Source: an uncultured Pedobacter sp. (GTDB lineage: Bacteria; Bacteroidota; Bacteroidia; Sphingobacteriales; Sphingobacteriaceae). From it: 39,209 nt of DNA. The DNA is taken from NCBI GenBank assembly GCA_946478755.1, contig CAMLDJ010000021.1:1-39209 (forward strand), given 5' to 3'. Positions 1 to 39,209 of the stretch are shown here, piece by piece; positions within the stretch are counted from its first letter, which is position 1; each line of letters opens with the position of its first letter. The notes beneath the pieces are model-generated. The model had not been told where the DNA came from, did not search any database, and saw only the letters and a list, made by a program, of their open reading frames with translations. The position numbers and the translations under genes are program-made.

Positions 1-484
1 ACAACCACCACACCGATTCCATATATTTGGATTTGTAGGTGATATATGGATCTCCCATATCTACCCAGTAGCCCATCTTTTCTGTAAGATCGTTCCATAC
101 GTCAGTATAACGCATGACCGTCCGCTTGCAGGCTTCGTTGTACTCTTCAATGGAAATGGTTTTGCCAATGTCTTCCTTTGTAATGCCGAGTTCTTTTTCA
201 GTTCCCAGCTCCACTGGTAGTCCATGGGTATCCCATCCGGCTTTACGTTTTACCTGGTAGCCTTTCAGGGTTTTATATCTGCAGAAAATATCTTTAATAG
301 CCCTTGCCATTACATGGTGAATACCAGGCATGCCATTTGCCGAAGGTGGCCCTTCATAAAAAGTAAAAGGGTTCGATTTGGGACGGCTCGAAATACTTTT
401 TTCAAAGATGTTTTCTTCCTTCCAAAAATCAAGTATCTCTTCTCCTATTTTAGCTAGTTCAAGTTGTTTAAATTCCCTATACAT
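1..484 (-). CDS. ileS: Isoleucyl-tRNA synthetase, N-terminal part (cut by window edge)
   Basis: Charges tRNA-Ile with isoleucine in the cytoplasm. The reverse strand reads from an ATG at 484 into the left edge with no stop, giving about 161 residues. It begins MYREFKQLELAKIGEEIL and contains FYEGPPSANGMPGIHHVMAR, the class I HIGH-type signature (here GIHH) of Bacteroidota IleS, followed by the family stretch RKAGWDTHGLPVELGTEKEL. The catalytic KMSKS motif, editing domain and C-terminus lie outside the window. It sits 42 bp downstream of the hxlR-type gene on the same strand, but a TAnnTTTG element just upstream suggests its own promoter. ValS and LeuS were considered; the SANGMPGIHH context and the start favour IleS. 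Confidence 0.95.
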   Translation of the reverse strand, partial: MYREFKQLELAKIGEEILDFWKEENIFEKSISSRPKSNPFTFYEGPPSANGMPGIHHVMARAIKDIFCRYKTLKGYQVKRKAGWDTHGLPVELGTEKELGITKEDIGKTISIEEYNEACKRTVMRYTDVWNDLTEKMGYWVDMGDPYITYKSKYMESVWWL

Positions 485-513
485 CAATCAAGTATCTCCA
501 AAAATTAAGGATG

Positions 514-521
514 CAAAGTTA
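514..521 (-). promoter_or_regulatory. Candidate -7 element of the ileS promoter
   Basis: The reverse strand reads TAACTTTG, an exact match to the Bacteroidota -7 consensus TAnnTTTG. It lies about 30 nt before the ileS ATG, a sensible leader length. I see no clear -33 TTTG at the usual distance, so this is only a candidate. Confidence 0.4.
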
Positions 522-526
522 AGCTT

Positions 527-910
527 TTAGAATGAAACTTTTAAGAGTTCTTTATCTTCCTTTGTAATGTTTTTATGCAGGTTTCCCCAGTCCGACATGG
601 CTTTCAACATTGGTTTCATCGTTTCCCCCAGTTCTGTCAGTTCATACTCCACCCTTGGTGGTACCACCGGATAAACCGTACGTTTTACTACGCGGTCGGT
701 TTCCAGTTCCCGTAACTGTGCGATGAGCATCCTTTCGGAAATATTTTCGATCGAGTTCTTAAGATCGCTGTAACGCATTTTCTGATGCGATAGCCGGCAT
801 AATATGGCGGGTTTCCACCTGCCGCCTAAAATAGATAAAGAATAAGCCATGCCACAGCTATCGTTGATCTGCTTTTCATTGAAAGCGTTTGTAGAGTTCT
901 CTTTTCTCAT
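527..910 (-). CDS. HxlR-family winged-helix transcriptional regulator
   Basis: A 127-residue DNA-binding regulator of the HxlR (MarR-like winged helix) family. The family core is clear: CGMAYSLSILGGRWKPAIL, then MRYSDLKNSIENISERMLIAQLRELE (residues about 45-70) as the recognition helix region, then the wing PPRVEYELTELG. Cys19 sits where thiol-sensing relatives such as YodB carry their redox Cys just before the GG(R/K)WK motif; a second Cys is at 38. An AAGG stretch precedes the ATG. The gene diverges from a short-chain dehydrogenase, the classical arrangement for a local repressor, and two palindromes lie between them. Control of the dehydrogenase and the following flavin reductase by an electrophile is inference. 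Confidence 0.9.
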   Translation of the reverse strand: MRKENSTNAFNEKQINDSCGMAYSLSILGGRWKPAILCRLSHQKMRYSDLKNSIENISERMLIAQLRELETDRVVKRTVYPVVPPRVEYELTELGETMKPMLKAMSDWGNLHKNITKEDKELLKVSF

Positions 911-921
911 TTCTTACCTTT

Positions 922-950
922 TTGTTGGTACCTAACAATTTAATGTATAC
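922..950. promoter_or_regulatory. Two palindromic operator candidates in the hxlR/SDR divergent region
   Basis: TTGTTGGTACCTAACAA at 922-938 is an inverted repeat (TTGTT/AACAA around GGTACC). A second small palindrome, GTATAC, follows at 945-950. HxlR proteins bind such dyads as dimers. The sites lie between the hxlR start at 910 and the candidate SDR promoter at 974-981. Binding is inference. Confidence 0.4.
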
Positions 951-973
951 TGACAAATATAACAATAAGACCT

Positions 974-981
974 TAATTTTG
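974..981 (+). promoter_or_regulatory. Candidate -7 element for the SDR gene
   Basis: TAATTTTG matches TAnnTTTG. It would give a leader of roughly 105 nt before the chosen ATG at 1095, which is long but possible. The palindrome at 945-950 would fall close to the expected -33 region. Confidence 0.3.
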
Positions 982-1094
982 ATCATCATTTATAACAAGG
1001 TAGGGGAGCGGCTTGTTCAAAGAGTTAAGGCGGACTTTCGAGCTCCTTCAAACCGTTGAAAAAAGGAATAATAAAATCAATAAAACAGAAAAAG

Positions 1095-1835
1095 ATGAAA
1101 CGTTTAGAAAACAAAGTAGCGATCATAACCGGGGGTGGTCGCGGTATGGGAGCAGCCATTACAAAAAGACTGGCAGCCGAAGGTGCAACCGTTGTACTAA
1201 CTTATTCCAGATCGAGTGAAAAAGCAGCAACTATTGCTGCCGAGATCAATGCTTCAGGAGGCAGGGCTCTGGCAGTTGAGGCCGATAATGCAGATCGACA
1301 GGCGCTAGCTGATGCAGTGGCCAAAACCATAACTGAGTTTGGCAAAGTGGATATTCTGGTGAACAATGCGGGAATCTATATCGGTAAAGCATTTGAAGAG
1401 CATACGCTGGACGATTATGAGCAGATCATGAATGTAAATGTGCGGGCGGTTTATCTTGCATCACTTGCTGCGGTCAAACATATTCCGGCAGGTGGAAGGA
1501 TCATCACTATAGGAAGCAATATGGCAGAAAATGCCTTGAGCCCACAAACGACCCTGTATACCATGAGCAAGGCGGCACTTACGGGATTTACAAGAGGGCT
1601 TGCAAGAGACCTGGGAAAAAAGGACATTACCGTAAATCTTGTTCAGCCTGGTCCTATAAACACGGATATGAATCCTTCAGATACGGACCTTGCAGATTTC
1701 CTGAGAGGCAGAATGGCCTTATCGGAATATGGAACAGGGGATGACATCGCGGGGCTGGTGGCCTTCCTGGCCAGTGAAGAGGGCAAGTTCATCACCGGAA
1801 CGGCCATCACTATTGATGGTGGTTTGAATGCGTAA
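1095..1835 (+). CDS. Short-chain dehydrogenase/reductase (SDR), 3-oxoacyl-ACP-reductase-like
   Basis: A classical SDR of 246 residues, cytoplasmic, using NAD(P)H to reduce a carbonyl or oxidise an alcohol. The Rossmann dinucleotide motif GGGRGMG is at residues 13-19, NNAG at 90-93, and the catalytic set is Ser141 with Tyr155 and Lys159 (YTMSK). The C-terminus ends FITGTAITIDGGLNA, typical of FabG-like SDRs. An upstream in-frame ATG at 1056 would add 13 lysine-rich residues (MKKGIIKSIKQKK); the internal start gives MKRLENKVAIITGGG, the normal family beginning, so I use it. The substrate cannot be read from sequence. The divergent HxlR regulator and the downstream ene-reductase suggest detoxification of reactive carbonyls rather than fatty acid synthesis. 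Confidence 0.92.
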   Translation: MKRLENKVAIITGGGRGMGAAITKRLAAEGATVVLTYSRSSEKAATIAAEINASGGRALAVEADNADRQALADAVAKTITEFGKVDILVNNAGIYIGKAFEEHTLDDYEQIMNVNVRAVYLASLAAVKHIPAGGRIITIGSNMAENALSPQTTLYTMSKAALTGFTRGLARDLGKKDITVNLVQPGPINTDMNPSDTDLADFLRGRMALSEYGTGDDIAGLVAFLASEEGKFITGTAITIDGGLNA

Positions 1836-1892
1836 TTGTTAATCTTTTGCAACAAACAGCAGCTGCACGTGTTTAAGTTCTATTTAGCTTCA

Positions 1893-1900
1893 TAAATTTG
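1893..1900 (+). promoter_or_regulatory. Candidate -7 element for the OYE gene
   Basis: TAAATTTG matches TAnnTTTG, placed 18 bp before the ATG at 1919. If used, transcription would start roughly 10 nt ahead of the gene, which fits Bacteroidota leaders. The gene may therefore be transcribed on its own as well as from the SDR promoter. Confidence 0.4.
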
Positions 1901-1918
1901 GTTTTTTAGAATTTAAAC

Positions 1919-3001
1919 ATGAGCATACTATTTTCTCCAATTACAATTGGCACTGCAACTTTTAAGAACCGGATTGTGATCTCTCCTATGTGCCAGTATT
2001 CGGCTACCGATGGGTTTGCGAACGACTGGCACATGGCCCATCTGGGGAGTCGGGCCGCTGGCGGTGCAGGACTGGTTATGCAGGAAGCTACAGCGGTACT
2101 TCCTGAAGGTCGGATCAGCTATGCGGACCTCGGTTTATGGAAGGAGGAACAAATGGACAAATTGAAAAGCATTGTCGCATTCCTCCATTCACAGGGCGCA
2201 AAAGCAGGTATCCAGCTTGCCCATGCTGGCAGAAAAGCGAGTTGCGAGGTCCCCTGGAAAGGTGGTGGCCAGATCTCAGTAGGGGATGAAAAGGGCTGGC
2301 AGACCGTAGGGCCGAGTGCATTGCCATTTATCGAAAGTTATGAAAAGCCCAGGGCGCTTGATCAGCAAGGGATTGACGGTATTATTGAGGCCTTCGTGCA
2401 GGCCGCAAAAAGGGCCCGGGAAGTTGGTTATGATGTGATCGAGATCCACGCTGCCCATGGTTACCTGCTGCATCAATTTCTTTCCCCATTAAGCAACCAG
2501 CGTACCGACTTGTATGGTGGTAGTTTTGAAAACAGAGTACGTTTAACGCTCCAAATCACTGATGCTGTGAAACAGGTTTGGGTGGAGAAACCATTGTTTG
2601 TCCGCATCTCGGCGACGGACTGGATAGAAGGCGGCTGGACAATTGACGATAGCATTGCCCTGGCCGCGCTGCTTAAAAGCCGAGGTGTACATTTAATTGA
2701 TACCTCCAGCGGCGGAAATGTGCCCAAAGCAAATATTCCGGTGCGGCCCGGATATCAGGTGGTTTTCGCAGCTCAGATCAAGGCTGCAGTGGAAGTACTA
2801 ACAGCTGCAGTTGGTCTCATCAGTACACCACAACATGCCGAACAGGTTTTACAAAGCGATCAGGCCGATCTGATCTTTATTGCCCGCGAAAGTCTGAGAA
2901 ATCCAAATTTTCCGCTGTACGCGGCACATGTGCTCGGGGAAACCATCAGCTGGCCGGAACAATATGAAAGGGCCAGGCCAGCTCATGGAGAATGGAAATA
3001 G
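1919..3001 (+). CDS. Old Yellow Enzyme family NAD(P)H:flavin oxidoreductase (YqjM/NamA-like ene-reductase)
   Basis: An FMN-dependent TIM-barrel enzyme of 360 residues that reduces activated C=C bonds in enones, quinones or nitro compounds with NAD(P)H. It belongs to the thermophilic-like/YqjM class: Cys25 in SPMCQYSA is the redox-tuning Cys of that class, and His177/His180 in EIHAAHGYLLHQFLSP are the substrate-binding pair. The continuation SNQRTDLYGGSFENR is the family signature, and the C-terminal phosphate-binding part reads FIARESLRNPNFPLYAA. It follows the SDR after 83 bp in the same direction. With the divergent HxlR-type regulator it makes a plausible electrophile-response unit. The physiological substrate is unknown. 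Confidence 0.95.
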   Translation: MSILFSPITIGTATFKNRIVISPMCQYSATDGFANDWHMAHLGSRAAGGAGLVMQEATAVLPEGRISYADLGLWKEEQMDKLKSIVAFLHSQGAKAGIQLAHAGRKASCEVPWKGGGQISVGDEKGWQTVGPSALPFIESYEKPRALDQQGIDGIIEAFVQAAKRAREVGYDVIEIHAAHGYLLHQFLSPLSNQRTDLYGGSFENRVRLTLQITDAVKQVWVEKPLFVRISATDWIEGGWTIDDSIALAALLKSRGVHLIDTSSGGNVPKANIPVRPGYQVVFAAQIKAAVEVLTAAVGLISTPQHAEQVLQSDQADLIFIARESLRNPNFPLYAAHVLGETISWPEQYERARPAHGEWK

Positions 3002-3061
3002 CTTATTAGGAGCTTTTTTGTTCCCTATTGTATATATTTACAAAGCATCAAACAATCAATC

Positions 3062-3769
3062 ATGAGACCTGCCCTTCCTGCATCTTATTATCCTTTAGGA
3101 GACCAGGCTGTTGTTATACAGTTTGGGGACAAGATCTCGGAAGATATACAGCGTCGGATTACCTCCATATGTAGTTTTCTGGAAGAGTATTCTTTTGAAG
3201 GTTTTACGGAATATGTACCTGCATTTACAACGGTCACCATTTTTTACGATCCATTGATTACCGATTATGAAACTGTAGAGCCGCTGATGGAAGAGATGCT
3301 GGAGGCGATCAGTGAAGAAGAGGAAAAAGTAACAGCGGTTACCATAGAAATCCCGGTGTTGTACGGTGGACCGCAGGGGCCGGACCTGTCATTTGTTGCT
3401 GCCCATGCAGGAATTACCGAGACAGAAGTCATCGATCTGCATACCTCAGGCGAATACCTGGTATATATGATTGGCTTCGCTCCTGGTTTTCCTTATTTAG
3501 GGGGACTGGATGCGCGGATTGCCAGCCCCCGAAAAGAGACGCCACGTGCCTGTATTCCAGCTGGTGCTGTAGGAATAGCAGGTGAACAAACCGGCGTTTA
3601 TCCGATTGAAACCCCGGGTGGCTGGCAAATCATCGGGCAAACACCCTTGAAATTATTTGATGTGGAAAAACATCCGCCGGCATTGTTAAAAGCTGGGAAC
3701 AGATTGCGGTTTGTGTCCATCACCGAAGAGGAATTTGACGAAATTAAAAGACTGGAAGATGGGGATTAA
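3062..3769 (+). CDS. pxpB: 5-oxoprolinase subunit PxpB (KipI-like)
   Basis: Subunit B of the prokaryotic ATP-dependent 5-oxoprolinase PxpABC, which opens 5-oxoproline (pyroglutamate) to glutamate. The protein has 235 residues, the usual length. The family motif GFAPGFPYLGGLD is at 138-150, followed by TPRACIPAGAVGIAGEQTG and YPIETPGGWQIIGQTP. The start YYPLGDQAVVIQFG is also typical. The older annotation for this family is KipI, inhibitor of the sporulation kinase KinA, but the genetic context (overlap with pxpC, then pxpA) settles the enzymatic role. The stop overlaps the next gene by 11 bp, suggesting translational coupling. Confidence 0.95.
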   Translation: MRPALPASYYPLGDQAVVIQFGDKISEDIQRRITSICSFLEEYSFEGFTEYVPAFTTVTIFYDPLITDYETVEPLMEEMLEAISEEEEKVTAVTIEIPVLYGGPQGPDLSFVAAHAGITETEVIDLHTSGEYLVYMIGFAPGFPYLGGLDARIASPRKETPRACIPAGAVGIAGEQTGVYPIETPGGWQIIGQTPLKLFDVEKHPPALLKAGNRLRFVSITEEEFDEIKRLEDGD

Positions 3770-4721
3770 GGTTATAAAAGGGGGCATGTTAACCACTGTG
3801 CAGGATTTGGGCAGAACCGGATATCGAAAGGATGGAATCATTGTGAGTGGTGCAATGGATAGCCTTGCCCTGGAAATTGGCAATTTGCTGCTTGGGAATG
3901 AACCCGGGGAAGCGGCGCTGGAGTGCACATTGCTCGGTCCGAAGCTGCTGTTTCAAGCCGATCATCTGATTGCAATTACGGGTGGAGATCTGAGTCCTAT
4001 GCTTGATGGAAAGCCGGTAAAGATGTGGAGCCCGCTATTTATAACGAAAGGTACTGTGCTGAGTTTCGGAGCAGCAGTAAAAGGATGCCGCAGTTATCTT
4101 ACCGTTCTTGGGGGCTTCGATCTGCCGAAAGTGCTGGGCAGTTATGCTACCTATCTTAAAGCAGGTTTTGGAGGTCATCAAGGCAGGGCACTAAAGACTG
4201 ATGATGAGTTATCTTTTAAAAAGAAATACATCCCTACAGGAGTCAGCTTCAACTGGTCGGCAGACCTGAAGCTATATCCCGATCTTGATGATCATCAGAT
4301 CAGGGTAATTAGAGGTCCTGAATATGAACTCTTTGATGATCACAGTAAGGAAGCTCTGTTTAAAGATATTTTTGTGATCACCAAAGAGGCCGACCGGATG
4401 GGCTATCGCCTGGAGGGACCACCTTTAGCAACAACTGAGCCTTATGAGATGCTATCATCAGCGGTGTCCTTTGGAACCCTGCAGGTCACACCTAACGGCA
4501 GTGCCATCCTGTTGATGGCCGATCATCAAACCACCGGAGGCTATCCGAGGGCTTTACAGGTTATTATGGTCGATCTTACCAAACTGGCACAGATGAAAAG
4601 CGGGCAACAGATCCGCTTCAAAGCAGTTACGCTGGCAGAAGCCCGCGATGCCTTCCGGCAAAGGGTAAAGCAGCTTAAACAATTACAGCAAACACTGACA
4701 TTTAAAAATAAGAGTTTATGA
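3759..4721 (+). CDS. pxpC: 5-oxoprolinase subunit PxpC (biotin-dependent carboxylase-like, KipA)
   Basis: Subunit C of 5-oxoprolinase, 320 residues. The N-terminus [20 protein letters not shown] followed by [16 protein letters not shown] is the family start; further family stretches are [15 protein letters not shown], the segment around [20 protein letters not shown], and [20 protein letters not shown] with [13 protein letters not shown] longer reading frame opens at 3711, but the ATG at 3759 begins exactly at the conserved domain, so I chose it; it lies inside the last codons of pxpB. The 3' end overlaps pxpA by an ATGA junction. The three subunits act together in the cytoplasm to salvage 5-oxoproline. 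Confidence 0.94.
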
Positions 4722-5485
4722 ACAGCGGACGATATACCATAGATCTGAACTGTGACATGGGCGAAAGCTATGGTACCTACCGGATCGGTAATGATGAGGC
4801 GATCTTCCCGTACATTACTTCTGCAAATATTGCCTGTGGCTTTCATGCAGGCGATCCAGCCGTAATGAAAAGAACAGTAAGGCTGGCCTTAAAATATAAT
4901 GTGGCAGTTGGCGCACATCCAGGCTTGCCTGATCTGCAGGGTTTCGGCAGGAGAGAGATGGCCATCAGTGCCGAAGAGGCCTATGACCTGGTGGTATACC
5001 AGATTGGTGCATTGGCCGCTTTTGTACAGTCCGAGGGCGGTGTTCTGCGCCATGTAAAACCTCATGGGGCGCTGTACAATATGGCCGCAACAGATGAAGT
5101 GTTGGCTGAAGCTATTGCAGAGGCCGTTTACAATGTTAATCCTACACTGGTGCTGTATGGTTTATCCGGAAGCGGGCTGACAAAGGCTGGCAGCAGAATT
5201 GGGCTGCGGGTGGCTCATGAGGTATTTGCCGACCGGACCTACCAAAATGACGGGACCCTGACTTCAAGAAAATCCGCGAATGCATTGATCATAGATGAGG
5301 ATGTGGCAGGAACAACTTGTCTGAGGATGGTAAAAGAGGGGTTGATCACAGCGGTAAATGGAACTGATATTGCCATTAGAGCAGATACCATATGCCTTCA
5401 TGGCGATGGGGAACATGCTGCTATTTTTGCGGCGAAGATCCATACCCTATTTAAAGAGGAAAATATTGGCCTGCAAGCGCCATGA
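4718..5485 (+). CDS. pxpA: 5-oxoprolinase subunit PxpA (LamB/YcsF family)
   Basis: Subunit A of 5-oxoprolinase, 255 residues, LamB/YcsF family with a deformed TIM barrel. Conserved stretches are [11 protein letters not shown] (9-19), [12 protein letters not shown] (37-47), [16 protein letters not shown] and [10 protein letters not shown]; the Asp and His residues in these are the likely catalytic or metal-site residues. The start codon overlaps the pxpC stop (ATGA), and the stop is followed after 4 nt by the start of a transporter. The gene order pxpB-pxpC-pxpA is common. Salvage of damaged glutamine or glutamate, or use of external 5-oxoproline, are both possible. Confidence 0.95.
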
Positions 5486-5489
5486 CCAT

Positions 5490-6665
5490 ATGAATAGAAA
5501 AATCAACTGGAGTGTTTTAACAGGAGCGGCTTTTTTAATGGCTACATCGGCCATCGGCCCCGGCTTTTTAACCCAAACTACTGTATTTACCAATTCTCTC
5601 GGTGCCAGCTTTGGTTTCGTCATCCTTGCATCCATATTGATAGATATCGCGGTGCAGCTAAACATCTGGAGGGTAATTGCTGTAGCTGAAAAGCGGGCCC
5701 AGGATATTGCTAATCTGTTGCTCCCTGGTCTGGGCACTTTCATTTCCGTGCTTATTGTTTTGGGTGGTCTGGCCTTTAATGTGGGCAATATTGCAGGGGC
5801 CGGCCTTGGCCTTAATGCGCTACTGGGTATTTCTGTAATTACAGGAGCATTGATATCAGCGGCGCTGGCAATAGCTATTTTTATGATCAGGGAGGCTGGG
5901 AAAGCGATGGACAGATTTGCACAACTCATGGGCTGCATCATGATCATGGTGATCATCTATATCGCGGTAACGTCTAATCCGCCGGTTGCCGAGGCTGCAC
6001 TCAGGACAATTGTGCCTAAAAAAATAGACCTGATGACCATCATTACGCTGGTAGGTGGTACCGTTGGCGGATACATCACTTTTTCGGGTGGACACCGCTT
6101 GCTCGATGCGGGGATAAAAGGTAAAGCGGCTTTGTCCCAGGTGAGTACCAGTGCTGTCATGGGTATTTCCGTAGCCTCACTGATCCGGGTATTCCTCTTC
6201 TTAGCTTCCCTGGGCATCATCTGCAAAGGGCTTAGCATTGATCCCGGGAATCCTACCGGATCTATATTTCAGTCAGCAGCAGGAAAGCTCGGGTACAGGT
6301 TGTTCGGGCTGGTGATGTTCTCAGCAGCCATTACCTCTGTAATTGGCTCGGCTTACACCTCAGTTTCGTTTATAAAATCTTTCAGTCCGGTCATCTCTAA
6401 AAATGAGAATAAAGTCATTATTGCCTTTATTTCGGTCTCCACTCTTATTTTTACCCTCACTGGAAAGCCCGTTAGCCTGCTGATCATGGCAGGGGTGGTA
6501 AATGGGTTTATTTTGCCCGTTACCCTAAGCACTATCCTGTTTGCAGCTTATAAAACAAGAATTGTGGGCGAATACAGGCATGCAGTCTGGCTAACTTTTT
6601 TCGGCGCTTTAGTGGTCGCAATTATGACCTATATGAGTATAAATGTACTGCTGCAATACATTTAA
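5490..6665 (+). CDS. NRAMP-fold (divalent-metal-transporter-like) permease of the 5-oxoprolinase operon
   Basis: A 391-residue inner-membrane protein with about 11 hydrophobic helices and the NRAMP (LeuT-fold) layout. The chosen start MNRKINWSVLTGAAFL lies 4 nt after pxpA; an upstream frame start at 5358 lies inside pxpA and would only add a non-conserved tail. True metal NRAMPs carry DPGN in helix 1 and MPH in helix 6. Here helix 1 reads AIGPGFLTQTT (21-31), so the metal-binding Asp is Gly, and helix 6 reads GGTVGGYITFSGGHRLLD (189-206) with no MPH. Databases would probably call it a metal transporter. The altered sites and tight linkage to pxpBCA suggest a different cargo, perhaps 5-oxoproline; that is inference. 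Confidence 0.85.
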   Translation: MNRKINWSVLTGAAFLMATSAIGPGFLTQTTVFTNSLGASFGFVILASILIDIAVQLNIWRVIAVAEKRAQDIANLLLPGLGTFISVLIVLGGLAFNVGNIAGAGLGLNALLGISVITGALISAALAIAIFMIREAGKAMDRFAQLMGCIMIMVIIYIAVTSNPPVAEAALRTIVPKKIDLMTIITLVGGTVGGYITFSGGHRLLDAGIKGKAALSQVSTSAVMGISVASLIRVFLFLASLGIICKGLSIDPGNPTGSIFQSAAGKLGYRLFGLVMFSAAITSVIGSAYTSVSFIKSFSPVISKNENKVIIAFISVSTLIFTLTGKPVSLLIMAGVVNGFILPVTLSTILFAAYKTRIVGEYRHAVWLTFFGALVVAIMTYMSINVLLQYI

Positions 6666-6667
6666 GT

Positions 6668-7210
6668 TCATAAAAATGCTGACAGGCTATTGTTCAGCCG
6701 CCGCAGCCGCCCCAACCAGATCCTGCATAATACGATCAGCTGTAAGGCAAACAAAATAATAGCTGCTGAAAGCATCAGGGACTTGCCTGTATTAAAGCTG
6801 ATGTTATAACTGAAAAACAAGAGGAAGCCGGCCATCAGCACTACCCGCGAAATAACAGAGATGACAGCATAAGTTCTTACTTTCATAAGATATCGCTGAA
6901 GCGAGGCGCGAACGGAAGTCCCGGCAACCAGGTGTCTGGACAAGCCATAACCAGTCAGATTATGAATCAATGCTGAGGCTACGCTAACTACTAGTAGTAT
7001 ATTGATTAAAAGGGGTTTCTGATCTCCGTCAAACATGGTGTAATACGCCATCAGAAAGGCCGACCAGCCAATGACCTCTATTCCCAATTGTTTCCGGATC
7101 TGTTTCAATACCGGATGATTATTTTCCTTCAGCATCTGCTGAATTTCTTCCGGAGTTTTCAGGGGAGCTTCTATATTTTTCCAGGTAGATTTTAAGGCAT
7201 CTAGTTCCAT
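6668..7210 (-). CDS. Membrane protein encoded after an ECF sigma factor (possible sigma regulator)
   Basis: A 180-residue protein with a soluble N-terminus (MELDALKSTWKNIEAPLKTP, then a charged helix) and four hydrophobic stretches at about 47-60, 67-83, 112-132 and 143-163. Bacteroidota often carry such a MELD-type membrane protein directly after an ECF sigma factor. Here it starts 3 nt after the sigma gene's stop, so the two are surely co-transcribed. A role as anti-sigma factor is plausible from position only: I see neither the zinc-binding HxxxCxxC motif of ZAS anti-sigma factors nor a FecR domain. Its 3' end faces the transporter gene with only 2 bp between the two stop codons. Confidence 0.75.
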   Translation of the reverse strand: MELDALKSTWKNIEAPLKTPEEIQQMLKENNHPVLKQIRKQLGIEVIGWSAFLMAYYTMFDGDQKPLLINILLVVSVASALIHNLTGYGLSRHLVAGTSVRASLQRYLMKVRTYAVISVISRVVLMAGFLLFFSYNISFNTGKSLMLSAAIILFALQLIVLCRIWLGRLRRLNNSLSAFL

Positions 7211-7213
7211 ATC

Positions 7214-7690
7214 CTATTTGATTAAAAGTTTTTGAATTTTGTTTTTGATCCTGTTGAGTTTAACGCCAACATAATTTTCATTGATACCGGTGATCTCGGC
7301 AATTTGCAGATAACTAAGCTCCTCTAAATAGAGCGTAACAATGGCTTTTTCGCTGTCGTCAAGCTGTTTTAACGCGGCGAAAAGCCGCTCCTGCCTTATT
7401 CCCATTTCTTCACTCTGCATTTCTTCTGCAAGGTCGGGCAGCGTGGTGCTGTACATCACATCAGGCTTTTTTTTACGAAAAGAGGCAATAGCCGTGTTTA
7501 GCGCAACACGATAAAGCCAGCTGCTCACTTTAGCTTCTCCTTTAAAGGAGGGGACGGCCCGCCAAAGCTGGTAAGTGATTTCCTGAAACAGGTCTTCGCG
7601 ATCCTCCCGGCTATCCCGGTACAGACGGCATATCTTATGAATGATTGCCTGATTTTTAGTAATCAACGCTAAAAACTGATTTTCATCCAT
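7214..7690 (-). CDS. ECF-type RNA polymerase sigma factor (sigma-70 family)
   Basis: A 158-residue extracytoplasmic-function sigma factor that directs RNA polymerase to its own promoter set. Region 2 is visible as DREDLFQEITYQLWRAVPSF and SSWLYRVALNTAIASFRKKK (about 29-75). Region 4 reads LEELSYLQIAEITGINENYV with VKLNRIKNKIQKLL at the end, the helix-turn-helix for the -35 region. Regions 1 and 3 are absent, as expected for this class. The following gene encodes a membrane protein likely to act with it. The 168-bp gap to the divergent gene at 7859 should hold its promoter, but I see no confident site. Confidence 0.93.
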   Translation of the reverse strand: MDENQFLALITKNQAIIHKICRLYRDSREDREDLFQEITYQLWRAVPSFKGEAKVSSWLYRVALNTAIASFRKKKPDVMYSTTLPDLAEEMQSEEMGIRQERLFAALKQLDDSEKAIVTLYLEELSYLQIAEITGINENYVGVKLNRIKNKIQKLLIK

Positions 7691-7858
7691 AAGGTCTTGT
7701 TTTAAATATATTCATATCTCCTATAAGTTGTCCTTATTTTAAAAATCTTACAGTTTGATCAAAAAAATAATAAGAAAGGTCAAAGCTGGTGCAGCCCCGT
7801 TAAATAGTATTTGGTTTGATTTTTGTTTAGGTTTATGTGTTCATCTAATACCTGTTTT

Positions 7859-8122
7859 ATGATAAAGATACTGAAACTTCAAAAAGCTGTATACCTCATC
7901 ATTTTAGGCGTTATCGGATTAATTGCTCATAAAATAATGGAGGCCAATAAACTCGACTCAGGTATTTACGTACTCAAACTATCGGGCCTTCTATTTTTAA
8001 TAGGTGCATTGTGGCTTATATACCCTATTTTATTTGCTAAAAAAGTGAACGAGGAGGAAGTGCAGCTTGATCCCGAAAAGCAGAATGAGGCAGCGGATCC
8101 GGTTATAACAAACCAGCCATAA
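7859..8122 (+). CDS. Small two-helix membrane protein, unknown function
   Basis: An 87-residue protein starting MIKILKLQKAVYLIILGVIG, with hydrophobic segments at about 10-24 and 39-58 and an acidic C-terminal tail (NEEEVQLDPEKQNEAADP) likely facing the cytoplasm. I do not recognise a family; similar short proteins are common in Sphingobacteriaceae. The frame is open from an ATG at 7823, but those extra residues (MFRFMCSSNTCF) are poor in character and I prefer the second ATG. The gene diverges from the ECF sigma gene. Its last 20 bp overlap the 3' end of the convergent phospholipase C gene, so both ends are read on both strands. Confidence 0.65.
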   Translation: MIKILKLQKAVYLIILGVIGLIAHKIMEANKLDSGIYVLKLSGLLFLIGALWLIYPILFAKKVNEEEVQLDPEKQNEAADPVITNQP

Positions 8123-10487
8123 ACGGATCTGTAATGGAATCTTCGCCTGTTTCAACATGCCCCGCGTAGTGTTGCAAAAAAGAAGTATTATCGCTTAATT
8201 TTACCCTGAAGTCGTACCAGGAGCCACTGTTTTTTAAATCCAGTATCAGCTTAAACCTTTGTTGAGCCGCCAGGATCATAATTGTAGGCTCAATAGTTTT
8301 ATAAATCTCATCCGTTATTTCCAGCTTCAGCTCCTCATTGCTGCTGTTTTCAATCAGAAGTTCAATGTTGCCGGTTAGTTTCTTACTCAAAAGGCCCTTG
8401 CGTTCATATAAACAAATGATGTTAATTAAAGGATCTCGCCGAGTTCCTTTGAATCGCCGGAAAAATCCGTTAGGAGCAGTCACTTTAAGATCATATTGTT
8501 CATCAGCAAAATGCTCAAGCTTTATCGTATCGGTCAATTGATCACCTGCAGTCAGGGTATAGTTCCAGATCTTACCCGCTTTTCCCTTGTAAATATCGGA
8601 GGTATACACACAAAAAGGAACTCCGGATGGCCTGGTTTTTTGTCTGGACACTGCTTTTCCGGATTCAAAATGTAATTCAATATTTTCTCTTTTTACATCC
8701 AGATTGCAGGAAGAGGACAATTGATAAGGTAGTGCGCAGGCCGGCCGTGTTCCTGTTTCCTGCTTTGCCATTACATCTGGTGATAAGACAGAGAAAGAAG
8801 GGTATGAATTGATCTTTTCAATTTCATCACGTTTTAAAGGATTGGGACTAAGCTGGGCAGGCTTATTCCTTGCATTATTGATCTGGATCAGTACTTCCTT
8901 TTTTTTCAATCGAGGGGGAATCACCGGTGGCTCTGCTGCGGCAGGCCGGAAAGCAGAGGTTAAATCGCCACAGACTGCGCGCCGCCAGCTGCTGATGTTT
9001 TCACTTTTGATGACTTTGCCCGTTTTTTTACTTAAAAAATGTTCCAGGAACATCAAACAAGAGGTATGGTCAAATACCTGGGAATTCACATATCCGCCTT
9101 TACTCCATGGAGAGGCAATCAACATTGGAACCCGGTAACCGAGGCCAATCGGGCTGTCCTTTTTCAATTCATAATCTACAGCAACGTCAATTTGAGCAGA
9201 AACTTTACCGGTGTCGGGTGTGTTTGGCTTTGGAACTACGTATGGCGGCATATGATCAAAATATCCATCGTTCTCATCGTAAGTCAGGATAAAGATGGTC
9301 TTTTTCCATACCTCTGGATTTTTGGTCAGGATATCCATTGCCTCAGACACATACCAGGTGCCGTATAAGGGCGAGCTGGTGTGGTCGGAAAATTTCTGGG
9401 GAGCAACCAGCCAGGAAACAGCAGGAAGGTTTCCGTTGTCTACATCAGATCTGAATTGATAAAATAGGTCATTTTCTGGAATATTCATCCTCTGTGATGC
9501 TCCCTTATCGTCTGTAAATGAAAAAGTGTTCAATGCCAGGTAATCTTTGGGCGAGTTGATATTGGTGGCAAAAGCCTTATCTATAAGGTTCTTTTCGCTC
9601 GAAGATAGCTTTTCGTATTTTGCTCTTACCTGTTCAGCACTTAATGGCGGATTTACGGTATCGTCGCCATGTTTTCTAAAATAAGCAGAAAGCTTGACGT
9701 TGTATCGTTTTACGTATTCCATCGCATTGTCGCCATAGTTGCCCAGCCAGCTGTCTACTTCTCTTCCTTTCAAATTGGCGGTCCACAGTTCATTCTGATA
9801 TATTTTCCAGCTGATGTTATGCGTTTCCAAAAGCTCAGGAAAAGTATGCCAGTCGACATAAACATCGTTGCGTGATTCTGCCTGTGAATTGTTTACTGCT
9901 GCTATAGCCTCCCCGTTTTGTTCTGGCCTGATGGTACCCGACCAAAAGAACAGGCGGTTAGGGGTGGTACCCGTTAAAGAAGAACAAAAGTGGTGATCAC
10001 AAATCGTGAAAGCATCCGTCATGGCATAATAGAACGGAATATCTGTCCGGTCATAATAGCCTAAGGACATCAGGCTTTTGACCGGTATCCATTTATCATA
10101 CCGGCCGCCGTTACGCGCTGCCACCTGGTCGTTCCAGGAATGGGGAAGCCCTCCCTGCCAGGTGATCTTGGTTTTATTGATATCTACATGAAATGGAGCG
10201 TAAGTATTGCCCTTTTCATCCTTTTGCAGCCATACTTTATCCTTGTCGGGCAGCGTATATGCCCTCGGATCATTAAAACCGCGAACACCTTTAAGTTTAC
10301 CAAACATGTGGTCAAATGAACGGTTCTCCTGCATTAAAAAAACAATATGTTCTGCATCCAGGAAAGTGCTTCCGGGATCGGCACTAATGGCCATAGCCTT
10401 TTGGATAGACATTGGGATCACATTGGGCAGACCGGCTGCACCTGATAATATCGCTGCGTTTTTAAGGAATTGCCTTCTCGAGTTCAT
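8103..10487 (-). CDS. Phospholipase C, phosphocholine-specific type, Tat-exported (copy 1)
   Basis: A 794-residue phosphoesterase of the bacterial phospholipase C/acid phosphatase AcpA family, which cleaves phospholipid head groups. The N-terminus MNSRRQFLKNAAILSGAAGL is a textbook twin-arginine signal (SRRQFLK), so the folded enzyme is exported. Family active-site stretches are VFLMQENRSFDHMFGKLKG, TGTTPNRLFFWSG (nucleophile Thr) and TYDENDGYFDHMPPYV. The last 200 residues match the C-terminal beta domains of PLC. I use the ATG at 10487: the ATG at 10508 lies beside a TACATTTG promoter element and before the Tat motif. It follows eboF by 90 bp on the same strand, and a paralogue lies at 31293. 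Substrate preference (phosphatidylcholine, sphingomyelin or other esters) is not readable. Confidence 0.93.
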   Translation of the reverse strand: MNSRRQFLKNAAILSGAAGLPNVIPMSIQKAMAISADPGSTFLDAEHIVFLMQENRSFDHMFGKLKGVRGFNDPRAYTLPDKDKVWLQKDEKGNTYAPFHVDINKTKITWQGGLPHSWNDQVAARNGGRYDKWIPVKSLMSLGYYDRTDIPFYYAMTDAFTICDHHFCSSLTGTTPNRLFFWSGTIRPEQNGEAIAAVNNSQAESRNDVYVDWHTFPELLETHNISWKIYQNELWTANLKGREVDSWLGNYGDNAMEYVKRYNVKLSAYFRKHGDDTVNPPLSAEQVRAKYEKLSSSEKNLIDKAFATNINSPKDYLALNTFSFTDDKGASQRMNIPENDLFYQFRSDVDNGNLPAVSWLVAPQKFSDHTSSPLYGTWYVSEAMDILTKNPEVWKKTIFILTYDENDGYFDHMPPYVVPKPNTPDTGKVSAQIDVAVDYELKKDSPIGLGYRVPMLIASPWSKGGYVNSQVFDHTSCLMFLEHFLSKKTGKVIKSENISSWRRAVCGDLTSAFRPAAAEPPVIPPRLKKKEVLIQINNARNKPAQLSPNPLKRDEIEKINSYPSFSVLSPDVMAKQETGTRPACALPYQLSSSCNLDVKRENIELHFESGKAVSRQKTRPSGVPFCVYTSDIYKGKAGKIWNYTLTAGDQLTDTIKLEHFADEQYDLKVTAPNGFFRRFKGTRRDPLINIICLYERKGLLSKKLTGNIELLIENSSNEELKLEITDEIYKTIEPTIMILAAQQRFKLILDLKNSGSWYDFRVKLSDNTSFLQHYAGHVETGEDSITDPFMAGLL

Positions 10488-10505
10488 TTGCCTGGGTGTA
10501 TGAAC

Positions 10506-10513
10506 CAAATGTA
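10506..10513 (-). promoter_or_regulatory. Candidate -7 element of the phospholipase C gene
   Basis: The reverse strand reads TACATTTG, an exact TAnnTTTG match, 18 bp before the preferred phospholipase ATG. It lies in the gap after eboF and suggests that the phospholipase is transcribed separately from the ebo operon. Confidence 0.4.
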
Positions 10514-10577
10514 ACGGATTGCCAGTTAAATTTTACATCAACGCGATAAACTTTAAACAGTTAAGGCCAATTCTGAT

Positions 10578-11933
10578 TTAATCCGTCGTCAGCGCTTTCC
10601 AGATGACATCATATACTGCTGTAGCATTTATTCCTTCGGGCGCTGTTTCCTGATCTGTAATTAAAACCGGATGAAATTCGGCTGGGGTATTAATGCTGCC
10701 ATGTGAGCCTTTTATCAATGTTGCATCTAGAGGGATCACATCCATCACATACCTGAAACCAGCTTTCTTTCGTAGTAATTTATAAGCTGCCCTTGCTTTT
10801 GAAGACATAAACATTTCAACCGGATCATAACCGGGTTTTTTGTGGATGTCTACACACCTGGCATAGTCAGGTGCTTTGGCGTCATCCAGCCAAAAGTAAT
10901 AGGTAAACCAGCTTTCCGGTTCAGCAACCAGCACAAAATCCCCTGCACGTTCGTGGTCCAGGCCATGTTCTTTTTTACCTTCATCATCCAGGACCATGGC
11001 AATACCAGGTGTGTTTTCAAGCAAAGCTTTCACCTGCTGCTTCACAGAAGGATCATTGATGTAAACATGTGCGATCTGATGGTCTGCTACAACAAATGCC
11101 TTTGAAGCTCCGGCGTCCAGCAATTCCAGGCCTCTTTCCATGCGAATCTGCAGCAGTCCGGCTGTTCTGAAAACACGGTTCAGATGAACAGGATGGTTTA
11201 CCGATGTAATTCCGTATTCCGAGAGGATAATGATGTTCGCATTTTTCTTTTCATAAAAGCCGACCAGCTCCCTTAATAGGGCGTCTATTTGATGGAGTTC
11301 TTTGCCGATAAGGGAAAAATCGGGTCCGAATTTTTGCAGGCAGTAATCCAGGTGAGGGAGATAGATCAATGTTAAGGTTGGATCGTATAGATTATCAGTT
11401 AACATTGATGCGCGGGCAATCCATTCCGACGATTTGATATTAGCTCCAGGGCCCCAAAACTGAAACAGGGGAAACTGCCCCAATTTTTCCTGTAAAAGGT
11501 CACGCAGTTCTGCCGGTTCCGAGTAGCAGTCTGGCATTTTCCGTCCATCAGCCAGGTAATTAGGGCGTGGCGTTACCGAATAATCTGCACTGGAATACAT
11601 GTTGTACCACCAGAACATATTGGCACAGGTAAAGGCATGGTCTTCTCTTTTTGCCCGCTCCCAGATCTTTTCGGCCTTAACAAGTTTGTTCGATTGCTTC
11701 CAGAATTTAATCTCAGCATCTGTATGGTCATACCAGCCATTGCCAACAATGCCGTGGCCGGAAGGAAGTTCGCCCGTTAGATAGGTAGATTGTACTGCTG
11801 TAGTAAGCGCCGGGAGCATGGGCTTAATGCTGCCCACTTTTTTATTTTTAATATATTGCTGCAAAAATGGGGTATGCGCTCCAATCAGGTTCTGCGACAA
11901 GCCAACAACGTCTATGACTACAGTTTTTTTCAT
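10578..11933 (-). CDS. eboF: EboF: alkaline phosphatase superfamily/nucleotide pyrophosphatase-like
   Basis: Last gene of the ebo cluster, 451 residues, related to type I phosphodiesterases/nucleotide pyrophosphatases. It starts MKKTVVIDVVGL (Asp8 as metal ligand), with the nucleophile Thr44 in PALTTAVQSTYLTG, then LPSGHGIVGNGWYDH, and IYLPHLDYCLQKFGPD further on. The superfamily's usual SDHG metal pair reads SEYG at 238-241. A C-terminal GSHGSI His element is kept. No signal peptide is evident, so it probably acts in the cytoplasm on a phosphorylated or nucleotide-linked intermediate; that is inference. An alternative ATG at 11948 overlaps the eboE stop; I prefer 11933, seven nucleotides after eboE. 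Confidence 0.88.
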   Translation of the reverse strand: MKKTVVIDVVGLSQNLIGAHTPFLQQYIKNKKVGSIKPMLPALTTAVQSTYLTGELPSGHGIVGNGWYDHTDAEIKFWKQSNKLVKAEKIWERAKREDHAFTCANMFWWYNMYSSADYSVTPRPNYLADGRKMPDCYSEPAELRDLLQEKLGQFPLFQFWGPGANIKSSEWIARASMLTDNLYDPTLTLIYLPHLDYCLQKFGPDFSLIGKELHQIDALLRELVGFYEKKNANIIILSEYGITSVNHPVHLNRVFRTAGLLQIRMERGLELLDAGASKAFVVADHQIAHVYINDPSVKQQVKALLENTPGIAMVLDDEGKKEHGLDHERAGDFVLVAEPESWFTYYFWLDDAKAPDYARCVDIHKKPGYDPVEMFMSSKARAAYKLLRKKAGFRYVMDVIPLDATLIKGSHGSINTPAEFHPVLITDQETAPEGINATAVYDVIWKALTTD

Positions 11934-11940
11934 TTTAATA

Positions 11941-13155
11941 TCAGGCAAGGGTAAGGATATTCATTACCCAATTTAACTCATTGCTGATGGATTGGGCTAT
12001 CGGTAATTTTATCTGTTCAGGTAAAACCTCCCAGGTGTAAGTTTCTACTTCCAGGTGACTGGTAAACGGTTTGTTTTTTTGCATTTCAAGTAAGGCAGTG
12101 ATGTCGTCCTGGGTAGATTGCAGCAGGCCGATCTCTTTGATGGAAATGGGGACATGGAAATGTGAACGCCATTGCGTAATGCCTGAATGATCAAAATCTT
12201 CAAGAGCTGCTGGCAGGTCGGGGTATCTGATTAATGATCCGTCATCTTTTTTTGCCACTACCTGATGTAAATAGGTTGCTTCATTAAATGTCGCAAAGCT
12301 TGATCGTATCGCCTCCCGTTCTGTCTCGCTTCCGTTTAAATCCGCTTTCAGGGCTGCGCTGATCTGGAGTTTACCTACCTTAATACCTTTTTGTTCCAGT
12401 TCTGCCAGCACGGCTTCATGATCTTCATAACCAATTGCAAAATGGCAGACATCGTAACAAAGACAGAGGTGCTTTTTAATCAACCCTGCAGCCTCATTAT
12501 TCGATAGATTAAACTTAAGTGCTATCATTGGAATACCCAGGACCAGCAGGTCATCTTCAAACCAATCGATAAACTCGCGTCCGGTTTCCAGTATTCCGTC
12601 CGGCTCCGGTTCGATGTCAAGGTGCAGCAGCTGGCCGGTTTCCTGGTGTATCCTGATCAGCTCTTCAATGACACCAATCACATGTAGCGTCGAAGCTTGT
12701 TTTGCCCTGTTAAATTCTTCGCTGTTTTTGAACCAGTGCCTGTAACTTAAGGGAGAGGTAGAAATTCCACCATCCATCCCTGCAGGTAGTATTGACTTAA
12801 GAATATGGAATAAGCGAATGGTATAATCCATGCGTTCCTTTGTGGTCCAATCTGGCGCATGTACGTTTTCTTTAACTATGGTATGATGAAAATCCCCATA
12901 TGGGAAGCCGTTCATGGTAAAAACATAAGCGTCATTTTCCTTTAACCATTGCTGAAATTGCCTTAGTGCATCCTCATCCTGCAGTTCAATGCTGGCTTGG
13001 TTAGATAGCCTTAATCCCAGGCCAAGAGGCTGCCCGGGGCTAACAGATTTCCTGATGACCGGGAAGTTCTGCTTCAATGCATTGAAGTCGTCGGCCCAGT
13101 TTTTACCGGCATGAATATTTGTACAATACGTTAAGTGTCCGGTCTTTACTTTCAT
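11941..13155 (-). CDS. eboE: EboE: metabolite traffic protein, xylose-isomerase-like TIM barrel
   Basis: A 404-residue cytoplasmic protein of the EboE family, related to sugar phosphate isomerases/epimerases (AP endonuclease 2 fold). It begins MKVKTGHLTYCTNIHAGKNW, the recognisable EboE start. Likely metal-site residues lie in LHLDIEPEPDGIL, LCLCYDVCHFAIGYED, and HFHVPI near the C-terminus. The gene starts 1 bp after eboD stops and ends 7 bp before eboF, so translation is closely linked. In cyanobacteria the cluster is needed for traffic of a scytonemin precursor to the periplasm; the chemical step of EboE is not established. Confidence 0.9.
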   Translation of the reverse strand: MKVKTGHLTYCTNIHAGKNWADDFNALKQNFPVIRKSVSPGQPLGLGLRLSNQASIELQDEDALRQFQQWLKENDAYVFTMNGFPYGDFHHTIVKENVHAPDWTTKERMDYTIRLFHILKSILPAGMDGGISTSPLSYRHWFKNSEEFNRAKQASTLHVIGVIEELIRIHQETGQLLHLDIEPEPDGILETGREFIDWFEDDLLVLGIPMIALKFNLSNNEAAGLIKKHLCLCYDVCHFAIGYEDHEAVLAELEQKGIKVGKLQISAALKADLNGSETEREAIRSSFATFNEATYLHQVVAKKDDGSLIRYPDLPAALEDFDHSGITQWRSHFHVPISIKEIGLLQSTQDDITALLEMQKNKPFTSHLEVETYTWEVLPEQIKLPIAQSISNELNWVMNILTLA

Positions 13156-13156
13156 G

Positions 13157-14335
13157 TTAGTGGTTAATTGTGTTTAAACTCCTACTGTTTTTAGCGAAAT
13201 CCTTCAGATAATCACTTGCCTTGATCAGTAACTGCTGATCCATCTCATGCACTTCCTTTCCTGTACCAAGATCTGTCAGTAAGGTAATGGTCAATTTACC
13301 ACCCAGGTGCTCCTGAAACTCTTTAAGCCCCTTCAAAATAGGCGATCGCACATCGTTAATCTGTATAAAAGGATCTGTGATGTCAAAGGAAAGTTTAAGC
13401 AGGACATTCAGGATGCGTTGCAGTTTATCTGCCGGGAGCAGGCCCGTTAAATAAGAATAAGTGCTGTCCAGTGCAATGCCCATGGCTACAGCCTCCCCAT
13501 GTAACACACTGAAATTACTCAGCTGTTCCTGTTTATGGGCGCTCCAGTGGCCAAAGTCCAGTGGTCTTGCAGATCCTGTTTCAAAAGGATCGGCCCCGGC
13601 AATATGCTCTAAATGGAGCTTCGCACAGCGTTTGATGAGTTCGTTCATGCTTTCGGTGTTTCTGTCAGCCAGCGCGGTGGCATGGGCTTCTATCCAGAAA
13701 AAGAACTCCCGATCTTTGATCAGGGCAACCTTTATGGCTTCCGAAATTCCCGAGCGGTAATCCCGGTCACTCAGGGTGTCTAAAAACCGGTCGTCGTTAA
13801 AAACGGCTGCAGGTGGTGCAAAGGTGCCCAGAAAATTTTTCTTCCCTCTGTAATTAATGCCGTTCTTAACACCAATGCCCGAATCGTTTTGAGAAAGTAC
13901 AGTGGTGGGGATGCGGATGTGCTTAATGCCGCGGTGCGAAACTGCTGCGGCATAACCTGCCAGGTCAAGCACCGCGCCTCCGCCAATGGCTGCGAGATAA
14001 GAGTGCCTGTCTATCCCATAAGTATCCACTGCTGCAACGATCCGGTCAAACAGGCGGACATCGTTTTTCGACGCTTCCCCACCGGGAATGACCATAAAAT
14101 CGGGGATCAGTTTTACCTGCTGATGCCGGTCAAAATAAGAGGAAATGTCATGGATAAGGCTTGGATGGGCGCTAGCTGCACCCTCATCAATCACGAAATA
14201 AATTTTCTGTATCCCTTCTCCCGGTCGTTCTTTAAAAAAATCGGCAAGTGTGGTGTTCTCTACTTCGAAAAGTGAAGTGCTGAAGTATATTTTATATTCG
14301 AATTTAACACTGAAAGACTGTTGTAAGTAACTCAT
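13157..14335 (-). CDS. eboD: EboD: 3-dehydroquinate synthase-like cyclase
   Basis: A 392-residue member of the sugar-phosphate cyclase/3-dehydroquinate synthase superfamily. The NAD-binding stretch is AIGGGAVLDLAGYAA (116-130) with RIPTTVLSQNDSGIGVKNG. The three zinc ligands of the family are present: Glu199 (ISEAIKVALIKD), His263 (LDFGHWSAH) and His279 (LHGEAVAMG). It therefore looks catalytically intact, but its sugar phosphate is unknown and it need not make dehydroquinate. The frame is open upstream to 14446, inside eboC; I chose the ATG at 14335 (MSYLQQSFSVKFEYKIYF), 14 bp after the eboC stop, because the upstream residues are antisense-like and unconserved. Confidence 0.9.
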   Translation of the reverse strand: MSYLQQSFSVKFEYKIYFSTSLFEVENTTLADFFKERPGEGIQKIYFVIDEGAASAHPSLIHDISSYFDRHQQVKLIPDFMVIPGGEASKNDVRLFDRIVAAVDTYGIDRHSYLAAIGGGAVLDLAGYAAAVSHRGIKHIRIPTTVLSQNDSGIGVKNGINYRGKKNFLGTFAPPAAVFNDDRFLDTLSDRDYRSGISEAIKVALIKDREFFFWIEAHATALADRNTESMNELIKRCAKLHLEHIAGADPFETGSARPLDFGHWSAHKQEQLSNFSVLHGEAVAMGIALDSTYSYLTGLLPADKLQRILNVLLKLSFDITDPFIQINDVRSPILKGLKEFQEHLGGKLTITLLTDLGTGKEVHEMDQQLLIKASDYLKDFAKNSRSLNTINH

Positions 14336-14349
14336 AAGTTCGTCTGTAA

Positions 14350-15264
14350 CTAAGTAACGGCAAAGGCTTTGCCTAATAAAATGGAGACGGGCAGTAGAAT
14401 AACTACAAATATAGCAACATTCCATACGCCAAAGGCAGCTGCCCATGCTGCATTCATCAGGATTAAGGCGATAACGCCCGATTTCACCGCCTGACCGATA
14501 TGTTTACCAATGGGGCTCTGAATGGCTATGATCAGGGGAATAAAGATCATCAGTGCAAAGGGCACTGCAAAAATAAGCGAGGGTAGCAGGTTGTTCCTGC
14601 TTGCTGCCACAACTAGAATAGCGGCGATGACCAGAGTATAAAGCAGGATTGCAAAGTAAAGTGTTCTTTTACTGCCACCATGCACTTCTCCGCGGCTGAT
14701 CATGGTGATGGCGGCGATGTATACAATGGGAACGAGGGATAAGAACCACCATTGCGGTATGGCTGCAGGAATGATACTCATTCCCAGTAATAAATTTAAA
14801 CCACGGCACAAGCCCATATTTAAAGGGCCAAAAATAGCATGGTGTTTCAGGTATTTGTTATAGATCAGGCAGCATACCATGATGGCTACGGCAAGATACT
14901 GCGAGGTCGGATGATACAGACCTGCGGCGAAAATGCCAATAAAAAAGAAAAGGCCACCAAAAATTGTTGCTGCTTTTTTTGAAACCAGACCGCTTGGGAT
15001 CGGCCGTTCCGGGCGCTCGATTTTATCCAGCTCAGCATCGAAAACATCATTCAATATAATGCCGCCACTATAAAGGCCGATGGTTGATAAGCATAAAAGG
15101 ATTACTGGAAGCAAAGTAAGCTGTGCGCTCATGCCCCAGTTAAAACCTCCGGGGGCCTGCTGGATAAAATAACCCACAATGGCCATTCCCGCCAATACAT
15201 CGGCTACGGCGGTAACCACATTTGCCGGGCGCATTAACCGTAGGTAACCTAATATTTTATTCAT
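14350..15264 (-). CDS. eboC: EboC: UbiA-like prenyltransferase, integral membrane
   Basis: A 304-residue UbiA-superfamily membrane protein with about nine hydrophobic helices, starting MNKILGYLRLMRPANVVTAV. The first Asp-rich motif NDVFDAELD (72-80) followed by KIERPERPIPSG is intact; in UbiA enzymes it binds the prenyl diphosphate through magnesium. The place of the second Asp motif (DxxxD) instead reads MISRGEVHGGSKRT (188-201). This changed second motif may mean another acceptor chemistry. UbiA proteins attach polyprenyl chains to aromatic or sugar acceptors in the membrane, which fits a lipid-carrier step for export. The gene starts 7 bp after eboB. Confidence 0.92.
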   Translation of the reverse strand: MNKILGYLRLMRPANVVTAVADVLAGMAIVGYFIQQAPGGFNWGMSAQLTLLPVILLCLSTIGLYSGGIILNDVFDAELDKIERPERPIPSGLVSKKAATIFGGLFFFIGIFAAGLYHPTSQYLAVAIMVCCLIYNKYLKHHAIFGPLNMGLCRGLNLLLGMSIIPAAIPQWWFLSLVPIVYIAAITMISRGEVHGGSKRTLYFAILLYTLVIAAILVVAASRNNLLPSLIFAVPFALMIFIPLIIAIQSPIGKHIGQAVKSGVIALILMNAAWAAAFGVWNVAIFVVILLPVSILLGKAFAVT

Positions 15265-15271
15265 GATGGGT

Positions 15272-16213
15272 TTAAGAGATGATGATTGAATTCTTGTCTA
15301 TTCTTGGTTGTTGGCCACCCCTTAATATCGAGTTGCTGGCAAATTTTTGGCTCTGATCGATGTTTTTAACCGCAGTGAAGTCATGCTCATCAATCTGTCC
15401 GCTTTGGGCAAAAGCGGTGATGGCATTGCGATAAGTAACCAGTTCTATGGCAGCTGAACTAATTCCTGATCTTTTCATTAAGGCCGCGGTTTTTGGTATC
15501 GCCAGAGGGTCACTGATCCCCCAGTCGGCCGCCGAATTGATCATGATCCTTTCCGGGCCATATTGTTTGACCACTTCTACCATACGCTCATTTCCCATTT
15601 TTGTGAAGGGGTAAATGGTGAAGGCAGCCCAGAAGCCTCTGTCCAGCACTTCCTTTACCGTCTCCTCGTTATTGTGGTCTACGATGACCATATGTGGGGG
15701 CAGACCTTGCTCCATAGCAATGTCCATACTCCGCTGAGTGCCTTTTTTCTTGTCGCGGTGCGGGGTGTGAATCTGTACCGGCAGCCCGGCTTCCTTTGCA
15801 AGTTCCAGCTGTAAGCGGTAGTATTTTTCTTCCGCTGGCGTCTGGTCGTCAAAGCCGATCTCGCCAATCCCGACCACACCTTCCTTAAAAATAAACTGTG
15901 GCAGGATTTCCATAACCTGTTCCGCGAGCTTTTCACTATTCGCTTCCCTGGAGTTTAACCCGATGGTACAATAATGTTTAATGCCAAATTGCGAAGCCCT
16001 GAACCTTTCCCAGCCAATCAGGCTGCTGTAATAATCGGTAAAGCTGTTTACACCGGTTCTCGGTTGTCCGAGCCAAAATGCAGGTTCTATCAGCGCGACA
16101 ATGCCTGCATCTGCCATGGCCTGGTAATCATCCGTAGTCCGGGAAGTCATGTGGATATGCGGATCGAAAAACTTCATTCCGCTGATGTCGCTCAGGTCGA
16201 GGGGGCTTTCCAT
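15272..16213 (-). CDS. eboB: EboB: TatD-like metal-dependent hydrolase
   Basis: A 313-residue TIM-barrel hydrolase of the TatD/amidohydrolase type. Metal-binding residues are visible in order: His19 and His21 (FDPHIHM), Glu in GVVGIGEIGFDD, His in QIHTPHRDKK, His in IVDHNNEE, and Asp in NSAADWGISDP. I chose the ATG at 16213 because an AAAGGAGA Shine-Dalgarno sits a few bases upstream, a rare strong site in this window; a longer frame starts at 16258 with MCCNENFDERNKGEK and cannot be ruled out. It is the second ebo gene. The substrate is unknown. Confidence 0.9.
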   Translation of the reverse strand: MESPLDLSDISGMKFFDPHIHMTSRTTDDYQAMADAGIVALIEPAFWLGQPRTGVNSFTDYYSSLIGWERFRASQFGIKHYCTIGLNSREANSEKLAEQVMEILPQFIFKEGVVGIGEIGFDDQTPAEEKYYRLQLELAKEAGLPVQIHTPHRDKKKGTQRSMDIAMEQGLPPHMVIVDHNNEETVKEVLDRGFWAAFTIYPFTKMGNERMVEVVKQYGPERIMINSAADWGISDPLAIPKTAALMKRSGISSAAIELVTYRNAITAFAQSGQIDEHDFTAVKNIDQSQKFASNSILRGGQQPRIDKNSIIIS

Positions 16214-16272
16214 CTTTTCTCCTTTATTCCGCTCGTCAAAATTTTCGTTACAGCACATAATTCTGGTGTTTA

Positions 16273-16977
16273 TTAAGGGTTCATTTGTTGTGTCAATTCA
16301 TAAATCTCGGGGGCCACTGTTCTTTGGGCCGCCAAACGCTCCTGTATATAATCCTGAAGGGTCGCTGTCAGCGCATCGTTTAGCCTTTCCTTCAGACCCA
16401 CAATCAGGTTAACGTCCTTTTCCGTAAAAAAAGCTTTCAGGACCAGCTGGTTCCAGGCCGCCTGGGAAAGGAACTTTGCTGGGTAAGGATTGTGGTACAT
16501 GATGGCTTCCAGCACCGTTCCTATATTGCTTCTTATCCCTTCTTCGCAACGGCTTATCCATTCTTCGGGATAAGCGTAAAGGGGAAGGGCAGTGTACAGT
16601 GCAACTTGTTCGTTCATTTCCGCTGCCGCGAACAAGCCGTTAATTTTTTTAACATAGCTTTCCTTGTCGTCTGATGGCAATTGCATGAGCAGCCAGACCC
16701 TCGACAGTCTGTCCAGTGACCAGCTGTTGATTTCGAAGCCTGGTAGCAGCTGGCTGATCTTTCCCGGTTCCGCACCCATCAGTGTTATATTTTTTTTTGA
16801 GGTCATCCGGGGCAGATGAGAAAAACACAAATGGAGCTGCACCGATCTGTCTTCCGCGACAATCAGGTCAACTTTACTTTGCAGCCATTGCATAGCCTCT
16901 GTCGTCAGGTTTTGCCTGATGACCTGCAAAAAAATAGCATTCAGCTTTCTTAGCTTAGGTATATCTATCAAAAGCAT
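16273..16977 (-). CDS. eboA: EboA domain-containing protein
   Basis: First canonical gene of the ebo cluster, 234 residues, a soluble mostly helical protein of unknown activity. Family-like stretches include AMQWLQSKVDLI near the start, and LYTALPLYAYPEEWISRCEE with GIRSNIGTVLEAIMYHNPYP in the middle (about 125-165). I chose the ATG at 16977 (MLLIDIPKLRKLNAIFLQVI) over 17016, because a CCGGAGA site precedes it and the longer form would overlap the gene upstream. It lies 10 bp after the TMEM220-like gene. EboA is named by homology within the cluster; no catalytic motif is visible to me. Confidence 0.88.
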   Translation of the reverse strand: MLLIDIPKLRKLNAIFLQVIRQNLTTEAMQWLQSKVDLIVAEDRSVQLHLCFSHLPRMTSKKNITLMGAEPGKISQLLPGFEINSWSLDRLSRVWLLMQLPSDDKESYVKKINGLFAAAEMNEQVALYTALPLYAYPEEWISRCEEGIRSNIGTVLEAIMYHNPYPAKFLSQAAWNQLVLKAFFTEKDVNLIVGLKERLNDALTATLQDYIQERLAAQRTVAPEIYELTQQMNP

Positions 16978-16987
16978 GATTCTCCGG

Positions 16988-17356
16988 TTAACAGCTATAA
17001 AAATAATTAATGGCAAGTGCCCCGCTAATGATCAGTAATCCAAAAAACTCCCGTGTTTTCTCAATATAAGGTTTTGTAGCCTGCATACTTTCCACAAGGC
17101 TGGGGCTTTTGTATTTCATGATCCAGTCGCGCACACCGTCTTTAGCAAAAAACAAAAATATAGCGTAAATCAGATAGAAAGATATGGCAAGGAGATAGAC
17201 AGTTGGAAAAAAATAATTAAATATGGCAAATCCACAACAAATGGATGCAACCATATAAATGGGTACCCAAAGCCAGGAATCGTTATCGTTTAAATTTACG
17301 TAAGCGAACAAAATAAAGGCAATGCAAAAAATGGAGTTTAAAATACTCAGCAGCAT
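16988..17356 (-). CDS. TMEM220-like membrane protein at the head of the ebo operon
   Basis: A 122-residue membrane protein with about four hydrophobic segments. The stretch FAYVNLNDNDSWLWVPIYM near the N-terminus and REFFGLLIISGALAINYFY at the C-terminus resemble the transmembrane protein 220 family of Bacteroidota and eukaryotes; I make that call from memory of the family pattern. The chosen ATG at 17356 gives a typical start (MLLSILNSIFCIAFILFAYV); the frame is open to 17401. It ends 10 bp before eboA, so it is probably the promoter-proximal gene of the operon and may serve the same membrane process. Confidence 0.7.
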   Translation of the reverse strand: MLLSILNSIFCIAFILFAYVNLNDNDSWLWVPIYMVASICCGFAIFNYFFPTVYLLAISFYLIYAIFLFFAKDGVRDWIMKYKSPSLVESMQATKPYIEKTREFFGLLIISGALAINYFYSC

Positions 17357-17368
17357 AACAATGAAGTT

Positions 17369-17376
17369 TATATTTG
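17369..17376 (+). promoter_or_regulatory. Candidate -7 element for the SNF2 helicase gene
   Basis: TATATTTG matches TAnnTTTG on the plus strand, in the divergent region between the ebo operon and the helicase. It would give a leader of about 75 nt. A convincing -33 element is not visible. Confidence 0.3.
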
Positions 17377-17428
17377 TGTGTTTGTTTATTACTAAATACA
17401 AATAAACAGAATATTAAGTCGATTTAGC

Positions 17429-17447
17429 AAAATACGTAGTGTATTTT
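17429..17447. promoter_or_regulatory. Perfect 7-bp dyad between the ebo operon and the helicase gene
   Basis: AAAATAC at 17429-17435 and its exact complement GTATTTT at 17441-17447 flank a 5-bp spacer. The site is 10 bp before the helicase start and about 70 bp before the first gene of the ebo operon. It could be an operator for either direction; no regulator is known. Confidence 0.35.
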
Positions 17448-17457
17448 AGACATTTAA

Positions 17458-20400
17458 TTGATCATATTAAGATTGCAGGTGGAGAAAGAAATAGATGCCC
17501 CGACACATGATTTTACTTTTGAGAACTTCAACGTTTCGGGATTAACCATATCAGATATATTAAAGCACAATAAGGTTGGGGCAGATACCTCAGAAAAGGG
17601 GTTTTATGAACTTTCACCGGCAGAGATCGGGGTTGATTTTGCTGTTTTTGCGGATGCCACCGTCTCCATGAACAGTCAGGTGGTGACCATTAGCCAAACT
17701 ACTGACCGCCTCATGTTATCCTGCACCTGTATGTCGGCCATTAACGGCTTATGTGAATACCAGGCGAAGGTATTGTATAACATCATGAACAGACAGGCCC
17801 TGCGTTTATTTTTTGATCGGCCGCTGCGACATAAGAAACTGAAAGAATTTGCGGCCGATTACGGCCTGGAAGACGAAATACACCTGGATGACCATTTTCA
17901 GCTGGATTACGTAAAAGGCAGTCTGGCGATCAGCCCCAGGGCAAAAACGCTATTTCCAATCAATAAAAAAACAAAGCTGGAGCTTGGTGAAGCCCTATTG
18001 CCCGCTAAAGAATGGCCTTTGCCCGTATCGGGAGGTCTGATTAAAAAGAACCTTAAAACGATAGTCGTTTTTAGTCAGCACCGCTTTTACAGTCACCTGA
18101 GCGTTTCTCTGTATGAAGGATCTGCCGGCAAGGATGGAAAGATCAAGAACCCCTTAAAAAATGTTGACCCATCAGACCTGATCTGGACTTCGGAAAGCAG
18201 CGCGGAGCTGAAATTTCTAAACGGTATTTTAAAGTTCCAGAACAATTACAATGATGAGGCTTCGGAATCTGATCTGGAAGGATTGAAAGCCCTGGCCAGA
18301 AATCCGCTGGGATTGGACATATATATGCACGATGTCAAGGCTTCAGCCAACATATCTGCCAGCTCGATTACCCCGGTAAAGCTCAAAGTTCTTGGCATCG
18401 ACCTGCTGCTGTCGGTTCATGAAAAAGGCGATTTTTATGAGGTATCTGGAGTTTTGATGCTGGAAGACCAGTCGCTGGCACTCGAAAACCTGGTAGTAAA
18501 GCATCACTATTTTATTCAGCTGGACCAAAATCTATACCTGATTGATAACCCTATTTTTTTACGGGTGATAGATTTCTTTAAAAAGCATTACGATAAAATG
18601 CTGATCCACAGGTCAAAGTTCGATGATTTTTATGGGAGCATCCTTTCAAAATTGGAAGAAAAGGTAAAGATCAATTATTCCTATTTAAAGCCGGCCACAA
18701 AAACACAGATTGAAGAAAAAGGGTATGACCTTGAAAATGAGCAGCTGATCTATCTATCCGAGTCCGAAGATTTTGTTCTTATCACACCGGTAATGCGGTA
18801 CAGCAATACAGAAATACCTGTGCTTTCCCGGAAACAGATCATTGCCAAAGATAAATACGGGAATACTTTTACCCTGCGCAGAAATGAAGAAGAAGAGCTT
18901 CAGTTTATCAGTAATCTGACGAAGCAGCATCCGTTTTTTGAAGAGCAGCTGGATGGGGAAATGAAAATGGATTGCTTTTACATGCATAGAAAGCATTTTC
19001 TTGACATCGGGTGGTTTCTGGATGCCTTTGAGGCCTGGCGCAGCAAGGGCATTACCATTATGGGTTTCAATAAACTGAATAATAATAATCTGAGTCAGTA
19101 TAAGCCGGAGATATCTATTAAGGTCATTAGCGGGATAGACTGGTTTGAAACCATAGCAAAAGTAGCCTACAATGGCGAGGCCATTTCTTTAAAGCACCTG
19201 CATAAATCCATCCGCAACAAAAGTAAGTTCATTAAGCTGGATGATGGGACGATGGGAATTTTACCAAAGGAATGGGTAGAGAAATTTACCAGCTATTTTA
19301 ACGCGGGTGAAGTGGTAGACGACAGCATTCATACCCATAAGATCAATTATAACAGGATTGCAGAACTGTACGAAGAGCAGCTTTTTGATGAAGCCGTAAA
19401 AGATCAGCTGGCCATGTACCGGAGCAAGTTATCAGGACCGGACAACATACGGCAGGTGAGAGTCCCGGAGAGCCTGAATGCCGAGTTGCGCGCCTATCAG
19501 CACGATGGTGTAAACTGGCTTAACTTCCTGGATGATTTTAATTTTGGCGCTTGTCTGGCCGACGACATGGGCCTGGGTAAAACCATACAGATCATCGCCT
19601 TTATACTTACCCAAAGGGAAAAACACGCCCATAATACCAATCTTGTGGTGGTGCCTGCGTCCTTAATTTTTAACTGGCAGGCGGAGGTCGCCAAATTTGC
19701 TCCTTCGATTAAAATCCGAACCATTTATGGTGCCGACAGACTGAAGGATATCCATGAATTTGATCAGTACGAGCTGATCCTTACTTCGTATGGAACCTTG
19801 CTTGCCGATATCCGTTTTTTAAAAGCCTATCGGTTTAATTATGTGTTTTTAGATGAATCACAGAACATCAAGAATCCGGATTCCCAACGTTATAAAGCGG
19901 TCCGACTTTTACAATCGCGCAATAAGGTTGCGTTAACCGGTACACCTATAGAGAACAATACCTTCGACCTGTATGGACAGCTTTCTTTTGCCTGCCCGGG
20001 TTTACTAGGCAGTAAGCAGCAGTTCAAAGAACTGTATTCTGTACCTATTGATCAGTTTAAAGACAGCAGGCGTGCAAAGGAATTACAGCAAAGGATCAGT
20101 CCTTTTATCTTACGCAGAACCAAAGAACAGGTGGCTAAAGAGCTACCCGATAAAACTGAAATGGTCATCTATTGTGAAATGGGCAGCGAGCAGCGCGAAG
20201 TATACGAAGCAGCGGTACAGGATATTAAAGATTACATAGAGGGCGTTGCAGAAGATGAACTACAAAAGAGCAGCATGCACATTTTGCAGGGCATTACGAG
20301 GTTACGGCAGATCTGCAATTCAGCTGCGCTGCTAAAAGATGATAAATTCTATGGCAATGCCTCTTCAAAAATGGACACCTTGCTGGAGCAGATAGAAAGC

Positions 20401-20862
20401 AAATCGCCTCATCATAAGATCCTGGTTTTTTCGCAGTTTGTGGGCATGTTGGATCTGATCAAAAAAGCGCTTCATGAGCGGGGCATTGCCCATGAATACC
20501 TGACCGGGCAAACCAGGAACAGGGCTGCGGTGGTCAATTCCTTTCAGGAAAATCCTGAGATAAGGGTGTTTCTGATCAGCTTAAAAGCGGGAGGGGTGGG
20601 GTTGAACCTCACCTGTGCTGACTATGTCTATATCGTTGATCCCTGGTGGAATCCGGCGGTAGAGCATCAGGCGATTGACAGGGCATACCGTATAGGACAG
20701 GAGAAAAATGTGGTGGCCGTAAGGTTGATCTGCCCGGATACCATTGAAGAGAAGATCATGAAGCTACAGGATACCAAAAAGGACCTGGTTGGCGACCTGA
20801 TCAAAACGGAGGTATCCATCTATAAAAGCCTTTCAAAAAAAGATCTGCTGAGTTTATTTTAG
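17458..20862 (+). CDS. SNF2-family DEAD/DEAH-box ATPase (Swi2/Snf2 helicase) with degenerate SWIM finger
   Basis: A 1134-residue nucleic-acid-dependent ATPase. The C-terminal half carries the full SNF2 set: DDMGLGKT (Walker A, about 702-709), DESQ (motif II, about 799-802), LTGTPIEN (motif III), then ILVFSQFVGMLDLI, SLKAGGVGLNLT and a final RAYRIGQ. The N-terminal part has a SWIM-like site, Cys89-T-Cys91-x7-Cys99-E-Tyr101, in which the usual final His is Tyr. The middle part is the long bacterial SNF2-associated region. A stop codon (TAA at 17455) directly precedes the TTG at 17458 and no in-frame ATG comes before residue 71, so a non-ATG start (this TTG, TTG at 17473 or GTG at 17479) must be used. 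The gene diverges from the ebo operon. Confidence 0.92.
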   Translation: MIILRLQVEKEIDAPTHDFTFENFNVSGLTISDILKHNKVGADTSEKGFYELSPAEIGVDFAVFADATVSMNSQVVTISQTTDRLMLSCTCMSAINGLCEYQAKVLYNIMNRQALRLFFDRPLRHKKLKEFAADYGLEDEIHLDDHFQLDYVKGSLAISPRAKTLFPINKKTKLELGEALLPAKEWPLPVSGGLIKKNLKTIVVFSQHRFYSHLSVSLYEGSAGKDGKIKNPLKNVDPSDLIWTSESSAELKFLNGILKFQNNYNDEASESDLEGLKALARNPLGLDIYMHDVKASANISASSITPVKLKVLGIDLLLSVHEKGDFYEVSGVLMLEDQSLALENLVVKHHYFIQLDQNLYLIDNPIFLRVIDFFKKHYDKMLIHRSKFDDFYGSILSKLEEKVKINYSYLKPATKTQIEEKGYDLENEQLIYLSESEDFVLITPVMRYSNTEIPVLSRKQIIAKDKYGNTFTLRRNEEEELQFISNLTKQHPFFEEQLDGEMKMDCFYMHRKHFLDIGWFLDAFEAWRSKGITIMGFNKLNNNNLSQYKPEISIKVISGIDWFETIAKVAYNGEAISLKHLHKSIRNKSKFIKLDDGTMGILPKEWVEKFTSYFNAGEVVDDSIHTHKINYNRIAELYEEQLFDEAVKDQLAMYRSKLSGPDNIRQVRVPESLNAELRAYQHDGVNWLNFLDDFNFGACLADDMGLGKTIQIIAFILTQREKHAHNTNLVVVPASLIFNWQAEVAKFAPSIKIRTIYGADRLKDIHEFDQYELILTSYGTLLADIRFLKAYRFNYVFLDESQNIKNPDSQRYKAVRLLQSRNKVALTGTPIENNTFDLYGQLSFACPGLLGSKQQFKELYSVPIDQFKDSRRAKELQQRISPFILRRTKEQVAKELPDKTEMVIYCEMGSEQREVYEAAVQDIKDYIEGVAEDELQKSSMHILQGITRLRQICNSAALLKDDKFYGNASSKMDTLLEQIESKSPHHKILVFSQFVGMLDLIKKALHERGIAHEYLTGQTRNRAAVVNSFQENPEIRVFLISLKAGGVGLNLTCADYVYIVDPWWNPAVEHQAIDRAYRIGQEKNVVAVRLICPDTIEEKIMKLQDTKKDLVGDLIKTEVSIYKSLSKKDLLSLF

Positions 20863-20892
20863 ATAGTCTCGAGGCAGCGGGCTAGTTGACAC

Positions 20893-21020
20893 TTACCTGG
20901 GTTAATAATTACCTGGGCTTTAGTCCGGTGTTACCAGGGCCTTACCAGGGCGTCTGTAGGGCTGAGGCCCTAGAAAGGCCCTAGTAACCCCCTAGTAACC
21001 CCCTAGTAAGGCCCTCGTAA
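20893..21020. repeat. Array of 11-bp units that inverts at its centre
   Basis: Right arm: five contiguous 11-bp units, GGCCCTAGAAA (20966), GGCCCTAGTAA (20977), CCCCCTAGTAA (20988), CCCCCTAGTAA (20999) and GGCCCTCGTAA (21010). Left arm, opposite orientation: TTACCAGGGCC (20931), TTACCAGGGCG (20942) and a worn unit TCTGTAGGGCT (20953). Two further TTACCTGGG copies stand at 20893 and 20909. TTAC-N-AGGGCC is the reverse complement of GGCCCT-N-GTAA, so the two arms can fold on each other around a GA turn at 20964-20965. The array begins 30 bp after the helicase stop. It could act as a transcription end, a protein-binding array with one helical turn per unit, or a mobile or REP-like element. Confidence 0.85.
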
Positions 21021-21441
21021 TATTTGCCGCAGTGAGGCATGTGTCTTACACTGAAAAAACTTGACACATTAGGGCTATTTATTACTGGGTTTTACTGTTT
21101 TTGCTTGACTTTTGTCCTCAGTGTGTCTTATCTGTCAAAATGGAGGTGAATTGGCTTTGTATTGACCATGTAAGGTTATTACAATAAGTTATCGTAGAAG
21201 AGACATCATAGATTTTATAACTTTTTTGTCGCCCGAGACGAGTGCCAATATAGTTGAGAGCTTAGCTAATTTTAGCAATTAAAATTTGAAAAGTTATTAC
21301 TCAATTGCATAACCAAAAAGGTATGCTAGCTAAACTGATCTTACCGCGCTATTTAACTAGCCAATAGCATGGCTCATTAGGAACCAGACTCGCATAGCAT
21401 ATGGTCTTTGGGGGTAAAATAATTAACCAAATGTATCCGAT
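21021..21441. other. Non-coding leader region upstream of the SusC gene
   Basis: No gene-like frame is visible in these 421 bp; the short frames have no family character. It holds small symmetries: ATGTGTC at 21039-21045 against GACACAT at 21063-21069, and TATGCTA at 21322-21328 against TAGCATA at 21395-21401, with a further ATAGCAT at 21364-21370. It probably contains the promoter and a long leader of the SusC-SusD operon. I find no exact TAnnTTTG match there. Confidence 0.5.
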
Positions 21442-24400
21442 ATGAATAAAAATTTTACAAGAACAATTTCCTGTAACCTAAAAGTGTTTGGGATGGAAGG
21501 GACCAGACGAAAGCTAATGCTGCTGCTGATCATGTTGCAGTTTACAGGGGCTATAGTCTACGCGCAATCGATTAAAGTTACGGGAACAGTAACAGATAAT
21601 AAAGGCGAGCCATTGCCTGGGGTGACTGTTAAGGTGAAAGGGCTCTCGCTTGGTGCCACCACTACCGGCAGTGGGACGTATACCCTTAGTGTTCCAACTG
21701 CCACCTCCGTTCTCGTATTTTCTTATGTCGGCTTTATACCACAGGAAATAACTGTGGGGACTAAAGCCAAAATTGATGTCAGTTTAAAGGAGGACTTAAG
21801 TAACCTGGAAGAGCTGGTCGTGACAGGGTATGGCGGGGTAGCCAAGAAGAAAGACCTGACGGGTGCAAGCTCGTCTGTCAACGCAAAGGACATTGAGGAG
21901 CGTCAGCCGATCAACCTTTTCGATGCTTTGCAGGGAAAAGCTGCGGGGGTTCTGATTGTGAATGACGGGGGTGGTGCGCCGGGAGCAACGGGTTCAATCC
22001 AGATTCGTGGCACATCTACCTTAAACGGTGGCAACGGGCCACTTTATATTGTTGATGGGATAATTAATCCTGACGGGGCAAACATTAATCCTGCAGATAT
22101 TGCAAATATAGAAGTACTAAAGGATGCCGCTTCAGCATCCATCTATGGTTCCCGTGCAGCTAACGGAGTAATTTTAATTACTACGAAAAAAGGAGAGGAA
22201 GGTAAGCCAATGATAAACCTAACCTATAACCAGGTATTTGGACGTCTGGCGCACCGGATTCCGGTAAGTAACTCGGCAGAAGTCCGCGCGTTCAGAACTA
22301 TTCAGGGTAGAGGAACTTCGACAGACTCTATTAACCCGAGTTTCAATGCCGATAATGACTTGCAGGATTTGTTATTGGGTAACCTTGCGCAAAAGAAAGA
22401 AGTTAAATTAGGGGTTAGCGGCGGACAAAAAGGGTTGACTTATTATACGAGTTTGAATTATCTTGATGATAAATCAATCATTCTGAATAGCTGGGCAAAA
22501 AGACTGCAGTCGAGAATTAACGTGAGTTACCAGTTCTCACCTAAGCTTAAATATTCAAATAACATCTCTTTTTCCTGGGAAAAATCAAATCAGGTTTCCA
22601 TAGGTAATACAGTCAAAGTGGTAATGGATAGACCGGCGTATTCGCTGATTTATTATCCGGATGGTAGTTTAACCAGTTACATCGCTTCTAAAAGGAATCC
22701 TATAGCGCAGGCTTTGAATGAAAGAGATGAAGATGAAAAGTATTCCGGACAATTTAACAATCAACTTGATTACCAGGTTTTCAAGGATCTGAAATTCACA
22801 ACCCTATTTAACGCTAAGCTGGATAACTTCCAGAATTTGTATTTCTCGCCTAGATTTATTTCGGATAACAAGGCTAAGAATTCCGGACGGAATGAGATGG
22901 CAAAAACGTTTTCATGGGAATATCAGGCTTTTTTGAACTACAACAAGACGATTTTTAAAGATCACAATTTCTCTGCATTGTTAGGCTTTAGTGCGGACAG
23001 ACGGAGATTCGATAATTTTCATACAGAGTACTTAAATAGTGTTAACGAGGAGATCTTCGTTACATTTCCCGATTATCTGACTTCTTCTAAAACTTATACC
23101 TCTGCAACAGCAAATACAACAGCATCTTTATTCAGCCGCTTAGGATACAACTATAAAGGGCGTTATATCTTGCAGGGAACCTACCGCAGAGACGGATCTT
23201 CGAGATTTGGCAATGAAAATAAATGGGGTAACTTCTTTTCGGCTTCAGCAGCATGGCGTTTCTCTGATGAAAAGTTTATGGAATGGGCTAAACCTTTTAT
23301 GGACGATGCCAAGTTACGGTTTAGTTTCGGACAGCTTGGGAATGATAAAATTGGTGACTATGAGTCATATACAAAAGTTGATTTCGAAGGGAATTATAAT
23401 GGCGTAGGAGGTGCTGCATTGACCAGTACATTTGGTAACGCGTTTATTAAATGGGAAACGACGACTCAGAACAACGCCGGACTGGACCTGAGCTTTTTTA
23501 AAGGTAGATTAGGCTTTACTGCTGATTACTATGTAAAACGTACTAAAGATCTACTTTATGCCCGGGAACTTTCCAAAGAAACCGGCTACAGTAAAGTACA
23601 GGTTAACTTAGGTAATATACAGACTAAGGGTTTGGAATTTGTAGTGACTGGAACGCCAGTTACCAATAAAAATTTTGAATGGAATTTATCAGGTAACGTC
23701 TCTTTTGAAAGAGGTACAATTTCGAAATTAGCGGATGGTATACCATTTTTTGCCGGTAACAAATGGTATGTAGAAGAAGGCGGTAAAATAGGAAATTTCT
23801 ATGGCTGGAAAAACCTTGGCGTATACCAGTGGGATGAGTCAAATGCTTACGATGAGAACTGGAGGAAATTGACTGTGGTATTGGAGAACGGGTCACCAAA
23901 ATATGTAGATGGTAAACCGGTGTATAGCTTAGACGGCAAAGCCTATACGGGGGCCATTAAAAGTATTTCTGCTCCCGACGGCAAGTTAAAAGGTGGAGAT
24001 GCGGAATGGGAAGATAAGAAACAAGATGGAGTAATAGATGATGCCGATCGCCAGATTCTTGGGAACGCTACGCCTGATTTCTATCTCGGTATTATGAACA
24101 GCCTGCGGTATAAGAGCTTCACCATTTCGTTTTTGTTTAACGGTTCTTTTGGTGGAGAAGTTTACAACTCACTCCTACAGAGCCAGAATAAGCCTTCGAA
24201 TACCGGTGCCGGATCTCCGGATATGGTATATAATTCATGGAGAAAACCTGGTGACATAGCAAAATATCCATATTATATTGAAAAAGACAATAGAGGAAAT
24301 CTAAAAACAGATGGAAACAGTATTTATATAGAGGATGCTTCATTCGTCAGGTTATCAAGTGCAAGACTAGCCTACCGGCTAAATCCTGAATGGACTAAGC

Positions 24401-24576
24401 GCATCTACTTAAAGGGTGTAACTGCTTATGTATATGGAATGAATCTCCTGACCTGGACAAACTATAAAGGCTACGATCCGGAGTTCAGTTCAAGCAATCC
24501 TTTAACCCCTGGCGATGACACGGGAAAGTATCCAAAAAGAAGAGAGTTTGGTTTTGGGTTAAATGTTAATTTTTAA
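21442..24576 (+). CDS. SusC/RagA-family TonB-dependent outer membrane transporter
   Basis: A 1044-residue outer-membrane channel that imports a ligand with energy from TonB. After a signal peptide (LMLLLIMLQFTGAIVYAQ, about 25-42) comes a carboxypeptidase-regulatory-like domain (KVTGTVTDNKGEPLPGVTVK). The TonB-plug region follows, with LEELVVTGYGGVAKKKDLTG, IQIRGTSTLNG, PLYIVDGI and IEVLKDAASASIYGSRAANG, the SusC hallmark. The beta-barrel runs to a terminal Phe (FGFGLNVNF). No N-terminal STN signalling domain is present, so it is not expected to signal to a FecR-type anti-sigma factor. It pairs with the SusD gene 9 bp downstream. The ligand is not deducible; no glycoside hydrolase belongs to the same operon. 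Confidence 0.96.
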   Translation: MNKNFTRTISCNLKVFGMEGTRRKLMLLLIMLQFTGAIVYAQSIKVTGTVTDNKGEPLPGVTVKVKGLSLGATTTGSGTYTLSVPTATSVLVFSYVGFIPQEITVGTKAKIDVSLKEDLSNLEELVVTGYGGVAKKKDLTGASSSVNAKDIEERQPINLFDALQGKAAGVLIVNDGGGAPGATGSIQIRGTSTLNGGNGPLYIVDGIINPDGANINPADIANIEVLKDAASASIYGSRAANGVILITTKKGEEGKPMINLTYNQVFGRLAHRIPVSNSAEVRAFRTIQGRGTSTDSINPSFNADNDLQDLLLGNLAQKKEVKLGVSGGQKGLTYYTSLNYLDDKSIILNSWAKRLQSRINVSYQFSPKLKYSNNISFSWEKSNQVSIGNTVKVVMDRPAYSLIYYPDGSLTSYIASKRNPIAQALNERDEDEKYSGQFNNQLDYQVFKDLKFTTLFNAKLDNFQNLYFSPRFISDNKAKNSGRNEMAKTFSWEYQAFLNYNKTIFKDHNFSALLGFSADRRRFDNFHTEYLNSVNEEIFVTFPDYLTSSKTYTSATANTTASLFSRLGYNYKGRYILQGTYRRDGSSRFGNENKWGNFFSASAAWRFSDEKFMEWAKPFMDDAKLRFSFGQLGNDKIGDYESYTKVDFEGNYNGVGGAALTSTFGNAFIKWETTTQNNAGLDLSFFKGRLGFTADYYVKRTKDLLYARELSKETGYSKVQVNLGNIQTKGLEFVVTGTPVTNKNFEWNLSGNVSFERGTISKLADGIPFFAGNKWYVEEGGKIGNFYGWKNLGVYQWDESNAYDENWRKLTVVLENGSPKYVDGKPVYSLDGKAYTGAIKSISAPDGKLKGGDAEWEDKKQDGVIDDADRQILGNATPDFYLGIMNSLRYKSFTISFLFNGSFGGEVYNSLLQSQNKPSNTGAGSPDMVYNSWRKPGDIAKYPYYIEKDNRGNLKTDGNSIYIEDASFVRLSSARLAYRLNPEWTKRIYLKGVTAYVYGMNLLTWTNYKGYDPEFSSSNPLTPGDDTGKYPKRREFGFGLNVNF

Positions 24577-24585
24577 TAAGATAAA

Positions 24586-26133
24586 ATGAAAAAGTTAATA
24601 GCAATATGCGCTTTGGGAACGGTAATGTTACTGGGCGGCTGCAAAAAATTTCTGGACGAGAAGCCTTTGGCACAGGTGGCCTTAGATCAGTTTTATAAAA
24701 CTAAATTCGATGTTGATGCAGCGATGGCAGGGATGTATGCCAAGTTCCAGTTGGAAATGGTAGGAGATGACCAATACACCGAAAAATACCTTTATTGGGG
24801 CGAATACCGATCCGATAATTTTGACAGGTTTATAGCCTATACCAAAGGTAATATAGATGAAGTCGTTTTAAACAGTCTAACACCTACCAACCAGTTTTCT
24901 GACTGGAGCGGACTTTATGCGGTAATAGGCAGAGCGAATAACAACATTAAATATATTCCCAGAGCTGCCACGCTGGACAGTCGGGTTACAAAAGAGATTG
25001 TAAACGATTATCTATCTCAGTCCTACGCGATGCGCGCGATGAGTTATTTTTATCTCGTACGTGTTTGGGGAGACGCCCCCATCAGACTGGAGCCTTATGA
25101 AGATCTGACAGAACCAGCAGAACAGGCAAGAGATCCAAAGGAAAAAGTGATCAATGAAGTCATTATTCCTGACCTGCAGAAAGCATATGACCTAACTGTG
25201 AAGGGCGCAAAGCCAGTTGTCTTTAATCTTGGCGAGGGAGCGATCTGTGCGGTGCTTGCCGATGTTTATATGTGGAAGAAGGATTATCCGAATGCCATTA
25301 TATGGATTAAGAAACTGTTTGCGGCAAAAACTCCGACAGGGGCTACTTATACAGGATTGAGTGAGGCAAACCTTCAGCCGTCGGCAACCTGGAAAAGTAT
25401 TTTTACCAATCCTGCTGGAAGTAACGAAGCCATCTGGAGCATCCATTGGGACTACCTGAAAAACGGCTGTGCATGTATGCAAACTTCATGGACTCCTAAC
25501 AATAAGCAGATTGTGGTAGATGAGGCCATCTGGGATAAGTGGTTTCAACCTGAATATGCGGCGACTACACGTACTACCGATATCAGACCAAGGCAAACTG
25601 CCGATGTATTTGTAGCTCAACCAAAACCGAACAGGGACAGGTTTATAAAATGGTATGCAACAGAGGCGAATCCCACCGCCTCAGATAAATGGCCCGTTAC
25701 AAGGGAATTGGAGCCTGTATACCTGACGATGTATCGTCTGGCCGATATATATTTGTTGTATGCGGAGGCACTAAATGGCGACAACGATTTAGCTAATGCG
25801 TTAAAATATTTGAATTTTGTTCGTAAAAGAGCTGGAGTGGCCGAATACCTTGCTACAGATCCACTGGTTGCAACAAAGGAAGCAATGGAGAATGCTATTT
25901 TGAATGAAAGACAGCTGGAGCTTTTTGGTGAAGGTAAAAGGTGGTTCGACCTGGTTCGTACTGGTCATGTGAAAGAAATAATGGATCCCATTCTAAAAAG
26001 AAGGCAATTAGATGGAGGTAATATTGAGGCGCCGGGGTTCATCAATCCTGAGGCAAGATCGTATTGGCCCGTTCACAGAAATGTCTTGAATTCTAATAAT
26101 AAATTGATTCAAAATCCAGGTTATACAGATTAA
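24586..26133 (+). CDS. SusD/RagB-family outer membrane lipoprotein
   Basis: A 515-residue surface lipoprotein that caps the SusC channel and binds the ligand. The lipobox is at the N-terminus: MKKLIAICALGTVMLLGGCK with Cys19 as lipidated residue, followed by the family start FLDEKPLAQV. The TPR-type helical SusD core is visible in YAMRAMSYFYLVRVWGDAPI, in MYRLADIYLLYAEALNG, and in the C-terminal NAILNERQLELFGEGKRWFD before LVRTGHVKEIM. The end, RNVLNSNNKLIQNPGY, is typical. It is translated directly after SusC and before a third lipoprotein gene, forming one operon. Confidence 0.96.
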   Translation: MKKLIAICALGTVMLLGGCKKFLDEKPLAQVALDQFYKTKFDVDAAMAGMYAKFQLEMVGDDQYTEKYLYWGEYRSDNFDRFIAYTKGNIDEVVLNSLTPTNQFSDWSGLYAVIGRANNNIKYIPRAATLDSRVTKEIVNDYLSQSYAMRAMSYFYLVRVWGDAPIRLEPYEDLTEPAEQARDPKEKVINEVIIPDLQKAYDLTVKGAKPVVFNLGEGAICAVLADVYMWKKDYPNAIIWIKKLFAAKTPTGATYTGLSEANLQPSATWKSIFTNPAGSNEAIWSIHWDYLKNGCACMQTSWTPNNKQIVVDEAIWDKWFQPEYAATTRTTDIRPRQTADVFVAQPKPNRDRFIKWYATEANPTASDKWPVTRELEPVYLTMYRLADIYLLYAEALNGDNDLANALKYLNFVRKRAGVAEYLATDPLVATKEAMENAILNERQLELFGEGKRWFDLVRTGHVKEIMDPILKRRQLDGGNIEAPGFINPEARSYWPVHRNVLNSNNKLIQNPGYTD

Positions 26134-26144
26134 AAAATAAAATT

Positions 26145-26894
26145 ATGAAGAAGATAATATCAACGGTTAAGGGATTTGCTTTTCTATCCATTATATTGCT
26201 GTCTGGATGCTCCTTGTTTGATCTTGACCTGCAGAAGGATTATGAATATGAACATAAGACGCTGGATCCGCATATCAACATCAGCGCGAGACAATTTTTG
26301 GAGAACCGTTCGTATGGATCGCCTGAAAACCCAGGGGATACCGTTTTCAAATGGATGAGGAAGGGTCTGGAATATGCAGAAATTGATCTTGCTGAATTTG
26401 AAAAACAAGGAATGACTTTCATATTCCTTCATAACGATGCGGTTCGGGTATGGGATGCAAAAACCAAAAAGGTGACCAAAGGCTTATGGTTTGACTACCC
26501 AATCGTGACCAGTGTAAACCCTACGACAGGGGTGCCGGTTACACGGCCAGCATTGAAATGGGAAGACTATCCTAAAGAAGATGTGAAGAACTACTTTCTT
26601 TACTTAATGTTACAAGGGAATTATAACTTCGATAAACTGACCATTACGAACAGTACTGCACAAACACTGTTACCTCCGGGAAAAATGGCGGCTAAAGTCT
26701 CTATGCTTGGCTATGCGAACGATGGTAAAGGGTTTGATCAGGAAGGAAAGATGGATCTAAGATTGGTTAATAATGACGATTTGGCACCTATTATGATCAA
26801 TGACGTGACTAAAAACAGGTCTGGAGGTTACATCGCAACAAATGGGATAGTGCATGTTTATGGAGCTACTGTTAATCCATTCAGAGCGCCCTGA
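26145..26894 (+). CDS. Fasciclin-like (FAS1-type) lipoprotein of the SusCD operon
   Basis: A 249-residue lipoprotein: signal MKKIISTVKGFAFLSIILLS with Cys22 in SGCS. The remaining sequence resembles the divergent FAS1 (fasciclin) proteins that Bacteroidota encode next to SusCD pairs: FIFLHNDAVRVWD in the first half, YFLYLMLQGNYNFDKLT in the middle and GYIATNGIVHVYGATVNP at the end, matching the FAS1 ending of type NGVIHVID. The family call is from pattern memory and moderately sure. It starts 11 bp after SusD and is followed by a strong terminator, so it is the last gene of the operon. It may act as a surface ligand-binding or adhesion partner. Confidence 0.7.
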   Translation: MKKIISTVKGFAFLSIILLSGCSLFDLDLQKDYEYEHKTLDPHINISARQFLENRSYGSPENPGDTVFKWMRKGLEYAEIDLAEFEKQGMTFIFLHNDAVRVWDAKTKKVTKGLWFDYPIVTSVNPTTGVPVTRPALKWEDYPKEDVKNYFLYLMLQGNYNFDKLTITNSTAQTLLPPGKMAAKVSMLGYANDGKGFDQEGKMDLRLVNNDDLAPIMINDVTKNRSGGYIATNGIVHVYGATVNPFRAP

Positions 26895-26911
26895 TACTTT
26901 TTGATTTCATG

Positions 26912-26950
26912 AAAAGCGTCTGGAATAAATCATCTCCAGGCGCTTTTTTT
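26912..26950 (+). terminator. Rho-independent terminator after the SusCD operon
   Basis: AAAAGCGTCTGGA at 26912-26924 pairs with TCCAGGCGCTTTT at 26935-26947 (one G-T pair) around a 10-nt loop, and the descending arm runs into seven T residues ending at 26950. It lies 18 bp after the stop of the fasciclin-like gene. Confidence 0.85.
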
Positions 26951-27076
26951 ATAGCGTCATTTATTGCGGCTAATTTGGATGCTTAGCTTATGAAAAACCC
27001 GGTACAGCAGCCTGAATAGGCCTGCCTGTACCGGGTTAAAAGAGATTGTTATTTAGGTAAAGTTTTAAAGAATGGA

Positions 27077-27520
27077 TTATTTTTGTGTGTTTTTAGCCCT
27101 TACACTTTTAACCTCTGCCGCTGAAACGACTCCTGCTTTATTGCCAAAGCTGTTTCTAACGAATGATAAAACATCCGCAATTTCCTGATCCTTCAGGAAA
27201 TTGTGTGCCGGCATTACGTTGGTATAAGTTTCTCCCTCGATTTCTTCCCCAGTGGCCAGGCCGTTAAGGATGACTTTTATCAGCCTGGTTTTATCGCCCA
27301 GTACATAAGAAGTTTTACTTAGTGGTGGGTTCATGTTTGGCACGCCGCCCCCGTCTGCCATATGACAGGCCAGGCAAGACTGACCGTATATTTTCTTCCC
27401 ATTCGCCATCACTGCTGCTGATACTGCCTGTGCTTTCGTCGCAGGAGCCTTTTGCTTCGTCGTTTGGGCGGATAATTTTATGCTTCCTGCGGTTATAGCG
27501 AATACAATTATTAGAACTCT
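27077..27520 (-). CDS. Monohaem cytochrome c, start codon unclear
   Basis: A small exported electron carrier. The haem site is CLACH, with a likely distal Met in NVMPAHNFL; the C-terminal helix reads DQEIADVLSFVRNSFGNKAG. From the first ATG (27412) the protein would have only 111 residues and no export signal. The open frame continues upstream to 27520 and spells RVLIIVFAITAGSIKLSAQ, a good signal peptide, then a Lys/Ala-rich linker. That stretch has no ATG, GTG or TTG; a TAA stands just before it, where MK would be expected. Either a non-standard start (ATT or ATA) is used, or a mutation or sequence error hit the start. It follows the sorbosone-dehydrogenase-like gene within 15 bp, its likely electron donor. 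Confidence 0.75.
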   Translation of the reverse strand, partial: RVLIIVFAITAGSIKLSAQTTKQKAPATKAQAVSAAVMANGKKIYGQSCLACHMADGGGVPNMNPPLSKTSYVLGDKTRLIKVILNGLATGEEIEGETYTNVMPAHNFLKDQEIADVLSFVRNSFGNKAGVVSAAEVKSVRAKNTQK

Positions 27521-27534
27521 TTAAATTATATTTC

Positions 27535-28818
27535 TTATTTTATATTGTAAACGATGCGATAGATGGTTCCTTTGGAATCATCTGTTACATATAGAGACCC
27601 ATCAGCACCCTGGGCCAGTCCGCAGGGACGGTGATCTGCTCTGCTCATCGCTGCCTTTTCCGGTGTTCCGGCAAAGTTGTCTGCAAATACTTCCCAGGCA
27701 CCCGATGGCTTTCCATCTTTAAAAGGCTGGAAAGCAACAAAAAATCCTTTTTGCGGCTCCGGGGCACGGTTCCAGGAACCATGGAAAGCGATAAATGCGC
27801 CGTTTTTATAACGTTCAGGGAACATCTTCCCGGTATAGAACAGCAAGCCGTTAGGCGCCATGTGCGCAGGAAAGGCGACTACAGGATCCAGGTACTTTGC
27901 ATCAGCTTCTTTTTTCTTATCACCTCCATATTCCGGCGCTACAATTTTTTTATGCTGGATGCCATCATAGTACATAAATGGCCATCCGGCGTTGTCGCCT
28001 TTTTTCAAAGCATACAGACATTCTGCAGGCAATTCGGCAGATTCTTTAGTGTTGTAAAGTTCCGGCCATGAGCTGCTCAGGTTATCCCTTCCATGCTGCA
28101 TGACGAAAAGCTGGTTATTTTGCTGGTTCCAGTCCAAACCTACTACATTTCTTAATCCTGTGGCGTAACGCTGACCTTCGCTGTAGCTCTGGTTCAGTTT
28201 ATCTTTTTTAAACTGCCAGATGCCCGCTGCGGAGTCCAGTAGCGGACAGCCCGGGATACCCGGAGATCTTAAGCCGCGGTCTTGTTCCTGGCAGGAATTT
28301 GAAGGCACGCCAATGTTTACATACAGGTTGCCATCATTGTCGAGTACCAATGATTTGGTTTCATGTTGACGGCCCATTTTTAGTCCTTTCACAATCGTTT
28401 CGGGATGATTTGGGTCGATCACTTCGTTCTTGTCATTTAATTTGTATCTGAACACTTCCTGGTTTGAGGACGCATACAGATACCCGTCTTTAAGATAGAT
28501 GCCCGTACCACCATAATTGCCAAAACCGCCAGTGATCGTTGCGCGGCCTTCGCTGTTCTCTTTCAGCACTATAATCCCCTTTTCCTCCTTTACGCGGGCT
28601 AACTTTACATAAATAATGCCCTGGGGGGTGACAACAATATGGCGGGCTTTGGCACCGATATCGGCTACCTTCAATGCGCCGAATCCTTCTGGCAGCTTCA
28701 ATCCGACATTGTCTGCATCTGGTTTTGGACCGCCGATGGCAGGGTGGCCCTTAAATGCATATAAACCGAAAATGATCAATGCACATAGGGCAAGAGGTAT
28801 TAAAAATATCTTCTTCAT
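27535..28818 (-). CDS. Sorbosone-dehydrogenase-like PQQ/soluble-type sugar dehydrogenase (beta-propeller)
   Basis: A 427-residue exported six-bladed propeller protein related to L-sorbosone dehydrogenase and soluble PQQ-glucose dehydrogenases. The signal is MKKIFLIPLALCALIIFGLY. Family stretches: LPEGFGALKVADIG, the GRQHETKSLVLDNDGNLYVN strand, YATGLRNVVGLDWNQQNNQL, FMYYDGIQHKK and FIAFHGSWNRAPEPQKGF, then DHRPCGLAQGADGSLYVTDD at the C-terminus. It would oxidise a sugar or aldehyde in the periplasm and pass electrons to the cytochrome c encoded next to it. It probably shares an operon with the upstream GH105-like gene (93-bp gap). Cofactor and substrate are inferred from the family. Confidence 0.85.
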   Translation of the reverse strand: MKKIFLIPLALCALIIFGLYAFKGHPAIGGPKPDADNVGLKLPEGFGALKVADIGAKARHIVVTPQGIIYVKLARVKEEKGIIVLKENSEGRATITGGFGNYGGTGIYLKDGYLYASSNQEVFRYKLNDKNEVIDPNHPETIVKGLKMGRQHETKSLVLDNDGNLYVNIGVPSNSCQEQDRGLRSPGIPGCPLLDSAAGIWQFKKDKLNQSYSEGQRYATGLRNVVGLDWNQQNNQLFVMQHGRDNLSSSWPELYNTKESAELPAECLYALKKGDNAGWPFMYYDGIQHKKIVAPEYGGDKKKEADAKYLDPVVAFPAHMAPNGLLFYTGKMFPERYKNGAFIAFHGSWNRAPEPQKGFFVAFQPFKDGKPSGAWEVFADNFAGTPEKAAMSRADHRPCGLAQGADGSLYVTDDSKGTIYRIVYNIK

Positions 28819-28911
28819 TGGAATATGTTTTTGTTTAATTTAGCAACCGCAATATTTATGGATGTTAAGTTACCACAAATATTGTGCTTTTCTTATTTAC
28901 GAGGGGTTTTC

Positions 28912-30057
28912 CTAACGTAATAAAGCCGTTGCACACCATAAGATAGGTGCCTGCCCATGTAAGTCGCCTACGTTCCTTTTCCGGTCTAAATAATACTGCA
29001 GGTCATTTTTCTTATTTGTTCCTTCGCAAACTTCAGTAATATCATTGTTCTCATTGATATAAGTAATCAGTTTAAGCCATGCTTTACGGGCAGCCTTGCC
29101 ATAAACTTCTTTATCCAGCCAGCCATTTTTTATACCTGTAATAAATGCAAAGGTGAACATTCCGGTCGCAGATGTTTCTGGCCATGATTCCGGCTTATCG
29201 ATCAGCTGTCTCCACATCCCCTCCTCTGTCTGGTATTTTAGTAAGGAGGCCATCATATCCTTATATCCTTTCATGATCCTTTCGTAGTTCGGATTGGTTT
29301 TCGGTACAGATCTTAACAATTCTGCCATACCTACGGCCATCCATCCATCTCCGCGTGCCCAGTAATATGGAACATCCGGGGCATGGTAAAATAATCCGTT
29401 TGGTTTTTGCAGTTGGTCCAGGTAAAACACCATCTCTTTCGCAGCACGGTCTATATATTTCTGATCTCCTGTGGCTCTGTAAGCCTGGGCCTGCAGGGCG
29501 GTGATCATAAACATATCATCTATCCATAAGCGCGTTTGCCAGGTATAGCCCTGTTTATAAAACTCATGAGATTCAGGTTTTACTCTTGGACCTTCAGGTG
29601 GCCCCCATTGCTTATCGGCAATAGAAATCCCCAGATCAAGGTATTTTTTTTCTTTTGTCTGCCTATACAACTCGAGTGGAACAGCACCAAATACGCTGTA
29701 GTCCACATGGTCAGGAACAGGGATCATTTTAGCCTCTACACCGAAAAGTGGCTCAAACCGTTCTTTGAGCTGCGATAAAAGCTCGACATTCCTGCTTTCT
29801 TTTGCAAAAGTCAATGCCCCGTACCAGGTACAGGTTTCAGGATAGGTGATGACTTTTGGAGGACCAGGCCTGTTAAAATTAGTGTGGGGCGTTTCAATAA
29901 AATGATCGGCCACTTTTGTACCGATCTCTTTTGGGGAAGCACCCTTTGGCCAGTGTTTTAAATCTGCCGCTCTGGATTGAGCATCGAGATTGCTATATCC
30001 TGCTAAAGTCAGGACAGATGTGACACAGGCGATGCCTAAAATAGAGTTTTTGTTCAT
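28912..30057 (-). CDS. Glycoside hydrolase family 105/88-like unsaturated glucuronyl or rhamnogalacturonyl hydrolase
   Basis: A 381-residue (alpha/alpha)6-barrel enzyme with an N-terminal signal (MNKNSILGIACVTSVLTLAG ending about LDAQ). Family points seen: DHVDYSVFGAVPLELY with Asp near 119, RLWIDDMFMITALQAQAY with Asp180/181, and the substrate-site motif YYWARGDGWMAVG (231-243), close to the WARGNGW of YteR-type GH105. These enzymes remove the unsaturated uronic acid left by polysaccharide lyases through hydration of the double bond. It heads the minus-strand operon GH105, sorbosone-dehydrogenase-like, cytochrome c. No lyase gene is visible in the window. Confidence 0.85.
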   Translation of the reverse strand: MNKNSILGIACVTSVLTLAGYSNLDAQSRAADLKHWPKGASPKEIGTKVADHFIETPHTNFNRPGPPKVITYPETCTWYGALTFAKESRNVELLSQLKERFEPLFGVEAKMIPVPDHVDYSVFGAVPLELYRQTKEKKYLDLGISIADKQWGPPEGPRVKPESHEFYKQGYTWQTRLWIDDMFMITALQAQAYRATGDQKYIDRAAKEMVFYLDQLQKPNGLFYHAPDVPYYWARGDGWMAVGMAELLRSVPKTNPNYERIMKGYKDMMASLLKYQTEEGMWRQLIDKPESWPETSATGMFTFAFITGIKNGWLDKEVYGKAARKAWLKLITYINENNDITEVCEGTNKKNDLQYYLDRKRNVGDLHGQAPILWCATALLR

Positions 30058-30219
30058 AATTATGGATGGAAAGCATTCCTTACTGCTTTTTAATTTGGTT
30101 GTTGTAATAAAGTTAGGGTTTATTTGATGCTTTGGAAATCCATGAGTGGCATCTTAGCCAACAGAAGGGTGTTTTCGGCCGGATTCTAGCATTAATGGTA
30201 AAATTGTTGATCACTTGGC

Positions 30220-30227
30220 TAAATTTG
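30220..30227 (+). promoter_or_regulatory. Candidate -7 element for the SMP-30-like gene
   Basis: TAAATTTG matches TAnnTTTG in the 270-bp divergent region between the GH105-like gene and the SMP-30-like gene. It would leave a leader of about 95 nt. Confidence 0.3.
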
Positions 30228-30327
30228 AACAGTAATTTTTAGCTGATTATTGGTCAATTGCATGGGTGGGCGCAGCATTTAAAATAATTATGTAACTTAA
30301 TGCCCGTGGAACACTAAAGATAATGAT

Positions 30328-31149
30328 ATGAAGAAATATTTTGGTTTGGCGCTAATATTAGCCTTATCTGTAAATGCAAACGCACAACATAAGCTGGAGA
30401 AGCTTTGGGAAACGGATAGTGTAATTAATCTGCCGGAGTCCGTATTGCCTGATCTTAAAGATAAGCTGCTGTATACTTCTGTAATGGGTAACAGCCCAAC
30501 CGATAAAGATGGCATAGGAGGGATAGCTAAAATCGGCCTGGATGGTAAGGTGATAGATTTGAACTGGATTTCGGGATTGAATTCGCCAAAGGGGCTTGCC
30601 AGATTGGGTAACCTCATGTATGCCGCTGACGTAACAGATGTGGTGGTGATCGACGTAAAAAAAGGGAAGGTGATTTCAAAGATCCCGGTAGACAGCGCTG
30701 TTTTCCTGAATGACATTGCAGTAAGCGATAAAGGAATCGTATACGTATCTGATTCGAGGACCAAACGTATCCATAAAGTCGAGAATAACAAGGTTTCTTT
30801 ATACATGGAGGATATCAGTGGTGTAAATGGTCTGAGAACCATTGGCGATGACCTTTATATTGTAGGAGGAAAAACGGTATGGAAAGCAGATGCGCAGAAG
30901 AAACTTAGCAAAATTGCTGAACTGCCTAACGGTGGCGACGGCATAGAGCCTGTTGGAAACGGAGATTTTTTATTCACGAGCTGGGCAGGCTATGTGTATT
31001 ATATCTATGCAGATGGTAAACATGAGCTGCTGCTGGATACACATGTGGAGAAGAAAAATACGGCCGATCTGGGATACGATCCGGTTAAGCGGATTCTGTA
31101 TATTCCAACGTTCTATAAGAAGTCGGTAATGGCCTATCAATTGAAATGA
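30328..31149 (+). CDS. SMP-30/gluconolactonase-like exported beta-propeller
   Basis: A 273-residue periplasmic protein with signal MKKYFGLALILALSVNANAQ. It shows the repeated strand pattern of six-bladed propellers of the SMP-30/gluconolaconase/LRE type: LNSPKGLARLGNLMYAAD, FLNDIAVSDKGIVYVSDS, VNGLRTIGDDLYIVGGKT, and a final TADLGYDPVKRILYIPTFY. The family hydrolyses sugar lactones, but many exported Bacteroidota members have no shown activity, and I cannot assign the metal ligands confidently. The neighbouring periplasmic sugar dehydrogenases would release lactones, so lactone hydrolysis is attractive, as inference. It is divergent from the GH105-like gene. Confidence 0.75.
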   Translation: MKKYFGLALILALSVNANAQHKLEKLWETDSVINLPESVLPDLKDKLLYTSVMGNSPTDKDGIGGIAKIGLDGKVIDLNWISGLNSPKGLARLGNLMYAADVTDVVVIDVKKGKVISKIPVDSAVFLNDIAVSDKGIVYVSDSRTKRIHKVENNKVSLYMEDISGVNGLRTIGDDLYIVGGKTVWKADAQKKLSKIAELPNGGDGIEPVGNGDFLFTSWAGYVYYIYADGKHELLLDTHVEKKNTADLGYDPVKRILYIPTFYKKSVMAYQLK

Positions 31150-31292
31150 AATTAAGGATAGTTTAACAAATAGAAAGTTTTTTTTATTTATTAACAGAAA
31201 TTTTATAGAAAATACTCGTATTCGTAATTAAAAAACTTGAAATTAGAAACCTAATTAAACATGTTAGGTAAACACACACACAAGTTGCAATT

Positions 31293-33830
31293 ATGGAATC
31301 AAGAAGAGAATTTATTAGAAAGTCTTTGTTGCTATCCGGTGCCGCGGGGCTTTCAACCATGCTGCCAGCCTCTATTCAGCGGGCGCTGGCCATCGATCCG
31401 AAATTAGGAAGTAGTTTTTTCGATGCAGAGCATATTGTGATCCTGATGCAGGAGAACAGGTCTTTTGACCATTGTTTCGGTACGCTGAGTGGGGTTAGGG
31501 GATTCAATGACCCACGCGCGGTAACCCTGCCGGACCAAAAGCCGGTATGGATGCAGACCAATGCGATTGGCGAGACTTATGCCCCTTTCCGCTTAAATAT
31601 TAAAGATTCGAAGGTAACCTGGATCGGTTCTTTGCCGCATTCAAGGGCCAGTCAGGTGGATGCCTACAATAAAGGAAAATACGATAAATGGCTGACCGCG
31701 AAAAAATCGGGGAATAAAAAATATACAGGTATGCCCTTAACATTGGGGCACTATATACGTGAAGACCTTCCGTTTAACTATGCGATGGCAGATGCTTTCA
31801 CCGTATGTGACCAGAATTTTTGCTCGGGGATGACGAGTACTACCCCTAACCGCTCTTTCTTCTGGACAGGTAAGAGCAGTTATGAGCTGGACGGATTACA
31901 AAAAGTAAACATCAGGAATGATGACTTTAGCTACGGGAAACTGCCATGGCGTGCATTTCCCGAATTACTTCAGGAAAATAATGTGTCTTGGAAATTCTAT
32001 CAGAATGATTTGAGTTGTGGCGGAGGTTACAAAGGAGAAGAGCGTGCATGGCTGGGTAATTTTGGTTGTAATTTATTGGAATTCTTTGCCGCCTACAATG
32101 TTAAGTTTTCCTCACGCTATGTGAAAAATCTGCAGAACCTGGTAGAGACCCTGCCGGGTGAGATCAACAAACTTCAGGAGGCGAGCCCTTCCAGTGACGC
32201 TGCAGCCAAAAAGATCAATGCCAGCCTTAAGCACAAAATGGAAGCGCTGGATAATGCAGCGGCCGAACTGAAAAAATGGAGTCAGGAAGAATATGATAAG
32301 TTGTCTGACACACAAAAGGCCTTGTTTAAAAGTGCGTTTGTGATTAACTCAGGAGATCCTGATTATAGAGAGATCACCACATTAAGCTATAAGGAAGGTG
32401 CTGCAGAACGAAAAGTTACGGTTCCTAAAGGTGATGTCCTGCACCAGTTTAGAACAGATGCAAATACGGGTAAGCTGCCTGCAGTTTCCTGGCTGGCAGG
32501 GCCACAGAATTTTTCTGATCATCCAAGTGCGCCATGGTACGGCGCATGGTACGTATCTGAAGTACTGGACATTTTGACTAAAAATCCTGAAGTCTGGAAG
32601 AAGACGATCTTTATCACCACTTATGATGAAAATGATGGATATTTTGATCATGTTCCGCCCTTCTCCATTCCGGATGCAAAGGTTCCGGGCACAGGTCTGG
32701 TTTCTAAAGGGATAGATACAGAGGAAGAGCACGTAAGGCTGGCCAATGAACTGAAGCAGGGAGTCCCTGAAAAAGCTGCTAGAGAGGCACCTATAGGCCT
32801 TGGCTTTAGGGTGCCGATGCTGATCGCTTCGCCCTGGAGCAGGGGTGGCAGGGTTTGCTCGGAGGTTTTCGACCATACGTCAACCTTGCAATTCCTGGAA
32901 GTGTTTTTCAGTAAAAAATTGAATAAAGAGATCAGGATAGAGAACAACAGCAACTGGCGCAGGACGATATCTGCCGACCTGACTTCAGTGTATACGCCGT
33001 TTAATGGAGAAAAAGCAGGTAAAATAGATTTTTTGGACCGTAACCATATGGTTGAAACGATCTACAATGCAAAGTTTAAAGCTGATCCCTCAGGGTTTAA
33101 AAAAATAACGGAGGCCGATGTAGTGGCATTTAAGGCGAAGCCGGTAGGCAGCGGGGTCATGCCACAGCAGGAAAAAGGTATCCGACCTTCCTGTGCTTTA
33201 CCCTATGAACTGTATGTGGATGGACAATTGCAGGGCGATCAAAAGAACTTTGAGTTAAAATTTGAAGCTGGCAAAGGCGTTTTTGGTGAAAAAGCAGCAG
33301 GCGCCCCTTTTACCGTTTATGCTCCTGTGAAATATAAGGACGCATCAGGTGCCGAGATGTGCAGGAACTGGTCGTTCGCGGTGATTGCGGGGGACACGCT
33401 AAGTTATAACTGGCCGGTAGACAGTTTTGAGAATGGCAAATATCATCTTCGGGTAAATGGGCCTAACGGATATTACCGGGAATTTATGGGAAGCCGTAAT
33501 AACCCTGGGCTAACCATGTCTGTCGCCTACGAACAGCGTGGAGCGAATGGGAAACTGACAGGAAATGTAGTGCTCAAAATCGTCAATGTGAATGCTTCAA
33601 AGGACTATGCTGTAGCCATTAAAGACCTTGGCTATCGCAATAATGATGTTCAGAAAAAGATTGCTGCGGGCAGTACCCAGGAAGTTGTGCTGAATTTAAA
33701 GCAAAGCCATGGCTGGTATGATTTTAATGTGCGTGTTGAAGGTGCCGATCAATTTGAACAGCGGTATGCCGGAAGGGTAGAAACCGGGGCTGCAAGCTTT
33801 ACCGATCCTGTTATTGGAGGAATTGTATAG
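31293..33830 (+). CDS. Phospholipase C, phosphocholine-specific type, Tat-exported (copy 2)
   Basis: An 845-residue paralogue of the enzyme at 8103-10487. The Tat signal is MESRREFIRKSLLLSGAAGL. Active-site stretches agree with copy 1: VILMQENRSFDHCFGTLSG, MTSTTPNRSFFWTG and TYDENDGYFDHVPPFS. It differs by an extra charged helical segment (about residues 270-345, Ala/Lys/Glu-rich, likely coiled coil) where copy 1 has a shorter link. The C-terminal beta domains end TGAASFTDPVIGGIV, as in copy 1. The upstream 143 bp are AT-rich without a clear promoter match. Likely role: cleavage of phospholipid or other phosphodiester head groups outside the cytoplasm. Confidence 0.93.
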   Translation: MESRREFIRKSLLLSGAAGLSTMLPASIQRALAIDPKLGSSFFDAEHIVILMQENRSFDHCFGTLSGVRGFNDPRAVTLPDQKPVWMQTNAIGETYAPFRLNIKDSKVTWIGSLPHSRASQVDAYNKGKYDKWLTAKKSGNKKYTGMPLTLGHYIREDLPFNYAMADAFTVCDQNFCSGMTSTTPNRSFFWTGKSSYELDGLQKVNIRNDDFSYGKLPWRAFPELLQENNVSWKFYQNDLSCGGGYKGEERAWLGNFGCNLLEFFAAYNVKFSSRYVKNLQNLVETLPGEINKLQEASPSSDAAAKKINASLKHKMEALDNAAAELKKWSQEEYDKLSDTQKALFKSAFVINSGDPDYREITTLSYKEGAAERKVTVPKGDVLHQFRTDANTGKLPAVSWLAGPQNFSDHPSAPWYGAWYVSEVLDILTKNPEVWKKTIFITTYDENDGYFDHVPPFSIPDAKVPGTGLVSKGIDTEEEHVRLANELKQGVPEKAAREAPIGLGFRVPMLIASPWSRGGRVCSEVFDHTSTLQFLEVFFSKKLNKEIRIENNSNWRRTISADLTSVYTPFNGEKAGKIDFLDRNHMVETIYNAKFKADPSGFKKITEADVVAFKAKPVGSGVMPQQEKGIRPSCALPYELYVDGQLQGDQKNFELKFEAGKGVFGEKAAGAPFTVYAPVKYKDASGAEMCRNWSFAVIAGDTLSYNWPVDSFENGKYHLRVNGPNGYYREFMGSRNNPGLTMSVAYEQRGANGKLTGNVVLKIVNVNASKDYAVAIKDLGYRNNDVQKKIAAGSTQEVVLNLKQSHGWYDFNVRVEGADQFEQRYAGRVETGAASFTDPVIGGIV

Positions 33831-33889
33831 ATTATTTGCCAATGATAACTAAGAATGTTTAAATTGGTAAAAACTAAAGGAGATCAGTT

Positions 33890-34366
33890 ATGGCTAAGGA
33901 ACATCAATATCAAGCGACACTTACATGGGCGGGCAACAAAGGCTCGGGAACAATGGACTACAGGTCCTACGACAGAAGTTATATCGTCTCTATAGACAAT
34001 AAGCCGGATATCATTGGCTCTTCTGAATCTGCATTTCTTGGCGATAAAACTAAGCATAATCCGGAGGACCTTTTACTGGCCTCGATTTCTTCCTGCCATA
34101 TGCTGTGGTACCTGCACCTCTGCTCGCAGAATGAGATTATCGTAATGGATTATAAAGATCGGCCCGTAGGGAAAATGACTGAAAATGCGGATGGCAGTGG
34201 CCATTTTACAGAGGTCGTTCTGAATCCTGTCGTAGTGATTACCGATGAATCGCAAATTGAAAAGGCGAATGCACTGCACGACCAGGCCCATAAAATGTGC
34301 TTTATTGCCAATTCCTGTAACTTTCCGATTGATCGCCGGCCGCAGGCTGTTGTAGAGCGTAGCTAA
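33890..34366 (+). CDS. OsmC/Ohr-family peroxide-detoxifying protein
   Basis: A 158-residue cytoplasmic protein of the OsmC family, which reduces organic hydroperoxides with a pair of cysteines. Cys69 (ISSCHMLWYLHLC) and Cys136 (AHKMCFIANSC) are the expected reactive pair; Cys78 and Cys142 are additional. The N-terminus HQYQATLTWAGNKGSGT and the segment KTKHNPEDLLLASISSCH are typical. The start is well supported by AAAGGAGATC just before the ATG, one of the few strong ribosome sites in the window. It follows phospholipase C copy 2 after 59 bp and may be co-transcribed; a link to lipid peroxide repair is speculative. Confidence 0.92.
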   Translation: MAKEHQYQATLTWAGNKGSGTMDYRSYDRSYIVSIDNKPDIIGSSESAFLGDKTKHNPEDLLLASISSCHMLWYLHLCSQNEIIVMDYKDRPVGKMTENADGSGHFTEVVLNPVVVITDESQIEKANALHDQAHKMCFIANSCNFPIDRRPQAVVERS

Positions 34367-34422
34367 TCGCCGGGGCTGAAGTATAAATAAACGGCATGTC
34401 TTTCATAATGTTTATTTTTATT

Positions 34423-34430
34423 TAATTTTG
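34423..34430 (+). promoter_or_regulatory. Candidate -7 element for the MFS-FAD-EEP gene group
   Basis: TAATTTTG matches TAnnTTTG, 55 bp before the first MFS ATG at 34486, in a T-rich gap after the OsmC gene. It suggests a new transcription unit starts here. Confidence 0.35.
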
Positions 34431-34485
34431 TTTTAATTGGTTTAATTTCGTTTCTTCATGGATCTGATTTAAGCTGCATGCCTGC

Positions 34486-35796
34486 ATGTTTCATAAAACA
34501 GCGAAACCAAGTACCATTAAACAAGCTTACCCTATGCCATCATTTATGATACCCCAGAGACGACGTTGGTTTATTATTTTCATTATATTCCTTGCAATTG
34601 TATTTAATTACTTCGACCGTCAGATTGTATCTATTCTTAAGCCTGTTCTTAAAAAGGAATTCAACCTGGGTGATGATGGCTATGCGCTGATCCTGAATAT
34701 TTTTACAGTTTGTTATGCTCTTATGTATCCTGTCTCTGGCTGGCTGGTAGATAAATTCGGGGCTAAAAAGGTGATGTTTGCCGGTATTATAGGCTGGTCA
34801 GTCGCTTGTATAGGCGGAGGCATCTCCAGAACTTTTGGGCAGTTCACTTTCTTTCGCGGCTTGCTCGGTATCGCAGAGCCCACTAATTTTCCGGCACAGT
34901 TGAAAGTGGTTACGGTCTGGTTCCCTGGTAAGTTAAGGGCTACCGCAAATAGTCTTTGTGTTGCCGGAAGTTCTATAGGAGCCATTATTGCGCCACCGTT
35001 GGTGGCCTGGCTGGCCATTACTTACAACTGGCATACTGTTTTTATGGTAGCGGGGGTAGTGGGACTGATCATTGCGGTATTATGGATATTGATCTATAGA
35101 GACCCTCCTGCCACGGTTGCGCTTGAGGCAGCAGGAACTGCTAAAATAGAAGAAACTCCTGCTTTTACCTGGAAGCAGTTATGGGGAAGAAAAAGCTTAT
35201 GGGGCATTTTGCTGATCCGTTTTGTGAGCGATCCGGTGTGGTATTTTTGCCTTTTCTGGCTTCCCGGCTATTTGCAGGAAGAATCGGGCTTAACCCTGGT
35301 GCAGATGGGGATGTTTGGCTGGATTCCTTTTCTGGTCGCCGATCTGGGGGCAATTGGTACATCTGCCTGGTCTGACTGGATGGTACGTAAAGGTAAAGAG
35401 CCACTCAGGGCGAGAAAAGTCATGTTAAGCAGTGTTGCCGTATTGGCGCCACTTTGTATACTTACCCCTTATTTAAATAGCCCTTTTACCACGCTGTTGA
35501 TTTTTAGTGTAGTTGCGGTGGCCTGCTTAAGCTGGTTATTTACGGTTAGTGTAGTAATCGCCGAGGCTTTCCCGGTAAAAAATGTAGCCAGTGTTTTGGG
35601 GATTGCCGGTGGCTGCGGGGCGCTAGGCGCTGTAGCCTTTAATTATTTTGTAGGCCAGTTTATGGGTACACTGGGTGCGGAAAAGATATTTATTGCCATG
35701 GCGGTACTCCATCCGGTAGCCGTGTTGATACTGTGGACCATGGTAAGGAAGGAAAAGCCAAAAGCTGCGTCTTTGGAGGCTGAACCGAGCTTATGA
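34486..35796 (+). CDS. MFS transporter, anion:cation symporter (hexuronate/ExuT-like) family
   Basis: A 436-residue inner-membrane permease with 12 predicted helices. The ACS-type start is seen in FNYFDRQIVSILKPVLKKEF, followed by motif A-like WLVDKFGAKKVMFAG and the family stretch RGLLGIAEPTNFPAQLKVV. Members take up hexuronates, tartrate-like sugar acids or related organic anions with protons. The nearby sugar dehydrogenases and GH105-like enzyme would yield sugar acids, which fits. The start is uncertain: ATG at 34486 (MFHKTAKPSTIKQAYP) or the ATG at 34534 (MPSFMIPQRRRWFI), which begins closer to the first helix. The next gene follows after 48 bp. Confidence 0.9.
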   Translation: MFHKTAKPSTIKQAYPMPSFMIPQRRRWFIIFIIFLAIVFNYFDRQIVSILKPVLKKEFNLGDDGYALILNIFTVCYALMYPVSGWLVDKFGAKKVMFAGIIGWSVACIGGGISRTFGQFTFFRGLLGIAEPTNFPAQLKVVTVWFPGKLRATANSLCVAGSSIGAIIAPPLVAWLAITYNWHTVFMVAGVVGLIIAVLWILIYRDPPATVALEAAGTAKIEETPAFTWKQLWGRKSLWGILLIRFVSDPVWYFCLFWLPGYLQEESGLTLVQMGMFGWIPFLVADLGAIGTSAWSDWMVRKGKEPLRARKVMLSSVAVLAPLCILTPYLNSPFTTLLIFSVVAVACLSWLFTVSVVIAEAFPVKNVASVLGIAGGCGALGAVAFNYFVGQFMGTLGAEKIFIAMAVLHPVAVLILWTMVRKEKPKAASLEAEPSL

Positions 35797-35844
35797 GCAT
35801 ATTGATACCAATAAAAACAATAATATATAATCAATAATTATATA

Positions 35845-37245
35845 ATGATGAACAACAAAACAATGATAACAGAGCCTGCAAGGGAGCTTCCTGTACGTAT
35901 GGAGGTGGATGTACTGGTAGTTGGTGGTGGCCCATCGGGCATTATTGCAGCGCAGGCCGCGGCGGAAGACGGATTAAAAGTAAGCTTGATAGACAGCAGA
36001 AGTTTTGTGGGGGGGAATATGACCATTGGTTTGCCTATATTGGGTTTCCTGGGTCAAAAAGGAAACCAGATCATCAAAGGCATTCCTCAGAAATTTATAG
36101 ACCGCCTAAAGGCTGTTGACGCTGCTAGCGAACACCGGCCCTGCCCTTTGCACATGAGCTTAACTTTGGTAGAACCGGAGGCAGTTAAAAATGTTGGCCT
36201 GGACATGCTGCTGACAGCTGGAGTAAAGGTTTTATTATATACTTTTTGCGTGGGCGTCATCAAAGAAGATAATCAGTTAAAAGGTGTAATTGTCGAAAGC
36301 AAATCTGGCAGAGAGGTCATATTGGCTAAAACGATTATTGATTGTACGGGTGACGCGGACGTAGCTTTTAAAGCCGGGGTACCATGTGAGCAGGGAAATG
36401 AAGTAGGCGGGGCACAACCTCCCACTTTAATGTTCTGTATGGGAGGTGTGGATACCGAAAAGCTAAGGATGTCTATTGCAGAAGAGCCGCGTACTTATCT
36501 GACCGACTTTATTCCTAACGAATATTTCGGACAAAACAATCAGTTTATCGTAGTGGGTTTACGAAGTGTCATGGAAAAGGCCCGTGAAGCCGGATATCAT
36601 TTGCCGGTAGAACGTACCATATTAATCACTGGTTTACGCGAAGGCGAAGTTTGGGTAAATATGTCAAGAATTAACGGTGTTGATGGGACTAACCCTGAGA
36701 GTTTAACACATGGAGAGATTGAGGGCCGTAAGCAGGTGGAAGAGATCCAACGTTATTTGAAGGAATATGTACCTGGTTTCGAAAAGGCGGTGTTTACCAA
36801 AATGGCCCCGTTTTTAGGCATCAGAGAAACACGTCGCATAGTAGGACAGTATGTATTAACTGCTGAAGACATTTTGGCTTGCCGCAGATTTGAAGATGCT
36901 ATTGCTGTTGCCAGCTATCCTTTGGATATTCACCATCCGGAAGGAGGTGGCTGTACGCTTACATGGTGTGGCGACAGCTATGATATTCCCTATCGCACGT
37001 TAATTCCGAAGAAGGTGGAGAACCTGATTGTCGCCGGACGCTGTATCTCGACCACCCACGAAGCCATGTCAGCCATTCGTGTCATGGCGCCATGTATGGC
37101 CATGGGCGAAGCCGCAGGAAGGGCTGCGAAACTGGCGATCCGTAAGAACATCCTCCCATCGCAACTGGACGTAAGGGAGCTTCAGGCAGAGCTGTTGGAG
37201 AAAGGAGCCTACCTGGAGCCAAAACAAATGACAGAAACTGCATAA
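35845..37245 (+). CDS. FAD-dependent oxidoreductase (FAD_oxidored type)
   Basis: A 466-residue flavoprotein. The FAD-binding Rossmann motif is VDVLVVGGGPSGIIAAQAAA with GGGPSG at 27-32, followed by acidic residues for the ribose. Further family stretches: TIIDCTGDADVAFKAGVP, the IRETRRIVGQYVLTAEDIL segment, and the C-terminal VENLIVAGRCISTTHEAMSA and APCMAMGEAAGRAAKLAI. This is the PF12831-type family, often found with sugar or glycan genes in Bacteroidota and sometimes labelled xanthan lyase without evidence. No signal peptide is visible, so it is probably cytoplasmic and may act on the compound brought in by the MFS transporter. Confidence 0.9.
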   Translation: MMNNKTMITEPARELPVRMEVDVLVVGGGPSGIIAAQAAAEDGLKVSLIDSRSFVGGNMTIGLPILGFLGQKGNQIIKGIPQKFIDRLKAVDAASEHRPCPLHMSLTLVEPEAVKNVGLDMLLTAGVKVLLYTFCVGVIKEDNQLKGVIVESKSGREVILAKTIIDCTGDADVAFKAGVPCEQGNEVGGAQPPTLMFCMGGVDTEKLRMSIAEEPRTYLTDFIPNEYFGQNNQFIVVGLRSVMEKAREAGYHLPVERTILITGLREGEVWVNMSRINGVDGTNPESLTHGEIEGRKQVEEIQRYLKEYVPGFEKAVFTKMAPFLGIRETRRIVGQYVLTAEDILACRRFEDAIAVASYPLDIHHPEGGGCTLTWCGDSYDIPYRTLIPKKVENLIVAGRCISTTHEAMSAIRVMAPCMAMGEAAGRAAKLAIRKNILPSQLDVRELQAELLEKGAYLEPKQMTETA

Positions 37246-37267
37246 TCATTGGCTCAAACCGTATATC

Positions 37268-38185
37268 ATGGTATCAAGAAGAAATTTTATCAAAGGCGCG
37301 GGTATATTGGCGGCCACACCTTTGATGGCAAGCACTGCATTGGCAGAAGAACTGCCGACTATAACAGCCAAAAATGACTTTCACAAAATACTGACCTGCA
37401 ACATTCGTGTCGATCTGCCGGAAGATGAACAGGCTGGCTTTGGCTGGAGCGGCAGGGCGGCCATTTGTGCTGATATTATGCGCAGGCAAAAGCCGGACAT
37501 CATTTGCATGCAGGAAGTATTAAGAAACCAAAATGAAGACCTTAAAAAGGCCCTTAAAGGATATTTCTCCTTCGGATTCGAGGGGCCTGAGATGGACGTT
37601 TTTAGCTCGGGCTATCATGGTATTGCCAAGAACCCGATTTTTTTCTCCGAAAGAAGATATGAACTGCTGGCGGCGGGCCACTATTGGTTGTCTGAAACGC
37701 CACTTATCGGTGGTAGTCCTTCCTGGGGTACTGCAAGGGCCCGAAATGCAAGCTGGGTAAGGTTAAAAGAGAAGCGTTCGGGCAGGGATTTCAGAGTGGT
37801 TAACCTGCATCTGGATCATAAAGGTCAGGAAGCAAGGGAGAAACAGATCGCCCTGGTTTTACAGGAGGCAGGTCAATATCGCGCGGATTACCCTCAGATC
37901 TTGTGCGGAGATTTTAACGCCTCTGCGGCAAACCGTGTGTATGAGCTGGTTAAAGCGGATGCATGGAGCGATACTTATACCGCCTTGCACGGAAATGCAG
38001 AGCCGGGCTATACGGTACATGGATTTCAGGGAGAAAACTATGTGAAGAAGGATCAGGGAAAAAAGATTGACTTTATATTTTCAAGAGGAGGCGTGAAGCC
38101 CTTTTCAGCTGCCATATTAAAAGACAGCATAAACGGTCGCTATCCCAGCGACCATTATTTCGTTTCTTCGGAAGTCGTGATTTAA
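37268..38185 (+). CDS. Tat-exported endonuclease/exonuclease/phosphatase (EEP) family protein
   Basis: A 305-residue metal-dependent phosphoesterase-fold protein. The signal is a Tat type: MVSRRNFIKGAGILAATPLM with SRRNFIK. EEP motifs in order: TCNIRVD, IICMQEVLRNQ (metal-binding Glu), VVNLHLDHKGQ (His/Asp), LCGDFNASAANR (catalytic Asp/Asn), KIDFIFSRGG and the terminal PSDHYFVSSEV (Asp-His). All catalytic positions appear present. Exported EEP proteins of this type cleave phosphodiesters such as nucleic acid or sphingolipids; the substrate is not visible. It begins 22 bp after the FAD protein gene, same strand. Confidence 0.9.
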   Translation: MVSRRNFIKGAGILAATPLMASTALAEELPTITAKNDFHKILTCNIRVDLPEDEQAGFGWSGRAAICADIMRRQKPDIICMQEVLRNQNEDLKKALKGYFSFGFEGPEMDVFSSGYHGIAKNPIFFSERRYELLAAGHYWLSETPLIGGSPSWGTARARNASWVRLKEKRSGRDFRVVNLHLDHKGQEAREKQIALVLQEAGQYRADYPQILCGDFNASAANRVYELVKADAWSDTYTALHGNAEPGYTVHGFQGENYVKKDQGKKIDFIFSRGGVKPFSAAILKDSINGRYPSDHYFVSSEVVI

Positions 38186-38269
38186 TCTTGCCTGGTAAAA
38201 CTTATGGTTGAATAGGTTGTTTTCTTTTGAGTATTTGCTCAGGATGGTTTGATTGTATAACTTGTGATT

Positions 38270-39209
38270 ATGTATAAAAATATTGGTGCTTTAATCCCCT
38301 TGGGTCTCTGTCTTGCCGCTGGATTCGTTTTCGGGAATGCGAAGACAGCTGTCAGCATGAAAAAAAATCCTGCTGGTCATGGTATTTATGCAGAGCCTGT
38401 GAGTTTAGCAGATCCGGCAACCAATTACAAGAACTATTGTGCCAGCTGCCATGGTGAAAAGATGGATATGTTCGTTGACCGTAAATGGAAATTCGGCAAT
38501 AAAAAGGAAGATCTTTTTAAATCGGTAAAGTTTGGCCGCGGAAACGAAGGCATGCCGGCCTTTGGTGAAAGTCTGAGTGATAAGGAAATTAATGCGCTGG
38601 CCGATTATATCCTTAAGGGCATAAAAAATGTGGATAAATATACGGCTGATGAACGACCTGCATCTGATCTGTTCAAAACTGAAGTGCTGAATATAAAGCT
38701 TGAACTGGTTGCCGAAGGGATGGATGTGCCATGGGGCATTGCCTTTCTGCCGGATAATGAAATGCTGGCAACAGACAGGAGTGGAAAATTTTACCGGATA
38801 AAAGATAAATCGCTGCAGACCATAAGTGGCGCGCCCGAGGTGCTTGCCAAAGGGCAGGGTGGTTTGATGGATGTGGTACTTGATCCCGATTTTGCCAGCA
38901 ATAAGCTGATCTATCTTTCGTATTCTAAATTTAAAAACGAAGATGGTGCTGTTCTGGCAACGACAGCAATTATGCGGGCGAGGCTGGAAGGAAACACACT
39001 GGCCGACCAGAAGGACATCTTTGTCGCCAGGCCATATTCAAGAACACAGCATCATTATGGCTCAAGAATGCAGTTTGGCAAAGACGGTTACCTGTATTTT
39101 TCCGTGGGTGAGCGTGGAAATGAGAAAGTGAACCCACAACAAATAAAGGGAAATGATCTGGGTAAAGTGCACCGGATTAAAAGCGACGGAAGTATACCCG
39201 CTGATAATC
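38270..39209 (+). CDS. Cytochrome c-PQQ-type sugar dehydrogenase fusion (3' end outside window)
   Basis: From the ATG at 38270 the frame stays open to the window end (313 codons seen). A signal peptide (MYKNIGALIPLGLCLAAGFV, to about 28) is followed by a small cytochrome c domain: haem site CASCH at 57-61 and likely distal Met95 (GNEGMPAFGE). From about residue 140 the protein becomes a soluble glucose/sorbosone dehydrogenase-type propeller: LELVAEGMDVPWGIAFLPDN, GGLMDVVLDPDF, and SRTQHHYGSRMQFGKDGYLY with FSVGERGN, whose His residues are candidates for the catalytic base. Fusion of donor and acceptor implies direct electron passage in the periplasm. The upstream gap is 84 bp. Confidence 0.88.
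   Translation, partial: MYKNIGALIPLGLCLAAGFVFGNAKTAVSMKKNPAGHGIYAEPVSLADPATNYKNYCASCHGEKMDMFVDRKWKFGNKKEDLFKSVKFGRGNEGMPAFGESLSDKEINALADYILKGIKNVDKYTADERPASDLFKTEVLNIKLELVAEGMDVPWGIAFLPDNEMLATDRSGKFYRIKDKSLQTISGAPEVLAKGQGGLMDVVLDPDFASNKLIYLSYSKFKNEDGAVLATTAIMRARLEGNTLADQKDIFVARPYSRTQHHYGSRMQFGKDGYLYFSVGERGNEKVNPQQIKGNDLGKVHRIKSDGSIPADN

Follow-up and report, generated by a model that had tools for sequence, protein, structure and literature searches.

A TMEM220-family membrane protein gene heads an ebo cluster in a Pedobacter-like genome and is often linked to ebo in two bacterial lineages

We confirm that a window of 39,209 nucleotides, part of a Pedobacter-like genome, carries an ebo cluster with a flanking gene for a TMEM220-family membrane protein, and find that TMEM220 is often a partner of ebo in two large bacterial lineages. 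The ebo cluster is known but poorly understood and is believed to aid the exit of small molecules from cells; its product, and the passage across the membrane without an obvious transporter, have been a standing question since 2016. The cluster probably builds a lipid with a cyclitol head, and an alternation between EboD and inositol-3-phosphate synthase is described below that supports such a product. Both the TMEM220 linkage and this alternation go beyond the main texts of the ebo papers Yurchenko 2016 and Klicki 2018.

The ebo locus and its neighbours

The genes eboA to eboF were found in order, all on the minus strand, directly behind the TMEM220 gene (Table 1), as the original prediction had stated. 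Family searches, any failure of which was to count against the cluster, left it intact. EboC and EboE both exceeded the cut-offs of their NCBIfam equivalog models, while EboA passed the domain model NF035938 and scored 219 against EboA_family NF035937, under the cut-off of 320. The NCBIfam scan gave no Ebo-specific model for EboB or EboF; by Pfam, both over cut-off, EboB falls in the TatD sequence superfamily and EboF in that of the type I phosphodiesterases. The predicted spacing of 1 to 60 bp fits the ORF coordinates, with 10 bp between TMEM220 and eboA (as foreseen) followed by 14, 7, 14, 1 and 7 bp through eboF; the eboA-eboB gap becomes 59 bp, in place of 14, if the inner EboB start is used.

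Table 1 Features of the ebo locus (window coordinates)
Feature	Position	Strand	Description
TMEM220-family membrane protein	16988-17356	-	122 aa, first gene of presumed operon; PF15071 91.7 bits (cut-off 27)
eboA	16273-16977	-	helical protein, possible scaffold; NF035938 167.5 bits (cut-off 50)
eboB	15272-16258 (alternative ATG 16213)	-	TatD/amidohydrolase-like; PF01026 63 bits (cut-off 27)
eboC	14350-15264	-	UbiA-superfamily prenyltransferase; NF035940 405.5 bits (cut-off 250)
eboD	13157-14335	-	sugar-phosphate cyclase, distinct from housekeeping AroB; PRK06203 554 bits (cut-off 333)
eboE	11941-13155	-	TIM-barrel protein; NF035939 498 bits (cut-off 250)
eboF	10578-11933	-	alkaline-phosphatase-superfamily protein, altered metal site; PF01663 199.6 bits (cut-off 23)
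phosphocholine phospholipase C (PLC)	8103-10487	-	TIGR03396 771 bits (cut-off 580); neighbour, judged outside module
30-bp conserved element	17397-17426	-	40 bp before TMEM220 start; candidate promoter/operator

The arrangement is not a product of chance, since its order recurs among 80 related loci: 51 of these read TMEM220-A-... on one strand and, among the 51, most of those of sufficient length show A to F in order. Short intergenic gaps are suggestive only of co-transcription, and TMEM220-eboABCDEF would presumably be transcribed together as an operon. The 30-bp element upstream is a candidate promoter or operator by its conservation; 13 of 59 upstream regions contain it with three mismatches or fewer, and each of these comes from Pedobacter, Sphingobacterium or the window; six of the 13 served to write its pattern. 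A strict -33/-7 pattern, which we take to be the Bacteroidota promoter consensus, was not enriched upstream of TMEM220 (1 of 60, shuffle mean 0.4). Both scans were confined to TMEM220s scoring more than 155 or 160 bits.

The predicted phospholipase C does lie downstream, 90 bp past eboF. Its membership of the ebo module was rejected because it adjoins ebo in just 13 of the 80 loci, all of them Pedobacter, and because a second copy is present in the window (31293-33830). No recurrent neighbour family reaches as many genus labels as TMEM220, and no shared cargo pathway was recognised beside ebo in the 80 loci, a minority of whose neighbour families were annotated. In Chitinophaga, an FG-GAP protein (Pfam) and genes resembling SusC/SusD (read from ORFs) are located between TMEM220 and eboA.

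Linkage of TMEM220 to ebo across genomes

In the order to which Pedobacter belongs, TMEM220 lies directly upstream of ebo in 41 of 52 ebo genomes. Linkage is also frequent in Flavobacteriaceae, where 41 of 48 sampled ebo genomes possess TMEM220 on the same strand no more than 8 kb from ebo. There it mostly sits at the opposite end of the cluster, 3' of ebo in 36 genomes and 5' in 5; of seven further 3' loci that were mapped, six had eboF-TMEM220 gaps between -20 and 25 bp. The TMEM220-headed cluster of the original prediction is recurrent in two lineages. The expectation of a TMEM220 gene constant across Bacteroidota was not borne out: 8 of the 52 ebo genomes sampled in the order, and 2 of the 48 in Flavobacteriaceae, have no TMEM220. 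Of the 20 ebo genomes in the phylum-wide sample, 15 also have TMEM220, which adjoins ebo in only 6 and is distant from it in 9, and the remaining 5 lack it; a further 18 genomes in this sample contain TMEM220 without ebo. The window protein had no match in a plasmid collection that includes ebo clusters of other phyla.

TMEM220 lies 91 bp upstream in genome G629; in G446 (locus L252) it was found by PF15071 and missed by the ORF and profile settings used for mapping and for the tree; in G500 it is a partial match at a contig end.

A tree of TMEM220 proteins (61 of 94 rows kept after thinning at 88% identity, by length and by contig edge) placed the window protein within a starred clade whose 32 rows are TMEM220s adjacent to ebo. 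Copies from the 5' and 3' sides of ebo fall in separate clades, suggesting from phylogeny that TMEM220 was recruited to ebo repeatedly. The AlphaFold2 model of the window protein predicts four long helices (pLDDT 88), and TMEM220 has the invariant residues ND..W..Y and E..RE..G.

TMEM220 might nonetheless be a passenger, kept beside ebo by an inherited neighbourhood and serving an unrelated function of its own. The sparse phylum-wide linkage is in keeping with this, as is the occurrence of TMEM220 without ebo in 18 of 62 TMEM220 genomes in the order and 23 of 69 in Flavobacteriaceae. Furthermore, ten linked and six unlinked copies intermix in the 3' clade, and locus L180 has the neighbour families common to L150-L152 yet contains no ebo genes. 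However, an inherited neighbourhood sits poorly with TMEM220 lying at one end of ebo or the other depending on the lineage, on the same strand and mostly a few bp away. Co-occurrence is also well above independence in both the order (Fisher table 44/8/18/81) and Flavobacteriaceae, by Fisher values that ignore kinship, and TMEM220 reaches more genus labels than any other family found next to the 80 loci (17, window included, against 8 for the next; labels were assigned by hand, with each MAG lacking a genus name counted as its own). We regard the passenger explanation as unlikely, while giving it real weight, and favour a role for TMEM220 in ebo function.

EboD, EboC and the nature of the product

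EboD was rejected as the housekeeping AroB. It scores 224 bits against AroB TIGR01357 (cut-off 305), a separate AroB exceeded that cut-off in all 12 ebo genomes tested, and an alignment with AroB revealed changes to the pocket in 92 of 92 EboD rows, with the zinc ligands kept. Among the 12 AroB rows, one deviates at numerous positions, probably through misreading or misalignment; the column first taken for DHQS K250 held T, H, F and L in AroB rows and was not used; and an invariant EboD arginine one column after the R264 position may reflect a one-residue alignment shift there.

Overlapping searches matched 16, 29, 6 and 48 plasmid records, from which 25 loci with ebo-like genes were taken. 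EboD was present in 8, inositol-3-phosphate synthase in 13, both in none and neither in 4. The 13 synthase-type loci, which are without EboD, belong to Actinomycetota, haloarchaea and Gemmatimonadota; the split follows taxonomy and so represents few independent events. As read from gene content, the alternation supports a cyclitol product independently.

Two rival explanations concern the product. EboD could be an extra 3-dehydroquinate synthase through which ebo boosts the supply of aromatic precursors, a reading to which the PRK06203 match lends its name (3-dehydroquinate synthase, over cut-off). Given the sub-threshold AroB score, the separate AroB in every genome tested, the invariant pocket changes, the absence of EboD from synthase-type plasmid clusters and its own clade in the published tree (Yurchenko 2016, PMC5133447), we consider this highly improbable. 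Alternatively, ebo could on its own make a prenylated metabolite of aromatic or quinoline type, a pathway in which EboC prenylates the final product, TMEM220 merely helps a membrane enzyme and the Nostoc export defect is indirect. Three Bacteroidota EboC homologues do farnesylate 8-hydroxyquinoline-2-carboxylic acid (8-HQA) in vitro, and the Maribacter homologue also quinaldic acid (PMC9235831); the acceptors tried were, however, aromatic only. An aromatic product is also a misfit with the replacement of EboD by inositol-3-phosphate synthase, and in Nostoc every ebo mutant studied accumulates one and the same compound in the cytoplasm, the scytonemin monomer, with no intermediates particular to the mutated gene (PMC6282210). 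We judge it distinctly unlikely.

The best solved relative of EboC is digeranylgeranylglyceryl phosphate (DGGGP) synthase (6m31, 3e-8). The EboA model is almost all helical (pLDDT 96) with no significant match in the PDB, and EboA may act as a scaffold. EboF carries SEYG in place of SDHG, a motif whose Asp-His pair we take to be metal ligands of the canonical type I phosphodiesterase/nucleotide pyrophosphatase (NPP); E239 and Y240 recur in 97% or more of the 91 Bacteroidota rows and in 9 of 9 others. The canonical metal ligands thus appear to be missing from EboF, judging by a weak alignment to two NPP structures. Because they are replaced, the earlier assignment of EboF as a phosphodiesterase is doubtful.

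Proposed mechanism and comparison with known systems

We tentatively propose, at somewhat less than even confidence, that the window encodes a seven-gene ebo operon making a prenyl-cyclitol lipid that lets a metabolite cross the inner membrane, with TMEM220 as partner. EboD would close a sugar phosphate to a cyclitol, EboB and EboE would modify it, and the membrane enzyme EboC would add a prenyl chain, yielding a cyclitol lipid in the inner membrane. With EboA as a putative scaffold and TMEM220 as a second membrane partner, this lipid system would allow the cargo, probably an aromatic metabolite, to cross. Family placements, the recurrent TMEM220 linkage, the dissimilarity of EboD to AroB, its alternation with the synthase, the kinship of EboC to DGGGP synthase and the published phenotypes (PMC6282210, PMC9235831) argue for the model. 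Against it stand the in vitro prenylation of quinoline acids, which needs no cyclitol (PMC9235831), the failure of Klicki 2018 to find a lipid-conjugated monomer in Nostoc (PMC6282210), an EboF step left unexplained by the altered site, the taxonomic split of EboD and synthase, and TMEM220 being missing, unlinked or without ebo in part of all three samples and unmatched in the plasmid collection.

The prenyl-cyclitol hypothesis, put forward in the original prediction as its own, was published by Yurchenko 2016 (PMC5133447), and Klicki 2018 (PMC6282210) developed it into the idea of a lipid carrier; the alternation now lends it support. Of the prediction's wider interpretation, the gene identities and the TMEM220 head stand, the phosphodiesterase is doubtful, PLC is not counted in the module and TMEM220 is not constant.

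A bolder version, which we consider speculative and improbable, makes TMEM220 the missing membrane subunit of ebo, which would dock on the cytoplasmic side, through its invariant motifs, to either EboC or the cyclitol lipid, and would transfer the lipid-bound metabolite or gate that transfer. The cyclitol ether lipid made by ebo, whether from inositol phosphate or from a carbacyclitol formed by EboD, would then serve bacteria and archaea as a carrier for exporting small molecules in general. In animals, TMEM220 would have retained a related task in lipid handling in the Golgi.

Two handles emerge: a second membrane protein, open to the same deletions and assays as the ebo genes, and a substitute cyclase whose chemistry is known, which points to a cyclitol first product and guides mass spectrometry. 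The linkage also places the TMEM220 family, to which a human protein belongs, in a genetic context.

The window shares its six genes and their ABCDEF order, called ancestral for Bacteroidetes and Cyanobacteria, with the ebo operon of Bacteroidota, cyanobacteria and eustigmatophyte plastids (Yurchenko 2016, PMC5133447), and differs in its TMEM220 head, which that paper's main text does not mention. In Nostoc punctiforme, ebo genes (eboD was not studied) are needed for the scytonemin monomer to reach the periplasm (Klicki 2018, PMC6282210, whose main text mentions neither TMEM220 nor inositol). In contrast, scanning of window proteins turned up no scytonemin gene among those covered: no Scy model exceeded its cut-off, and the ORF at 27535-28818 scored 28 bits against ScyE_fam (cut-off 80). 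The EDB cluster of Pseudomonas fluorescens NZI7 has, like the window, a full ebo set (PMC6282210) together with further non-ebo genes, and yields indolic products in E. coli according to a review (PMC9655573).

SCO3242-type clusters of Streptomyces and those of haloarchaea and Gemmatirosa share the UbiA prenyltransferase, TatD and EboF-like proteins; the Actinomycetota clusters also possess EboE and mostly EboA, neither of which was matched in the haloarchaeal clusters. In this group, inositol-3-phosphate synthase and an extra TIM-barrel isomerase replace EboD, with no TMEM220 match on the plasmids. Human TMEM220, likened here through the common family name and involving no ebo genes, is a Golgi protein whose knockdown is reported to disturb the Golgi and secretion (PMC6979480).

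The ebo locus and its surroundings

The original prediction described eboA to eboF in order behind a TMEM220-like gene, with a phospholipase C gene downstream. Family models assigned all seven genes (TMEM220, EboA, EboB, EboC, EboD, EboE and EboF, minus strand), successive gaps from TMEM220 to eboF being 10, 14, 7, 14, 1 and 7 bp; the phospholipase C gene begins 90 bp past eboF. The start of eboD was set at the downstream ATG; the longer ORF would overlap eboC. The nearest named relatives of the window are Pedobacter, and its locus is a real member of the known operon family, in the TMEM220-containing variant.

A second phosphocholine phospholipase C gene was detected approximately 21 kb from the eboF-adjacent copy. 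A 30-bp element ahead of TMEM220 is conserved in Pedobacter and Sphingobacterium loci, several copies containing a AAATCGATTT-like palindrome and CTGTTTATTTG. An ECF sigma factor gene and, after it, one for a 180-aa protein with no Pfam match lie downstream of the phospholipase C; four further consecutive genes probably make up a 5-oxoprolinase set and its transporter.

Coordinates of features in the window and in compared loci
Feature	Position	Strand	Detail
TMEM220 to eboF	window 17356 down to 10578	minus	
eboD start	window 14335	minus	longer ORF from 14446
30-bp element	window 17397-17426		
Sigma factor and 180-aa protein	window 6668-7690		
Four-gene set	window 3062-6665		CT_C_D, CT_A_B, LamB/YcsF, Nramp-like
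Glucose/sorbosone-dehydrogenase-like gene	window 27535-28818		PF07995
Second phospholipase C	window 31293-33830	plus	TIGR03396, 761 bits
Lone eboE	L244:7965-9143		
PF12902 gene pair, Mycetohabitans	L204:795-3813		
PF12902 gene pair, Aureibacter	L205:4168-7228		

Linkage and origin of TMEM220

EboC retrieved 399 matches; in the loci of the best 80, TMEM220 lies on the same strand directly ahead of eboA in 51 and is divergent in eight (three within 121 bp and five, from Chitinophaga, at about 7.6 kb). It was not seen in the other 21, six of which end too early upstream; in L042 the gene lies just past the stretch. Sampling 151 genomes of the order of Pedobacter hiemivivus (G001) gave EboC in 52. 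In 41 of these TMEM220 stands immediately 5' in the same orientation, in three it lies only elsewhere and in eight it is absent; 18 more genomes had TMEM220 without EboC. Of 299 Flavobacteriaceae (the family of genome G139), 48 had EboC. Here TMEM220 was on the same strand and no more than 8 kb away in 41, beyond the eboF end (3') in 36 and before eboA (5') in five; it was elsewhere in five and absent from two, and it occurred alone in 23 more. Seven further 3' loci were mapped, and the gap from eboF to TMEM220 was -20 to 25 bp in six and 3193 bp in the seventh. A phylum-wide sample of 247 genomes had EboC over the cut-off in 20, TMEM220 in 33 and both in 15, at most 5 kb apart in six of the 15 (three 5', three 3'); five of the 20 ebo genomes had no TMEM220. 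Some genomes possess a second TMEM220, and the gene also stands apart from ebo in Spirosoma and Larkinella.

The original prediction proposed comparing Bacteroidota for a constant TMEM220-like neighbour of ebo. TMEM220 is indeed a frequent partner in two lineages (41/52 in the order, 41/48 in Flavobacteriaceae), though no strict requirement, but the phylum-wide linkage (6/20 ebo genomes) counts against constancy. TMEM220 must have other roles besides ebo. TMEM220s near the ebo-linked clade were also found at L177 and L184, in genomes lacking EboC over the cut-off (G135 and G223), and are possibly left from a lost operon.

An 81-row tree groups the ebo-adjacent TMEM220s of Sphingobacteriales and Chitinophagales in one starred clade with 32 rows (100/99). 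Another starred clade unites three flavobacterial 5' copies with two unlinked ones; L255, a fourth such copy, is paired with an unlinked TMEM220, and all ten 3' copies fall in a starred clade of 16 beside six unlinked ones. One old TMEM220-ebo link that later moved and was lost several times is an alternative, but separate origins of the 5' and 3' linkages are the simplest reading of this tree, whose alignment is short (129 columns). The variant, common in two lineages, was thus probably assembled more than once.

The AF2 model of TMEM220 has four long helices (pLDDT 88), and N23, D24, W30, Y34, E99, R102, E103 and G106 are invariant in 62 sequences. Because loops 1 and 3 share a side in the model and loop 3 carries seven Lys/Arg, the invariant site is predicted to face the cytoplasm.

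Cyclases, EboC and EboF

A separate AroB scored over the cut-off in 12/12 ebo genomes tested. At positions that we take to be R264, N268 and residue 272 of DHQS, EboD has S/A, D and W (92/92 Bacteroidota sequences and four from other clusters), whilst AroB has R, N and T in 11 of 12 rows; the zinc ligands, K152, N162 and K197 are retained in EboD. Judged on sequence, EboD is distinct from AroB. The aspartate at the N268 position also occurs in cyclase 4p53, named ValA in PMC4426668.

Twenty-five plasmid loci were fetched via EboC, prenyltransferase and EboE searches. Inositol-3-phosphate synthase without EboD was found in 13 (nine Actinomycetota, three haloarchaea, one Gemmatirosa), EboD without synthase in eight (four Alphaproteobacteria, one Betaproteobacterium, two Deinococcus, one Aureibacter), both in none and neither in four. 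Of the last, L243, L244 and L249 also lack EboC; L207 has EboC and no cyclase within its stretch. All 13 synthase loci possess an extra TIM-barrel isomerase. The prenyltransferase of Streptomyces (120 bits) and that of the haloarchaea (178) matched the EboC model, each below its cut-off of 250. The alternation of two unrelated cyclases in one gene set points to a cyclitol as the putative common intermediate of EboD-type and synthase-type sets; the split follows taxonomy and so represents a handful of events, not 21. At L244, on a Streptomyces plasmid, eboE stands alone within an apparent type II polyketide cluster.

At least 97% of 102 Bacteroidota rows, and 9/9 outside rows, retain the residues of the first Asp motif of EboC (NDxxDxxxD); of the second region (SRGEVHGG in the window) mainly the glutamate is kept, with Gln in one outside row. 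The best match of EboC among solved structures is digeranylgeranylglyceryl phosphate synthase, which prenylates a polyol phosphate. EboF had been called a phosphodiesterase. In a weak alignment (domain E about 1) with the Xanthomonas-type NPP 2gsn, a His of the first metal site is replaced by Gln, and Glu-Tyr (SEYG) takes the place of the SDHG Asp-His; the Glu-Tyr pair is conserved from Bacteroidota to haloarchaea. These positions hold metal ligands in the canonical enzymes, and EboF is probably not a canonical two-metal phosphodiesterase.

Relation to published ebo systems

The operon owes its name to Yurchenko 2016 (PMC5133447), where ABCDEF is held to be the ancestral gene order of Bacteroidetes and Cyanobacteria and the product is proposed to be an isoprenoid-cyclitol. 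In the Nostoc ebo mutants made by Klicki 2018, scytonemin monomer stays cytoplasmic; a sugar-cyclitol lipid was proposed there as the carrier (PMC6282210). The pathway that the original prediction offered as its own therefore agrees with these proposals but is not new. Maribacter, Zobellia and Algoriphagus have EboC homologues that farnesylate 8-hydroxyquinoline-2-carboxylic acid (Amiri Moghaddam 2022, PMC9235831).

The main texts of PMC5133447, PMC6282210 and PMC6092422 contain neither "TMEM220" nor "inositol". Among the literature matches listed, with most subscription papers outside the search, TMEM220 was not found with ebo. The 30 listed of 100 TMEM220 papers deal, to judge from titles and the opening of the abstracts, with humans or animals; human TMEM220 is described as residing in the Golgi, which fragments when the protein is knocked down (PMC6979480). 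Ebo and inositol-phosphate-synthase terms did not coincide among the matches listed (supplements and most subscription papers lay outside). Both the TMEM220-ebo partnership and the EboD/synthase alternation are accordingly "not found", which is weaker than "not published".

No cargo pathway beside ebo was recognised among the window proteins scanned with family models. The dehydrogenase-like protein of the window matched the ScyD/ScyE family at 28 bits, below the cut-off of 80. Ferritin-like PF12902 genes, presumably VioB-type, adjoin ebo in Mycetohabitans and Aureibacter; in both, members of different phyla, a gene for an uncharacterised protein of 587-633 aa precedes the PF12902 gene ahead of ebo. 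ScyD/ScyE-family genes adjoin four Streptomyces ebo-like clusters (model tested for one), lying directly upstream of the synthase gene with a multicopper oxidase gene near (L202, L232, L233, L250). Ebo is tied to scytonemin in Nostoc (PMC6282210), and the EDB cluster, which has an ebo set, is indole-producing (PMC9655573). By analogy with these ebo and ebo-like sets that sit with aromatic chemistry elsewhere, the cargo in the window is probably likewise aromatic.
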